A DNA stretch of 64,000 nucleotides, from positions 1,567,053 through 1,631,052 of the forward strand of contig OZ026835.1 in assembly GCA_964023205.1 (NCBI GenBank). Direction: 5' to 3'. Under the pieces are notes generated by a model. It saw nothing but the letters and a program-made list of their open reading frames with translations, ran no database searches and was not told the DNA's origin. Position 1 is the first letter of the stretch. Each line of letters opens with the position of its first letter. This DNA comes from Lutraria lutraria (lineage: Eukaryota; Mollusca; Bivalvia; Venerida; Mactridae). A program made the position numbers and the translations under genes. Positions 1 through 64,000 of the stretch are shown piece after piece.

Positions 1-25
1 TGGAATCTCGGCTCTGCCTACCGAT
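1..25. repeat. SINE-like repeat, left remnant split by Polinton 1
   Basis: These bases (ending CTCGGCTCTGCCTACCGAT) are continuous with 17235 onward once element 1 is removed. An uninterrupted paralogue lies at about 18918-18955 (CTCGGCTCAGCCTACTGCCGGATATTTTAGG, given here in part). Element 1 therefore landed inside a dispersed repeat. The last six bases (20-25, ACCGAT) are the target-site duplication, repeated at 17235-17240. Confidence 0.75.
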
Positions 26-286
26 AGTAGTATATGGCGATACCCTGGGTACCAAATCAACGTAATTGGTACCCAGAAGTTTTCAAAATTGTAACAAATT
101 GGGGCAAATTGGAAATCAATGTTGTACCCCAAAATAGTATGAAATGGATTTTAGGAATGTTCTGGGTACTGTGTGTGTTTTGTACTGTATAGACTAAATA
201 TTTATTTGAGACAATGAGAGAATTTTCTTTCGAAAAGACATGGTGGCCCTGAAAAGGGCCGTTGGTGGTCCTGAAAAGGACCGTTG
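26..286 (+). repeat. Left terminal inverted repeat of element 1
   Basis: Reverse-complement identity with 16967-17234 is nearly complete. The differences are a short indel near 'TGTACTG' and a few substitutions. The inner end carries two histone-type hairpins, so both element ends also hold transcript 3'-end signals for the gene reading outward. Confidence 0.95.
245..282 (-). terminator. Tandem histone-type 3' stem-loops after the 157-aa gene
   Basis: Read on the minus strand, the stop codon at 295 is followed 12 nt later by GGTCCTTTTCAGGACC (282-267) and then GGCCCTTTTCAGGGCC (260-245). Both fit the 6-bp stem and UUUC loop of metazoan replication-dependent histone mRNAs (consensus GGYYCUUUUCAGRRCC), with ACCA flanks. 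CGAAAGAAAA follows about 12 nt downstream, resembling the U7-binding histone downstream element. The loop is asymmetric, so orientation can be called, and it is sense to the gene. Confidence 0.8.
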
Positions 287-294
287 GTGGTTTT

Positions 295-768
295 TTAAAC
301 CGTGTTTGCTGACTGATCTGGTTGGGTACATAGTTCGCATTGGCAGTCTGGTGGGGGATAGCAGAGCCTGCATGTTGAATCCCCACAGGACCATTCCTGT
401 TCTGGTACTGGTGGTTGTTCCGTGTACTCAACTTGAGCGGTAGTGATGATACGCCAATGCTCTTCTTCTTGTTGTTGTTCCCGTTGTCTATTCACCGTTC
501 GTTCCCGAGCATCTCGCTGCCTTTCTCTGACTTGATCTCGAAATTGAGATAATTCTTCTCTATGATGAAATCGATTGGTTTCAATGGTATTCAAAGTCTC
601 ACCAATGAATTGAAGATCACGTTCCCTTTTTCTAACAATGCTAGCCGCTAAGCGACTGATTGAACGCCATACCCTGCTCTGTTTTTCAGTCAGTTGTTTT
701 GCTGTTTTGAGTTCATTGAATAAAGCCTCCATCTTGAGTGTTTGAGTTCTCAGAATGAAATGAGGCAT
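295..768 (-). CDS. Coiled-coil protein with C-terminal Cys cluster (157 aa)
   Basis: Function not recognised. The reading frame is open to 873, but that end is a GTG, and the extra codons only translate tandem TGACGTCA repeats that look like promoter. I therefore start at the first ATG (766-768, MPHFILRT). Residues about 15-115 are charged and helical with many Arg/Glu/Gln, a probable coiled coil. The C-terminus is Cys-rich (CGDSTCRLC, then CQCELC), possibly a metal site. It is the gene nearest the left inverted repeat and is separated from the protease gene by an AATAAA signal, so it is probably a separate transcription unit. Its own 3' end is a histone-type hairpin pair inside the repeat. 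The element 2 counterpart lies outside the window. Confidence 0.7.
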   Translation of the reverse strand: MPHFILRTQTLKMEALFNELKTAKQLTEKQSRVWRSISRLAASIVRKRERDLQFIGETLNTIETNRFHHREELSQFRDQVRERQRDARERTVNRQREQQQEEEHWRIITTAQVEYTEQPPVPEQEWSCGDSTCRLCYPPPDCQCELCTQPDQSANTV

Positions 769-824
769 TGTATTGTAAGACGGAGTATTTTTCTGTTGAA
801 GCGCCGCCCACTCTCGTGGTTGGA

Positions 825-872
825 TGACGTCATATCGCTTGGATGACGTCACCCTAGGGTTGGATGGCGTCA
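825..872 (-). promoter_or_regulatory. Tandem CRE-like (TGACGTCA) sites
   Basis: Two perfect palindromes TGACGTCA (825-832, 844-851) and one imperfect copy TGGCGTCA (865-872) occur about 20 bp apart, each preceded by GGA. TGACGTCA is the canonical ATF/CREB site. They lie 57-105 bp upstream of the ATG chosen for the 157-aa gene, a plausible proximal promoter. Confidence 0.55.
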
Positions 873-952
873 CGCGCCAATGTACCGCACAGACATGTGC
901 TTGATTTTTATGAACTTAGAAAAAAGACAACAGACACCTAGTTCTCTAAACT

Positions 953-958
953 TTTATT
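953..958 (-). terminator. AATAAA polyadenylation signal after the protease gene
   Basis: Minus-strand AATAAA 44 nt beyond the protease stop codon. It ends the capsid/protease gene cluster in the ordinary polyadenylated manner, in contrast to the hairpin ends of the accessory genes. Confidence 0.6.
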
Positions 959-1001
959 TTTGTAACAAGAAAACAGTAACAACATGAAACAGTAACATTG
1001 T

Positions 1002-1592
1002 TTAATGATCACCATAAAGAGTTGTATTTCTATGTGTGATACTATGATACAAACGGTTGTGACCTTCTGGTCTAGAGTTACGTTGAGCACAACACTTTTG
1101 TCCACACTTGTTCACATATTGAGCATGCATGTAATAAGTACCATAATATTGTTGAAACCAATGCGTCACATAAGTGTCATTTTTTCCATACATGTCCGGT
1201 TTGAATCGGGTTAACAGTATCTGGTTCAAGTCACATTCACGTGAGATAAAATCCAAAGCGAATAGACAATACACACCACACACCGGTAACATATCGCCTT
1301 GTATTCTCATGGCATTCCACAGATAAGTTTTGTTGGCATGTTTTTTCACAAAGGTTAGAATCTCTTCGAAAGGAGGTAATCCGTAGGAATCAAAGTACAC
1401 TGCTTTATTGTCTTTTAAATAAAGAGCCACCCAGTGTTCTCCACGTTGATTCCCGTTATGGGTATTCACAATATAGGCTTTCACGTCATGCGGTTTCTCT
1501 GAAGGTAATTGATCTTTGGCACAAACACGAGCATGTAGTGGTTTTAATAACGGTGAATGATCTAATAGGTATTGTAGTTCATTCGTCTCCAT
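1002..1592 (-). CDS. Adenain-type cysteine protease (maturation protease)
   Basis: Family: adenovirus-like/ULP1-fold cysteine protease, which in Polintons is thought to process capsid precursors during virion maturation. The triad is visible in the order and spacing of adenain: His53 in GEHWVALY, Asp68 in YFDSYG, Gln98 in IQGD and nucleophile Cys105 in PVCGVYC. The length of 196 aa matches the family (about 200). The open frame extends 36 nt further to a GTG, but the first ATG (1590-1592, METNELQYLL) gives the usual N-terminus. This start overlaps the end of the upstream 154-aa gene by 14 nt. The gene is last in the capsid cluster and is followed by AATAAA. Confidence 0.93.
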   Translation of the reverse strand: METNELQYLLDHSPLLKPLHARVCAKDQLPSEKPHDVKAYIVNTHNGNQRGEHWVALYLKDNKAVYFDSYGLPPFEEILTFVKKHANKTYLWNAMRIQGDMLPVCGVYCLFALDFISRECDLNQILLTRFKPDMYGKNDTYVTHWFQQYYGTYYMHAQYVNKCGQKCCAQRNSRPEGHNRLYHSITHRNTTLYGDH

Positions 1593-2043
1593 AATGCCAA
1601 TTTCTGTTGACACGTTCAGCCCAAACACTGATCCATTGATCTATGAACTGATTCTGAGTGAGTTCTTCTTTAAATTGAATCCATAATCGACACGCGTCTC
1701 CTTTTTCACTATCGGTCAAGGTCACTAATTCAGGATACCACTTTTCCATGACCTTGAACACGTCCAAACGTTGAATCGCTTTTTGAATGTAAAGTTCTGT
1801 CCACTCTTCCGTATTCGTGTATAAGCAGAGTACATGTTGTACTTGACTAGGATGATTCACTCGACAACCATAACAGTCTTTATGCACTTGATTATAAATT
1901 AAAGATTGGAGTGCTTCTGTGACGTGATGATTCAAGCACTCTTGTAAAAAGTCCGTCCTTGAACTTGTACAACAAGGATACGCCAATAACTTCATTTCGT
2001 AATCTTGTCCTTTTTCCAGGTGTTCAATATCCATGTCTTCCAT
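1579..2043 (-). CDS. Conserved Polinton-associated Cys/His protein (154 aa)
   Basis: No function recognised. The central segment CYGCRVNHPSQVQHVLC has a Cys/His spacing (C-x2-C, H, H, C) that I recall in uncharacterised Polinton proteins and that could bind zinc. A Cys pair also occurs near the N-terminus (YPCCTSS). The rest is helical and slightly acidic. It starts one base after the major capsid stop and overlaps the protease start by 14 nt, so it belongs to the capsid/maturation cluster. A virion or assembly role is inference from position only. Confidence 0.8.
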   Translation of the reverse strand: MEDMDIEHLEKGQDYEMKLLAYPCCTSSRTDFLQECLNHHVTEALQSLIYNQVHKDCYGCRVNHPSQVQHVLCLYTNTEEWTELYIQKAIQRLDVFKVMEKWYPELVTLTDSEKGDACRLWIQFKEELTQNQFIDQWISVWAERVNRNWHYGDE

Positions 2044-2044
2044 C

Positions 2045-3343
2045 TTAATAATCTAGAAGCACTTCTCTGAATTGATTGATTTCAATTTGATTGTCGTATT
2101 CCGCAAATACAATCACGTTGATGGCTTGTGCAAGTGCTGTTCCAAAGTGAAATTCCAATCTCAGATTGCCCGTTTTTATAGGATGGAGTTGACCTTCCTC
2201 GCAACCTTGATCTGCTGTCAAGTCCAACCCCCAGAGTGTGTATCCGTTCCGATAATCATTCATGCTCAATCCAAATGAACGATTGAGACCAAGAGCTCCT
2301 GTCGCTTGATAGAGTGACATGTAGGATCTTAGAACTTCTCCCGTTTCAAAATTGGGTTGAAACGCTTTGTTATGAATACTTTTTCCGTCAATGCTGACTT
2401 CTAGATGATTCAGTGTAAAATGACGGAAATCAAAGGGGTTGGTAGCCATGTCTCCATTCATGTCTCCATTTCTTACCATACCGATGATAAGACGTTTTGG
2501 CAATTGACCTTGAAATAAATGATCTTCAATCTTGGATCGTTGACCGTTAGGAATCGTAAATGTTTTTACTTCAGTTCGTCGGATGGGGATTTTCATGTTA
2601 TGTTGAGCAATCTGTTGATTGAGTTGATTGGCTACCACTGGCAGTAAATCTACTGTTCTTACATTAAATCCTGCTTCTAGAAACTTGATTTTAGCCGGTG
2701 CGGCACCCATGAGACAGAATTGAGGTGACGCTTTGTTTAGTCTTAAGCGTATTTCCATACCATTGGGTAAATATTTATCTTGCATCATCAGATCCAAATG
2801 AAGTCGTCCACATAGTTCCACCACACGACTTTGAAGGACACGATCACGTCTCTCAATATAGCCCAGGTTACCCCCGTCATGTGCGTGGGTGTTCATATGA
2901 CCAGGGGTGTCTTCACCCCATAACTCTAGCGCCTGAAGTTGAGTGTCTTTACAGCTTGAGGTGAAGGAGAGTAAATTTTCTATGTATGCCCGATAGGCAT
3001 ACGTGTCCGCATTGCTGGTGATCAGTTTATTATTCAGGTACACATCAATGCTTGAGAACATACTGTGAAAGAAATTGTTGACGGTAGCAATTTCACTGTC
3101 GGCCGCTAGGTCTGTACCATCTGCCTGTATAATTTTGAGTTTTAGGTACAGGTAAGATTGATTCAGATCTGTCCATTTTTCTGTCTGTGCAGGAATCACA
3201 AATTCAATCGGAGCATTATTGTCCAGAGCAGAAATGGGATAATGCTCAGTCCATTGACCTTCTTGCATGGCTGTCATGGTAGGTGGCACAACAGACACAT
3301 CCAACTCTGTCTTACTACATTCACAGGAACCGTGTTGCATCAT
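2045..3343 (-). CDS. Major capsid protein (double jelly-roll)
   Basis: Polinton major capsid protein, predicted to form the icosahedral shell. At 432 aa it is within the family range. The region VNNFFHSMFSSIDVYLNNK, followed by TYAYRAYIENLLSF, is the conserved signature of this family, often labelled 'F54H12.2-like' in animal genomes. Near the C-terminus GNLRLEFHFGTALAQAINVI is a typical closing beta-strand region. It lies between the small basic protein (2-nt gap) and the Cys/His protein (1-nt gap). The start is a double Met (MMQHGS) and I take the first. No break is visible. The beginning of the element 2 copy is at 63748. Confidence 0.9.
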   Translation of the reverse strand: MMQHGSCECSKTELDVSVVPPTMTAMQEGQWTEHYPISALDNNAPIEFVIPAQTEKWTDLNQSYLYLKLKIIQADGTDLAADSEIATVNNFFHSMFSSIDVYLNNKLITSNADTYAYRAYIENLLSFTSSCKDTQLQALELWGEDTPGHMNTHAHDGGNLGYIERRDRVLQSRVVELCGRLHLDLMMQDKYLPNGMEIRLRLNKASPQFCLMGAAPAKIKFLEAGFNVRTVDLLPVVANQLNQQIAQHNMKIPIRRTEVKTFTIPNGQRSKIEDHLFQGQLPKRLIIGMVRNGDMNGDMATNPFDFRHFTLNHLEVSIDGKSIHNKAFQPNFETGEVLRSYMSLYQATGALGLNRSFGLSMNDYRNGYTLWGLDLTADQGCEEGQLHPIKTGNLRLEFHFGTALAQAINVIVFAEYDNQIEINQFREVLLDY

Positions 3344-3345
3344 GA

Positions 3346-3711
3346 TTAATCGAAAATATCAAGAGGTCTGGCCTGCTTAACTCGGCGATGATGAAGTTTC
3401 GAATGAGGTCTTTTCTTGACTGGTTTGCTCTTTATACGTCTTTTAGGGCTGGCCACGGCATGTAGCAAGGATTCACCCACATCTTTTAATACAGAGGCTC
3501 CACGTTTTCGTATTACTTGTTTAGCGTTTGATCCTGTCAAGATATCTTTGATAGCGGCTTTTCCTTGCTGGAGTCCTTCTTTTTTCAAGGTGCGAACTCC
3601 AGATTTCACAAATGGATTCAGTAAAGGTATAATTCTTTTCATGGCTTTCTTAAACATGGATCCAAGTCCGTGTCCATATTGTCGAGGTTGACCTTGGTAA
3701 GTAGGTATCAT
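3346..3711 (-). CDS. Small basic virion-type protein (121 aa)
   Basis: A short Arg/Lys-rich protein between the minor and major capsid genes. The N-terminal half has a Gly-rich start and an amphipathic helix (GLGSMFKKAMKRIIPLLNPF), then a helical segment around KEGLQQGKAAIKDILTG. The C-terminus is strongly basic (KRRIKSKPVKKRPHSK). Similar small proteins at this position in Polintons/adintoviruses have been compared with adenovirus minor virion proteins (pVI or core types); I cannot decide which. Its ATG overlaps the upstream stop in an ATGA, which suggests translational coupling with the minor capsid gene. Confidence 0.75.
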   Translation of the reverse strand: MIPTYQGQPRQYGHGLGSMFKKAMKRIIPLLNPFVKSGVRTLKKEGLQQGKAAIKDILTGSNAKQVIRKRGASVLKDVGESLLHAVASPKRRIKSKPVKKRPHSKLHHRRVKQARPLDIFD

Positions 3712-4550
3712 TGTCTTTGGCGTAGGTGTAGTTTCACCATAGACTTCCCATGAATAAACTGAATAGACTGGCCAGTGTCACCCCTTATATGGATAGTGAT
3801 GGTGTCAAAGTCGGCTTTAGCCAGTGGTACATAGTGTAAATTCAAGAACTCGAAATGAATATGAGGGTTAGTTCCTGCTTTCGTTCTCGGATCAAATGGA
3901 GCTACACGTAAGATGGGGGCTTCTATGTTTCCCAAATAGGTATAAGACGCAAGGTCGGAATAAACAAACAAATGATTATGACCCATGTTAATATCTACGC
4001 CATGAGGAAACGGATCTGGAGTGTCTTTAAAAAAGATGGTCGAAGAACTATCAGGGGCTCCACCCAGTTTAATAAACATGTGAGGATGAAACTGAATGCC
4101 TAGTTGATCCGAACTGTCCAGTTTTGCGCGTTTACTTTGTCCTGAAAAACCCATGGTAAATCGAAGGCCTTTCTGTCTAAATATTTTACCTAATTGATCT
4201 TTCACGGTAAAGTCAATCGTCTCGATCAAATGTTGGGGTGTGACATAAGTTCCTATAGGAATACAAAGTCGTACACCTTTTTCTTCTTTATTGGGGAGAG
4301 TACAATAGGTCTCAAAGTTTTCTAAGGCCTTACCCAGGACAGGATCATGTGTGACAATGTAGAAATGTCGCTCTTCTTCAGTGACATTAATGACCTGACT
4401 AGGAACAATCATTTCCACTAAGGCAATTTCCCAGTCTTGTTTATTGAGATGGATGGGTTTTGTCAGTTTGGTACGAAAACAACATTGCGTATTGTCTGGG
4501 AATAAATCCATAGAGCTATCACTCATGAGTGTGATGTAAAACGAACTCAT
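3708..4550 (-). CDS. Minor capsid protein (penton-like, single jelly-roll)
   Basis: 280 aa. It begins MSSFYITLMSDSSMDLFPDN and continues with TKLTKPIHLNKQDWEIALVE, the recognisable N-terminus of the Polinton minor capsid (penton-like) family, which is predicted to occupy the vertices. The C-terminal beta-rich segment (HIRGDTGQSIQFIHG) also fits. It is coupled on both sides by ATGA overlaps, with the two-TM gene upstream and the 121-aa gene downstream. The element 2 copy (62541-63383) differs by only a few residues. Confidence 0.88.
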   Translation of the reverse strand: MSSFYITLMSDSSMDLFPDNTQCCFRTKLTKPIHLNKQDWEIALVEMIVPSQVINVTEEERHFYIVTHDPVLGKALENFETYCTLPNKEEKGVRLCIPIGTYVTPQHLIETIDFTVKDQLGKIFRQKGLRFTMGFSGQSKRAKLDSSDQLGIQFHPHMFIKLGGAPDSSSTIFFKDTPDPFPHGVDINMGHNHLFVYSDLASYTYLGNIEAPILRVAPFDPRTKAGTNPHIHFEFLNLHYVPLAKADFDTITIHIRGDTGQSIQFIHGKSMVKLHLRQRQ

Positions 4551-4792
4551 GTTGATTTAGGTTTATTGAATTTCAAGGAGGGGTTCGGTAGAATATAACC
4601 TAGAGAACTACTTAAAAGCAGAAGCCACAATTCCCGATCGGGTCGTTGAAAACACAAATTAAATAGCGATACGGTAATAATAATAAATACCACTACAATT
4701 TGTGCAAAAAAAGTGACCTTATTTTTGGGTTCACACAATTTGGCTTGCTCTGAGGCAGTCACTACCACACTGGCCGTATCGGTTTGAGACAT
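4547..4792 (-). CDS. Two-TM small membrane protein (81 aa)
   Basis: Two hydrophobic segments are visible: roughly residues 28-48 (VTFFAQIVVVFIIITVSLFN) and 55-70 (ELWLLLLSSSLGYILP), separated by a short charged turn (QRPDRE). Small proteins with this 'LLSSSLGYxLPNP' ending recur beside the Polinton minor capsid gene. The role is unknown; an internal membrane or egress function is possible. The stop overlaps the next ATG (ATGA). It starts 15 nt after the integrase stop. The element 2 copy is frameshifted. Confidence 0.8.
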   Translation of the reverse strand: MSQTDTASVVVTASEQAKLCEPKNKVTFFAQIVVVFIIITVSLFNLCFQRPDRELWLLLLSSSLGYILPNPSLKFNKPKST

Positions 4793-4807
4793 GATGTATT
4801 TATTAGT

Positions 4808-5881
4808 TCAAACGAGATGGGATTCGGGAATCCAACTGTCAAATTTCGAAGGATAACCTTTCCAATGTACTTTAATTTCTCGTCTTCCGTCTACCTTACT
4901 CTGGCGATGGGCGAGCACTGATTCAATTTCATAGATAGCATCATCTTTTATAACCTGTACTTCAGAGAAATAAAACGAACCCAGTATGGGTTCTCCGTCT
5001 AAATCAGTCAATTTCACAGTAGCAGGAGAGGTCTTTTTGACTTGGATCACTTTAAACAGTTCAGTGGTCCAGTTGGGTAGATAACCTTTATCAAATGTAC
5101 GTTTTGTTTTATTGATACGAACAATATCTCCCACATGAAGGGTCGTCGACGCTTTTTTTCTTGATTTTCCATACAAGGTCAAGGCCACTTGAGATTCGTT
5201 ATTCTCATTTACGGATACGGGTGCCATGTGTATACTACGATGAACACGATGATTATAGGCATGCACGAGATCAGACAATACCTGAATATACCTTCGTGTT
5301 TTATGATGCGTAAAGTATTTCCACATGCGTGATTTTAAGGTTCGTTGAAAACGTTCCACTATACTAGCCTTCGTTTCTGGGTTTTCAGTCGTAAAATAAT
5401 GAATCCCTACTTTGTCTAAAAACTGTTGAAACCTTTGATTCTTGAATTCTGTTCCTTTATCGGTTTGCAACGCTTTAGGTTGTCTCGTTTTAAGAATAGA
5501 GCGAAACGCTTCCACCAATGTGAGCCCCGTTTTATCCTTGAGGGGAACGACCCAAGCATATTTTGAAAACACGTCAATGACACACAACAAATATCGATAA
5601 GGGGTGTTGTACTGAGCCAAGGATTGCATGTCTGCCAAATCAGCTTGCCATTGATGATCAATACCACCCACAATCGTTTTCCGTCTCGAGAATACCCTAC
5701 GGATAGGTTTGTGCAGGGTATAGGTCTTTTGTCCCTTCAACCAGGATCGCACTTGACTTGGCGTAATGGATTTCAGTTGAGTTCGAGCTGCTGTAGTAAG
5801 ACGTTCTACCCCACCAAAACCAGCCGGATGATGGGGATCATAATAAATCTGATGTAACAGACTGTCTACCTTTTTGTTCAT
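4808..5881 (-). CDS. RVE-type integrase with C-terminal chromodomain
   Basis: Retroviral-fold integrase that inserts the element and generates the 6-bp duplication. Catalytic residues in this 357-aa version: Asp81 (QADLADM), Asp141 (QTDKGTEF) and Glu176 (KASIVERF), with the classical D-x34-E spacing. The C-terminal 45 residues (YEIESVLAHR ... VHWKGYPSKFDSWIP) form a chromodomain, as in other Polinton integrases, which may guide insertion to marked chromatin. The open frame reaches 5902, but only to a GTG inside the upstream gene. The first ATG (5879-5881, MNKKVDSLL) has a good context (ACAACATGA) and follows the upstream stop by 5 nt. Confidence 0.95.
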   Translation of the reverse strand: MNKKVDSLLHQIYYDPHHPAGFGGVERLTTAARTQLKSITPSQVRSWLKGQKTYTLHKPIRRVFSRRKTIVGGIDHQWQADLADMQSLAQYNTPYRYLLCVIDVFSKYAWVVPLKDKTGLTLVEAFRSILKTRQPKALQTDKGTEFKNQRFQQFLDKVGIHYFTTENPETKASIVERFQRTLKSRMWKYFTHHKTRRYIQVLSDLVHAYNHRVHRSIHMAPVSVNENNESQVALTLYGKSRKKASTTLHVGDIVRINKTKRTFDKGYLPNWTTELFKVIQVKKTSPATVKLTDLDGEPILGSFYFSEVQVIKDDAIYEIESVLAHRQSKVDGRREIKVHWKGYPSKFDSWIPESHLV

Positions 5882-5886
5882 GTTGT

Positions 5887-6645
5887 CTAGTAGGCTTCCC
5901 ACTTAGGTTCTGCTTTCATCTGTTTGACAGGTTTACTTATAGGTTCTGCTTTCATCTGTTTGGCAGGTTTACTTATAGGTGAACGAGGCTCAACAAAACT
6001 ATCAAAGAATTCATCATCTTCCTCCGAATCGTCTGCTTTTTGCATCCATGACCATCTCCGTTTATTTCCTATCGCTTCTTGTGGTACATTGACATCTCTT
6101 AGTCCACTAGAAAACTGTTCCCATCCTCTAGGCTCCGACCCTTTTCTATGACGTATGACATCATTGACCAAATCAATAATGTTGGATCCTTGTATTGGTT
6201 TTCCATGGTATTCCAACATCCCTTGATCATTCCATGACATGTGGGGATGATTTTGTAGAAAGTGTAATAAAAGCTGAGTTTTTCGACGCATAGTAGTAGG
6301 AACACTTTCAAGAATCCGATCCGTCAATGTAGCAGGAGCCGCTTGTGCCCCTTGTGCACCTTGAGCAGCTGGAACAACCGGTGCACCCGGTGTAACTGGT
6401 GCAGCCAGAGTAGCCGGTTCACGTGCTTTTTGATGAGACAGTTGAAACTTTTGCAAGACTTGTCCATAGTGTTGTGCTTTTTCTGATTCAGACAACGATT
6501 CATTTTGTAATACGTCTCCCATTTGTTTCTGTAAATCGGATGTTTGACTGACTTGCGGGGGAGGAGGTAAACGTGGTCGTTGTTCTGTTTTCCATCGATT
6601 CATCTCTTCTAGCATTTTGAACGGGACGATAGCCATTTTCTTCAT
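5887..6645 (-). CDS. Conserved Polinton-associated protein (252 aa)
   Basis: Function unknown. The N-terminus is a short coiled-coil-like region (MLEEMNRWKTEQ). A low-complexity Ala/Pro/Gln linker spans about residues 75-105. The conserved core, about 107-190, contains LTDRILESVPTTMRRKTQLL, then GKPIQGSNIIDLVNDVIRHR and GLRDVNVPQE. I recall this 'GSNIxDLVNDVxR' core from many Polinton and related viral elements beside the pX-like gene, without an assigned function. The acidic tail (DDSEEDDEF) is followed by ISKP-QMKAEP repeats that vary between the two elements. It overlaps the pX-like gene by ATGA. Confidence 0.85.
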   Translation of the reverse strand: MKKMAIVPFKMLEEMNRWKTEQRPRLPPPPQVSQTSDLQKQMGDVLQNESLSESEKAQHYGQVLQKFQLSHQKAREPATLAAPVTPGAPVVPAAQGAQGAQAAPATLTDRILESVPTTMRRKTQLLLHFLQNHPHMSWNDQGMLEYHGKPIQGSNIIDLVNDVIRHRKGSEPRGWEQFSSGLRDVNVPQEAIGNKRRWSWMQKADDSEEDDEFFDSFVEPRSPISKPAKQMKAEPISKPVKQMKAEPKWEAY

Positions 6646-7013
6646 AGCTTTTTCACCAGTGTGGCAACACCTCCACTGAGTGCTCCTGCAGCAACAGCTT
6701 TAGCAATGATTGGAGCAAGAGCCAGTAATGGAAATAATCCTCCTTTTTGATTCAACACACGTTTCTTTTTTTGAATGGATACTCTTTTATCTGCTAAAGT
6801 GCGGAGATGTTGACGCTTGGACTTCAACCTTTGCTTTTGAGAGGGGGATAAGGCAACATTGCCTTTTAAAACATTCTGACAGCATTCTGACACACATTGA
6901 ATCATTTCTTTAGATGCTCCATGTATCATCTTTCTTCTTAACCCATCTGGGGCTTGAGTTAAACCCAAAACCAGATGTCCGTATTTATGCAGGAGTGGTC
7001 TCTTTGGTGCCAT
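6642..7013 (-). CDS. pX-like core protein (123 aa)
   Basis: Small basic protein with a hydrophobic Gly/Ala tail. It has a helical N-terminal half, a conserved centre LKGNVALSPSQKQRLKSKRQ, then ADKRVSIQKKKRVLNQKGG, and a C-terminal hydrophobic stretch LFPLLALAPIIAKAVAAGAL. The GG plus 'LAPIIA' tail resembles adenovirus core protein X (mu precursor), and adintovirus work has named homologues accordingly. The likely role is DNA condensation in the virion. The same central pattern recurs in the next upstream gene (7052-8176), so the two look like paralogues. Its stop overlaps the 252-aa gene's ATG. Confidence 0.82.
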   Translation of the reverse strand: MAPKRPLLHKYGHLVLGLTQAPDGLRRKMIHGASKEMIQCVSECCQNVLKGNVALSPSQKQRLKSKRQHLRTLADKRVSIQKKKRVLNQKGGLFPLLALAPIIAKAVAAGALSGGVATLVKKL

Positions 7014-7051
7014 TATGTCAAATAATACCTGTTTTTACTTCTTTACAGCTT

Positions 7052-8176
7052 TTATACTAAAGCATCAAAGGCTTGTCTTGAAGCTGGATTCATAGGGCCC
7101 TGTCTCATCAGGTGAATACGATGTCTCAAAAGGGGTTTCAAGACAGCCTGTCTTGATAAGGTAGATAAGGATAGGGGCGAAAAACGGCACAATGGAGTGT
7201 CTGGTGAACTTCTTGAACTGGGAGATGATCTACTAGATGATCTGCTGGATGAACTCCTAGGTGTGGTAAAACTACTTGACCCACTGGTTGAATAACTGCT
7301 TGGCCCACTGGTTGAATAACTACTTGGCGAACTGTTTGAATAACTCAAACTGCTTGGCCCACTGCTTGAATAACTTCTTGAACTTCTAGGTGTGCTAAAA
7401 GAGCTTGGTCCACTTCTAGATAAACTTCTTGAACTTCTAGATGAACTGCTTGGTCCACTTCTAGATAAACTTCTTGAACTTCTAGATGAACTGTTTGATC
7501 CACTTCTAGATAAACTTCTAGATGAACTTTTAGGTGTGCTAAAACTGTTTGATCCACTTCTAGAAGAATTTCTTAAGCTTTTAGATGAGCTAAAGTTCAA
7601 ACTACTCACAGGACTGATAGGAGACCATTGTAACTTACTGATTGGAGTTACAGCCATAGAGGGTGTTGAAGTGGTTTGCTTTCGACGACGGAGAGTAATA
7701 AAACGTTCATTGATCTTGGCAGGCGATTTTCTAGCTTTTTTAGCTGGAGCTTTTCTAGGTTTTCTAGCAGGCGATTTTCTTTTAGCTGGAGCTTTTCTAG
7801 GTTTTCTAGCAGGCGCTTTTCTTTTAGCTGGAGATTTTACAAATTTACGAATCGTCTTTTGACCATTCCATCGGAGTAAACTTCGTATCATAACTCCACC
7901 AAGAAATCCACCTCCTCCTGGTTTCAATATGAGTTGACGTTTAGTATCCATGTCCACTTGATCATCTCCCAGCTGCTCTAATTCATGCTGATGTTTTTGC
8001 ATAAAGTTTTGTGTTTGTTTAGGTAGCACAATTTCCTTTTTTAAAATCACCTTTGCTGCTAAGGTGAACCACTTGAGCATTTCTTTTAATCCAGACCGTA
8101 GCATTTGCTCCCGTACAGTAGGGTCTCGTTCCTGACCCAAATGTTCTAACGATTGAGCTATGGCTGTGGCTGACAT
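7052..8176 (-). CDS. Histone H1/protamine-like core protein with pX-like head (374 aa)
   Basis: Three parts. Residues 1-100 repeat the pattern of the 123-aa pX-like protein: ILKKEIVLPKQTQNFMQKHQ, then VDMDTKRQLILKPGGGG. Residues about 110-160 are Lys/Ala/Pro repeats (KAPARKPRKAPAK, KARKSPAK) like the tail of histone H1 or molluscan protamine-like proteins, which suggests DNA packaging. Residues about 185-320 are Ser-rich with RS, GPSS and SYS repeats, possibly phosphorylated. A conserved closing segment follows (LCRFSPLSLS, then RHRIHLMRQGPMNPASRQAF). The repeat regions differ in length between elements (374 versus 361 aa). A TATATAAA sequence sits about 35 nt upstream of the ATG. DNA condensation is inference from composition and paralogy. 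Confidence 0.85.
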   Translation of the reverse strand: MSATAIAQSLEHLGQERDPTVREQMLRSGLKEMLKWFTLAAKVILKKEIVLPKQTQNFMQKHQHELEQLGDDQVDMDTKRQLILKPGGGGFLGGVMIRSLLRWNGQKTIRKFVKSPAKRKAPARKPRKAPAKRKSPARKPRKAPAKKARKSPAKINERFITLRRRKQTTSTPSMAVTPISKLQWSPISPVSSLNFSSSKSLRNSSRSGSNSFSTPKSSSRSLSRSGSNSSSRSSRSLSRSGPSSSSRSSRSLSRSGPSSFSTPRSSRSYSSSGPSSLSYSNSSPSSYSTSGPSSYSTSGSSSFTTPRSSSSRSSSRSSPSSRSSPDTPLCRFSPLSLSTLSRQAVLKPLLRHRIHLMRQGPMNPASRQAFDALV

Positions 8177-8210
8177 GATGACTGAATGATCTTATATGAG
8201 TAAACGATGT

Positions 8211-8858
8211 TTATATATACACAACTGGCCCACGTTTTTCTCCAGTGATCCAGTGATGAAAAATATCAGTTCTTAACCGATAACTGTCTGGTGTTTGAGG
8301 GTGAAAGTCAATCACTAAATACCCATGAGGTGTAGAGATAGCATCTTGATAAGCGGGTAACAAGTGTGGCAATTGAATTTGATTCGCCAACACTTTGATT
8401 TGTCCTTTATCTCTTGTGTTTTGAAATAAGATCATGTAATGTGCATTTAAACTCAGGGTACGACTGGCTTTCGATTGTTGAAACATGTTTTGTGTAATGT
8501 AGATCACACTAGCATTACGATGGTGACCTTTTCGTGTAAACCATAATTTGATTTTCTCTTCATCTTTATCACCAAGCATGTCATCAAATATAATTAAATG
8601 AGGAATGGATGTATCCTCTACTATCTCTTCATCCTCGTCAGGTATCCCCTGTATGAACCGAATACTAGGTTCTTGTTCTTGTAACTGTGCATAGGCTACT
8701 TGCCATTCTTTGTAACACCATACAATACGCTCTGGTACTACTTGAAACAAATCTGATTTGTATTCCAACACCTTTTTTACAAATTGTGTTTTACCAGAGC
8801 CACTAGGGCCTGCGATAAACATATTGCAAGGATGCTTAAAAAGTAAACTGGACTCCAT
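8211..8858 (-). CDS. FtsK/HerA-type genome-packaging ATPase
   Basis: Packaging ATPase of the Polinton/adenovirus/PRD1 group, expected to pump DNA into the capsid. Walker A is GPSGSGKT (residues 17-24) directly after a short beta-strand (CNMFIA). Walker B is HLIIFDDML with Asp92 and Asp93. A polar sensor-like strand VIYITQN follows. At 215 aa it is at the short end of the family but complete. It begins a new cluster: an AATAAATAAA lies between it and the upstream 120-aa gene, and the next gene is the H1-like core protein. Confidence 0.92.
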   Translation of the reverse strand: MESSLLFKHPCNMFIAGPSGSGKTQFVKKVLEYKSDLFQVVPERIVWCYKEWQVAYAQLQEQEPSIRFIQGIPDEDEEIVEDTSIPHLIIFDDMLGDKDEEKIKLWFTRKGHHRNASVIYITQNMFQQSKASRTLSLNAHYMILFQNTRDKGQIKVLANQIQLPHLLPAYQDAISTPHGYLVIDFHPQTPDSYRLRTDIFHHWITGEKRGPVVYI

Positions 8859-8898
8859 GACGTGAAAATCACAACTAACACTATTGGAAGAAAAACAT

Positions 8899-8908
8899 TT
8901 TATTTATT
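8899..8908 (-). terminator. Overlapping AATAAATAAA polyadenylation signals
   Basis: Minus-strand tandem AATAAA 44-54 nt after the stop of the 120-aa gene and 41 nt before the ATPase ATG. It probably ends the PolB to 120-aa transcript. The same sequence is kept in element 2 (58229-58238). Confidence 0.6.
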
Positions 8909-8952
8909 TGTGTACAATAACCAGATAAAACATGATTGAGTTCTTTACAAGT

Positions 8953-9315
8953 TTATGTATGAGTACAAGAATAATCACAACAAGAACAACACATGTCATG
9001 TAAGGGTAACAACAGTTTGTCAGAAAATTCAAACACACATTCTGAATGTCCAGATTGACTCAGAAATGTTAACACAGAGTCATTGTTCACCACCTGTTTG
9101 AACCAATCCGTTTCACTCAAGTCCATGGGTACTGATTGTTTATAAAATGAATTCATCACATGAAGTCCATGTTTCATTTCTTCAAACATGTCTGGTGTAC
9201 TCAACTGTTGTCGAATCCATTCCAGAGAATGATGACCTTCAGGTATCTTCATACGATAAGCAAATACCAATGCTTTTCTCAACAGGGTATGGTTCATAAT
9301 ATCAAACTGTTCCAT
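8953..9315 (-). CDS. Uncharacterised 120-aa protein with C-terminal Cys cluster
   Basis: Not recognised. It is mostly helical with a Trp-containing core (HHSLEWIRQQLS; SETDWFKQVV) and ends in a dense Cys cluster (MCCSCCDYSCTHT) that could bind metal or be lipid-modified or disulfide-linked. It overlaps the 95-aa gene upstream by 22 nt. Element 2 keeps it at 118 aa with a small in-frame indel near the middle (FYKQ versus YQ), so the frame is under constraint. It is the last gene before a polyadenylation signal in the PolB cluster. Confidence 0.75.
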   Translation of the reverse strand: MEQFDIMNHTLLRKALVFAYRMKIPEGHHSLEWIRQQLSTPDMFEEMKHGLHVMNSFYKQSVPMDLSETDWFKQVVNNDSVLTFLSQSGHSECVFEFSDKLLLPLHDMCCSCCDYSCTHT

Positions 9316-9581
9316 TCTTGAATCGTGTGAATCACTCTATCGTTACATACATAAGTATTCCAATCGTCTCGATGGATAGCTTTCAAGTCTAAGTGTGCAC
9401 TGATCATAGCATCACGAATCATCTGTCTAAATAGTTCAAACGTGTGAGGGTTCAGAATCCACGCGCGAATGTCCTTGACCTTGACAAGGTCATCTTGTAC
9501 AATACTGTATAACGTATCCGTATACAGCTCAAAATCCAAAATGTAATATAAACTTATAAATCGTCTAGATGGTTTAACCAT
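9294..9581 (-). CDS. Uncharacterised 95-aa protein
   Basis: Not recognised. The upstream end of the open frame is a TTG; the first ATG gives MVKPSRRFISLYYILDFELY. The middle contains WILNPHTFELFRQMIRDAM, and the C-terminus is VCNDRVIHTIQEWNSL. It overlaps the F-box-like gene by 28 nt and the 120-aa gene by 22 nt, a compact early-type cluster behind PolB. The element 2 copy (57594-57881) differs by one residue. Confidence 0.72.
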   Translation of the reverse strand: MVKPSRRFISLYYILDFELYTDTLYSIVQDDLVKVKDIRAWILNPHTFELFRQMIRDAMISAHLDLKAIHRDDWNTYVCNDRVIHTIQEWNSLIL

Positions 9582-10180
9582 AATTGAATATTTCCTGAAC
9601 AAATCACTATTCTAGGTCGATTCGCATGAACGGCTTCAATCTCGTCTTTGACTTCTCTTAAGCGGTGCCTTAATTTATAGAACACGGCACGATACTGTAG
9701 AATATGAATAACATGAGTGAACGGTACCTGTCTCTTAAATACCATGATACCACGTATTTTAAACTGTGAATACTGACGCCATCCGGGGTGAGATCTCCCA
9801 TTGTCCTCTTCAGCCATACTGAACCATATCACATTTGGGGTAGAACGAAAATTGTTAGCTAAGGCAGATACGTCGCTCAAATTAGCATCGTGGATTAAAA
9901 AATCCCATGTCGTAGATAACATACGATCTAAGCTTTGTTGTACCACATTCAGTTTTCGTAGAATCGGTAATTTTTGGTTGAATGACAAGTCCTGGCGATC
10001 ACCTACATCCTTCAACAGTCTCTCTATCCGTCGATGATTTGTATGTTGTAAGCTATGTATAGCATTATGAGTAGCCCATGTGTGCACTAACTCCATCTTC
10101 CATGTTTTAGCGTTAGCCCATATGACATAACGATAAATTTTAAGTCTCAGCTCTATCGGTAGTAAGGGTATCCAATCCAT
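9554..10180 (-). CDS. F-box-like protein (208 aa)
   Basis: The N-terminus MDWIPLLPIELRLKIYRYVI fits the start of an F-box (LP-x-E-L-x-x-x-I). An F-box would let the protein recruit host SKP1/cullin ubiquitin ligase. The rest is helical and basic, with a conserved Trp/Phe core (WDFLIHDANLSD; NVIWFSMAEED) and no repeats that I recognise. A further in-frame ATG at 10220-10222 exists here but not in element 2, so the conserved start is the one used. It lies 59 nt downstream of the PolB stop. The F-box call rests on about 20 residues and needs a profile search. Confidence 0.7.
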   Translation of the reverse strand: MDWIPLLPIELRLKIYRYVIWANAKTWKMELVHTWATHNAIHSLQHTNHRRIERLLKDVGDRQDLSFNQKLPILRKLNVVQQSLDRMLSTTWDFLIHDANLSDVSALANNFRSTPNVIWFSMAEEDNGRSHPGWRQYSQFKIRGIMVFKRQVPFTHVIHILQYRAVFYKLRHRLREVKDEIEAVHANRPRIVICSGNIQLWLNHLDDL

Positions 10181-10239
10181 GTCTTTATGAATAATGACTT
10201 TTAGATGACTTGTTCTAGTCATTACCTAAAAGGTCAATG

Positions 10240-13200
10240 TCAGTCATGTAGATAACCATAAGGCACAGTCATATGATTCTCGACCACAATACGTTTGGTA
10301 TACACCGAACGAAATGTTTTGACTTGTTTCTCACTGGTCACGGTTCTGTCCTTATGACGTTTAATCCGAGAAGCATATTCAACTACGGTCGAATAATGGT
10401 GTCTGTCTTTCACACAATCCACCATCGTATTGAAATTCACTTGTTGAGTGGCATTGTAGTCTAACGTAATGCCTTTCACTTTGCAATTTTGATGGAGTTC
10501 ACCGTTTTCAATGTATTCATACCCATAGTTCTTTGGACCTAAAGCGACATATCTCACAATACGACCCTTTGGTACCTCATCTGTCCATTTTCCCAATCGA
10601 CTGGAGATAATAGGAACATTATAGCCATCAGGGTCATGAATGTACATACAACTGTCTGTGTCAAAATACAATACTCTCTTTCCTAGAGGTTCAAGCACTT
10701 TGTACAGTTCTAATCGAGCATAAGCCGTCACAAATGAAGCCACCACAGGATTGGCTGATGAATGAGGGTCTGCTTTGTCCGATTCATCAGTATAATTCAT
10801 TAACATGAATTCATCATGATCAAAACACTCTACATATTTCACAGACTTTTTAGGATCGTTCAGTATTCCGTAGAACTGGTCCAATCGATGAACATACTCT
10901 GTTTTAGGCAAGAGGTTGGTTTGAGCATTTTTGCCCCAGAGACAATTCAGCATGGTTTTGGCAAAAGCTCGTTTTCCTGGATTTTTCTCCACCTGTTGCA
11001 AACGAATTCCTTCAGCTTCAAAATAATCCTGTTTAAATTTATCTTGAGCCTCTTCCGTATCCACCCCTGGAGGATATCCACTAGCCTCTTGTTTCATTTT
11101 CAAGTATTTGTCAATGTATTGCCGATAGACGTCCGTACTCCATTCATCCCAGTGCCATACATGATACACTTTTGATACTTGATAGCCTAAAGCAATAGCT
11201 TTAGCCAATTCAACATGAGTCCATGTGCCATACAAGAACCGTTCATACGGTGAATGTGTACAATAATCCATCTCCTTCTCAGCACAGGTACGGCATAGCG
11301 TAAACACCATTTTGCTATTACAGTGTATGGGTAAGACAGGCATCCATAAATCTTGCGGGGGTAGAACACGGCATTTAATCAGTCCTTTGTATTTCTCAAT
11401 ATGCTGTTGATCAATTTGTTCTTGACTCATGATCACTGGATGGCCTATCGGATAAGTCCTGTACTTGTTCACATACGGATAGAGAGAACAAATATCCACA
11501 TATTTGATTTCTTGGTCGTTGTCTACTTCATGATACAGTCGAACGGCATTCGTACGACCTCCGAACAAAGCTTCCCTGGGTTGTATCGGTTCTTGACCAT
11601 GATAGAATCGTTCCACTCTTGTCTTATAGGCAGGATCCTTTTGACAACGCTGATCAAATTCACATTCCCACATGACCACAACAGGGTACCCCTGTTCTTT
11701 CAAAGACTCCAGTCGTTTATACGTATCGTGATAGGCCTGTTGCATGCTTCTCAAAGTATACGGATTAATGGTACTTCGGTTAGGAAAACAGGTGGGGCAC
11801 CCATGGTACCAACATCCCATGAATTCATACACGGTGTTGGTCTCTTGACAATAGCCATCCACGTAATAAGGTCCAATTTTGACTTCGCCTTTGTTATTCA
11901 AGGCATGCCGAATATGTATCTCTTCGGTGACAGCCATCATTTGTAGCCAACGTATGCCTTTCATGGAATACCGGGTTTTATTGGGATACCCGGCATCCGA
12001 AATCACGGCTAAACTATGAGGCGGCATGGAATTTTTGCGCCAGGCTTTGTTACACACTTGAGCTAATGTGGTAGCTTCAGTAAATGGATCTATTTGATCA
12101 CTTTCCAATAATTGTTGACGAAATTCTCCACACCCGCGTCTTAAAATGTCCACATCCGATTGACAGTATTTCTCCATTTCCTTTTGAAAATCAAATACGT
12201 CACCTTTTCTTTCATTGTACCAGGTTAAAAACTCTTCACGTCGCTCTGGTTTCATACTATCCGGTTTGTAAAAGTGTAGCGGCAAATAAGGTCCCACATA
12301 ATCTTGATACGCCAGGGTGTTTGCATAGAATGGAAACCATCCTTTGGCTAACTCGGTCAGTCCAAATGTATTGGGAAAACCGGAGAGAGGCATACTCAGG
12401 AAACTGAGGGAGTCAATCATGCGTATTCCATGCACTCTCAATTGAATGATTTTACTACCATTCATAATCAACTGGGGTTTCGCCGTCCCCTGAGTGAGCA
12501 CATATCTAAGAATAAACTGAGCGTCATAGCCTTGAGCATTGTGGGCTATCACTGTCGATCCTCGATGGGTAGGGAGGAATAGCCAAGTACAGAATTGTTG
12601 TAACGTAATTTCACCACGGAATGTCATTTGTCTGGCTTCATTCACCTCTTCACAATACTCACATGGAGCTTTCACTGACTTACACATACAGTCACCACAA
12701 GCACGTTGAGCCACACAAAAATTAGGGATATGTTCTCCAGAATCAAAACGACATTCAAAATCAAAAAAGATGAATGGTACTTCTGGTTGTTTTCTATCGG
12801 GTGGTTCATACGTTGGAATGTAACATTCATGATCTGGTCCTACTATGGCTTTACAACACCTGCATTTCTTTGTCCCTGGGCAAACGTGACTCCGTTTCGT
12901 TTCAATCACCTTTTGCCCACATTTCTTACAATTCCATACGGATTCACAAATGGTTTTACGTTGTTTTCCCGTTTTTGTTTTATGATTGTCAAAACATGCC
13001 TGACTCTGGAACAGGCGACGACAATCTGGACATCTTATAGATTGTCCTGCTGGGCACAGGGTGTGAGCATAACACTGACAAATATGGCTACACTGGTGTC
13101 CTTCACGGTGATCATAACTGATATCGCACCATTCACAATAATAACCCCGTCCGAGAAATCCGGTGATGGATACAATACAGTCATAATGATTATCATGGTG

Positions 13201-14031
13201 AAAGATATGAATCACACGACTTTTTTCAGTCATAGCAGGTGGTTTGAATAACAATTCACTTCCATAATGTTGTGGATGGATTTTAATCACATAGCCTGGA
13301 TAGAGATAGTCCTGTAGTTTTTGGTATTCTTCTATACCACACGACTGATCCGATGAAATACCCACTTGCTTCAACAATGCTTCAGCTTCGTATTTTTGAA
13401 GATTTTTCTTAGAGCGACGTATATAACCCCATCGTTTTTTCCATTCCGGGGTTTGATTTTCATGTACTTTACACCGTCCTACCACAATCGATCTAGCTAA
13501 ACACATAGAGTCTTTACTATTGTCAATACACACAACACTTGTCTTTGACTTCCGCATACTGAATAAGTTTGGTGCTTTAAACGTTTTCTTTCCGGTTCCC
13601 TGTGGCATAGCAATATGCGTAATTTCCATCTGTGCCGCCCCATCATGAATTTTAAATTGACGGTTACTTTGTGCCACACGTTCAATTTCATCCAACAATG
13701 TATCTCCACTAATACGAGATGCCCTATTAAACGGAACATGTATTCCAAAGTCCAAATCAGGATGTAGAATAGATACTCGAACTCGATCATTCGACTTCAC
13801 TTCGCATCTCTTGTAGAGCTGATCCATCATATCATTAAACACCCTGTTTGTAAATTCAAACGATTGATTATACGGCTGAAATGTCACATCATATACTCTA
13901 GATTGAGTCTTGAATTTTCTTGACTTTCTTTCCATGCGTGACTGTATGTCATAATAGTCGCGCACAGGCTCAAACTTACTTCGTTTAGTTGGAGGTTCAT
14001 CCTCACCACTAGTACTGTCGGTATCTGACAT
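10240..14031 (-). CDS. DNA polymerase B, protein-primed type (pPolB)
   Basis: Replicative family B polymerase of the element (1263 aa). In order: an acidic/basic N-terminus; Cys/His zinc-binding repeats at about 297-400 (CEWCDISYDHREGHQC, CPDCRRLF, CKKCGQKV); exonuclease motif I FFDFECRFD (about 421) and motif III YCQSDVDILRRG (about 622); an insertion with YEFMGCWYHGCPTCF (about 734), an endonuclease-like segment known in this family; polymerase motif A DICSLYPYVNKY (about 845); motif B AKTMLNCLWGKN (about 1024); motif C YFDTDSCMY (about 1120); and a KNYGYEY motif (about 1166). The frame stays open upstream only to a GTG. The first ATG (14029-14031) lies about 29 nt after a TATA box. It appears intact. 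Confidence 0.96.
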   Translation of the reverse strand: MSDTDSTSGEDEPPTKRSKFEPVRDYYDIQSRMERKSRKFKTQSRVYDVTFQPYNQSFEFTNRVFNDMMDQLYKRCEVKSNDRVRVSILHPDLDFGIHVPFNRASRISGDTLLDEIERVAQSNRQFKIHDGAAQMEITHIAMPQGTGKKTFKAPNLFSMRKSKTSVVCIDNSKDSMCLARSIVVGRCKVHENQTPEWKKRWGYIRRSKKNLQKYEAEALLKQVGISSDQSCGIEEYQKLQDYLYPGYVIKIHPQHYGSELLFKPPAMTEKSRVIHIFHHDNHYDCIVSITGFLGRGYYCEWCDISYDHREGHQCSHICQCYAHTLCPAGQSIRCPDCRRLFQSQACFDNHKTKTGKQRKTICESVWNCKKCGQKVIETKRSHVCPGTKKCRCCKAIVGPDHECYIPTYEPPDRKQPEVPFIFFDFECRFDSGEHIPNFCVAQRACGDCMCKSVKAPCEYCEEVNEARQMTFRGEITLQQFCTWLFLPTHRGSTVIAHNAQGYDAQFILRYVLTQGTAKPQLIMNGSKIIQLRVHGIRMIDSLSFLSMPLSGFPNTFGLTELAKGWFPFYANTLAYQDYVGPYLPLHFYKPDSMKPERREEFLTWYNERKGDVFDFQKEMEKYCQSDVDILRRGCGEFRQQLLESDQIDPFTEATTLAQVCNKAWRKNSMPPHSLAVISDAGYPNKTRYSMKGIRWLQMMAVTEEIHIRHALNNKGEVKIGPYYVDGYCQETNTVYEFMGCWYHGCPTCFPNRSTINPYTLRSMQQAYHDTYKRLESLKEQGYPVVVMWECEFDQRCQKDPAYKTRVERFYHGQEPIQPREALFGGRTNAVRLYHEVDNDQEIKYVDICSLYPYVNKYRTYPIGHPVIMSQEQIDQQHIEKYKGLIKCRVLPPQDLWMPVLPIHCNSKMVFTLCRTCAEKEMDYCTHSPYERFLYGTWTHVELAKAIALGYQVSKVYHVWHWDEWSTDVYRQYIDKYLKMKQEASGYPPGVDTEEAQDKFKQDYFEAEGIRLQQVEKNPGKRAFAKTMLNCLWGKNAQTNLLPKTEYVHRLDQFYGILNDPKKSVKYVECFDHDEFMLMNYTDESDKADPHSSANPVVASFVTAYARLELYKVLEPLGKRVLYFDTDSCMYIHDPDGYNVPIISSRLGKWTDEVPKGRIVRYVALGPKNYGYEYIENGELHQNCKVKGITLDYNATQQVNFNTMVDCVKDRHHYSTVVEYASRIKRHKDRTVTSEKQVKTFRSVYTKRIVVENHMTVPYGYLHD

Positions 14032-14059
14032 GATTATGATCTTAGAACTTCTCCGCCGT

Positions 14060-14107
14060 TTTTTATAGTTCGGGTTCAAGGTCACAACGCGTGACACTCT
14101 ATAAAAG
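14060..14107. promoter_or_regulatory. Divergent core promoter with two TATA boxes
   Basis: Minus strand: TATAAAAA (14067-14060), 28 nt before the PolB ATG. Plus strand: TATAAAAG (14100-14107), 33 nt before the zinc-knuckle ATG. The start codons are only 109 nt apart, so the two genes share one short bidirectional promoter. Both boxes are kept in element 2 (53070-53077 and 53110-53117). Confidence 0.7.
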
Positions 14108-14140
14108 ACGTACGCTCCGTCCGTTTTTTATCATTTCAAC

Positions 14141-14491
14141 ATGAGCGATCCTAAAATGAACCAAGCTGAAGAGAACCGAGATCAAACTTTGATGTATTCA
14201 TTAAAGAAGAAAATTAAAGAGCTTAACAACTTAGCGGATCAGCTCTGTGGACAGAAAAATGTAACATGGGATCATATCAAGTGTTATCGTTGTGGAAAGA
14301 AAGGACATTATTCTACAAGCTGTACGGAACCCTTCAACAATGAATGTTTTTATTGTCATGAACAAGGACATTTCATCGCAGACTGTCCTAAGAAACAAGG
14401 TGAACAGGTCGATCTACAGGACGCAGAACAGAGTAAGAAAAAACGTAAATACAAAAAGAATCCAACAAAAACTGTGAGTGACTTTGTGTAA
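14141..14491 (+). CDS. Double CCHC zinc-knuckle protein (116 aa)
   Basis: Two CX2CX4HX4C knuckles: C48-C51-H56-C61 (CYRCGKKGHYSTSC) and C69-C72-H77-C82 (CFYCHEQGHFIADC). This fold binds single-stranded nucleic acid in CNBP/Gag-type proteins. A helical N-terminus (SLKKKIKELNNLADQL) may self-associate. The tail is basic (KKKRKYKKNPTK). It diverges from PolB and may act in replication, for example as a single-strand binding protein; that is inference. There is no RT or Gag context. Downstream is AATAAA (14596-14601), so its 3' end is conventional. The element 2 copy differs by about one residue. Confidence 0.9.
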   Translation: MSDPKMNQAEENRDQTLMYSLKKKIKELNNLADQLCGQKNVTWDHIKCYRCGKKGHYSTSCTEPFNNECFYCHEQGHFIADCPKKQGEQVDLQDAEQSKKKRKYKKNPTKTVSDFV

Positions 14492-14595
14492 TCCAGACAA
14501 TGTGTTGGACAATGTGTTGGACAATTGTGTATAAATTGGAGACTAAGTGAGTTGTATTGTGTTGTACTTTGTTGTACTTTATAAATGTTTTCAAA

Positions 14596-14601
14596 AATAA
14601 A
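14596..14601 (+). terminator. AATAAA signal of the zinc-knuckle gene
   Basis: AATAAA 105 nt after the stop codon, with a second AATAAA near 14641. It converges with the hairpin end of the minus-strand 74-aa gene. Conserved in element 2 at 52564-52569 (minus strand). Confidence 0.55.
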
Positions 14602-14666
14602 ATGATAGACAATGTAATATGCTTTTGTCTTTGCTTGAGAAATAAAACGAATCTAACACATATGGT

Positions 14667-14682
14667 GGCCCTAATAAGGGCC
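14667..14682 (-). terminator. Variant histone-type stem-loop after the 74-aa gene
   Basis: Minus strand reads GGCCCTTATTAGGGCC, 10 nt after the stop codon, with CCCAAC before and ACCA after. Stem and flanks match the histone type, but the loop is UAUU instead of UUUC, there is only one copy, and the purine-rich CAAGCAAAGAC lies about 31 nt downstream rather than 12. Element 2 keeps it unchanged (52483-52498). Confidence 0.6.
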
Positions 14683-14692
14683 GTTGGGTAAT

Positions 14693-14917
14693 TCATTGCA
14701 TTTCTGCAAGAAATAGGTATCGCCAATAGTTGGCTCTCAAATCCTCATCATAAAAGATGGCAAGGTCAGGGTATAAATTACCCATCTTGATATCCATCTT
14801 CACTTCTACACATGCATCTTGGAATTCAGACAAGTCTGGGTACAAATTACCCATCTTGACCACCCAAACATCTTCTTGTTCAGGTTCATCAGAAGAACTT
14901 TTCAAGCAGTTGCCCAT
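14693..14917 (-). CDS. MGNC-lipidation / tandem YPDL late-domain protein (74 aa)
   Basis: The N-terminus MGNCLKSSSDEP has Gly2 and Cys4 in the arrangement of N-myristoylated and palmitoylated proteins, and its first seven residues equal those of animal RNF11. The body contains two direct repeats, KMGNLYPDLSEFQD (about 21-34) and KMGNLYPDLAIFYD (about 44-57). Each has YPDL, the YPx(n)L motif that binds ALIX and is used as a late domain by lentiviral Gag. The C-terminus RANYWRYLFLAEMQ is conserved. The expected place of action is the inner membrane face and ESCRT sites; that is inference. It shares a CCAAT-box promoter with the 107-aa gene and ends in a histone-type hairpin. Element 2 has a 75-aa copy. 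Confidence 0.85.
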   Translation of the reverse strand: MGNCLKSSSDEPEQEDVWVVKMGNLYPDLSEFQDACVEVKMDIKMGNLYPDLAIFYDEDLRANYWRYLFLAEMQ

Positions 14918-14977
14918 GTTGAATCATGAAACATAAATGAGCTATGGAACATGAGAAAAACACTGACCTAGAACAGA

Positions 14978-15054
14978 CCAATGAAATGCCAGTAAAATAG
15001 ACCAATGAAATGCCATTAAAATAGACCAATGAAATACCGTTAAAATGGACCAAT
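14978..15054. promoter_or_regulatory. Four CCAAT boxes at exact 24-bp spacing
   Basis: CCAAT begins at 14978, 15002, 15026 and 15050, mostly in the context GACCAATGAAAT; the last is GACCAATCAGAG. The array sits between the divergent 74-aa and 107-aa genes. CCAAT is the NF-Y site typical of cell-cycle and histone promoters. Element 2 keeps four boxes at the same period (52099, 52123, 52147, 52171, as ATTGG). Confidence 0.75.
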
Positions 15055-15114
15055 CAGAGTCCTTGTATCATATGAGAGTGACCTTACCTTGATCTAATTT
15101 CATTCTGTATCAAG

Positions 15115-15438
15115 ATGTCACAGAGAACAGTCAACATTATCAAAAGAAAATATGCCGCCTTAGGGCAGTATATAGAGCAGCTGGAAATGCAACTAGAAGA
15201 GCTGCGGTTGGAGGTGAAGACCCTGAGAGAGGGGAAGAAGTTCGCAGAGGAGGTTGTGGTCAGCTCTGGGGAAGAGGACTGGGGGGATACCCCTCAAGAA
15301 TCAACCCCAGAGAACTGGGAAGATGAACTGGTAGAGGTTCCTTCGAACCTCTACCAACCTACACCGGACCCCAAGGATGTCCAGAAATGGGACAAGTGGT
15401 GTCCCGCTTGTATGGGGAGATGCGGTCAACGCCATTAA
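15115..15438 (+). CDS. Coiled-coil/acidic protein with Cys tail (107 aa)
   Basis: Not recognised. Residues about 10-45 form a leucine-heptad coiled coil (YIEQLEMQLEELRLEVKTLR). The middle is acidic and Ser/Pro-rich (SSGEEDWGDTPQE), like an activation or interaction segment. The end is WDKWCPACMGRCGQRH, a compact Cys3His cluster that may bind zinc. It is conserved in element 2 with few changes (51712-52035). It shares the CCAAT-array promoter with the MGNC/YPDL gene and ends in a pair of histone-type hairpins 19 nt after the stop. The layout resembles the 157-aa gene (coiled coil plus Cys tail, hairpin end), but no clear homology is visible. Confidence 0.8.
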   Translation: MSQRTVNIIKRKYAALGQYIEQLEMQLEELRLEVKTLREGKKFAEEVVVSSGEEDWGDTPQESTPENWEDELVEVPSNLYQPTPDPKDVQKWDKWCPACMGRCGQRH

Positions 15439-15457
15439 TCCCCATACAAGCACCAAC

Positions 15458-15495
15458 GGTCCTTTTCAGGACCACCAACGGCCCTTTTCAGGGCC
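15458..15495 (+). terminator. Tandem histone-type 3' stem-loops after the 107-aa gene
   Basis: GGTCCTTTTCAGGACC (15458-15473) and GGCCCTTTTCAGGGCC (15480-15495), joined by ACCAAC, begin 20 nt after the stop. CAGAAAGAATC (15507-15517) follows 12 nt later, in the position and composition of a U7-binding downstream element. It is sense to the gene. Confidence 0.82.
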
Positions 15496-15579
15496 CCCAT
15501 ACAATTCAGAAAGAATCACTCTCATATTGTCAATATTTACAGTCCTATCTGATAACACCAAATACAAATAGACGGTGTG

Positions 15580-16000
15580 AGGTAAGTTAAACATTTCCTA
15601 CAAATATAAGTGATAGTATGATGTGTACAATCATTTTCAACAAATATAAGTGCTGTGATGTACAAAGTATTTCCCCCACAAATATAAGTGTTAGTATGTG
15701 ATGTACAATCATTTTCAACAAATGTCTGCAAATTGCTGTGATAGTATTAAGTGTACAGTCTGCAAAGTGCTGTGATAGTATAATGTGTACAGTATTCAAA
15801 TTGCTGTGATAGTATAATGTGTACAGTCTGCAAAGTGCTGTGATAGTATAATGTGTACAGTATTCAAAGTGCTGTGATAGTATTAAGTGTACAGTCTGCA
15901 AAGTGCTGTGATAGTATTAAGTGTACAGTCTGCAAAGTGCTGTGATAGTATAATGTGTACAGTCTGCAAAGTGCTGTGATAGTATAATGTGTACAAAGCA
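15580..16000 (+). repeat. 34-bp tandem repeats upstream of the Tyr/Gln-rich gene
   Basis: Units containing GCTGTGATAGTATAATGTGT repeat every 34 bp (15735, 15769, 15803, 15837 and onward to about 15973), preceded by looser copies with AAATATAAGTG. The variants alternate at the unit joint (AGTCTGCAAAG or AGTATTCAAAT). Element 2 has a homologous array (50950-51440) in the same orientation relative to the gene. Possible roles are an upstream regulatory array or iterons. Confidence 0.85.
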
Positions 16001-16017
16001 TATCTACAATATAACCT

Positions 16018-16163
16018 TGACCTTGACGTGTCAAACACTTGTTAAAAAAACTTGAAGTGTCACACTTGTAAAAACTTGAAGTGTCACACGTATTCAAAAA
16101 AACTTCTCACAATTGACCTTGACCTAATAGAACACTGGCGCGTGCAGGCAAAAAGTATAAATA
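16018..16163 (+). promoter_or_regulatory. Promoter: two TGACCTTGA sites and a TATA box
   Basis: TGACCTTGA at 16018-16026 and 16114-16122 is the exact complement of TCAAGGTCA, the extended half-site of ERR/NR5A-type orphan nuclear receptors. Between them ACTTGAAGTGTCACAC is repeated twice. TATAAATA at 16156-16163 lies 35 nt before the ATG at 16199. All of it is conserved in element 2 (50784-50937). Confidence 0.6.
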
Positions 16164-16198
16164 CCCCCGGCGCAGACACTATTTTTTCATTATCTAGC

Positions 16199-16924
16199 AT
16201 GGAGTCCTTCAACATGCCATACGATATATTGAGAGAAGCACTAGAATCATCTGAGTTGATAGACCCGAATGCGGGTATGCATTACAACCAGCCGAAGTAC
16301 AACCAGCCAAAGTACGGTCAACTACAGTATAGGCAGCCACAGTACAGCCAATACAGTCAACCACTGTACAACCAATACAGTCAACAGTCCATGGTAGATG
16401 TACAGCCTATGGTAGATGTACAGCCGATACAACCCATGGTAGATGTACAACCCACTATGACGAATACACAACCCATGGTAGATGTACAACCCACTATGAC
16501 GAATACACAGCCTATACAACCTATGACGAATACACAGCCTATGGTAGATGTACAACCCACTATGACGAATACACAGCCCCCTATGGCGAATACACAGCTT
16601 ATGACGGATAAACAGTCTAATACAATTACAAAGCCTACAACGGGATTGTCTGTTCTACAAGGTATCAGGGAAGAAATGGTACAGATGAATCAAGTCATGC
16701 AAGAGATGGTCAGACTCATGAAGAATCAAGAAGTACGGTTTAAACCACAAGAAATGATTGTACCTGTACAGTTTATGTATGATTCAAAGAAACGAAAGCA
16801 TGAGCATGAGAAAAAGAAACCGGAGCATGACAAAAAGAAACCGGAGATGACAGAAACGAAGAAACGAAAACATGATCTTGAGAAACAACCTCGGGGCAAG
16901 TATGGTAAAGAAATAAAGAAATGA
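16199..16924 (+). CDS. Tyr/Gln-rich repeat protein with coiled coil and basic tail (241 aa)
   Basis: Function unknown. The frame is open from 16052, but the TATA box at 16156 and conservation point to ATG 16199 (MESFNMPYDILREALESS). An acidic amphipathic start is followed by Tyr/Gln repeats (YNQPKYNQPKYGQLQY), a prion-like composition, then variable MVDVQP and TMTNTQP repeats. A coiled coil comes next (about 165-195, EEMVQMNQVMQEMVRLMKN), and finally a Lys/His/Glu tail with NLS-like KKRKHEHEKKK. Repeat numbers differ between elements (241 versus 223 aa). It ends in paired histone-type hairpins in the inverted repeat. It might form nuclear condensates or scaffolds; that is inference. Confidence 0.85.
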   Translation: MESFNMPYDILREALESSELIDPNAGMHYNQPKYNQPKYGQLQYRQPQYSQYSQPLYNQYSQQSMVDVQPMVDVQPIQPMVDVQPTMTNTQPMVDVQPTMTNTQPIQPMTNTQPMVDVQPTMTNTQPPMANTQLMTDKQSNTITKPTTGLSVLQGIREEMVQMNQVMQEMVRLMKNQEVRFKPQEMIVPVQFMYDSKKRKHEHEKKKPEHDKKKPEMTETKKRKHDLEKQPRGKYGKEIKK

Positions 16925-16966
16925 AGATCCGACTAACAGCTATGAAGAAATCACCTTGAGAAGACA

Positions 16967-17234
16967 CAACGGTCCTTTTCAGGACCACCAACGGCCCTTT
17001 TCAGGGCCACCATGTCTTTTCGAAAGAAAATTCTCTCATTGTCTCAAATAAATATTTAGTCTATACAGTACAAATAACAAAACACACACAGTACCCAGAA
17101 CATTCCTAAAATCCATTTCATACTATTTTGGGGTACAACATTGATTTCCAATTTGTCCCAATTTGTTACAATTTTGAAAACTTCTGGGTACCAATTACGT
17201 TGATTTGGTACCCAGGGTATCGCCATATACTACT
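16967..17234 (-). repeat. Right terminal inverted repeat of element 1
   Basis: Inverted copy of 26-286 ending CATATACTACT. It is followed directly by the ACCGAT duplication (17235-17240). Confidence 0.95.
16971..17008 (+). terminator. Tandem histone-type 3' stem-loops after the 241-aa gene
   Basis: GGTCCTTTTCAGGACC (16971-16986) and GGCCCTTTTCAGGGCC (16993-17008), the first 46 nt after the stop. ACCA follows, and CGAAAGAAAA (17021-17030) lies 12 nt after the second stem. It is sense to the gene. Confidence 0.82.
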
Positions 17235-17660
17235 ACCGATATTTCAGGGACGGACTTTATCAGTGTCCCAGTCTCAACTACAGAGTCAATTACTTGTGTT
17301 AAGAAAATCACAGAAAACTGGTGAACTGTGTATCATAATCAGTGCCTTACACCGGGCACGATAAAAACAAGAAGAAAAAAACATTCGAATAGGGAGTAGG
17401 GATATGTCCGGTTTTCCCGTACCCCTATCTCTCTAGGATGGCCATACAGTAGCTGTTGAATGGGCCGATAAACATCAATTAAACATAGATATCTGTACTT
17501 TATAAGTGCGAACTATCAGTAAAACTACACAGAAACTTGCAAAAAATCGAAAACAATGTATCAGACTTATAACATATGTAATTATAGTACACAAAGTGGG
17601 TCCCCAATCCCTGATAGCTGTTATCAATTAACTACAATAGAAAATTGAGTCTAAAATTCT
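17235..17660. repeat. Right part of the repeat interrupted by element 1
   Basis: It starts with the duplicated ACCGAT and continues with TTTCAGGGACGGAC, CCCAGTCTCAACTACAGAG and CACCGGGCACGATAAAA. These match, in order, the repeat at about 18880-19350. The homology continues through the flank to the tRNA-Gly downstream, so both are copies of one tRNA-bearing unit. No gene is seen in it. Confidence 0.7.
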
Positions 17661-17768
17661 TTATCAACTTATTTTTTATAATAATTGGATTATTATTTGT
17701 CTATTTATTTTCTTTTTTTTTTAAATCGCTTCAGTGAATGAATTCTATTTGCAGAAATAAAAAAGATG

Positions 17769-17839
17769 TGCATCGGCCGGGAATCGAACCCGGGCCGCCC
17801 GCGTGGCAGGCGAGCATTCTACCACTGAACCACCGATGC
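17769..17839 (-). tRNA. tRNA-Gly(GCC)
   Basis: 71 nt. Acceptor stem GCATCGG/CCGATGC, D arm GGTTCAGTGG, anticodon loop CTGCCAC (anticodon GCC), T loop GGTTCGATTCC. A T-run terminator follows within 10 nt on the minus strand. One of nine apparently intact identical copies in the window. Confidence 0.95.
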
Positions 17840-18104
17840 TTCATATTTTTTCCCTTACACGTTAAAAACTTGCTGAAATTTATCATTCTAACACACGCGT
17901 TACGTTAACGTGGCGTTGTCCAGTTAAACTGGTTCCCGCAGTCTGCCTTTGTATCATTTGGTGCGCCAAATGTATTAAAAGTGTAATTTCACCGGTCCAT
18001 TACTACTGCCTGTTACATAGGGTCGGTGTCATTTATGAAAATATGTTTGTGTTTAATTGAAATACAATTAATGTACTGAAATGAACCTTTTTAGACCAAA
18101 AACG

Positions 18105-18290
18105 TGACTGAAGTGATTTTCCACAGACAACGTTTCTGGGTTCGAATCCCGGTCGAGGCAGTTCATTCCCTAGCTTCTATGAAAATTTGACAAAAAGTCG
18201 ATTTCTTTCCATATGTGTAGAAGTTGCATGCCGACTCCTTACTGATTTGAATACATTTCGGGAAAACTCGTCAGGTGAGTCAGCGCATGC
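18105..18290 (+). repeat. tRNA-derived SINE fragment
   Basis: A B-box-like GGGTTCGAATCCCGGTCGAG is followed by a body (CTATGAAAATTTG, AAAGTCGATTTC) that matches the element at about 48470-48690. The flanking sequence 17840-18880 otherwise holds no gene. Confidence 0.55.
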
Positions 18291-18790
18291 TAATCAAAAC
18301 AAAATTACACGTATTTGAAAAAAGTATATTTAGACTCAAGACATTCAATCATAATAAAGCTGTGTTAGACAACAAACTAACAGTACGGTTTATAAACCAA
18401 TTTATTTAATATAGCTAAATAATTCAATTATAATCTATACTTATCGTTTACTACTGGTTGACATCGACCAGTACAGTGTTCTGTGGTCAATATCAAAATG
18501 AATTATTCTAGCACGAAACACCACCCGATGTCGTAGTGGAAGCGTCCTTAAACAAACATATCAATTAGAAAAAATGTAAATCAGTGCATGGTACCATTTT
18601 CCAGATCGAGAACAAATTTCTCTAAAAATGTCGAAGAAAATAGCGACATCGTGGATAAGACCGGGGGAAATGCTTTATAAATAAACTAGAAACTACATGC
18701 TTAAATAATTAATGAAAACGGTTCACCAACTACGTTTAAACTTCATGAACTTTCTCTATAAAACTAATTCTTGAATATATAAAAAATATA

Positions 18791-18831
18791 TGCATTGGTC
18801 GGGAATCGAACCCGGGCCACTGAACCACTGA
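18791..18831 (-). pseudogene. Internally deleted tRNA-Gly pseudogene
   Basis: The 3' half (TGCATTGGTCGGGAATCGAA, then CCCGGGCC) is joined directly to a 5' end (ACTGAACCACTGA). About 30 nt, including the anticodon arm, are missing, with point changes in the acceptor stem. Confidence 0.8.
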
Positions 18832-18879
18832 TTACACACATTATGAAGAAACATCCATGATTGAACATCAGTGCCTCTG

Positions 18880-19350
18880 TGGTAATATGTGGAACTTCTG
18901 TTCGAAAAGTCATGGGTTCGGATCTCGGCTCAGCCTACTGCCGGATATTTTAGGGACGCTTTTCTAGTGTCCTGTCCCAACTACCGAGCCAAGTACTTGT
19001 GGTCAAGAAAATAATAGTGAGCGGATAGGGCGTGAATCAGTGCTTTATACCGGACACGATAAAACAAGAGGAACTAATAGAAATAAGAATTGGGATACAA
19101 ATGCTACCGTGTCCCCCCCCCCCCGAAATGGTGGTCCGGAAATGACCATGGTTGTTGAATGGACCGTTTAACACTAAAACATAGATAAAAGTACTTGCAA
19201 AGTAAATGTCGAATATAATTTTGTTAATTACATGTAGTAGTTGCACTAATTGGGTCCAAAATCCAAGATATATTGTCTGTTATATATGACGTATGTAACC
19301 AATTAACTGTAGTAGCTCACTGAGTCTAGTATTCTTTATCACTTTACCAA
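18880..19350. repeat. Uninterrupted paralogue of the element 1 target repeat
   Basis: It contains CATGGGTTCGGATCTCGGCT, then CCTACTGCCGGATATTTTAG and CTTTATACCGGACACGATAA, in parallel with 1-25 plus 17235-17660. A C13-type homopolymer run occurs near 19113. It serves as an internal empty-site comparison for element 1. Confidence 0.65.
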
Positions 19351-19443
19351 CTTCAATATTTGAAAATGATTGGATTTATTTTTTGTCTATTCTAAAATCA
19401 GTCGAACGAATGAATTTTATTATTTGCTGAAATAAAAAAAGTG

Positions 19444-19514
19444 TGCATCGGCCGGGAATCGAACCCGGGCCGCCCGCGTGGCAGGCGAGCATTCTACCAC
19501 TGAACCACCGATGC
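19444..19514 (-). tRNA. tRNA-Gly(GCC)
   Basis: Identical 71-nt copy of the gene at 17769. It begins the first large duplicated unit; the downstream ACATTGACGTCGATCGTACG is shared with the copies at 23845 and 26082. Confidence 0.95.
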
Positions 19515-21081
19515 TTCACATTGACGTCGATCGTACGTTAAAATCTGATTGAAATACACAAATTAAACACGCGCGTTACGTTGACGTGGCGTTGTAATTC
19601 ATCAATTAAACTGGTCCCCGGAGTCCGTCTTTATATCATTTGGTGGACTGCAACATTGGACGGGAACCAGTCGGGTTTGCGTTTAGCTCATTTGAAGTCA
19701 CGTGATGAATCAATTAAATGACAGTTAAACAAATTTTCGTTCAACTGACTACTAGGTGAAAATATAATACATATATCAAATAATTATATAAATAAACATT
19801 CGAACTATAATTTAAGAGATTAAAATTTTATCAGGGGTGTATTTTTTAATTTTGTTTCAAAGATCAAAGCGATTCACTTAACATTTTAATGAACTTTTAC
19901 CTAGATTCATAGAAGTATTAGATTGCTATGGTTTTAAACATTTTATGAGAAAGTGATCATACAAGTCCCCTGTTAACCTTAATGGACCCTGTAATTTTCT
20001 TTATCGTGAAAAATATGTCTGAATTAAATAAAAATTCTTCAGTTTTTGAACTCTTGAGTCTCGTGTTGATAATTTCAGTGGTGAGAATGCGATTCCCAAC
20101 TTCTTAAGTATAAGATAAGAAATTTATCAATTAAACGATCGTCTAGATTGTAGCTGTGTTTGTAGTAAAACGTTTTATTTGTATCAATTGATATAACTGA
20201 TACAAGGTGCATTAAGGGTACATTACGCCTGTGGTGTAGATGGTATTGTCAGTGAAACAATTATATATTAGTTAACGACTTAACGCATGCGGAATTCAGG
20301 TCAACTTGTATAGGAGAGAAACATTTTATATCCAAAAGGCTAAAAGCCCACAAGGATACACATATGCATAATATAAGATAAGTATAGGCCTATATAGCAC
20401 TTTGCTGACTAGACATTTTATTACTACAATTATTGTAGTTTCTCATTCATCTACAGTAAAACCTCGATTATCCGAACTCGGATTATCCGAAAACCTGGTC
20501 TTATCCGAAGTGAAATTTCGGTCCCGAATTTCCCTCTATATATTTCAATGTAAATAAACCTCGATTATCCGAATCGTCTTATCCGAATACCATGGCTTAT
20601 CCGAAGTGATAAACAATTATCCGAACGCGTATTTTCGCACCTATTATCCGAAGTCGACAATTAACTCTGATCGATCAGAAAAGTTCATTGTAGGATTTCT
20701 TTAACGTGTCAAAAGGTGTAAACAACAAATTATCAAACCACTGAGAACAATGGATTGTTGGTTTGGATCATTGTTTGCAGTAATGGGAACACAATTAGCC
20801 TATTACGATACGGACTGGGTTAGCTAGATTATTCACCTTTTATTTTTCCTTTGATTTATGAATTGCATCATAATTTCACTTGAAAAAGCAACCAACATTA
20901 AAAATGTTCATTTTATTTTTCGAAGTTTGTTATATTGACAAACAATACACATGACCAATATAAATTACCGGCACTCGATTTCAAAATTATTCCATTTTCG
21001 GAAAATGAATACGAACACGATTCTTAGGACGACAACGATTTGTGTGACGCTCGTAGTGTTTGTGACTGTAGCAATAAAATG

Positions 21082-21294
21082 AAACTCCGCGTTGGATTTT
21101 TATTTTAATTCAGTTTATAATTTATTTAAACAGTGTCTTTTTCTACATCCCGTGTATATTTCATTTCACGGTATCATTTTATCGAAATTGAAACTCCGTG
21201 TTGGATTTTTATTTTAATACAGTTTATAATTTATTTAAACAGTGTCTTTTTCTACATCCCGTGTATATTTCATTTCACGGTATCATTTTATCGA
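21082..21294. repeat. 109-bp tandem duplication inside the pogo-like element
   Basis: AAACTCCGCGTTGGATTTTT at 21082 and AAACTCCGTGTTGGATTTTT at 21191 begin two near-identical 109-bp units. The pair is also present in the third-unit copy (about 27720-27932). Confidence 0.85.
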
Positions 21295-21660
21295 TGGATT
21301 AATGTGCTTTTAACAGAGAGAGAAACATTTTATTTTCCAAATGGCTAAAAAGCCCACAAGGATACAACTATGCATAATATAAGATTGGCGAACAGTGAAA
21401 TTTATATACATGTATAGATATGATTGTACAATCAAAGGAAGTAGCATACTAATTAATGGTAAATAATAGACAAGAGTACTTCATATATTAAAAGGCGAAC
21501 GTTTTATATCACGCTCGGAGAAGGTCAATATGTATTACAAATATGTTTCATATGATAATTAAATAAGTTTTTTCTTCCTGACACTAGTTATGAGTGATTT
21601 CTCTTGAAAACAATTCGACAGAGTGATAAAATAATCTTTGCAAAATAAAATAAAAAATAG

Positions 21661-21954
21661 TTACATAATAGTATTTCTAAGTGTGAAAGCTTTTTCAACA
21701 AATATTCCAAGGTTTCTAATAATATGTTTGCTGTTTGAATTCAGAAGTTCTAGAAATGTTGACATATTTGGTCGGTTCCAGTATTTCTTTGGTATATATG
21801 TTATTCGCAAATTTTTATACATTAAACATTCTAAAACAAAATGATATTCGTCTTCCAAAGTATTACATATAAAACATTTTCTTTCATCAATTGGTATTTT
21901 GGTAGGTTTGACATGTGCTACCGTTTGGGTATTCATTTGTATTGGTAGTTTCAC
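21661..21954 (-). pseudogene. LINE (non-LTR retrotransposon) C-terminal remnant
   Basis: A 97-aa frame with ERKCFICNTLEDEYHFVLEC, a Cys-His zinc-finger end typical of reverse transcriptase C-termini in animal LINEs, followed by MYKNLR and RPNMSTFLELLNS. Only the extreme C-terminus is present. It lies within the pogo-like element and is deleted in its third-unit copy. Confidence 0.7.
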
Positions 21955-23193
21955 TTTGTATTCCTCATGACTTTGACGAATTAATAATGGTACAAACTCA
22001 CAAACTACTCATACATTTGTTTTACCTTAAACATACACATGTTTGTCGTAAAATGTATTTTTTCGTAAATAAATTATGAAATATAACGCATTAACTTTGT
22101 TGTCATTATACCTATACATGTACGCCATATATATGGGAGTGATCTCCCTTTATTTTCTTGCACTTGTCTAGATTTCCCTTACCCTGGATTATCCGAAACC
22201 CCGGATTATCCGAAGTAATTTTTCGGTCCCGACGACTTCGGATAATCGGGGTTTTACTGTATTTATATATGTAAGTATCCAAGCACTTAGAGTTACATAT
22301 ATTTTAAATATAATATGTTAAATTAATTTAGTTTTGTCATATAATCCATTTCACCATCGAGTATAAAATTGCTATTACATGTATAAATGTTGTTTGCATA
22401 TTTATTTGTGCAGAATTTGTATATTTATAAGTATGTGTTTTGTATGTATGTATAAAATGCTGTCTGAATTTTATGGAATACATTATTCTTACATATCATC
22501 ATTATGTAAATTGTAAGTGTTGAATGACTATAGACTGTAAATATAATATATTAGAATCATAACTCTCAACTTTGAGCTGACAGATGTTGAAAATGTTAAT
22601 GATTTGTATAGATTTCCATGATAGAAAATGACTTACCATTAAAAAAAAACAATGACACTCCTTTCAGCTACTTTCTCTTTCAATAAACAATGAAGTCTAT
22701 AGGAGTAACATATTTTTCAAAGATTAAAGAAAAACTCATCCATTTAAAGGAAAACTTGCGACAAAAAGATACAATAACACTGTAACAATCTAATTTGATA
22801 ATGACAAATATTGGACATCGTTCAATATCTTCAAAAGATATTATTTTTCTATTTTTTTAAACAAGGGCAACAGCTCTTACAAAACGGTTTAAACATGTAT
22901 CTTAAATTCACTGAAATATCAAAACAAATACTAGAAATGATAATTAGGCAATGCTATTTTGTAGTATGTAATAATGATGAATATTTTTATGTATTGTGCA
23001 AATACTACAGAAATACATGTGTATATCATTGGTGATGTAGTCTTGTTTACCTCAATAGCTTAGAAGCTAAGTATTCAACTTGCAAACAAAAAACAATACA
23101 GTCTATAGTTGGACAAGAATTACAGAATGGAACAAAAACTGTAACCGTACTGATAGTGTGTATTTAATGTTGGTGTCATCGACATAAAAGATG

Positions 23194-23264
23194 TGCATCG
23201 GCCGGGAATCGAACCCGGGCCGCCCGCGTGGCAGGCGAGCATTCTACCACTGAACCACCGATGC
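23194..23264 (-). tRNA. tRNA-Gly(GCC)
   Basis: Intact 71-nt copy. Its flank (GACATAAAAGA before, TTACATTTTAGGAAAC after) matches the copy at 29194, so both come from the same duplicated unit. Confidence 0.95.
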
Positions 23265-23844
23265 TTTACATTTTAGGAAACAATAAGCGTAGACTCATTG
23301 GCTGAGGTCCATCAAACCCGATTGAAACCGTGTTATACATGCAAAATACAATTCTTCAATTTTTCCCTAAAAATAAAAATGTTGGGAGAGAGACATTTAC
23401 AAATGATGAATAGAACATTCTTCATTATTTAGTGGTGCTTTTCTTTGCTTTTCATATGAATATTCTCTCTTTTTTATTCTTTGAAATATTGGGCTACACC
23501 TATATACTTCATTTAAACGGAAACTAATTCAAATGAATGTGATATTGTTTTATCTAAACATCTCATTGTAAATCTTTTTTTAATGGAAACATATAATACG
23601 TTATTCACGTTTTCAACATCGACCTGCTCCAAAGTTACTACTAGTATATATTTGGCATATTAGGCATCCAGTACCTACAAAAAAATGATTTATTTTTTTA
23701 GCTGAAATTGTTCATATTAATACCTAAGCTAAGTTCTCAACTTGCAAAAAGATCATACGTTCTTTAGTTGGTCGGAATAATAGAACTGAGCAATAATGAT
23801 CATTGTGTGCATTTGATTTTAATGTTATCAAACGGCAAAAGGTG

Positions 23845-23915
23845 TGCATCGGCCGGGAATCGAACCCGGGCCGCCCGCGTGGCAGGCGAGCATTCTACCA
23901 CTGAACCACCGATGC
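23845..23915 (-). tRNA. tRNA-Gly(GCC)
   Basis: Intact 71-nt copy at the start of the second, shorter duplicated unit. The flanking AAACGGCAAAAGG is shared with 26082 and 29839. Confidence 0.95.
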
Positions 23916-26081
23916 TTCACATTGACGTCGATCGTACGTTAAAATCTGATTGAAATACACAAATTAAACACACGCGTTACGTTGACGTGGCGTTGTAATT
24001 CATCAATTAAACTGGTCCCCGGAGTCCGACTTTATATCATTTGGTGGACTGCAACATTGGACGGGAACCAGTCGGGTTTGCGTTTAGCTCATTTGAAGTC
24101 ACGTGATGTATCAATTAAATGACAGTTAAACAAATTTTCGTTCAACTGACTACTAGGTGAAAATATAATACATATAACTATTATATAAATAAACATTCGA
24201 ACTATAATTTAAGAGATTAAAATTTTATCAGGAGTGGATTTTTTTAATTTTGTTTCAAAGATCAAAGCGATTCACTTAACTTTTTAATGAACTTTTACCT
24301 AGATTCACAGAAGTATTAGATTGATATGGTTTTGAACATTTTATGAGAAAGTGATCATACAAGTCCTCTGTGAACCCTAATGGACCCTGTAATTTTCTTT
24401 ATCGTGAAAAATATGCCTGAATTAAATAAAAATCCTTCAAGTTTTTGAGCTCTTGAGTCTCGTGTTGATAATTTCAGTGGTGAGAATGCGATTCCCAACT
24501 TTTTAGTATAAGATAAGAAATTTATCAATTAAACAACCGTCTAGATTGTAGCTGTGTTTGTAGTACAACGTTGTATTTGTATTAATTGATATAACTGATA
24601 CAAGGTGCATTAAGGGTACATTACGCCTGTGGTAAACAATTATATATTAGTTAACGACTTAACGCATGCGGAATTCAGGTCAACCGTTGTATAGGAGAGA
24701 AACATTTTATTTCCAAAAGGCTAAAAAGCCCACAAGGATACACATATGCATAATATAAGATTAGTATAGGCCTATATAGCACTTTGCTGACTAGACATTT
24801 TTATAACTACAATTGTAGTTTCTCATTCATCTATTTATATATGTAAGTATCCAAGCACTTAGTGTTACATATATTTACAATATAATATGTTAAATTAATT
24901 TAGATCTGTCATATAATCCATTTCACCATCGAGTATAAAATTGCTATTACATGTATAAATGTTGTTTGCATATTTATTTGTGCAGAATTTGTATATTTAT
25001 AAGTATGTGTTTTGTATGTATGTATAAAATGCTGTCTGAATTTTATGGAATAAATTATTCTTACATATCATCATTATGTAAATTGTAAGTGTTGAATGAC
25101 TATAGACTGTAAATATAATATATTAGAATCATAACTCTCAACTTTGAGCTGACAGATGTTGAAAATGTTAATGATTTGTATAGATTTCCATGATAGAAAA
25201 TGACTTACCATTAAAAAAAACAATGACACTCCTTTCAGCTACTTTCTCTTTCAATAAACAATGAAGTCTATAGGAGTAACATATTTTTCAAAGATTAAAG
25301 AAAAACACATCCATTTAAAAGAAAACTTGCGATAAAAAGATACAATAACACTGTATCAATCTAATTTGATAATGACAAATATTGGACATCGTTCAATATC
25401 TTCAAAAGATACTATTTTTCTATTTTTTAACAAGGGCAACAGCTCTTACAAAACTGTTTAAACATGTATCTTAAATTCACTGAAATATCAAAACAAATAC
25501 TAGAAATGATAATTAGGCAATGCTATTTTGTAGTATGTAATAATGATGAATATTTTTATGTATTGTGCAAATACTACAGAAATACATGTGTATATCATTG
25601 GTGATGTAGTCTTGTTTACCTCAATAGCTTAGAAGCTAAGTATTCAACTTGCAAACAAAAAACAATACAGTCTATAGTTGGACAAGAATCACAGAATGGA
25701 ACAAAAACTGTAACCGTACTGATAGTGTGTATATACTTTATTTAAACGGAAACTAATTCAAATGAATGTGATTGTTTTATCTAAATATCTCATTGTAAAT
25801 CTTTTTTTAATGGAAACATATAATACGTTATTCACGTTTTCAACACCGACCTGCTCCAAAGTTACTACTAGTATATATTTGGCATATTAGGCACCCAGTA
25901 CCTACAAAAAAATTTATTTTTTATTTTTTTAGCTGAAATTGTTCATATTAATACCTAAGCTAAGTTCTCAACTTGCAAAAAGATCATACATGTACGTTCT
26001 TTAGTTGGTCGGAATAATAGAACTGAGCAATAATGATCATTGTGTGCATTTGATTTTAATGTTATCAAACGGCAAAAGGTG

Positions 26082-26152
26082 TGCATCGGCCGGGAATCGA
26101 ACCCGGGCCGCCCGCGTGGCAGGCGAGCATTCTACCACTGAACCACCGATGC
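26082..26152 (-). tRNA. tRNA-Gly(GCC)
   Basis: Intact 71-nt copy opening the third duplicated unit. Confidence 0.95.
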
Positions 26153-27091
26153 TTCACATTGACGTCGATCGTACGTTAAAATCTGATTGAAATACACAAA
26201 TTAAACACACGCGTTACGTTGACGTGGCGTTGTAATTCATCAATTAAACTGGTCCCCGGAGTCCGTCTTTATATCATTTGGTGGACTGCAACATTGGACG
26301 GGAACCAGTCAGGTTTGCGTTTAGCTCATTTGAAGTCACGTGATGTATCAATTAAATGACAGTTAAACAAATTTTCGTTCAACTGACTACTAGGTGAAAA
26401 TATAATACATATATCAAATAATTATATAAATAAACATTCGAACTATAATTTAAGAGATTAAAATTTTATCAGTGGTGTATTTTTTTATTTTGTTTCAAAG
26501 ATCAAAGCGATTCACTTAACATTTAAATGAACTTTTACCTAGATTCATAGAAGTATTTGATTGCTATGGTTTTAAACATTTTATGAGAAAGTGATCATAC
26601 AAGTCCCCTGTTAACCTTAATGGACCCTGTAATTTTCTTTATCGTGAAAAATATGTCTGAATTAAATAAAAATTCTTCAGTTTTTGAACTCTTGAGTCTC
26701 GTGTTGATAATTTCAGTGGTGAGAATGCGATTCCCAACTTCTTAAGTATAAGATAAGAAATTTATCAATTAAACGATCGTCTAGATTGTAGCTGTGTTTG
26801 TAGTAAAACGTTTTATTTGTATCAATTGATATAACTGATACAAGGTGCATTAAGGGTACATTACGCCTGTGGTGTAGATGGTATTGTCAGTGAAACAATT
26901 ATATATTAGTTAACGACTTAACGCATGCGGAATTCAGGTCAACTTGTATAGGAGAGAAACATTTTATATCCAAAAGGCTAAAAGCCCACAAGGATACACA
27001 TATGCATAATATAAGATAAGTATAGGCCTATATAGCACTTTGCTGACTAGACATTTTATTACTACAATTATTGTAGTTTCTCATTCATCTA

Positions 27092-28160
27092 CAGTAAAAC
27101 CTCGATTATCCGAACTCGGATTATCCGAAAACCTGGTCTTATCCGAAGTGAAATTTCGGTCCCGAATTTCCCTCTATATATTTCAATGTAAATAAACCTC
27201 GATTATCCGAATCGTCTTATCCGAATACCATGGCTTATCCGAAGTGATAAACAATTATCCGAACGCGTATTTTCGCACCTATTATCCGAAGTCGACAATT
27301 AACTCTGATCGATCAGAAAAGTTCATTGTAGGATTTCTTTAACGTGTCAAAAGGTGTAAACAACAAATTATCAAACCACTGAGAACAATGGATTGTTGGT
27401 TTGGATCATTGTTTGCAGTAATGGGAACACAATTAGCCTATTACGATACGGACTGGGTTAGCTAGATCATTCACCTTTTATTTTTCCTTTGATTTATGAA
27501 TTGCATCATAATTTCACTTGAAAAAGCAACCAACATTAAAAATGTTCATTTTATTTTTCGAAGTTTGTTATATTGACAAACAATACACATGACCAATATA
27601 AATTACCGGCACTCGATTTCAAAATTATTCCATTTTCGGAAAATGAATACGAACACGATTCTTAGGACGACATCGATTTGTGTGACGCTCGTAGTGTTTG
27701 TGACTGTAGCAATAAAATGAAACTCCGCGTTGGATTTTTTATTTTAATTCAGTTTATAATTTATTTAAACAGTGTCTTTTTCTACATCCCGTGTATATTT
27801 CATTTCACGGTATCATTTTATCGAAATTGAAACTCCGTGTCGGATTTTTATTTTAATACAGTTTATAATTTATTTAAACAGTGTCTTTTTCTACATCCCG
27901 TGTATATTTCATTTCACGGTATCATTTTATCGATGGATTAATGTGCTTTTAACATGACATGTGCTACCGTTTGGGTATTCATTTGTATTGGTAGTTTCAC
28001 TTTGGATTCCTCATGACTTTGACGAATTAATAATGGTACAAACTCACAAACTACTCATACATTTGTTTTACCTTAAACATACACATGTTTGTCGTAAAAT
28101 GTATTTTTTCGTAAATAAATTATGAAATGTAACGCATTAACTTTGTTGTCATTATACCTA
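27092..28160. mobile_element. Truncated copy of the pogo/Tigger-like element
   Basis: The left inverted end and the first about 860 bp match 20454-21315. About 590 bp including the LINE remnant are then missing (TTTTAACATGACATGTGCTA junction near 27952). The right inverted end is lost; the sequence runs into ACATATGCTTAATATAAGAT, a segment found upstream of the element in other units. Confidence 0.75.
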
Positions 28161-29193
28161 TACACATATGCTTAATATAAGATTAGTATAGGCCTATATA
28201 GCACTTTGCTGACTAGACATTTTATTACTACAATTATTGTAGTTTCTCATTCATCTATTTATATATGTAAGTATCCAAGCACTTAGAGTTACATAATTAT
28301 ATTTTAAATATAATATGTTAAATTAATTTAGTTCTGTCATATAATCAATTTCACCATCGAGTATAAAATTGCTATTACATGTATAAATGTTGTTTGCATA
28401 TTTATTTGTGCAGAATTTGTATATTTATAAGTATGTGTTTTGTATGTATGTATAAAATGCTGTCTGAATTTTATGGTATTCTTACATATCATCATTATGT
28501 AAATTGTAAGTGTTGAATGACTATAGACTGTAAATATAATATATTAGAATCATAACTCTCAACATTGATCTGAAAGATGTTGACAATGTTAATGATTTGT
28601 ATAGATTTCCATGATAGAAAATGACTTACCATTAAAAAAAACCAATGACACTCCTTTCAGCTACTTTCTCTTTCAATAAACAATGAAGTCTATAGGAGTA
28701 ACATATTTTTCAAAGATTAAAGAAAAACACATCCATTTAAAGGAAAACTTGCGATAAAAAGATACCATAACACTGTATCAATCTAATTTGATAATGACAA
28801 ATATTGGACATCGTTCAATATCTTCAAAAGATACTATTTTTCTATTTTTTTAAACAAGGGCAACAGCTCTTACAAAACGGTTTAAACATGTATCTTAAAT
28901 TCACTGAAATATCAAAACAAATACTAGAAATGATAATTAGGCAATGCTATTTTGTAGTATGTAATAATTAATTATGATGAATATTTTTATGTATTGTACA
29001 AATACTACAGAAATACATGTGTATATCATTGGTGATGTAGTCTTGTTTACCTCAATACCTTAGAAGCTAAGTATTCAACTTGCAAACAAAAAACAATACA
29101 GTCTATAGTTGGACAAGAATTACAGAATGGAACAAAAACTGTAACCGTACTGATAGTGTGTATTTAATGTTGGTGTCATCGACATAAAAGATG

Positions 29194-29264
29194 TGCATCG
29201 GCCGGGAATCGAACCCGGGCCGCCCGCGTGGCAGGCGAGCATTCTACCACTGAACCACCGATGC
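29194..29264 (-). tRNA. tRNA-Gly(GCC)
   Basis: Intact 71-nt copy, the third-unit counterpart of 23194. Confidence 0.95.
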
Positions 29265-29838
29265 TTTACATTTTAGGAAACAATAAGCGTAGATTCATTG
29301 GCTGAGGTCCATCAACGTGTTATACATGCAAAATACAATTCTTCAATTTTTCTCTAAAAATAAAAATATTTGGAGAGAGACATTTACAAATGATGAATAG
29401 AACATTCTTCATTATTTAGTGGTGCTTTTCTACATTTAACATTTTCATATGAACATTCTCTCTTTTTTATTCTTTGAAATATTGGGCTACACCCATGTAC
29501 TTCATTTAAACGGAAACTAATTCAAATGAATGTGATATTGTTTTATCTAAACATCTCATTGTAAATCTTTTTTTAATGGAAACATATAATACGTTATTCA
29601 CGTTTTCAACATCGACCTGCTCCAAAGTTACTACTAGTATATATTTGGCATATTAGGCATCCAGTACCTACAAAAAAAATGATTTATTTTTTTAGCTGAA
29701 ATTGTTCATATTAATACCTAAGCTAAGTTCTCAACTTGCAAAAAGATCATACGTTCTTTAGTTGGTCGGAATAATAGAACTGAGCAATAATGATCATTGT
29801 GTGCATTTGATTTTAATGTTATCAAACGGCAAAAGGTG

Positions 29839-29909
29839 TGCATCGGCCGGGAATCGAACCCGGGCCGCCCGCGTGGCAGGCGAGCATTCTACCACTGAAC
29901 CACCGATGC
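29839..29909 (-). tRNA. tRNA-Gly(GCC)
   Basis: Intact 71-nt copy at the end of the duplication array. Its downstream flank is different (ACTATAACCACAATAAACG) and resembles that of 40362. Confidence 0.95.
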
Positions 29910-30995
29910 TTCACACTATAACCACAATAAACGTGGACTTATAGCCTAAGATCCATCAAGCCCCATTGACGTTACGTTTTAATGATGTCTTACATCAATC
30001 TTATTTGACATCAAGGCAAACTTTTTACTAGATATTCGTCACCTTTCAGTATCTCCACAAAAAACTATTTTTCTATTTTCCACCAAGGGCAGCAACGCTT
30101 ACAAAAGTTAAAAAATGTGTCGTAAAATAAATTGAAGATTTCTATTAAAGAAATAATGATAATTGGACAATATACTGTTGTTGTACAGTTTACATGCATG
30201 TAGCTTTGAGCAAATACATCAGAAATGTACAATAACCTTAACATGACTTATAATTTGATAAACTGCTGAGTTCTGCACGAATATTTAATTTAACAGTATA
30301 TACATTTGTTGTATAGATAAAACGTAATTTGCGAACGTCGTAATCCTGAGGCCGGTTGTACAAAGATACAGTGAAATTTGCAGGTAAAGGCGACCTTCCG
30401 GCAGAAAAAACTGTATTTAATATAGGTGGTTTTAAAACTAACTGCAATTGGTAATAAACCACCTGTCTTTATAGCCAGGTGATCTTTATTCACAAGCAAT
30501 CGTCAACACAGGCTTGTATGTCATTTTTAGCTCACCTGAGCACAAAGTACTCATGATGAGCCTTTGTTATCGGTCTTTGTCCGTCACCGTGCATTGTGCG
30601 TCGTCACTTTTTACCCTTTGAGCAAACTAGAGGCCACAGTTTAGTCAGAACTTCACATAACTGGTTCAGAATGTTTGTATTAATAGAATCTCGAACGGGT
30701 TCGAATATGGGTCATCTTGGAATCGACACAAATCACAGGAAAACCTTGTTAATACTCTAGGGGTGGGTTTGGATTGGATCCTCATCGCACCTTGTCGTCA
30801 GAATGTTTGTCTTAATGATATCTTAGACTAGTTAGAACATCGTCGTTTAGGGATAAAAACAAGGTCACCAGTTCAAATTACAGGAAAACCTTGATAGCAT
30901 TAAATGAACTTAATTTTTCACACTACATGTAATTCAAACACACTTGACTAGATGTACACCAGTGACATTCATTTCCTTTTTTTTTCGTTTTACAG
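29910..30995. other. Gene-poor interval with a dispersed repeat
   Basis: No exon or RNA gene is seen. From about 30527 the sequence TTAGCTCACCTGAGCACAAA begins a degenerate dispersed repeat of a type common in molluscan genomes. The first exons and promoter of the GPCR gene are not recognisable here or further upstream. Confidence 0.5.
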
Positions 30996-33799
30996 GAAAA
31001 TGCCTCTGGCGAAGTTGTTCTCCAATCCATGAATAGAATAGTTGAAGTTGTGGGCAGGTCATTAAATGATTTTACTTCACCAAATAGTGATTCGTTCCAT
31101 ATCACATCAGATAATCTAGGTATGTGTTTATTAATATCAAACTACTAGTAATGAAATCTTTGATATATGTATGTAAATATTCCAACCCTAGACAGAATAA
31201 TGTTAAGTTTCAAGAAATCATACGGCTGTATAACTGACAATCACAATACCGTCAGAATTACAGTAAAGGCTTAGACAATATATAAAAATGTTTTTAAAAG
31301 TATGTTTGTACAATAATGTTTTAGTTCAGATTGAGTGGGTCGAAATAATAGCCTTTTTATTCTGAGAGGATTTATTTGATTCATCAATACAAGAGGAATA
31401 ATATATCACAAGATACATGTATACTCTATATCATGTTATATGGAGTCCCTGATATCAGTAATAATTAACTCTTCTAATATTATATCACAAGATACATGTA
31501 TACTCTATATCATGTTATATAGAGTCCCTGATATCAGTAATAATTAACTCTTCTAATATTATATCACAAGATACATGTATACTCTATATCATGTTATATA
31601 GAGTCCCTGATATCAGTAATAATTAACTCTTCTAATATTATATCACAAGATACATGTATACTCTATATCATGTTGTATGGAGTCCCTGATATCAGTAATA
31701 ATTAACTCTTCTAATATTATATCACAAGATACATGTATACTCTATATCATGTTATATAGAGTCCCTGATATCAGTAATAATTAACTCTTCTAATATTATA
31801 TCACAAGATACATGTATACTCTATATCATGTTATATAGAGTCCCTGATATCATTAATAATTAACTCTTCTAATATTATTACAAGTGGCTGAGCCCAGTGT
31901 TACAAATTGTCTAAAACATTCCCACAAAGGTAGTCAGCTTTGTTGAAATCAAATATGTGCTATCAGCCATCTCCAAATAAAGGCCACCCTATTAATAAAG
32001 GCCACCCCGTTAATAAAGGCCACCCTATTAATAAAGGCCATTCTTTTAAAACCTGCCACTGATTATTAAGAACAAAATGACATCCAAATATAAACCTGTC
32101 AATGAAGACAACATTATATCTTCCCCAGGGTGGCCTTTGTTCACAGGTTTGAATGTATAAACAAATATAACTTATATTTTTCATGTTTATAACAGATTTC
32201 AAAGTTGAAAGAGCAGTTGGTGATACGATCATTTATCCAAATCCTACTGAGCTGAACAGTGATTGGTTGATGCAATCCGGAAGTGAATTGACGTTTAATC
32301 TGACTTCTTTACCAGGTACAATGTGTTCCGTTATTCTTAACATTGTTAACTTAATCCTCTCCTGGCTGGGTTGTACAAAAGGCTGTCACCAGAGACCTTC
32401 AATCCTTCGCCCATGTCTGTACTTGTTTCCAGCTCCTAGAGTCAGCCTCTATATCTTTGTCAACCAGGCATACAGGCGTATATCGGTGTTTTACACCGGG
32501 CATGATAAAGAACCAAGACAAACTTTACTAGTATTGAAATAAAAGTTGGTATACAAATGTTTAGTTCTCCTGTATTTTCTCATTTAAATGACCGAAGCTG
32601 TCGGGTGGGGCGTTAAACAACATATAAATACTGTAGAATCATTAATTTTCGTTGGGGATTTAATTTCGTGGATTTCGTCGTTCGACTCATCCACGAAATC
32701 AAACCCCCACGAATTCAAATGCAGAGATAAGGCATTTCTTTTCAAAAATCAAAATCCACGAATTTATGTCCCCACGAAATAGCCTTTTTAGTAAAAATCA
32801 CGAAAATTGAACCCAACGAAAATTAATGATTCTACAGTAGTCAGCCAATCTTCTTCATGTTTCCTTGTTCTTAACACAGAACCCTATAATTATGGAATAT
32901 CATGCTTTAAACTTCTTTTCATTTTTCTTTTCTTTTTTTTCAACAACACTATGTCAACTGTAATATAACGTTGAAACTAATAGAAGTTCCATAGTGTACA
33001 TGCTGTTCATGGCTTACTGTACAGTGAAAAGGACAAACATAGAGTCATATGATGCGTTCCCTTTTTCAGAAAATGACGGACAATATACAGTAGCCGCAAT
33101 GTCATTTAAAGACATGTCGAGTATCCTGCCATTGTCCAGTACAGAACAAGAACTAAACGGACAAATCATGTCTTTTTCTACATTTCCACCAATTACTGAG
33201 AAACTGTCTATGCCAATCAGTTTAACATTTCATCAAAACTCAGTGAGTACTTCTTAGATTTTAGTGGTCGAGTGGCAACGCGCTGGATTACTAAACGAAA
33301 GGTCGTGGGTTCAATTTTCGCCTTTTGAATTTCTCAGTCGCTATTTCAGTATCACCATCTCAACTACCGAGGCAAGTACTGTGTTTAGAAAATCACAGTA
33401 TATGGGGCGAGGCGTGTATCGGTGCTTCACACTGGGCATGATAAAAATCCAGGAAAAACTATTCGAAAGGAGTTTGGAGTTACGATGAAATCTCGATATA
33501 GGGACAGTTTACGGGACATTTTGAAAGATTTAATATACATGTACATAAAATAATAATTAATATTTTTTTTGTAAACCTTCAATCATTGATGTTTCTTAAA
33601 GTTTCTATCAAATATATCATTTGTTGAATCTTGATGAAGTCAAGCGTGAAATTAAACTGTCAAGTCGTTCATTTACCTGCTAAAATGTGTGATGTGGACA
33701 ACGCATACAAATTGTACATGAAACATGAAACGAAGCATTGTTTTCTATCTTTCAGGATTTGTTAACGAAGCCGTCTTGTACTTACTGGGAATTTGATAG
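30996..33799 (+). CDS. GPCR exons 1-4 visible: first GAIN domain
   Basis: Four exons encode [20 protein letters not shown], then [40 protein letters not shown] and [18 protein letters not shown], the helix-then-beta pattern of a GAIN domain. It ends in [15 protein letters not shown], which is the first GPS Cys/Trp pair. Phases run 0-1-1-0-2. A GAIN domain houses the autoproteolysis site of adhesion GPCRs. Confidence 0.8.
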
Positions 33800-36700
33800 G
33801 TCAGTATTTACTTACACTGTGATAAATCGTTTCTGCAAAGTAAACCCCTAGATCACATAATATTGTTTTGCATCTAAATTTGCGACAAATGTAGGGACAA
33901 TCATGCATCATAGATCAGCTAATTAATGATACCAGCTGATAAATGAAACTAAGTTATTCCCCTGTGTTTTGTCTAATTGAATCATTCGGTATCTAGAATG
34001 CTTGATTACCTCTTTATGAAAATATGTGATCAAGTACGGATAAGAATCTCTTTTTGTGTCTATATGATTGTCAATAAATTAAGTAAAAACATTCGTTGGC
34101 AATCTAATTAGTAAGCCATGCGCCGTACATGTGCAAAACGGCATTTCTCCGCTCAATTAAGGCGTCATCAAATGACAAAAACACAAATTTCATCAATTTA
34201 GAAAGAAGAGTTAATATTTCGCAAAAACATGCACTGTCAATCCTGGGAACAAAGGTCACCCCTGGGAAAGACAATACATGTACATTTGTATATGGTATTT
34301 ATTGACAGATAATCAATGACAGTTTTTGAATGAATGACCCTTATTCACAAGGTTGCCTGTATTCGGAGGTGGCTGCTAACACAAGTTTGACTGTAATGTT
34401 AAACATTTACTGATTCAGTGATACTGGCGGAGGTTGGTCAACAGATGGTTGTACAGTAGCTGAAACATCGCCGTCATCAACAGTGTGTACATGTACACAT
34501 CTCACAGACTTTGCTATCGTTCTTAGCTTACAAGGTATTGTGTTGCACTCAAAGTACAGTTGGTTCAAAAGCCATATTTCATAGACTAATATTCTTAAAA
34601 AGTATTTAACATTTTGCATTTGCTGTAATTTAATAAAGCGTAATATCTGAACAACACTTTCATAGTTTTGCCAGACAGATCCACAATATACAGGATTAAA
34701 GTTTGGCTTCATCAAAAGTCGAACCATTTGACATTAAAGTTTTACCACCCTCATATTAACTACATTATAAGCCGTTATTATCAAAATCACTTTAAAAACT
34801 ACCAACTAGTGAAGACGTAAGGAATGTACTAGTATTTACAATGTCGCGTTACTCGAATGCAGCGCTGTGTCTTCAGTGGCATGCGTTCCTGGTTATTTTG
34901 TTAAATGATGAGATCCCATGCCGTTTATAACTGAATTGTTCGTAAATACTGACCAATCAAATTCAAATTCCCAATAAGTACAAGACGGCATCGTCGACAT
35001 ATATTGAAAGAAAGAAATGTTTCGTTTCTTTTATCATGAATAACCAATTTATATAACTTCCCATTACACCAAAGATGGTATGTTAAAAAATGTAAGAAAA
35101 GGTTAAAAGCAGTGAACATTGTTTGCAGATTGTGGTGAACCTATCCAGCCAACAAATGGCTTTGTATACTATGATAGTACAACATACAGAACCATTGCTG
35201 AATATGTTTGTCAACCTGGTTACGCTCTATCTGGCAATCAAAGTACAGAATGTTTATATAACGGATCTTGGAGCCTTGGTTCAACGGCATGTACACAAAT
35301 AGGTATTAGTAACTTTTTTCTTGAAACGTTTAGGCTTAAGTGCAAATTGCTTTAACAGGCAACATGCAAAACATTTCTAGAAACCAACTGTGCTTGTTAC
35401 GTATGTATATAATGGCTCACTTGATAGGAATTAACTATTAAATACATGGGAAGTGATGGATGATTGGATTGGTATCATAATGGAGGAATTAGTTGTCGGA
35501 AGGTCAACATTATTGAAGGAATTTGATTCAATCCCTCGTACGATTGTTAATTTGTATATTTTTCTTAATGGGATTGTGACTCTTCGATGACATAAAACTG
35601 CATAGACTGCAATTAAGACAGTTATTCATGAAATGAACACCAGGAATGGTCTTAATAAAATATTTATTATTTAATAAAACCGCGTATGTATGTTACGAAA
35701 AATTGTCATATATTCGCTATCAAATATTCAGAAGAAGAGATAAAGTTATGCCCCAGGGATACGGACGCTAGAGGGAGCGTGTGGTTAGAAACACAAGCTG
35801 GGAATACACGAGAAAAGAATTGTCAAACTGGATACACAGGTAGTGTGATACTTACATTTTAACATTAACTTTTCAAATCGCAGGTATCGGGCCGAAGGAA
35901 CCGGAGGTGAGACAAAAACTAAAATAAGCCATGTTTTTTTTTGTAGTGGCTATAATTGAGTCTCTCTCCCCCCCCCCCCCCCCCCCACCGCTGTCATATA
36001 AAATCTATAATTAACTCCCTGTCTGAAATTGCTTCTTATGGGTCTGCAATAAACCGTTAGTATCATCTCATATCATCATTCCATTCTGCTAATATCTTCA
36101 TCAGTGTGGATAACCAACGGGACTTTCAACGTCACAAATGGCAATTACAAGAAGCCCTTTTTAGCACGAAGCCTGAAGAAAAAAAGCGGTAAGTACTTTA
36201 TTCCGATTTCAATTTTCATGACAAGAGCGCATGTTTTTCTCCCTGCTTCAAGCCAAAATGTGCTTGCCACGCTCGTCATTTGTGACGTCAAAACTCACGT
36301 GGGTTACACACACTGTTCATACTTCATTCTTGACTTAAAAAAAACGGTAGTTTTCGTTTCTTTTATTGCTATCCTCACTAACAACATCTTAAGTCATTTA
36401 TATGTAATCACATCGCCTAAATCTTTTTTTCAGGCAACATAATACGTCAGTGTAATAATGACGGTACTTGGAGGTCACCACAATATAACTGTATACGAGA
36501 AAAAGTGCAAGAAATACAGGAAAAGGTAGATACAAACACAAAAATATATATTAACTCATCTTGCTTGAGCGTAAAAAAGTAATTGTTTCTGGTTACCCGA
36601 CATACCCTAACATGCCCAACGACTTTAAACTGTTCATATGTCCCAGGTACGGTACATCCATATTTTATCTTGTTTATCTTTCCGCATGCTTTCAAGAACA

Positions 36701-39700
36701 ATAAAACATTTTAACTACGTTCCTTATCTTTAATGAGCATATAACTAGAAACATTTGTTTAGACTTTATTCCTTATAACAAAATATACAGAATAAAGACG
36801 TTATAGGGAATTTGAGGGTCATGAATAATAACTGGACCCTATCCGAATTTCACATTAAACTAATAAAGGTGTCATGGTCTGAGAACGTTAACTATATCAG
36901 TCTATCTGATACATGTAGGAATGTACCGAATGAACTTCATTATATGCACGTTCACTACAACTGTGTTGAACTGTATCAACGGTCTTTAGTGATATTAGAC
37001 ACGTGACTAACTGATGAATAAGTATTTCGGTATTATTATTCGCACTGATTTATCATGGAAGTGAACTTCAATGTATAGTTAATATAACGCCTTCTTTTAA
37101 ATGTTACCACCGATTTAATTCAAACGCATGAATTATTTCTTCTCACCAGTTTAAAAGTGTTATCAATTATTAACATTAACGGTTTGTCGATTATGTATAC
37201 GATGGTCATGAAGGTAAGCTAATTCTCTAAAATGCTATTAAGGTTTTCCACAAACTTCTTTATATACTGTGGAATCATCAATTTCGTTGGGGATTTAATT
37301 TCGTGGATTTCGTGGGTCGGCTCAAATTCCCTCGAATTTAAATGCAGAGATAAGGCATTTCTTTTCAAAAATCAAAATCCACGAATTCATGTCCCCACGA
37401 AATAGCCATTGTAGTAAAAACCACGAAAATTGAACCCAACAAAAATTAATGATTCCACAGTAATCAGTCCCGTTTAAGACAGTCAAAGGATGTTTAGCAT
37501 TGAGGTTTTCCCGTTTTTTCGTGATATATTCAGGCCATTTTAAGACAGTTAAAGGATTTTCTAGCATTAAGTTTTGCACTACAGGTAGCTGATGTCAGTG
37601 AAAACACAACGGAGGAAGATCTCCGGCAAACAGTCGCAGACATTCGAAACATTACTGAGCTAACTAATAAAAACACAGATACGACAGAAGAGAAATTAAC
37701 AGATGGAGAAATTTTTGTTTTATCCTCGTCATTAGATAGAATTGGAAGTTTGGTGCAAGATGATACAGCGTTTGTAACTGACGTTGTTGTTGATGTAAGT
37801 ATAGATGTTGTGAATTGTTACATAGTTTACAATGTCTCTAACAAGAAAACGAGAAGAAATTAAATGGTTAATTAAAAAACAACGCACTTTTTTCGTGTTT
37901 AAGGCCAAACATCTTAACAAGAATATGAAGTAATGAAGTTATTTTTTATAATTGTGTTGTTTAACGGCACAACCGACAGCTAGAGTCATTTCAGAGCCAC
38001 CAGAAGAGAGGAGACACAATAGAACCAGGAGAACCAGGCATTTATATCCCTACTCATGAACTCATCATTCGAATATTTTTTTCCCGGAATTTAATCTTGT
38101 CTGGTGTAAAGCAGTATACTAGTAACTTCTTTCTTGTGATTTTCTTAACACAGTATTTGACTTGGAAGTTGAGATGGGGACACTAATAAAACGTCCTTAC
38201 CACTAGGCCACCGATCAGCTAGAGGAAGATCGCATGAAATACAATTAATGTTCTTTCTATTACTCACGGGTTCGCAAAAAGTCATATTAAACCTGCCATG
38301 TTACTGCTTTGTTTAAAAGTATTATTTGCTTTGGTTTCAGGATTTTGTGGAATCAGCCAGTAACTTAATTGATAAAACTAATGCAGACAGTTGGAAATCA
38401 CTTCGTGAATCAGTAAGTTACACTGAGAACCTTTTGAAACAATTAGTTGGTAAAATGTAAATTCAATTACATCATAGCTGAGTAATTAGTTAGAATGCCG
38501 AAGCTACTGATTCTGAACTTCAAAAACGTACTAGTGACTATCCTTTAGGTAATGGTGTTGGATGTTACGTGACCTAAATTTTTACAGTGGGTAGGAAGGC
38601 ATTTTTTGGTTAAATTATACACTGCTCAGCATTTATAAACGGTCACCTATAGATTCTTGCGTATTTCATAAATAGTTATATGACACCATGAAATATTTCT
38701 ATTATACTGACGTACCTGGTATATTTCTTCAATTAGGTGTGTTGGATCTAAATATACATTGTATTTCAAATCATTTCATTGTAACCACATGGAAAGAGTC
38801 ATGTATCTATAAAATATATGACATATTCAAATGCATAGAATTAACCCCCGTATCCGATGTTAGCCAATGAGACAGCGCGCCCAAGTGTTGCTCTTTTCCA
38901 TAATATCCTGTTTCCGTAAAATAGTTCTACTTTCGGTTTTCGTTCGATGGGTCAGTATTTTCTCCACATGCATTTGCAATAATCTACCATCGATGTATGC
39001 GTTTTGTGCCTTTTTGACATTATATCTTTTTTATGTAATGAGTCGGTCGCGTAGCTGCAAAACCACCAATTTTTAAGGTTGGTCTTATGTAAAACAATAT
39101 GTTTCTATCGTTACAGGACAGTACAGGAGCTGAGAATTTATTAACGGCGGTTACCTCACTTGTTGAAGCTGTTGGTCAAACATTGAATGGAACTGAAAAG
39201 AAGACGGTTGTAAAGAAAAACTTAGGTGAGTAGTTTTGAAATATCTATAATCATGCAATCCATGTACATTATTTTACAGTTTATTTGTATTAGTCATTAG
39301 TTCTATTAATATAGGTATATTGGGTCTTCTCCAATAATATATGTTTTTACGAAAACGTTATACAATGGACTTTCTATTAAGAAAATGAAATTCATCTTCT
39401 AAACAAGATTTACATTTTCTTTCATGTACAATAAATTACTCTAGAACTGCAGAACTTATTTTATTGTTGAAACCTTCTAAAATGAATGTATATCCCTTAT
39501 CAAATGGCTATTCATGCTTCACCAATAGTTCATGAAGTATGCAAGAATAATACAAGAAAAAATCGACCTTTCATGAATTTCATTGGAAGGGTATTATGAT
39601 AAAGACTTCTTCTATATAGATGTTTATACTTGTATTAAAACAAAGGAAGTTTATCCAGTTTTAAGACTGAGGTAGGAAGCTCAGTATTTGTCGAAGAACT

Positions 39701-42700
39701 TTAACTAAACTTTGAAATTCTCTAAAAACGCATCAGATGTTCTTAATACCATTAATGGTATAGTGGGTAAACGTGGTTTTCTTGAAAGCGTGTATATTGT
39801 AACTCTTCAATGTTTCCCTCTCACAGCTGTTGAAGCACAGAAATATACCAACACTGATGTTGTGTTTCCCGTCCCACAACAAATAGACGTTGAAGCCAAG
39901 GACTTGGAGTGGGTGAAAGAAACCAGAAGTCAAATTCAATTAGAAACGGAATCGTTGCAAAGTAAAATTGATGAAGGTATATATATTTATATTTATGATA
40001 GTGAAACAATATTCATTGATTTAACAGAGCAGTCTTTATTTATATGACAAGGTGGTTGGGTTGATCGATTCCACTTTCAAGTGTTGTGAGGACAGCTAAA
40101 ATTTCACTTTATAATAAAATATATTAGTTATATATCAAACCTGTGTTGCCGGCCACAGCAGAAAAAGGCCACACTGTGAATGAAGGCCACTCTTTTAAGA
40201 AGCCTTCATTGATTGTTCAGAATGTAATGGCGTCCGGATAAGGGCCATTTGTCAATAAAGGCCACAATTTATCCTTCCCAGTGGTGACCTTTGTCTACAG
40301 GTTTGACTGGCGTAGAAACGGTTGATTAAACTGAAACATTGTTATCAAACGGTAAAAGATATGCATCGGCCGGGAATCGAACCCGGGCCGCCCGCGTGGC
40401 AGGCGAGCATTCTACCACTGAACCACCGATGCTTCACATTTGTTGTCACAAAAAAACTGCACTTATAGCCTGAGGTCCATCAACTCATATTGACAAGTAA
40501 CGTTGAAGTCACGTATTAAAATGTTTAACATCAATCATATTTGACATCAAAGCATTCCATGTAATCCACGCCCGTTTAACTCACAACGAGTGTAATTTAT
40601 CCTTCGACAAAAATGTTGTGAGGAACTTCCGTTCCTCGTTGTGAGCACTCATATTGTTTGTCAACAAGGTAAGTTTCCCCAATATTTTGAAGAATACAGG
40701 CCTTTGTTTAAAAATATCGAAATGCAGTAATTTGTTAGCTAGCTTTGGATTTTCCGAGTACGCACATGTAAATATATTGCCTGTTGGTGGACAATTTGAT
40801 GGTAAAATCGTTCGACAATAAACAACCACAATAAAAACAAGTTTTGTTCAGTAAAAGATTCTCCTGTTTGATAGGTACATGTATATAGTTATAATCAGAC
40901 ATTTTTGTAAATTTTCAGATAAATCCATATCATATGTTATTACTATGGTCATGTACAAAGACATTGCCGAGATCTTACCAAGCTCTGCTATACACAACAA
41001 AACAACCAGGTAAAATACATGTTAAGAAATTTCAGAAAATCTGAGAAAACTTATATGTTACTCATTGACCCAAAATACATTGAAATTTAAACATTTCGGT
41101 GAATATTTAAAAAATTGTCAAGCAATAAATGTCTTCCATTTTTCCATGGATAATGATGCTCGAGTTATCGGGTGTGGAGTTTCACATAAACATGTTTATA
41201 TTTGAATGCACTAAGCATAGAGTTAATGCTGCACTATTTCCTCACTGTACCAAATCCGTTTAACTGAATGCTACATCATTCCTTAATATAACGGTTTAAA
41301 AGAATAGTACCTAATTACATTTACTACAAAATAGTGATTGTAATAATTAAGCATGCTATATGTATTTCTGTTTACAGTTCAGTAAGTGACTATGATGAAA
41401 ATCAAATAAACGGACCAATCCTTGCAATGTCAATATCACCGAAAGAAAACACTCCTACCATATTTGATCCACCAATCAGTATTATATTCGAACACTTTGA
41501 GGTAAGTAACAAGTACAACAACTGGAATAATGAACACAACATCGTCAATAACATTAGCAACAGAAACAGTGTCTTTTATGAATAATAACAACATCGGTAA
41601 CATCAATAACAAGGTCATTGTCTATCAACAGACACAACATCAGCATCGTCAACAACAACACCATTGTCAATAATAACAACAACATCGTCAATAACATTAG
41701 CAATAACGACAGTGTGTATCATAAAACAACATCAGTAACATCAATAACGAGGTCATTGTCTATCAACAGAAATAACAATGGCGTCGTCAATAGCAACAAC
41801 AACAGCAACGTTGTCTCTATCAACAACAAGCATTGTCTCTATCAACAACAACCATTGTCTCTATCAACAGCAAAAACATTGTCTCTATCAACAGCAAAAA
41901 CATTGTCTCTATCAACAACGACAACAACAGCATCATCAATCGCCAGTTTGGCTGTATTTCGAATCGACACTGACATTGAGAATTTTCGATATTTTCAAGT
42001 CTTAGGTCAGAAAGATGGATTACATTGCACGATTGTAATTAACCTATTCAAAGGAATTCATGAAAGCATGATTTTTTTTGTACTTTTATGCACACTAAAT
42101 ATAAATAGTTCAAGAAGTATGAATAAATATTTTGACAGTTGGTTATGTAGCGTTATTTTATTTTCAGGGCAATCTATCTTCGCCCCTGTGTTCTTTCTGG
42201 AGATTCAACAAGTAAGTATTCATGTATAAGTTAAAGCTAAAAACCCCTACACACACAATGCGCAAATCTAATTAACATATTTATACGGTCAAACCTTTGA
42301 ACAAAGGCCACACTTGAGAATAATGACAGTTGGCTTTTTTGCGGAGGTCATTTTGTCCTAAATAATTTATTACTGTTGTTATAAAAACCTTTATTCACAG
42401 GGTGGCCTTTATTCGGAGTTAGCCGTTGTCTGTATCCCCACAAATACGAGGTACAACTCCACACATTTTGTGTGTACAACATTCATTCAATGTGACCGTG
42501 TTCATAAGTCATACGGTAATAATAAACCGTTTTCCTTGATGTCAAATAAGATTGATGTTAAACGTAAAGTCAATGCTACTTGTCAATTAGACTTGATGGA
42601 CCACAGGCGATAGATTCAGTTTTTTTGTTAAATAAAGTGTGAAGCATCGGTGGTTCAGTGGTAGAATGCTCGCCTGCCACGCGGGCGGCCCGGGTTCGAT

Positions 42701-45700
42701 TCCCGGCCGATGCACATCTTTTACCGTTTGGTAATATAAAGAATTAAATACATACTTCTCGCATAAGCATGGTTATGATAGTTTTTATTCCATTCTTTGA
42801 TTCCTGTCCTATTATAGAACGTATTGTCCATTGTTAGCAAGTTAAGAACTTTGCTTAGACATTAATGCATACCATCTTAGCTTAAAATGAATTATTTCTA
42901 AGGTACTATAGATGCATAATTCCAAAAAATATTGTAACAAATCGGAGTAGAGAGATTTTGAAAACGATACTAATGTTTCCATGTCAGAACATGATTTACC
43001 ATGATATCTTAATTAAAACAACCATATTTATTGAGTTTTTTCCGGAATTGAAGTCCACTGGAGTAGCCATATTTTTCCAAGATTAAAGGGAAAAGAACAT
43101 CCAAGTCAATGAAAATATTTAGTGAAGAAAAGCACACCGAAATGTTGATGAATGTTTTATTCCTTATTTGTAAATGTCACTTCTCTCAACATCTTTGTCC
43201 ATTACGATTACTTTAAACTATTTTTATTTTGTGTGTTTATCAAGGATTAATTAACCAATACTGTTAGAGAACTGCAGCATTGTACTTGTACTGCAAAATA
43301 ATATCATAATAAACAATTTTGACAATGAAAAAAATATATGCATATAAAATATGAGCGACATTCTATCATTGAAAAACTCCAGCAGGGCCGTGTCCGTCCG
43401 CCGTCGTTCAGTAGTTAGAGCGCGGTAAATCGGTGATCCGGGCTCGATTCCCAGTCCCTAGTTGAAGGGTTAGAATGTTGTCAATGAAAACTGGTAAATT
43501 GGCCGCCGTAAATAACTGAAAATATTTTAAAATCGACATCAACCTAAATAGATAAATTCACTGTCGCTAAACTTTGATGCATACATACATTTTTATTTTG
43601 CGTCCACGGTTTTAATTATCAAAGAAAAAAAATGTAAAATATCTATTATGTAAACATAGATTATTGAATTTTCTCAGATTCCTCTATTTTGCAGTAGATG
43701 AAAAATTAAAATTCGCCATAAATGTCGGTGCGGTTTTTCGAAAGTTGAAAATGAATGTAACAAGCAAATCCGTCGAATTGACATCCCGCCGAGTATTTTT
43801 ATCGGTGGTTAGCATGAAGGAAGCATAAATAAATGGTACGTTCTAGCATATATGCCTGTGCTGCAAATTCACTCAAGCCACATTACAGCAAGATACCTTT
43901 CAAATTATTGTAAGTAACAGCAAAAGTGACAAAGTTTATAAGGCTGATAATTTAGTCAAAATGCATGAAAGAGTTCTTGGATAAGAACACTCACTAATCA
44001 CGCTCTACCAAAATTTTAAGTTTCAAAGAAACAACTGCAAAACTTATGAAGTTGTTGTAAGTTTCAAAAAGGGTTACGGTCGGATGGACGGACGGTCGGA
44101 CGAGACGAGCGTTACGGCATTTTTTCTTCTATATTCCTTTATTATTTTTCAACCCTACAAGTGTATTTTATCAACCCCACAAACGCAATTTAAACCCCAC
44201 AATGACCGTTTGGACGAATGGAAACCCCATTAAGCTAACCCTGACTGTCATTCAATAAGGGCAGATCACTAGGAGAGTTTCAGTTTCTTAAGAATCGTAC
44301 ATATTCATATTTGAACACTTGAAGCTGTGTTATGTCGTACCAAAGGTGAATGACAGAGAAGTGACTGATGACAAACACTAAATTCATAACTACTTCTTGT
44401 TACATTGCTATCAATTTATTTACTTACCTACACCGCGGTACTTACATGTACACATGCCTGTTCTGTGTACAAATGAACATACTAAAATGAAACATCAAAG
44501 AAAAAATCTTGACAATTTCGTGGTGATTGGAATTTGTTAAACTGTTATTAATTTTATTGCGAAAACACGCTTGACATGTTTTATCCATGTTACATTTGTA
44601 ATTGACATGTTTAACACGTGCGGCATGTAATTGTAGTTACCTGTATGAACGCATGAACCGCACGGATATCAGACCATCTATCTTGTTTATTGCATTGTAC
44701 GTGAAGCATCGGTGGTTCAGTGGTAGAATGCTCGCCTGCCACGCGGGCGGCCCGGTTTCGATTCCCGGCCGATGCACGTCTTTTGAATTTCACCATTTTT
44801 TTTCTAATCAAAAAAGGCAAATAAGTAATATCGTACCTCACTTTCTCATCATATATTATGACAAATTTGTAATTGATGAATTTACAATTGAAACCCTCAA
44901 TTGTATAAAAAATAAAATAGTTTTGTTATATGACAATTAGCTGATTAGGTCGTGGTCCAGTGGGCTTGATTTATTACTGGGCGATCCAGGTTCGATTCCC
45001 GGTCGCGGCAGAAAATACCCTTTTTGAAATTTTGGATCAACCCTATTTTAGAAACAAAATGGTGAAATTAAAAGGATGCATCGGCCGGGAATCGAACCCG
45101 GCCGCCCGCGTGGCAGGCGAGCATTCTACCACTGAACCACCGATGCTTACGAAAAGAAATAAGAATCTATAACATAAATTAGAAAGCAGGTAAGTATGTT
45201 CATTGTAAGGAGCTAATCGAGACGAAAGATATGTTACCAAAATCACAGCATCGCCAAAAATGAGTTACGGGGTTGTAGAAATAAGCCGACGAATGGCCGA
45301 TATATTGTTTCCGGTTGGCTTTTGGTTAAACCATGTTTATATTTTTGGATGCATAAGTTCCTCGTTTACACTTACGTGATGTAAAATCTTATATCCGAAA
45401 AATTCATTCTACAGTTATGTTGAAAGTAAATTACACTTATTTTTTGTGAACAGTGGTAGCCAGGGTGCATGGTCCAGTGATGGCTGTTGGGTGAACTCAA
45501 CGAATGAAACAATTACAGTATGCCAGTGTAACCATCTGACAAACTTTGCTATCCTGATGAGTCCATTCAAAGAGGTAAGTATTGTTTTACAAATAATATT
45601 AAGTGCTCGCCCAACTTTCTTATTCAAACAGTGACAAGGATTTTTAAAATGTCTGGCTTTCTTACGTTAAAAGTGTATAAAACCGCTTTTCTAGCTCCTT

Positions 45701-48700
45701 ATTTTCGAAAGTCAGGGAGCCGTTCCATAGACATAACTAAGCTAGGATAACAAGGTTTTAAGTTTTACCAGATCTTGCAATCACTTGTCCATGCATGCAT
45801 ATATTAAATGTGTTTAGTCCTGTCAGATGTTTTAAGGATCTATTGTCAGCTGTTATAAGTAATTATGAAATGTATACCAGTATATAGATTTAGAAGTTAA
45901 GAAAATGTTTTATTAACAGGCACTTGATCTTTTTTCACAAAGGCCATTATTTGCTAAAGATTTTGTAGGGTAGGGCGACTTCGTAAATAGATTTCTTGAA
46001 AAGTCAAAATTAATTCGTGACATTATTATGCCATATTCTCGACACTTATGCTTCATCTGTTTCAGATGGGTTCCACATCAACAGTCCTCAGAATTATATC
46101 CATAGTAGGAATTGGCATTTCTATATGTTGTGTCATCATTACATTATTGGTTCATATATGTCTATGGAGGTATAAGCAAATTGTATACATTAAAAGTTAA
46201 CATGTACAGTGCAGCAACCTCTCCAGCACCAACCTTTCTTCAGCAACAACATCCCTTCAACAACATCATGATTTTTTCCCAAAGCACGATTTAATTATTA
46301 ATTTAACATCTCGAGAGCAAAATCCTCTCAACAACAACATAATGTTGTTACTTCCGAAGGATGTTGCTTTGGGGAGATTGCACCGTATAAGTTATTGCAT
46401 TTTAATTGAACATTTTAACATTGGAGATCGGAGTATAATAAAACCTCTATTATAATACCGTCAAGTATGGGACAAACATTTTGTGTCAGTATTTACGTGG
46501 TCTTATCATAAAGTCGAAATATTGAATAAATATAGTATCTTAGTCCTGAAATAGGAGGATGTTAAATAATAAAGTGGCCTTAACACGAAGATGGTATCTA
46601 AGCGAGGTTTTATTGTACATTGCCACGGTTTGTCAGTGATCTACGACATACTATCAGACACAATGATTCTGTATAATAGAATTAGATAGACAGTTCAGAA
46701 TAAAGATAAGAACAAATAAGTGCATTATATCAACTTCCCGATTGTGAACCAACGTATATAGTATTTACTTTCGTGAATACACACATAATTATAGTCACTC
46801 ATTTATGGCATTATCATGCAATACCCATCCGTGCTTGATTTACAAAAGTAATCTTTTTATTTGATATGTATCTTCAGACATGTGCGGAATGACAGAACAA
46901 CCATACTGATGAATTTATGTGTCGCACTTTTGTTTGCTTATATTATATTTCTCGGGGGTGTCGACAGAACAGAGAGCAAGGTAAAGTCAAATAAATACTT
47001 GAATTTAATACAAGCATTAACATGGTAACCCTTATCTATTATTATACATGTAGATAACAATATTTTATTATTTTATAAAAAAGGATATTTAACTTTCCTA
47101 GAACAGAAAGGTTCGTACGTGCCTTGTGAAAATGTTCCTTCAATAGCTACAGACAAGAAGTTTAAAAGAATTGCATTTTGTTAGCTTGCGCTGAACATGA
47201 ATGACGTTATAATAATTTTGCATAATGCCAAATACATTGTTCTATACTTTGCATAATGGTCGGAAGTTATAAACAGCGTAGGCGCAATAAAATGTTTGTT
47301 TCGGGTTATGCGACCTACATTATTTGTTTATCACGACCCTAGTTGGTCCTAAGGAACGGAATGTCCACTGTCTCATCGTTTTACTGTTCCTGCGTAATGC
47401 CAATAATATCAATAATAAATATCCAAACCCTAAACAACTCCCTATCCTATTTTAAGGAGCATATAAACAGAAACAAACCCCTTATTACGCTTTACATGTG
47501 TTTGCGCGAACTAAACATTTTCTTTATATTTTCAGACTGTTTGTGCTGTCATAGCTGGTTTCCTGCAGTATTTATACCTAGTTGTATTTTGTATAATGTT
47601 AGTGGAAGGTATAGAGGTCGCCATTGCTGTGTTATATGTGTTCAAAACAAAATCCAGGATAAAACTACTGCTGGTATCTGCTTGGGGTCAGTATCTCATT
47701 TTGTTTCTATAATTATGATACTCATATTTTTATATCGTGCTTTTTGTGCCTTATCTGTCTAGTTCCAGAACAAAACACATACGGTAAAACGAAAACGAAA
47801 ACAACAGAAAATAAGCACAGGTTAAGAAAGTTGATCAGAATATGTCAAGATAGTCAGTGTTACTAATAGGAGCGTGTTGTAACTAAAGTCAAACATGTAA
47901 ACAAAGGTCATCCTTGAGAAATGCAAAATGTGGTCTTTATTGACAGATGATCTCTATTCTGAGGTCATTTTGTTTTAGATTATCAAATATGTCTTTTTTA
48001 AAGGCTGGTCCTTTTTTAGCTGGCCCCTAAGTCATGGTTGACTGTATCTGAAATATTACATGTCTCAGTGTGTTTAGCTGGAGCAAAAACTGGCGAATAT
48101 TTTATGTAAATTCTGGAACTGCTCCTATTGCATGTATATACATGGTATATTTACCAGTACTAGTAAGCCCTTGCAAGTACTTCAGTGCTTCAGCGACCTC
48201 ACGAACAACAATATGTGCTCTATCAACTGAATTACTGCCTATGACATGTATGCATTTAGACAATTGCTATGCCTTATAGCAAATGTATGCTGAGCACAAA
48301 CCTATTTTCCACATATTGATGTCCTGACATTTTATTTCAGTTCTACCTGGAATCATAGTTGCCATATCTGCAGGAGTAACACAGGGGGGTGGCTATGGAA
48401 GTGATTTGTTGTAAGTTTTATGTTTGCCATGTAATGTAATTTTGTTCACTTAAATCCCAATAAGCTACATCCATAGTCCGTGGGCAAATGTTCTGGATTT
48501 GTAATCCGGGTTAGATTCCCGGTCGGGGCTGGCCTTGCCCTCCCATGAAATTTGGCGACGTCGATTTTCCTACACATTTGGCAAACTTACCGGTTCATAG
48601 CGGAAGAGTAAGTTAGTACTGGTTGGACTATATAGTCCAGGACAACTGATTTAAGTGAGCCGGTCTCCGTATATTACTGACAATGAAGTTATTACCGTAT

Positions 48701-49720
48701 TTCAACAATCGCTCAGTTTTCTGCATACCGAACAGCTTCCACTAACCTAGCTTCCGCCTAAGAATGTTGTTCCGATATTTCAATTAAATGGCTAAATACA
48801 AATTCAATTCAAATAATAAGTGCATTTAAGTCAAAATCATATGGCTATGCAATATCGTCAACGAGCAATACAAAACAGTCGTAAAAATCTAAACAATCCT
48901 CACCCTCGGATTACTACAATATTTACTATCAGTACACACATTTCAAGGAAGGATGACGTCATAATTCTCGTGATGTATGTGCTAATTTAGTCTGGTTCCT
49001 AGCTTCTATTGTAAACGTATAGAAGTCATCATTGAATTCATGGACGATGCGATGGTAACTGTGAGTCAACCAGATATTTAAAAAAGTGATTCATCGGGAA
49101 GTTTTTATCGATTAATTTAATGCTGTTAACGTTTAACGTTTTCTTCGAGCACGTCTTCATGTATGATATATTACATTCTGTATAAGTTGAGTATTCAAAG
49201 AGGCAAGTAATGCAGACTATATAGTATTATGCTGATCGCTGAATTACTTTTGATGATCAGATGGGAAACATTAATCAAAGTAGTGAAAGCACATGGAACG
49301 GAAACAAATGTAACAACTGCATGGCGGGTGTAGAAAAGAGTTCGTAGTACTTATGTCTGCATGCGAACTATCGTTCGTTTTCCAAAACTCACCCTACAAA
49401 GAAATCAACTTTTGACTGCTTTGAAGTTCCGAACAACAGCAGAACCTTCAGAGCTTTGATTTTAAACGGCGTTAAACCAAAATAAATAAACAAATAATTC
49501 CCTTACTATTAAATGTTGGACAATCTGTCCATTTGACAATTTTGAAATCTGACAATATACACATGTAACCGTTAGATAAAGTAGTTCAATAAGAATCTAC
49601 GAACAAGTCGAGTTGGATCTCACAATTTATACTTCTGACCTATTCTATTTCAGTTGTTGGCTATCTGTTGACAGTGGCCTGATCTGGTCATTTGTCGGTC
49701 CGGCTCTAGTGATAATATTT
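30996..49720 (+). CDS. Adhesion G-protein-coupled receptor, 20 exons, 5' and 3' incomplete
   Basis: Exons with AG/GT borders and matching phases: 30996-31119, 32196-32315, 33070-33242, 33756-33799, 34419-34534, 35129-35302, 36105-36188, 36434-36525, 37585-37794, 38341-38412, 39117-39225, 39827-39976, 40919-41009, 41378-41501, 42168-42211, 45454-45574, 46066-46169, 46878-46980, 47536-47686, 48341-48410; a further exon is 49654-49720. Domain order: GAIN, GPS, sushi, HRM-like, GAIN, GPS, TM1-TM5. The receptor should sit in the plasma membrane and be self-cleaved at the GPS. The signal peptide and earlier exons are not found. TM6/TM7 exons are absent because Polinton 2 begins 71 bp into the next intron. 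The chain may be one gene or a truncated paralogue fused to its neighbour; phase continuity favours one. Confidence 0.85.
31403..31876. repeat. 79-bp tandem repeat, six copies
   Basis: Units beginning ATATCACAAGATACATGTAT start at 31403, 31482, 31561, 31640, 31719 and 31798. They are nearly identical and lie in a GPCR intron. Confidence 0.95.
31960..32155. repeat. MITE-like repeat with AAAGGCCACC motifs
   Basis: It contains four close AAAGGCCACCC(T/C) motifs (31979-32039) and an end GTGGCCTTTGTTCACAGGTT. Related copies in this gene are at about 34240-34395, 40135-40306, 42288-42432 and 47884-48046. The 40135 copy has inverted ends TCAAACCTG/CAGGTTTGA. Confidence 0.6.
32629..32839. repeat. 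Palindromic MITE, TACTGTAGAATCATTAATTT ends
   Basis: Inverted ends (TACTGTAGAATCATTAATTT and its complement) surround a body that reads GGATTTAATTTCGTGG and its near complement. A second copy is at 37265-37462. Flanking TA suggests a TA-target family. Confidence 0.75.
33263..33485 (+). repeat. tRNA-derived SINE
   Basis: The head TGGTCGAGTGGCAACGCGCTG resembles an A box and GGTCGTGGGTTCAATTTTCG a B box. The body (CATCTCAACTACCGAGGCAAG, given in part; CACTGGGCATGATAAAA) matches the repeat invaded by element 1. A minus-strand copy is at about 37955-38225 and a tail fragment at about 32445-32560. Confidence 0.65.
34419..34534 (+). CDS. GPCR exon: first GPS motif
   Basis: Encodes [20 protein letters not shown] and [13 protein letters not shown]. 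The HL-T tripeptide is the canonical autocleavage site, and the Cys pattern (with CTYW in the previous exon) completes a GPS. Instead of continuing to a TM helix, the exon ends in phase 1 after LSLQ and joins the sushi exon in frame. Confidence 0.8.
35129..35302 (+). CDS. GPCR exon: sushi/CCP domain
   Basis: One symmetrical (phase 1-1) exon encodes a complete CCP module: [20 protein letters not shown], then [20 protein letters not shown] and ACTQI. Its four Cys and the Trp are in the standard order. Such exons are shuffled as units. Confidence 0.88.
   Translation: MVVNLSSQQMALYTMIVQHTEPLLNMFVNLVTLYLAIKVQNVYITDLGALVQRHVHK
35968..35986. repeat. Poly-C run of 19
   Basis: An uninterrupted C homopolymer in a GPCR intron. 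The length may be uncertain in the assembly. Confidence 0.9.
36105..37794 (+). CDS. GPCR exons: HRM-like segment and stalk
   Basis: Exons 36105-36188 and 36434-36525 give [19 protein letters not shown] and [20 protein letters not shown], like the C-terminal half of hormone-receptor (HRM) modules (C-x3-DG-x-W-x5-C). Exon 37585-37794 starts a helical region ([20 protein letters not shown]), the usual start of a GAIN subdomain A. Confidence 0.65.
37265..37462. repeat. Second copy of the palindromic MITE
   Basis: Same ends and body as 32629-32839, with ACTGTGGAATCATCAATTTC at the left end. It is followed by two copies of a short motif (TTAAGACAGT, AAAGGAT) before the next exon. Confidence 0.75.
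37955..38225 (-). repeat. tRNA-derived SINE, minus strand
   Basis: The complement reads GATCGGTGGCCTAGTGGTAA (A-box-like head), then CCATCTCAACTTCC and CTTTACACCAGACAAG, in the same order as in the SINE at 33263. Confidence 0.6.
38341..42211 (+). CDS. GPCR exons: second GAIN domain
   Basis: Six exons encode [96 protein letters not shown] and [12 protein letters not shown]. This repeats the plan of the first GAIN (compare [14 protein letters not shown] with [14 protein letters not shown]), so the two are an internal duplication. All junction phases match. Confidence 0.82.
40135..40306. repeat. MITE with TCAAACCTG inverted ends
   Basis: TCAAACCTGTG at the left and ACAGGTTTGA at the right. Internal AAGGCCAC motifs link it to the copies listed at 31960. 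Confidence 0.65.
40362..40432 (-). tRNA. tRNA-Gly(GCC) in a GPCR intron
   Basis: Intact 71-nt copy, antisense within the intron between GPCR exons 39827-39976 and 40919-41009. Downstream TTTT terminator is present. Confidence 0.95.
41514..41940 (+). repeat. Degenerate (AAC)n / (ACAACA) intronic microsatellite
   Basis: Irregular AACAACA and CATTGTCTCTATCAACA repeats. The last is repeated every 24 to 30 bp near 41815-41920. The open frame across it is low complexity and lies after a GPCR donor site. Confidence 0.8.
42288..42432. repeat. MITE of the TCAAACCT family
   Basis: GGTCAAACCTTTGAACAAAG at the left and GGTGGCCTTTATTCGGAG at the right, matching the family described at 31960 and 40135. 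Confidence 0.55.
42644..42714 (+). tRNA. tRNA-Gly(GCC)
   Basis: Intact 71-nt copy in opposite orientation to the upstream ones. It lies in the large GPCR intron 42212-45453 and is followed by CATCTTTTACC, a pol III stop. Confidence 0.95.
42715..44705. other. Long intron segment without genes
   Basis: AT-rich intronic sequence. The only recognisable item is a tRNA-like SINE head at about 43403-43470 (GTCGTTCAGTAGTTAGAGCG and GATCCGGGCTCGATTCCC). No exon is seen. Confidence 0.5.
44706..44776 (+). tRNA. tRNA-Gly(GCC), variant with broken T-stem pair
   Basis: 71 nt, identical to the others except GGCCCGGTTTCGATT in place of GGCCCGGGTTCGATT. The G-to-T change removes the closing pair of the T arm and alters the B box, so it is possibly inactive. 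Confidence 0.8.
44948..45010 (+). pseudogene. tRNA-like sequence or SINE head
   Basis: GGTCGTGGTCCAGTGGGCTT followed by GATCCAGGTTCGATTCCCGG and TCGCGGCA. A and B boxes are present, but the anticodon arm does not fold convincingly. Confidence 0.45.
45077..45146 (-). pseudogene. tRNA-Gly(GCC) with 1-nt deletion
   Basis: 70 nt. One C is missing between the variable region and T stem (GCGGGCGGCCGGGTTCGA instead of GCGGCCCGGG). It sits opposite the plus-strand copy at 44706, about 300 bp away. Confidence 0.75.
45454..49720 (+). CDS. GPCR exons: second GPS and TM1 to TM5
   Basis: 45454-45574 encodes [16 protein letters not shown] and [18 protein letters not shown] (GPS with HL-T). 46066-46169 gives TM1 ([20 protein letters not shown]), 46878-46980 TM2 ([20 protein letters not shown]), 47536-47686 TM3 ([20 protein letters not shown]) and the second intracellular loop, 48341-48410 TM4 ([14 protein letters not shown]) and 49654-49720 ECL2/TM5 ([20 protein letters not shown]). 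CWLS is the conserved second-loop Cys of adhesion GPCRs. The 49720 exon ends in phase 0 with GT. Confidence 0.9.
47884..48046. repeat. Degenerate MITE of the TCAAACCT family
   Basis: AAAGTCAAACATGTAAACAA at the left and a GTTGACTGTA-type right end, with TGGTCTTTATTGACAG inside. Located between the TM3 and TM4 exons. Confidence 0.45.
48470..48690 (+). repeat. tRNA-derived SINE
   Basis: TCCGTGGGCAAATGTTCTGG and GTAATCCGGGTTAGATTCCC form A/B-box-like signals. The body (CCCATGAAATTTGGCGACGT; TTACCGGTTCATAGCGGAAG) matches the fragment at 18105. Located in the intron before the TM5 exon. Confidence 0.6.
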
Positions 49721-49791
49721 GTGAGTAATACCTTAATGAGATTTTCGTAGCGATAGTTTCCCACAGTTATTTATGATTTTATATCTAGGTT

Positions 49792-50047
49792 AGTAGTAAT
49801 GGGCGTTACCCTGGGGACCAAATCAACGTAATTGGTCCCCAGAAGTTTTCAAAATTGTGACAAATTGGGACAAATTGGAAATCAATGTTGTACCCCAAAA
49901 TAGTATGAATTGAATTTTAGGAATGTTCTGGGTACTGTGTGTGTTTTGTTATTTGTACTGTATAGACTTAGACAATGAGAGAATTTTCTTTCGAAAAGAC
50001 ATGGTGGCCCTGAAAAGGGCCGTTGGTGGTCCTGAAAAGGACCGTTG
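49792..50047 (+). repeat. Terminal inverted repeat of element 2
   Basis: Matches 26-286 and the complement of 16967-17234 with scattered changes (for example GGGGACC for GGGTACC) and a deletion of the AATATTTATTTG segment. Confidence 0.92.
50006..50043 (-). terminator. Tandem histone-type 3' stem-loops after the 223-aa gene
   Basis: Minus strand GGTCCTTTTCAGGACC (50043-50028) and GGCCCTTTTCAGGGCC (50021-50006), 33 nt after the stop, with ACCATGTCTTTTCGAAAGAA following. Same arrangement as at 16971-17030. Confidence 0.82.
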
Positions 50048-50076
50048 GTCGTGGTTGGTAGTTGTTAGTCGGATCT

Positions 50077-50748
50077 TCATTTCTTTATTTCTTTACCATA
50101 CTTGCCCCGAGGTTGTTTCTCAAGGTCATGTTTTCGTTTCTTCGTTTCTGTCATCTCCGGTTTCTTTTTGTCATGCTCCGGTTTCTTTTTGTCATGCTCC
50201 GGTTTCTTTTTCTCATGCTCATGCTTTCGTTTCTTTGAATCATACATAAACTGTACAGGTACAATCATTTCTTGTGGCTTAAACCGTACTTCTTGATTCT
50301 TCATGAGTCTGACCATCTCTTGCATGACTTGATTCATCTGTACCATTTCTTCCTTGATACCTTGTAGAACAGACAATCCCGTTGTAGGCTTTGTATCACC
50401 CGTTGTATTAGACTGTGTTTTCGCCATAGGGGGCTGTGTATTCGTCATAGTGGGTTGTACATCGACCATAGGCTGTGTATTCGTCATAGTGGGTTGTACA
50501 TCTACCATGGGTTGTATCGGCTGTACATCTACCATGGGGGGTTGTACATCTACCATGGACTGTTGACTGTATTGGCTGTACAGTGGTTGACTGTATTGGC
50601 TGTACTGTGGCTGACTATACTGTAGTTGACCGTACTTTGGCTGGTTGTACTTCGGCTGGTTGTAATGCATACCCGCATTCGGGTCTATCAACTCAGATGA
50701 TTCTAGTGCTTCTCTCAATACATCGTATGGCATGTTGAAGGACTCCAT
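50077..50748 (-). CDS. Tyr/Gln-rich repeat protein, element 2 copy (223 aa)
   Basis: Counterpart of 16199-16924 with ATG at 50746-50748 (MESFNMPYDVLREALESS). The Tyr/Gln block and coiled coil are conserved. The MVDVQP/TMTNTQP block is shorter, while the basic tail has an extra KKKPEHD unit. These in-frame repeat changes keep the frame open. TATAAATA (complement 50784-50791) lies upstream at the same distance. Confidence 0.85.
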   Translation of the reverse strand: MESFNMPYDVLREALESSELIDPNAGMHYNQPKYNQPKYGQLQYSQPQYSQYSQPLYSQYSQQSMVDVQPPMVDVQPIQPMVDVQPTMTNTQPMVDVQPTMTNTQPPMAKTQSNTTGDTKPTTGLSVLQGIKEEMVQMNQVMQEMVRLMKNQEVRFKPQEMIVPVQFMYDSKKRKHEHEKKKPEHDKKKPEHDKKKPEMTETKKRKHDLEKQPRGKYGKEIKK

Positions 50749-50783
50749 GCTAGATAATGAAAAAATAGTGTCTGCGCCGGGGG

Positions 50784-50937
50784 TATTTATACTTTTTGCC
50801 TGCACGCGCCAGTGTTCTATTAGGTCAAGGTCAATTGTGACAAGTTTTTTTTGAATACGTGTGACACTTCAAGTTTTTTTAAAATAAGTGTGACACTTCA
50901 AGTTTTTTTTGAACAAGTGTTTGACACGTCAAGGTCA
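50784..50937 (-). promoter_or_regulatory. Promoter of the 223-aa gene: TATA box and two TCAAGGTCA sites
   Basis: TCAAGGTCA at 50825-50833 and 50929-50937 (plus strand) and the TATA box at 50784-50791 repeat the layout of element 1. Between them the GTGTGACACTTCAAGT motif occurs twice. Confidence 0.6.
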
Positions 50938-50949
50938 AGGTTATATTGT

Positions 50950-51440
50950 AGATATGCTTTGTACACATCATACTATCACAGCACTTTGAATACATTTGTG
51001 GGAATACTTTGTACACATCATACTATCACAGCAATTTGAACACTGTACACATTATACTATCACAGCAATTTGAACACTGTACACTTAATATATACTATCA
51101 CAGCAATTTGAACACTGTACACATTATACTATCACAGCAATTTGAACACTGTACACATTATACTATCACAGCAATTTGAACACTGTACACATTATACTAT
51201 CACAGCAATTTGAATACTGTACACATTATACTATCACAGCAATTTGAATACTGTACACATTATACTATCACAGCAATTTGAATACTGTATACATTTGTTG
51301 AAAATGATTGTACACATCATACTATCACTTATATTTGTGGGAAATACTTTGTACATCACAGCACTTTGCATACATTTGTGGGAAATACTTTGTACACATC
51401 ATACAATCACAGCAATTTGCAGACTGTATACCTAATATAA
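50950..51440 (-). repeat. 34-bp tandem repeats, element 2
   Basis: Units around ACTATCACAGCAATTTGAAC and TGTACACATTAT recur at about 34 bp, with more AATACTGT-type joints than in element 1. The array has evidently turned over independently, yet its position and orientation relative to the gene are kept. Confidence 0.85.
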
Positions 51441-51654
51441 TATAATTACAGCACTTTGTAGGAAAAAATGTTATAATGTTTATAGAAAACTCTATAAAAC
51501 GTACACTTACCCCACACCGTCTACGCACCAGCATATTAAGTTTATAAATGACGTCATGATTTGACGTCATCAGATAGGAATGTAAATATAGTAGTAAATA
51601 GTAAAGTATGATAATATTGACAATATGAGAATGATTCTTTCTGAATTGTATGGG

Positions 51655-51692
51655 GGCCCTGAAAAGGGCCGTTGGTGGTCCTGAAAAGGACC
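51655..51692 (-). terminator. Tandem histone-type 3' stem-loops after the 107-aa gene (element 2)
   Basis: Minus strand GGTCCTTTTCAGGACC (51692-51677) and GGCCCTTTTCAGGGCC (51670-51655), 19 nt after the stop, then CCCATACAATTCAGAAAGAA as in element 1. Confidence 0.82.
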
Positions 51693-51711
51693 GTTGGTGC
51701 TTGTATGGGGA

Positions 51712-52035
51712 TTAATGGCGTTGACCGCATCTCCCCATACAAGCGGGACACCACTTGTCCCATTTCTGGACATCCTTGGGGTCCGGTGTAGGTTGGTAGA
51801 GGTTCGACGGAACCTCTACCAGTTCATCTTCCCAGTTCTCTGGGGTTGATTCTTGAGGGGTATCCCCCCAGTCCTCTTCCCCAGAGCTGACCACGACCTC
51901 CTCTTCAAACTCCTTCCCCTCTCTCAGGGTCTTCACCTCCAACCTCAACTCTTCTAACTGCATCTCCAGTTGTTCAATATACCGCCCTAAGGCAGCATAT
52001 TTTCTCTTAATAATGTTGACTGTACGTTGAGACAT
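51712..52035 (-). CDS. Coiled-coil/acidic protein with Cys tail, element 2 copy (107 aa)
   Basis: Counterpart of 15115-15438, same length, with only a few changes (for example GRYIEQ for GQYIEQ and KEFEEE for KKFAEE). The coiled coil, acidic centre and CPACMGRCGQRH tail are intact. It diverges from the 75-aa gene across the CCAAT array. Confidence 0.8.
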   Translation of the reverse strand: MSQRTVNIIKRKYAALGRYIEQLEMQLEELRLEVKTLREGKEFEEEVVVSSGEEDWGDTPQESTPENWEDELVEVPSNLYQPTPDPKDVQKWDKWCPACMGRCGQRH

Positions 52036-52098
52036 CTTGATACAGAATGAAATTAGATCAAGGCAAGGTCACTCACTGACTATGATACAAGGACTCTG

Positions 52099-52175
52099 AT
52101 TGGTCCATTTTAAAGATATTTCATTGGTCTATTTTAACGGTATTTCATTGGTCTATTTTACTGGCATTTCATTGG
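52099..52175. promoter_or_regulatory. Four CCAAT boxes at 24-bp spacing, element 2
   Basis: ATTGG (complement CCAAT) begins at 52099, 52123, 52147 and 52171, exactly 24 bp apart, between the divergent 107-aa and 75-aa genes. Confidence 0.75.
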
Positions 52176-52244
52176 TCTGTTGTTTTCTAGGTCAGTTAGT
52201 GTTTTTTTCGTAATCCATAGCTCATTTATGTTTCATGATTCAAC

Positions 52245-52472
52245 ATGGGCAACTGCTTGAAAAGTACTTCTGATGAACCTGATGAGTTACAAGAAGATGT
52301 TTGGGTGGTCAAGATGGGTAATTTGTACCCAGACTTGTCTGAATTCCAAGATGTTAGTATTGTCAAGATGGATATCAAGATGGGTAATTTATACCCTGAC
52401 CTTGCCATCTTTTATGATGATGAGTTGAGAGCCAACTATTGGCGGTACTTATTTCTTGCAGAAATGCAATGA
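52245..52472 (+). CDS. MGNC-lipidation / tandem YPDL protein, element 2 copy (75 aa)
   Basis: Counterpart of 14693-14917. The start MGNCLKSTSDEP, both KMGNLYPDL repeats and the C-terminus RANYWRYLFLAEMQ are unchanged. The differences cluster in the spacers (DELQEDVW for EQEDVW; DVSIVKMD for DACVEVKMD), including compensating indels that preserve the frame. This pattern points to selection on the N-terminal and YPDL motifs. Confidence 0.85.
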   Translation: MGNCLKSTSDEPDELQEDVWVVKMGNLYPDLSEFQDVSIVKMDIKMGNLYPDLAIFYDDELRANYWRYLFLAEMQ

Positions 52473-52482
52473 ATTACCCAAC

Positions 52483-52498
52483 GGCCCTTATTAGGGCC
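52483..52498 (+). terminator. Variant histone-type stem-loop after the 75-aa gene
   Basis: GGCCCTTATTAGGGCC, 10 nt after the stop, with the same UAUU loop as in element 1. Confidence 0.6.
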
Positions 52499-52563
52499 AC
52501 CATATGTGTTAGATTCGTTTTATATCTCAAGCAAAGACAAAAGCATATTACATTGTCTATCAT

Positions 52564-52569
52564 TTTATT
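52564..52569 (-). terminator. AATAAA signal of the zinc-knuckle gene, element 2
   Basis: Complement AATAAA, 116 nt after the stop codon of the zinc-knuckle gene. Confidence 0.5.
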
Positions 52570-52685
52570 TTTGAAAACATTCTGAGTAACAAAGTACAAC
52601 AAAGTACAACACAATACAACTCACTTAGTCTCCAATTTAAGTCTATACACAATTGTCCAACACATTGTCCAACACATTGTCCGGA

Positions 52686-53036
52686 TTACACAAAGTCACT
52701 CACAGTTTTTGTTGGATTCTTTTTGTATTTACGTTTTTTCTTACTCTGTTCTGCGTCCTGTAGATCGACCTGTTCACCTTGTTTCTTAGGACAGTCTGCG
52801 ATGAAATGTCCTTGTTCATGACAATAAAAACATTCATTGTTGAAGGGTTCCGTACAGCTGGTAGAATAATGTCCTTTCTTTCCACAACGATAACACTTGA
52901 TATGATCCCATGTTACATTTTTCTGTCCACAGAGCTGATCCGCTAAGTTGTTAAGCTCTTTAATTTTCTTCTTTAATGAATACATCAAAGTTTGATCTCG
53001 GTTCTCTTCAACTTGGTTCATTTTAGGATCGCTCAT
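52686..53036 (-). CDS. Double CCHC zinc-knuckle protein, element 2 copy (116 aa)
   Basis: Same as 14141-14491 apart from one residue near the N-terminus (NQVEEN for NQAEEN). Both knuckles (CYRCGKKGHYSTSC, CFYCHEQGHFIADC) are intact. It diverges from the broken PolB. Confidence 0.9.
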   Translation of the reverse strand: MSDPKMNQVEENRDQTLMYSLKKKIKELNNLADQLCGQKNVTWDHIKCYRCGKKGHYSTSCTEPFNNECFYCHEQGHFIADCPKKQGEQVDLQDAEQSKKKRKYKKNPTKTVSDFV

Positions 53037-53069
53037 GTTGAAATGATAAAAAACGGACGGAGCGTACGT

Positions 53070-53117
53070 CTTTTATAGAGTGTCACGCGTTGTGACCTTG
53101 AACCCGAACTATAAAAA
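53070..53117. promoter_or_regulatory. Divergent core promoter, element 2
   Basis: TATAAAAG (complement 53070-53077) serves the zinc-knuckle gene and TATAAAAA (53110-53117) serves PolB, as in element 1. Confidence 0.65.
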
Positions 53118-53145
53118 ACGGCGGAGAAGTTCTAAGATCATAATC

Positions 53146-56100
53146 ATGTCAGATACCGACAGTACTAGTGGTGAGGATGAACCTCCAACTAAACGAAGTA
53201 AGTTTGAGCCTGTGCGCGACTATTATGACATACAGTCACGCATGGAAAGAAAGTCAAGAAAATTCAAGACTCAATCTAGAGTATATGATGTGACATTTCA
53301 GCCGTATAATCAATCGTTTGAATTTACAAACAGGTTGTTTAATGATATGATGGATCAGCTCTACAAGAGATGTGAAGTGAGATCGAATGATCGAGTTCGA
53401 GTATCTATTCTACATCCTGATTTGGACTTTGGGATACATGTTCCGTTTAATAGGGCATCTCGTATTAGTGGAGATACATTATTGGATGAAATTGAACGTG
53501 TGGCACAGAGTAACCGTCAATTTAAAATTCATGATGGGGCGGCACAGATGGAAATTACGCATATTGCTATGCCACAGGGATCCGGAAAGAAAACGTTTAA
53601 AGCACCAAACTTATTCAGTATGCGGAAGTCAAAGACAAGTGTTGTGTGTATTGACAATAGTAAAGACTCTATGTGTTTAGCTAGATCGATTGTGGTAGGA
53701 CGGTGCAAAGTACATGAAAATCAAACCCCGGAATGGAAAAAACGATGGGATTATATACGTCACTCTAAGAAAGATCTTCAAAGATACGAAGCTGAAGCAT
53801 TGTTGAAGCAAGTGGGTATTTCATCGGATCAGTCGTGTGGTATAGAAGAATACCAAAAACTACAGGACTATCTCTATCCAGGCTATGTGATTAAAATCCA
53901 TCCACAACATTATGGAAGTGAATTGTTATTTAAACCACCTGCTATGACTGAAAAAAGTCGTGTGATTCATATCTTTCACCATGATAATCATTATGACTGT
54001 ATCGTATCCATTACCGGATTTCTCGGACGGGTTTATTATTGTGAATGGTGCGATATCAGTTATGATCACCGTGAAGGACACCAGTGTAGCCATATTTGTC
54101 AGTGTTATGCTCACACCCTGTGCCCAGCAGGCCAATCTATAAGATGTCCGGATTGTCGTCGCCTATTCCAGAGTCAGGCATGTTTTGACAATCATAAAAC
54201 TAAAACGGGAAAACAACGTAAAACCATTTGTGAATCCGTATGGAATTGTAAGAAATGTGGGCAAAAGGTGCTTGGAACGAAACGGAATCATGTTTGTCCA
54301 GGGACAAAGAAATGCAGGTGTTGTAAAGCCATAGTAGGACCAGATCATGACTGTTACATTCCAACGTATGAACCACCCGATAGAAAACAACCAGAAGTAC
54401 CATTCATCTTTTTTGATTTTGAATGTCGTTTTGATTCTGGAGAACATATCCCTAATTTTTGTGTGGCTCAACGTGCTTGTGGTGACTGTATGTGTAAGTC
54501 AGTGAAAGCTCCATGTGAGTATTGTGAAGAGGTGAATGAAGCCAGACAAATGACATTCCGTGGTGAAAATACGTTACAACAATTCTGTACTTGGCTATTC
54601 CTCCCTACCCATCGAGGATCGACAGTGATAGCCCACAATGCTCAAGGCTATGACGCTCAGTTTATTCTTAGATATGTGGTTACTCAGGGGACGGCGAAAC
54701 CCCAGTTGATTATGAATGGTAGTAAAATCATTCAATTGAGAGTGCATGGAATACGCATGATTGACTCCCTCAGTTTCCTGAGTATGCCTCTCTCCTATTT
54801 TCCCAATACATTTGGACTGACCGAGTTAGCCAAAGGATGGTTTCCATTCTATGCAAACACCTTAGCGTATCAAGATTATGTGGGACCTTATTTGCCGCTA
54901 CACTTTTACAAACCGGATAGTATGAAACCAGAGCGACGTGAAGAGTTTTTAACCTGGTACAATGAAAGAAAAGGTGACGTATTTGATTTTCAAAAGGAAA
55001 TGGAGAAATACTGTCAATCGGATGTGGACATTTTAAGGCGCGGATGTGGAGAATTTCGTCAACAATTATTGGACAGTGATCAAATAGATCCATTTACTGA
55101 AGCTACCACATTAGCTCAAGTGTGTAACAAAGCCTGGCGCAAAAATTCCATGCCACCTCATAGTTTAGCCGTGATTTCGGTATCCCAATAAAACCCGGTA
55201 TTCCATGAAAGGCATACGTTGGCTACAAATGATGGCTGTCACCGAAGAGATACATATTCGACATGCCTTGAATAACAAAGGCGAAGTCAAAATTGGAGCT
55301 TATTACGTGGATGGCTATTGTCAAGAGACCAACACCGTGTATGAATTCATGGGATGTTGGTACCATGGGTGCCCCACCTGTTTTCCTAACCGAAGTACCA
55401 TCAATCCATATACTTTGAGAAGCATGCAACAGGCCTATCACGATACGTATAAGCGACTGGAGTCTTTGAAAGAACAGGGGTACCCTGTTGTGGTCATGTG
55501 GGAATGTGAATTTGATCAGCGATGTCAAAAGGATCCTGCCTATAAGACAAGAGTGGAACGATTCTATCATGGTCAAGACCCGATTCAACCCAGGGAAGCT
55601 TTGTTCGGAGGTCGTACGAATGCCATCCGACTGTATCATGAAGTAGACAACGATCAAGAAATCAAATATGTAGATATTTGTTCTCTCTATCCGTATGTGA
55701 ACAAGTACAGGGCTTATCCGATAGGTCATCCAGTGATCATGAGTCAAGAACAAATTGATCAACAGCATATTGAGAAATACAAAGGACTGATTAAATGCCG
55801 TGTTCTACCCCCGCAAGATTTATGGATGCCTGTCTTACCCATACACTGCAATAGTAAAATGGTGTTTACGCTATGCCGTACCTGTGCTGAGAAGGAGATG
55901 GATTATTGTACACATTCCCCGTATGAACGATTCTTGTATGGCACATGGACTCATGTTGAATTGGCTAAAGCTATTGCTTTAGGCTACCAAGTATCAAAAG
56001 TGTATCATGTATGGCACTGGGATGAATGGAGTACGGACGTCTATCGGCAATACATTGATAAATACTTGAAAATGAAACAAGAGGCTAGTGGATATCCTCC

Positions 56101-56929
56101 AGGGGTGGATACGGAAGAGGCTCAAGATAAATTTAAACAAGATTATTTTGAAGCAGAAGGAATTCGTTTGCAACAGGTGGAGAAAAATCCAGGAAAACGA
56201 GCTTTTGCCAAAACCATGTTGAATTGTCTCTGGGGTAAAAATGCTCAAACCAACCTCTTGCCTAAAACAGAGTATGTTCATCGATTGGACCAGTTCTACG
56301 GAATACTGAACGATCCTAAAAAGTCTGTGAAATATGCAGAGTGTTTTGATCATGATGAATTCATGTTAATGAATTACACTGATGAATCGGACAAAGCAGA
56401 CCCTCATTCATCAGCCAATCCTGTGGTGGCTTCATTTGTGACGGCTTATGCTCGATTAGAACTGTACAAAGTGCTTGAACCTCTAGGAAAGAGAGTACTG
56501 TATTTTGACACAGACAGTTGTATGTACATTCATGACCCTGATGGCTATAATGTTCCTATTATCTCCAGTCGATTGGGAAAATTGACAGATGAGGTACCAA
56601 AGGGTCGTATTGTGAGATATGTCGCTTTAGGTCCAAAGAACTATGGGTATGAATACATTGAAAACGGTGAACTCCATCAAAAATGCAAAGTGAAAGGCAT
56701 TACGTTAGACTACAATGCCACTCAACAAGTGAATTTCAATACGATGGTGGATTGTGTGAAAGACAGACATCATTATTCGACCGTAGTTGAATATGCTTCT
56801 CGGATTAAACGTCATAAGGACAGAACCGTGACCAGTGAGAAACAAGTCAAAACATTTCGTTCGGTGTATACCAAACGTATTGTGGTCGAGAATCATATGA
56901 CTGTACCTTATGGTTATCTACATGACTGA
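53146..56929 (+). pseudogene. DNA polymerase B, broken by an 8-nt deletion
   Basis: Collinear with 10240-14031. After residue 677 or so (frame up to LAVIS) eight bases present in element 1 are missing at 55180/55181, within a CGG-rich microrepeat. The frame shifts and stops at TAA 55189-55191. The rest (55205-56929, including motifs A, B and C and KNYGYEY) is intact in another frame. The product from the first frame would keep the zinc-binding and exonuclease parts but lack the polymerase domain. Other differences are single residues, so the break is recent. Confidence 0.9.
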
Positions 56930-56994
56930 CCTTGACCTTTTAGGATACCTTTTGACCTAGAACAAGTCATCTAAAAGTCATTATTCATAAAGAC

Positions 56995-57621
56995 ATGGAT
57001 TGGATACCCTTACTACCGATAGAGCTGAGACTTAAAATTCATCGTTATGTCATATGGGCTAACGCTAAAACATGGAAGATGGAGTTAGTGCACACATGGG
57101 CTACTCATAATGCTATACATAGCTTACAACATACAAATCATCGAAAGATAGAGAGACTGTTGAAGGATGTAGGTGATCGCCAGGACTTGTCATTCAACCA
57201 AAAATTACCGATTCTACGAAAACTGAATGTGGTACAACAAAGCTTAGATCGTATGTTATCTACGACATGGGATTTTTTAATCCACGATGCTAATTTGAGC
57301 GACGTATCTGCCTTAGCTAACAATTTTCGTTCTACCCCCAATGTGATATGGTTCAGTATGGCTGAAGAGGACAATGGGAGATCTCACCCCGGATGGCGTC
57401 AGTATTCACAGTTTAAAATACGTGGTATCATGGTATTTAAGAGACAGGTACCGTTCACTCATGTTATTCATATTCTACAGTATCGTGCCGTGTTCTATAA
57501 ATTAAGGCACCGCTTAAGAGAAGTCAAAGACGAGATTGAATCCGTTCATGCGAATCGACCTAGAATAGTGATTTGTTCAGGAAATATTCAATTATGGTTA
57601 AACCATCTAGACGATTTATAA
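56995..57621 (+). CDS. F-box-like protein, element 2 copy (208 aa)
   Basis: Counterpart of 9554-10180. ATG at 56995 is the only available start here, which fixes the start for both copies. The F-box-like N-terminus differs at one place (LKIHRYV for LKIYRYV). The frame is intact despite the broken PolB upstream. Confidence 0.7.
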   Translation: MDWIPLLPIELRLKIHRYVIWANAKTWKMELVHTWATHNAIHSLQHTNHRKIERLLKDVGDRQDLSFNQKLPILRKLNVVQQSLDRMLSTTWDFLIHDANLSDVSALANNFRSTPNVIWFSMAEEDNGRSHPGWRQYSQFKIRGIMVFKRQVPFTHVIHILQYRAVFYKLRHRLREVKDEIESVHANRPRIVICSGNIQLWLNHLDDL

Positions 57622-57881
57622 GTTTATATTACATTTTGGATTTTGAGCTGTATACGGATACGTTATACAGTATTGTACAAGATGACCTTGTCAAGGTCAA
57701 GGACATTCGCGCGTGGATTCTGAACCCTCACACGTTTGAACTATTTAGACAGATGATTCGTGATGCTATAATCAGTGCACACTTAGACTTGAAAGCTATC
57801 CATCGAGACGATTGGAATACTTATGTATGTAACGATAGAGTGATTCACACGATTCAAGAATGGAACAGTTTGATATTATGA
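57594..57881 (+). CDS. Uncharacterised 95-aa protein, element 2 copy
   Basis: Counterpart of 9294-9581 with one change (RDAIIS for RDAMIS). It overlaps both neighbours as in element 1. Confidence 0.72.
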   Translation: MVKPSRRFISLYYILDFELYTDTLYSIVQDDLVKVKDIRAWILNPHTFELFRQMIRDAIISAHLDLKAIHRDDWNTYVCNDRVIHTIQEWNSLIL

Positions 57882-58216
57882 ACCATACCCTGTTGAGAAA
57901 AGCATTGGTATTTGCTTATCGTATGAAGATACCTGAAGGTCATCATTCTCTGGAATGGATTCGACAACAGTTGAGTACACCAGACATGTTTGAAGAAATG
58001 AAACATGGACTTCATGTGATGAATTCGTACCAATCAGTACCCATGAATTTGAGTGAAACGGATTGGTTCAAACAGGTGGTGAACAATGACTCTGTGTTAA
58101 CATTTCTGAGTCAATTTGGACATTCAGAATGTGTGTTTGAATTTTCTGACAAACTGTTGTTACCCTTACATGACATGTGTTGTTCTTGTTGTGATTATTC
58201 TTGTACTCATACATAA
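57860..58216 (+). CDS. Uncharacterised protein with Cys-cluster tail, element 2 copy (118 aa)
   Basis: Counterpart of 8953-9315, two codons shorter in the middle (MNSYQSVPM), with the Cys-rich end MCCSCCDYSC intact. Confidence 0.75.
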   Translation: MEQFDIMNHTLLRKALVFAYRMKIPEGHHSLEWIRQQLSTPDMFEEMKHGLHVMNSYQSVPMNLSETDWFKQVVNNDSVLTFLSQFGHSECVFEFSDKLLLPLHDMCCSCCDYSCTHT

Positions 58217-58228
58217 ACTTGTTACACA

Positions 58229-58238
58229 AATAAATAAA
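58229..58238 (+). terminator. AATAAATAAA signals, element 2
   Basis: Overlapping AATAAA motifs 13 nt after the 118-aa gene's stop and 41 nt before the ATPase ATG, matching 8899-8908. Confidence 0.6.
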
Positions 58239-58278
58239 ATGTTTTTCTTCCAATAGTGTTAGTTGTGATTTTCACGTC

Positions 58279-58926
58279 ATGGAGTCCAGTTTACTTTTTA
58301 AGCATCCTTGCAATATGTTTATCTCAGGCCCTAGTGGCTCTGGTAAAACACAATTTGTAAAAAAGGTGTTGGAATACAAATCAGATTTGTTTCAAGTAGT
58401 ACCAGAGCGTATTGTATGGTGTTACAAAGAATGGCAAGTAGCCTATGCACAATTACAAGAACAAGAACCTAGTATTCGGTTCATACAGGGGATACCTGAC
58501 GAGGATGAAGAGATAGTAGAGGATACATCCATTCCTCATTTAATTATATTTGATGACATGCTTGGTGATAAAGATGAAGAGAAAATCAAATTATGGTTTA
58601 CACGAAAAGGTCACCATCGTAATGCTAGTGTGATCTACATTACACAAAACATGTTTCAACAATCGAAAGCCAGTCGTACCCTGAGTTTAAATGCACATTA
58701 CATGATCTTATTTCAAAACACAAGAGATAAAGGACAAATCAAAGTGTTGGCGAATCAAATTCAATTGCCACACTTGTTACCCGCTTATCAAGATGCTATC
58801 TCTACACCTGATGGGTATTTAGTGATTGACTTTCACCCTCAAACACCAGACAGTTATCGGTTAAGAACAGATATTTTTCATCACTGGATCACTGGAGAAA
58901 AACGTGGGCCAGTTGTGTATATATAA
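58279..58926 (+). CDS. Packaging ATPase, element 2 copy
   Basis: Counterpart of 8211-8858 with Walker A GPSGSGKT and Walker B IIFDDM intact. Only two residue changes are seen (FISGPSG; STPDGY). The TATATAAA following the end overlaps the stop and probably serves the next gene. Confidence 0.92.
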   Translation: MESSLLFKHPCNMFISGPSGSGKTQFVKKVLEYKSDLFQVVPERIVWCYKEWQVAYAQLQEQEPSIRFIQGIPDEDEEIVEDTSIPHLIIFDDMLGDKDEEKIKLWFTRKGHHRNASVIYITQNMFQQSKASRTLSLNAHYMILFQNTRDKGQIKVLANQIQLPHLLPAYQDAISTPDGYLVIDFHPQTPDSYRLRTDIFHHWITGEKRGPVVYI

Positions 58927-58960
58927 ACATCGTTTACTCATATAAGATCATTCAGTCATC

Positions 58961-60046
58961 ATGTCAGCTACAGCCATAGCTCAATCGTTAGAACATTTGG
59001 GTCAGGAACGAGACCCTACTGTACGGGAGCAAATGCTACGGTCTGGATTAAAAGAAATGCTCAAGTGGTTCACCTTAGCAGCAAAGGGGATTTTAAAAAA
59101 GAAAATTGTGCTACCTAAACAAACACAAAACTTTATGCAAAAACATCAGCATGAATTAGAGCAGCTGGGAGATGATCAAGTGGACATGGATACTAAACGT
59201 CAACTCATATTGAAACCAGGAGGTGGTGGATTTCTTGGTGGAGTCATGATACGAAGTTTACTCCGATGGAATGGTCAAAAGACGATTCGTAAATTTGTAA
59301 AATCTCCAGCTAAAAAAGCCAGAAAAGCGCCTGCTAAAAAACCTAGAAAATCTCCAGCTAAAAGAAAAGCACCAGCCAGAAAACCTAGAAAAGCTCCAGC
59401 TAAAAAAGCTAGAAAATCGCCTGCCAAGATCAATGAACGTTTTATTACTCTCCGTCGTCGAAAGCAAACCACTTCAACACCCTCTATGGCTGTAACTCCA
59501 ATCAGTAAGTTACAATGGTCTCCTATCAGTCCTGTGAGTAGTTTGAGCTTTAGCTCATCTAGAAATTCATCTAAAAGCTCATCTCAAAATTCTTCTAGAA
59601 GTGGACCAAGCAGTTTTAGCACACCTAAAAGTTTAAGAAGTTCATCTAGAAGTTATTCAAGCAGTGGGCCAAGCAGTTTATCTAGAAGTTCGCCAAGTAG
59701 TTTGAGTTATTCAAGAAGTTATTCAAGCAGTGGGCCAAGCAGTTTATCTAGAAGTTATTCTAGAAGTTCACCAAGTAGTTCTTCAAGCAGTGGGCCAAGT
59801 AGTTTGAGTTCTTCAAGAAATTCATCTAGGAGCTCATCCAGTAGATCATCTCACAGTTCATCCAGTAGATCATCTCCCAGTTCAAGAAGTTCACCAGACA
59901 CTCCATTGTGCCGTTTTTCACCCCTATCCTTGTCTACCTTATCAAGACAGGCTGTCTTGAAACCCCTTTTGAGACATCGTATTCACCTGATGAGACAGGG
60001 CCCTATGAATCCAGCTTCAAGACAAGCCTTTGATGCTTTAGTATAA
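58961..60046 (+). CDS. H1/protamine-like core protein, element 2 copy (361 aa)
   Basis: Counterpart of 7052-8176. The pX-like head and C-terminal segment are conserved. The Lys/Ala/Pro block is longer and rearranged (KARKAPAKKPRKSPAKRK), and the Ser-rich block has different repeat composition (SSSRSSHSSSSRSS). Such in-frame repeat turnover with a kept frame suggests that composition rather than exact sequence matters. Confidence 0.85.
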   Translation: MSATAIAQSLEHLGQERDPTVREQMLRSGLKEMLKWFTLAAKGILKKKIVLPKQTQNFMQKHQHELEQLGDDQVDMDTKRQLILKPGGGGFLGGVMIRSLLRWNGQKTIRKFVKSPAKKARKAPAKKPRKSPAKRKAPARKPRKAPAKKARKSPAKINERFITLRRRKQTTSTPSMAVTPISKLQWSPISPVSSLSFSSSRNSSKSSSQNSSRSGPSSFSTPKSLRSSSRSYSSSGPSSLSRSSPSSLSYSRSYSSSGPSSLSRSYSRSSPSSSSSSGPSSLSSSRNSSRSSSSRSSHSSSSRSSPSSRSSPDTPLCRFSPLSLSTLSRQAVLKPLLRHRIHLMRQGPMNPASRQAFDALV

Positions 60047-60084
60047 AAGCTGTGAAGAAGTAAAAACAGGTATTATTTGACATA

Positions 60085-60456
60085 ATGGCACCAAAGCGAC
60101 CACTCCTGCATAAATACGGACATCTGGTTTTGGGTTTAACTCAAGCCCCAGATGGGTTAAGAAGAAAGATGATACATGGAGCATCTAAAGAAATGATTCA
60201 ATGTGTGGCAGAATGCTGTCAGAATGTTTTAAAAGGCAATGTTGCCTTATCCCCCTCTCAAAAGCAAAGGTTGAAGTCCAAGCGTCAACATCTCCGCACT
60301 TTAGCAGATAAAAGAGTATCCATTCAAAAAAAGAAACGTGTGTTGAATCAAAAAGGAGGATTATTTCCATTACTGGCTCTTGCTCCAATCATTGCTAAAG
60401 CTGTTGCTGCAGGAGCACTCAGTGGAGGTGTTGCCACACTGGTGAAAAAGCTATGA
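60085..60456 (+). CDS. pX-like core protein, element 2 copy (123 aa)
   Basis: Counterpart of 6642-7013 with one change (CVAECC for CVSECC). It ends in ATGA with the next gene. Confidence 0.82.
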   Translation: MAPKRPLLHKYGHLVLGLTQAPDGLRRKMIHGASKEMIQCVAECCQNVLKGNVALSPSQKQRLKSKRQHLRTLADKRVSIQKKKRVLNQKGGLFPLLALAPIIAKAVAAGALSGGVATLVKKL

Positions 60457-61199
60457 AGAAAATGGCTATCGTCCCATTCAAAATGCTAGAAGAGATGAAT
60501 CGATGGAAAACAGAACAACGACCACGTTTACCTCCTCCCCCGCAAGTCAGTCAAACATCCGATTTACAGAAACAAATGGGAGACGTATTACAAAATGAAT
60601 CGTTGTCTGAATCAGAAAAAGCACAACACTATGGGCAAGTCTTGCAAAGGTTTCAACTGTCTCATCAAAAAGCACGTGAACCGGCTACTCTGGCTGCACC
60701 AGTTGCACCGGCTGCACCGGTTGTTCCAGCTGCTCAAGGTGCACAAGGGGCACAAGCGGCTCCTGCTACATTGACGGATCGGATTCTTGAAAGTGTTCCT
60801 ACTACCATGCGTCGAAAAACTCAGCTTTTATTACACTTTCTACAAAATCATCCCCACATGTCATGGAATGATCATGGGATGTTGGAATACCATGGAAAAC
60901 CAATACAAGGATCCAACATTATTGATTTGGTCAATGATGTCATACGTCATAGAAAAGGGTCGGAGCCTAGAGGATGGGAACAGTTTTCTAGTGGACTAAG
61001 AGATGTCAATGTACCACAAGAAGTGATAGGAAATAAACGGAGATGGTCATGGATGCAAAAAGCAGACGATTCGGAGGAAGATGATGAATTTGATAGTTTT
61101 GTTGAGTCTCGTTCACCTATAAGTAAACGGATGAAAGCAGAACCTATAAGTAAACCTGTCAAACAGATGAAAGCAGAACCTAAGTGGGAAGCCTACTAG
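60453..61199 (+). CDS. Conserved Polinton-associated protein, element 2 copy (248 aa)
   Basis: Counterpart of 5887-6645. The IQGSNIIDLVNDVIRHRK core is unchanged. Differences lie in the Ala/Pro linker and the acidic and KAEP-repeat tail (four residues shorter). Confidence 0.85.
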   Translation: MKKMAIVPFKMLEEMNRWKTEQRPRLPPPPQVSQTSDLQKQMGDVLQNESLSESEKAQHYGQVLQRFQLSHQKAREPATLAAPVAPAAPVVPAAQGAQGAQAAPATLTDRILESVPTTMRRKTQLLLHFLQNHPHMSWNDHGMLEYHGKPIQGSNIIDLVNDVIRHRKGSEPRGWEQFSSGLRDVNVPQEVIGNKRRWSWMQKADDSEEDDEFDSFVESRSPISKRMKAEPISKPVKQMKAEPKWEAY

Positions 61200-61204
61200 A
61201 CAAC

Positions 61205-62278
61205 ATGAACAAAAAGGTAGACAGTCTGTTACATCAGATTTATTATGATCCCCATCATCCGGCTGGTTTTGGTGGGGTAGAACGTCTTACTACAGCAGCT
61301 CGAACTCAACTGAAATCCATCACGCCAAGTCAAGTGCGATCCTGGTTGAAGGGACAAAAGACCTATACCCTGCACAAACCTATCCGTAGGGTATTCTCGA
61401 GACGGAAAACGATTGTGGGTGGTATTGATCATCAATGGCAAGCTGATTTGGCAGACATGCAATCCTTGGCTCAGTACAACACCCCTTATCGATATTTGTT
61501 GTGTGTCATTGACGTGTTTTCAAAATATGCTTGGGTCGTTCCCCTCAAGGATAAAACGGGGCTCACATTGGTGGAAGCGTTTCGCTCTATTCTTAAAACG
61601 AGACAACCTAAAGCGTTGCAAACCGATAAAGGAACAGAATTCAAGAATCAAAGGTTTCAACAGTTTTTAGACAAAGTAGGGATTCATTATTTTACGACTG
61701 AAAACCCAGAAACTAAGGCTAGTATAGTGGAACGTTTTCAACGGACCTTAAAATCACGCATGTGGAAATACTTTACGCATCATAAAACACGAAGGTATAT
61801 TCAGGTATTGTCTGATCTCGTGCATGCCTATAATCATCGTGTTCATCGTAGTATACAAATGGCACCCGTATCCGTAAATGAGAATAACGAATCTCAAGTG
61901 GCCTTGACCTTGTATGGAAAATCAAGAAAAAAAGCGTCGACGACCCTTCATGTGGGAGATATTGTTCGTATCAATAAAACAAAACGTACATTTGATAAAG
62001 GTTATCTACCCAACTGGACCACTGAACTGTTTAAAGTGATCCAAGTCAAAAAGACCTCTCCTGCTACTGTGAAATTGACTGATTTAGACGGAGAACCCAT
62101 TTTGGGTTCGTTTTATTTCTCTGAAGTACAGGTTATAAAAGATGATGCTATCTATGAAATTGAATCAGTGCTCGCACATCGCCAGAGTAAGGTAGACGGA
62201 AGACGAGAAATTAAAGTACATTGGAAAGGTTATCCTTCGAAATTTGACAGTTGGATTCCCGAATCCCATCTCGTTTGA
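61205..62278 (+). CDS. RVE integrase with chromodomain, element 2 copy
   Basis: Counterpart of 4808-5881, essentially identical, with one residue change seen (SIQMAP for SIHMAP). The DDE residues and chromodomain are intact, so element 2 could supply integrase although its PolB is broken. Confidence 0.95.
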   Translation: MNKKVDSLLHQIYYDPHHPAGFGGVERLTTAARTQLKSITPSQVRSWLKGQKTYTLHKPIRRVFSRRKTIVGGIDHQWQADLADMQSLAQYNTPYRYLLCVIDVFSKYAWVVPLKDKTGLTLVEAFRSILKTRQPKALQTDKGTEFKNQRFQQFLDKVGIHYFTTENPETKASIVERFQRTLKSRMWKYFTHHKTRRYIQVLSDLVHAYNHRVHRSIQMAPVSVNENNESQVALTLYGKSRKKASTTLHVGDIVRINKTKRTFDKGYLPNWTTELFKVIQVKKTSPATVKLTDLDGEPILGSFYFSEVQVIKDDAIYEIESVLAHRQSKVDGRREIKVHWKGYPSKFDSWIPESHLV

Positions 62279-62297
62279 ACTGGTTAATAAATACATC

Positions 62298-62544
62298 ATG
62301 TCTCAAACCGATACGGCCAGTGTGGTAGTGACTGCCTCAGAGCAAACCAAATTGTGTGAACCCAAAAATAAGGTCACTTTTTTTGTCACAAATTGTAGTG
62401 GTATTTATTATTATTACCGTATCGCTATTTAATTTGTGTTTTCAACGACCCGATCGAGAATTGTGGCTTCTGCTTTTAAGTAGTTCTCTAGGTTATATTC
62501 TACCGAATCCCTCCTTGAAATTCAATAAACCTAAATCAACATGA
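62298..62544 (+). pseudogene. Two-TM membrane protein, frameshifted
   Basis: Counterpart of 4547-4792 with one extra T at about 62386 (TTTTTTTGTCACAA versus TTTTTTTGCACAA). The frame is lost inside the first hydrophobic segment; the second segment and LGYILPNPS continue in another frame. The ATGA overlap with the penton gene is still present. Confidence 0.88.
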
Positions 62545-63383
62545 GTTCGTTTTACATAACACTCATGAGTGATAGCTCTATGGATTTATTCCAAGACAAT
62601 ACGCAATGTTGTTTTCGTACCAAACTGGCAAAACCCATCCATCTCAATAAACAAGATTGGGAAATTGCCTTAGTGGAAATGATTGTTCCTAGTCAGGTCA
62701 TTAATGTCACTGAAGAAGAGCGACATTTCTACATTGTCACACATGATCCTGTCCTGGGTAAGGCCTTAGAAAACTTTGAGACCTATTGTACTCTCCCCAA
62801 TAAAGAAGAAAAAGGTGTACGACTTTGTATTCCTATAGGAACTTATGTCACACCCCAACATTTGATCGAGACGATTGACTTTACCGTGAAAGATCAATTA
62901 GGTAAAATATTTAGACAGAAAGGCCTTCGATTTACCATGGGTTTTTCAGGACAAAGTAAACGCGCAAAACTGGACAGTTCGGATCAACTAGGCATTCAGT
63001 TTCATCCTCACATGTTTATTAAACTGGGTGGAGCCCCTGATAGTTCTTCGACCATCTTTTTTAAAGACACTCCGGAACCGTTTCCTCATGGCGTAGATAT
63101 TAACATGGGTCATAATCATTTGTTTGTTTATTCCGACCTTGCGTCTTATACCTATTTGGGAAACATAGAAGCCCCCATCTTACGTGTAGCTCCATTTGAT
63201 CCGAGAACGAAAGCAGGAACTAACCCTCATATTCATTTCGAGTTCTTGAATTTACACTATGTACCACTGGCTAAAGCCGACTTTGACACCATCACTATCC
63301 ATATAAGGGGTGACACTGGCCAGTCTATTCAGTTTATTCATGGGAAGTCTATGGTGAAACTACACCTACGTCAAAGACAATGA
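62541..63383 (+). CDS. Minor capsid (penton-like) protein, element 2 copy
   Basis: Counterpart of 3708-4550, 280 aa, with few changes (LFQDNTQ; TKLAKP; DTPEPF). The frame is intact. Confidence 0.88.
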   Translation: MSSFYITLMSDSSMDLFQDNTQCCFRTKLAKPIHLNKQDWEIALVEMIVPSQVINVTEEERHFYIVTHDPVLGKALENFETYCTLPNKEEKGVRLCIPIGTYVTPQHLIETIDFTVKDQLGKIFRQKGLRFTMGFSGQSKRAKLDSSDQLGIQFHPHMFIKLGGAPDSSSTIFFKDTPEPFPHGVDINMGHNHLFVYSDLASYTYLGNIEAPILRVAPFDPRTKAGTNPHIHFEFLNLHYVPLAKADFDTITIHIRGDTGQSIQFIHGKSMVKLHLRQRQ

Positions 63384-63745
63384 TACCTACTTACCAAGGT
63401 CAACCTCGACAATATGGACACGGACTTGGATCCATGTTTAAGAAAGCCATGAAAAGAATTATGCCTTTACTAAATCCATTTGTGAAATCTGGAGTTCACA
63501 CCTTGAAAAAAGAAGGACTCCAGCAAGGAAAAGCCGCTATGAAAGATATCTTGACAGGATCAAACGTTAAACAAGTAATACGAAAACGTGGAGCCTCTGT
63601 ATTAAAAGATGTGGGTGAATCCTTACTACGTGCCGTGGCCAGCCCTAAAAGACGTATAAAGAGCAAACCAGTCAAGAAAAGACCTCATTCGAAACTTCAT
63701 CATCGCCGAGTTAAGCAGGCCAGACCTCTTGATATTTTCGATTAA
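63380..63745 (+). CDS. Small basic virion-type protein, element 2 copy (121 aa)
   Basis: Counterpart of 3346-3711 with five or so substitutions (for example KRIMPLL for KRIIPLL and GVHTLKK for GVRTLKK). The ATGA overlap with the minor capsid gene is kept. Confidence 0.75.
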   Translation: MIPTYQGQPRQYGHGLGSMFKKAMKRIMPLLNPFVKSGVHTLKKEGLQQGKAAMKDILTGSNVKQVIRKRGASVLKDVGESLLRAVASPKRRIKSKPVKKRPHSKLHHRRVKQARPLDIFD

Positions 63746-63747
63746 TC

Positions 63748-64000
63748 ATGATGCAACACGGTTCCTGTGAATGTAGTAAGACAGAGTTGGATGTGTCTGT
63801 TGTGCCACCTACCATGACAGCCATGCAAGAATGTCAATGGACTGAGCATTATCCCATTTCTGCCCTGGACAATAATGCTCCGATTGAATTTGTGATTCCT
63901 GCACAGACAGAAAAATGGACAGATCTGAATCAATCTTACCTGTACCTAAAACTCAAAATTATACAGTCAGATGGTACAGACCTAGCGGCCGACATTGAAA
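63748..64000 (+). CDS. Major capsid protein, element 2 copy, cut by window end
   Basis: The first 84 codons are present (MMQHGSCECSKTELDVSVVP, then WTDLNQSYLYLKLKIIQ). Differences from element 1 include MQECQWTEHY for MQEGQWTEHY, IIQSDG for IIQADG and ADIE for ADSE. The remaining capsid, Cys/His, protease and 157-aa genes should follow outside the window. Confidence 0.85.
   Translation, partial: MMQHGSCECSKTELDVSVVPPTMTAMQECQWTEHYPISALDNNAPIEFVIPAQTEKWTDLNQSYLYLKLKIIQSDGTDLAADIE

Follow-up and report, generated by a model that had tools for sequence, protein, structure and literature searches.

Histone-type stem-loops at the 3' ends of small non-histone genes in Polinton elements

Genes for an adenovirus-type protease and a double jelly-roll capsid belong to the known equipment of Polintons (Mavericks) and adintoviruses, and a 6-bp target-site duplication is typical of Polintons. 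Two such elements lie in the window, the whole 64-kb stretch of DNA that was analysed. The hallmarks found were a family-B DNA polymerase (PolB), an rve integrase, an A32-like ATPase and terminal inverted repeats (TIRs). Like in Polintons/Mavericks and adintoviruses, the region between the TIRs contains PolB, an integrase with chromodomain, the A32-like ATPase, a capsid-like gene and a weak match to a protease. For histone-type 3' ends such as those of the window elements, a literature search judged by titles yielded no report in Polintons or adintoviruses.

The closest described counterparts of these ends are those of metazoan replication-dependent histone mRNAs. Both share a 6-bp GC-rich stem with a 4-nt loop and CAAC/ACC flanks, a position near the stop codon of small uninterrupted ORFs and, for the double cassettes of the window, a purine element 12-13 nt downstream. 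Unlike histone genes, the window genes encode no known histones and reside within a self-synthesising transposon, and their signal is often doubled. Histone genes also occur as divergent pairs with CCAAT promoters. For the bivalve Lucina, passages in PMC6210712 describe a comparable palindrome near the stop codon of histone mRNAs as well as purine-rich elements for four histone genes, which lie off the usual distance.

Hairpin ends and genes of the window

Histone-type hairpins were found at seven 3' ends in the window, all in sense orientation to small non-histone Polinton genes. The features are listed below; scores refer to RF00032, the Rfam Histone3 covariance model (curated cut-off 34 bits).

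19..286, no strand: left TIR of element 1, its inner end being a hairpin cassette
245..282, minus strand: double hairpin behind the 157-aa gene, 12 nt past the stop (35.8 bits, E 1e-6)
295..768, minus strand: 157-aa accessory ORF, long helix and Cys-rich tail, no Pfam family
2045..3343, minus strand: putative 432-aa capsid-like protein, no Pfam match, no hairpin
4808..5881, minus strand: integrase (rve, PF00665 E 3.6e-12) with chromodomain (PF00385 E 1.4e-7), no hairpin
8211..8858, minus strand: A32-like packaging ATPase (PF04665 E 2.4e-8), no hairpin
10240..14031, minus strand: DNA polymerase B (PF03175 E 3e-37), no hairpin
14667..14682, minus strand: single UAUU-loop hairpin behind the 74-aa gene, 10 nt past the stop (31.0 bits, below cut-off)
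14693..14917, minus strand: 74-aa accessory ORF, MGNC start and two LYPDL motifs, no Pfam family above cut-off
14918..15114, no strand: intergenic region of the divergent 74-aa and 107-aa genes, CCAAT boxes at 14978, 15002, 15026 and 15050
15115..15438, plus strand: 107-aa accessory ORF, no Pfam family above cut-off
15458..15495, plus strand: double hairpin behind the 107-aa gene, 19 nt past the stop (31.7 bits, below cut-off), followed by CAGAAAGAATC
16199..16924, plus strand: 241-aa accessory ORF, Q/P-rich repeats and Lys-rich C-terminus, no Pfam family
16967..17241, no strand: right TIR of element 1
16971..17008, plus strand: double hairpin 46 nt past the stop of the 241-aa gene, on the inner side of the right TIR (35.8 bits), followed by CGAAAGAAAA
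50006..50043, minus strand: double hairpin 33 nt past the stop of the 223-aa gene in element 2 (35.8 bits)
50077..50748, minus strand: 223-aa ORF of element 2, corresponding to the 241-aa ORF
51655..51692, minus strand: double hairpin 19 nt past the stop of the 107-aa gene in element 2 (32.1 bits, below cut-off)
51712..52035, minus strand: 107-aa ORF of element 2, sharing 97% identity with that of element 1
52245..52472, plus strand: 75-aa ORF of element 2, corresponding to the 74-aa ORF
52483..52498, plus strand: single UAUU-loop hairpin behind the 75-aa gene, 10 nt past the stop (31.0 bits, below cut-off)

The coordinates of all seven ends given in the preliminary description proved exact, and RF00032 matched each of them; no further match at E<=10 occurred anywhere in the 64-kb window. 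Three ends exceeded the cut-off, namely the cassettes of the terminal genes (157, 241 and 223 aa), each with 35.8 bits; at the 157-aa gene the match spans 219-265 and thus includes the downstream purine element. The cassettes of the 107-aa and 74/75-aa genes missed it (32.1, 31.7, 31.0 and 31.0 bits, E 2.4e-5 to 6.5e-5). As described before, five ends are tandem pairs, GGTCCTTTTCAGGACC followed by GGCCCTTTTCAGGGCC, and two are single hairpins with a UAUU loop, all in sense and less than 50 nt past a stop codon: the first stem base follows at 12, 10, 19, 46, 33, 19 and 10 nt in coordinate order. Twelve hairpins with perfect 6-bp stems were present in the window vs none in 200 dinucleotide shuffles, and in element 1 only about 2.5% of position and strand slots fall within 47 nt, in sense, of one of the 18 stops. 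On these two results a chance origin of the hairpins was rejected.

The purine element, previously placed about 12 nt behind the stem, was seen by eye at 12-13 nt 3' of the stem in all five double cassettes, but at the usual distance it was absent behind both single UAUU hairpins. Likewise, although all seven ends are present, they do not count as seven independent events. A single cassette, located at the inner TIR edge, has copies at 245-282, 16971-17008 and 50006-50043, and the 107-aa and the 74/75-aa genes each occur twice in the window, which leaves three cassettes. Two of these are related: the TIR cassette and the one that follows the 107-aa gene share 88% identity, so duplication is their likely origin.

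The hairpins are confined to accessory genes; the remaining genes of the elements lack them. The inverted arms of element 1 pair 19-183 with 17077-17241 (165 nt, 98%) and 159-286 with 16967-17094 (128 nt, 93%), and its protease gave a weak PF00770 match below cut-off (E 0.043). In Pfam no accessory ORF of element 1 matched a histone family, and three of the four accessory proteins, used as queries against PDB sequences, returned no convincing relative. A homologue search with the 107-aa protein found two sequences, both close and without context. For the 157-aa protein, a single-sequence AlphaFold2 model consists of one helix (2-116, pTM 0.43).

Like divergent histone pairs, the 74-aa and 107-aa genes point away from each other, here across a 197-bp stretch in which four CCAAT boxes are spaced 24 nt apart, and each gene has a histone-type hairpin end; unlike there, the products are not histones and the promoter is a putative one. 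We infer that 14918..15114 with its CCAAT boxes acts as promoter, from which the pair would be transcribed in an NF-Y-type manner as histone gene pairs are.

Copies in the host genome and distant Polintons

The host genome is likely that of a bivalve, and the Polinton family is large in it: a first look gave 444 candidates for the 107-aa protein, of which 150 are listed as matches, with 95-100% protein identity; these listed copies are young, which limits the power of conservation. We examined 39 copies, comprising the two of the window, 17 elements picked because of their TIR hairpin and another 20 taken, irrespective of the hairpin, from the 150 listed protein matches. The first hairpin was intact and the purine element CAGAAAGAAT present behind the gene in all 39, and the 130 nt past the stop were free of poly(A) hexamers in every copy. 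The third pair of the second hairpin was C-G in 34 copies, U-G in one, U-A in three and broken in one; in sequence terms this is compensatory variation with a G-U intermediate. Single broken pairs or stems were present in some copies. The search pattern fixed loop position 1 and left position 3 free, and the latter was U in 17 of 17 distinct hairpin sequences.

When RF00032 was applied genome-wide, with 75 of 131,090 first-look candidates scored, 44 matches at E<=1e-3 were obtained, 37 of them above the cut-off. Ends of the window Polinton family accounted for 39 matches (two ends matched twice); the other five belong to a separate 109-aa gene array. Forty TIR ends were aligned, and hairpin conservation there is biased since these ends were picked for their hairpin. 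In four TIR ends one hairpin of the pair was damaged and the partner was intact in all four, which makes it likely that the tandem second hairpin is a spare. The U7 Rfam family had no match in the host genome, and the control genomes were equally without match.

Among eight mis-binned PolB loci in genome contigs, one, designated L012, contained a histone hairpin and seven did not. L012 is a distant Polinton (PolB 35% and capsid-like protein 29% identical to the window element). Its hairpin scored 35.8 bits, above the cut-off, and lies in sense 28 nt past the stop of an 89-aa zinc-finger ORF, with AAAAAAGAGATTTT as purine element 12 nt 3' of the stem. A PolB alignment query of IMG/VR yielded nine further distant loci (22-33% identity), in which RF00032 found no match at E<=1. 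Across these 17 distant loci, RF00032 produced one sense hairpin close to an ORF end, but the other 16, many of them partial contigs, had none, and we therefore make no claim that the trait is general among Polintons. In L012, the sole distant match, orientation and position of the hairpin did not show the randomness that had been named as contrary evidence.

In IMG/VR, a PolB single-sequence query gave no match, integrase and capsid alignment queries no relatives, and strict hairpin patterns no hits. A loose pattern retrieved 12 stretches, several of them mutual copies. In eight of these an ORF of at least 50 aa ends 28 or 88 nt upstream, and longer ORFs span the match too; the AAC 5' flank is missing from all 12, as is a GAAAGA-type element some 12 nt 3'. 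We take these stretches as chance matches.

Alternative readings and predicted processing

Histone-type identity of the hairpins, as originally proposed, is supported by the RF00032 matches, the retention of hairpin and purine element behind the 107-aa gene in 39 of 39 copies, the compensatory pair, the missing poly(A) hexamers at that gene and L012. SLBP/U7-type processing is the best explanation of these ends that the sequence offers. The hairpins could instead be incidental or regulatory 3'UTR elements of mRNAs that are normally polyadenylated at a downstream AATAAA, which we consider improbable. Such a signal lies 88 and 122 nt past the stop in the two terminal genes of element 1 and is also found 3' of the L012 hairpin, and according to passages in PMC9756948 a human histone pre-mRNA is able to use one route or the other. 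However, AATAAA or ATTAAA within 100 nt past the last stem occurred in only two of the 40 aligned TIR ends, both of element 1, none of the 39 copies of the 107-aa gene has a hexamer in the interval given above, and downstream poly(A) signals exist at human H2A and Drosophila histone genes as well, as passages in PMC1924863 report. The related claim that capsid and replication genes keep AATAAA held in part. The integrase and protease-like genes, and also a 120-aa gene, have the signal no more than 50 nt from their stops, but for PolB, the 432-aa capsid-like gene and four other element 1 genes both AATAAA and ATTAAA are absent over 400 nt.

A single chance capture of a histone 3' end, copied passively thereafter without function, is very unlikely. 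The probable duplication behind the TIR and 107-aa cassettes and the youth of the listed copies would fit; against this, the 74-aa hairpin differs in its loop and in the region downstream and has one stem only, a pair changed in compensatory manner through G-U in the 107-aa second hairpin, the same arrangement recurs in the distant lineage of L012, and hairpins sit only at accessory genes. We regard it as extremely unlikely that the hairpins act as DNA, for instance as a TIR part for integration, replication or packaging, with the gene-end position as by-product. Three of the seven ends do lie at the inner TIR edge, but the cassettes of the 107-aa and 74-aa genes and of L012 are located 3' of genes, at places apart from any TIR observed. 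Moreover, the loop is asymmetric and in sense to the gene at all seven window ends and in L012, and the flanks follow the order of histone RNA, as does the purine element in the double cassettes and L012. Giant viruses and virophages mark 3' ends by hairpins, and Polintons are related to virophages. This kinship and the position directly 3' of stops could suggest signals of that viral kind instead of histone-type ones, yet three window ends and L012 exceed the histone model cut-off and the other genes of the elements have no hairpin, so that this reading retains hardly any probability; by sequence and Rfam score, giant-virus-type or other terminators were judged unlikely.

Returning to histone-type processing, we consider it likely that the four small genes of this Polinton with histone-type stem-loops past their stops give mRNAs that would be bound by the stem-loop binding protein (SLBP), cut by U7/CPSF73 and left without poly(A). 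Host SLBP would bind the hairpin of the accessory mRNAs, U7 may pair with CGAAAGAAAA or CAGAAAGAATC, the purine element located 12-13 nt 3' of the stem, and the U7/CPSF73 complex would cleave 3' of the hairpin, as in replication-dependent histone mRNAs. Host cells make SLBP in S phase. Messages with such a hairpin are predicted to be cut without poly(A) and would likely be made mainly during DNA copying; the accessory mRNAs would accumulate in S phase, a timing that would benefit an element replicating its own DNA. More tentatively, animal Polintons may have an S-phase regulon built on histone-type 3' ends, which would tie accessory, probably regulatory genes to the histone mRNA pathway in lineages as distant from each other as the window family and L012.

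If true, a virus-like transposon with a histone 3' end on non-histone genes would be a rule-breaking case and would illustrate a simple means by which a mobile DNA element times its expression to DNA replication. Well over 100 transposon copies, all of them supplying several SLBP/U7 substrates, would then compete with the histone pre-mRNAs of the host.

Hairpins behind small accessory genes in two Polinton copies

Two copies of one Polinton family, a virus-like transposon, carry the hairpins:

~19-17241: element 1, a Polinton bounded by terminal inverted repeats (TIRs)
~49.8 kb to window end: element 2, another copy, inverted relative to element 1, with an interrupted PolB frame

Element 1 gave Pfam matches above cut-off for PolB, an rve integrase with chromodomain and an A32-like ATPase, and a weak match for a protease. 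Its hairpins were confined to the ends of four small genes (157, 74, 107 and 241 aa), whose proteins matched no Pfam family above cut-off, histones included. Behind the other 14 genes of the element no sense hairpin was found within 200 nt of the stop; the hairpin flagged behind a 116-aa CCHC gene is the opposite-strand hairpin of the 74-aa gene.

The preliminary description had placed seven hairpins, sense to the gene, behind stop codons in the two elements. All seven positions were exact on re-check, all seven hairpins are sense to the preceding gene, and the stop-to-stem gap is 10-46 nt; in element 1, roughly 2.5% of all slots, counted by position and strand, lie sense to a gene and this close to its stop. 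The covariance scan proposed there, run on the 64-kb window with the Rfam Histone3 model (RF00032, curated cut-off 34 bits), recovered all seven and no further match at E ≤ 10:

219-265, minus strand: terminal-gene cassette, 35.8 bits, above cut-off
16988-17034, plus strand: terminal-gene cassette, 35.8 bits, above cut-off
49980-50026, minus strand: terminal-gene cassette of element 2, 35.8 bits, above cut-off
51630-51675, minus strand: 107-aa cassette of element 2, 32.1 bits, below cut-off
15475-15520, plus strand: 107-aa cassette of element 1, 31.7 bits, below cut-off
14642-14687, minus strand: 74-aa cassette, 31.0 bits, below cut-off
52478-52523, plus strand: 75-aa cassette, 31.0 bits, below cut-off

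In a strict pattern search, 12 perfect GGYYYU-UHYH-ARRRCC hairpins were found in the window, as against none in 200 dinucleotide shuffles. Counting the seven as independent cases was rejected: they reduce to three cassettes, of which two are related. The hairpin pair behind each terminal gene forms the TIR's own inner end, and the left and right ends of element 1 thus share one common cassette, to which the 107-aa cassette is 88% identical. The 74/75-aa cassette differs from these two in its single stem, UAUU loop and other downstream sequence, and the purine element, putatively U7-pairing, is absent at the usual distance behind its hairpins.

The 74-aa and 107-aa genes are divergent and have a region in common:

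14918-15114: four CCAAT boxes with a spacing of exactly 24 nt

A divergent pair with CCAAT boxes is a layout that resembles histone gene pairs. The 74/75-aa protein (14693-14917; 52245-52472) has features unusual for a Polinton protein, namely an MGNC start, which we take to be myristoylation-like, and two LYPDL motifs, presumably of the ALIX-binding YPxL type. Short degenerate repeats (GCTGTGATAGTATAATGTGTACAGT...) are arrayed at 15600-16000 between the 107-aa and 241-aa genes, as judged by eye. Between the two elements, at 17769-45146, lie eleven tRNA matches on both strands, nine of them with equal score.

Conservation of the 3' ends in the host genome

In the host genome (728.5 Mb, 71 contigs) the 107-aa protein had at least 150 matches (those listed, from 444 candidates) with 95-100% identity; a single match contains an internal stop. 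Judged by these matches, the Polinton family of this genome is young and large. Named PolB relatives, among the best 120 of 1244, came from oysters, Mercenaria, Mytilus, other molluscs, echinoderms and insects, and the host is probably a bivalve. The RF00032 genome search gave at least 44 matches at E ≤ 1e-3, 37 of them above cut-off; these counts are lower bounds, as 75 candidates were scored out of 131,090 at first look, and that no histone gene is among the matches is uninformative. By position and sequence, 39 of the 44 lay at ends of this family, many in pairs about 17 kb apart and two ends being matched twice; the remaining five belong to an unrelated tandem array.

The 107-aa 3' end was compared in 39 copies: the two in the window, 17 elements picked through their TIR hairpin, and 20 from the 150 listed protein matches, picked blind to the hairpin. 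The first hairpin and CAGAAAGAAT were intact in all 39, and none had AATAAA or ATTAAA within 130 nt. The second hairpin read GGCCC/GGGCC in 34 copies, GGUCC/GGACC in three and GGUCC/GGGCC, a G-U intermediate, in one; it was broken in one. By its C-terminal motif the 74-aa end was located in 16 of the 17 elements (the motif was not found in the seventeenth), each time with the hairpin, which in one element (L086) has one mismatched pair.

The 40 TIR ends were picked through the hairpin, which biases their hairpin conservation; four had one hairpin damaged and its partner intact, and 37 carried CGAAAGAAAA. Across 17 distinct hairpin sequences, five (from family copies or the separate array) had one mismatched pair and one had two. 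Loops were UUUC, UAUU, UAUC and UCUC, with U always at position 3; U at position 1 was demanded by the search pattern.

Histone-type ends outside the family

A distant Polinton lies on an 8.9-kb contig (L012) mis-binned in a bacterial MAG. Its PolB is in pieces (best segment 35% identical to the window PolB), its chromodomain integrase matches rve above cut-off with the chromodomain just below, and its capsid-like protein is 29% identical to that of the window. It also encodes:

L012:7189-7695, minus strand: TATA-box-binding protein (TBP) homologue, PF00352, E 1.2e-27

Beyond the TBP gene sits an 89-aa C2H2 zinc-finger ORF, followed 28 nt downstream by a sense hairpin scoring 35.8 bits with RF00032, above cut-off. 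By eye, AAAAAAGAGATTTT starts 12 nt past the stem, and an inverted CCAAT box and CRE-like TGACGTCA sites lie upstream of the ORF. RF00032 found no match in seven other mis-binned PolB loci or nine distant IMG/VR loci, so either the histone-type end is unevenly distributed or these fragments do not reach it.

The unrelated array (L049-L051, G000:C12:22874000-22917500) repeats a unit of about 1.5 kb with an unrelated 109-aa ORF (MPSRIQSLDKRF...). About 39 nt past each stop is a histone-type hairpin with one mismatched pair (28.4-31 bits, below cut-off). The layout is similar to that of histone repeats, and the array adds another group of non-histone genes whose ends are histone-like.

Processing of the transposon mRNAs

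According to PMC1924863 and PMC9756948, SLBP binds the hairpin of histone pre-mRNAs, the downstream element base-pairs with U7 snRNP, and cleavage occurs a few nt past the stem, without poly(A). Histone mRNAs of the bivalve Lucina have such a palindrome near the stop, and four Lucina histone genes have a purine-rich element, but away from its usual place (PMC6210712).

Two of the 40 TIR ends, both in element 1 of the window, have a poly(A) hexamer no more than 100 nt past the last stem (AATAAA, within 150-295 and 17008-17060); the other ends have AATGAA or lack the stretch. The hairpin-bearing mRNAs may take a poly(A) route, since downstream poly(A) signals can occur in histone genes too, as a passage of PMC1924863 has it. 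The double cassettes of the window and L012 have the same parts as histone 3' ends, in the right order and spacing, and we therefore infer that mRNAs of these genes would be processed by the host's histone machinery.

No paper turned up in a full-text literature search combining 'histone stem-loop' and 'Polinton', and none of the titles listed by wider searches on SLBP, U7, Mavericks, transposable elements and viruses dealt with such ends; 'stem-loop' was absent, by term look-up, from two related-virus papers (PMC11071308, PMC11071296). Processing by the histone machinery would, following from the known regulation of SLBP, time these transposon mRNAs to S phase.
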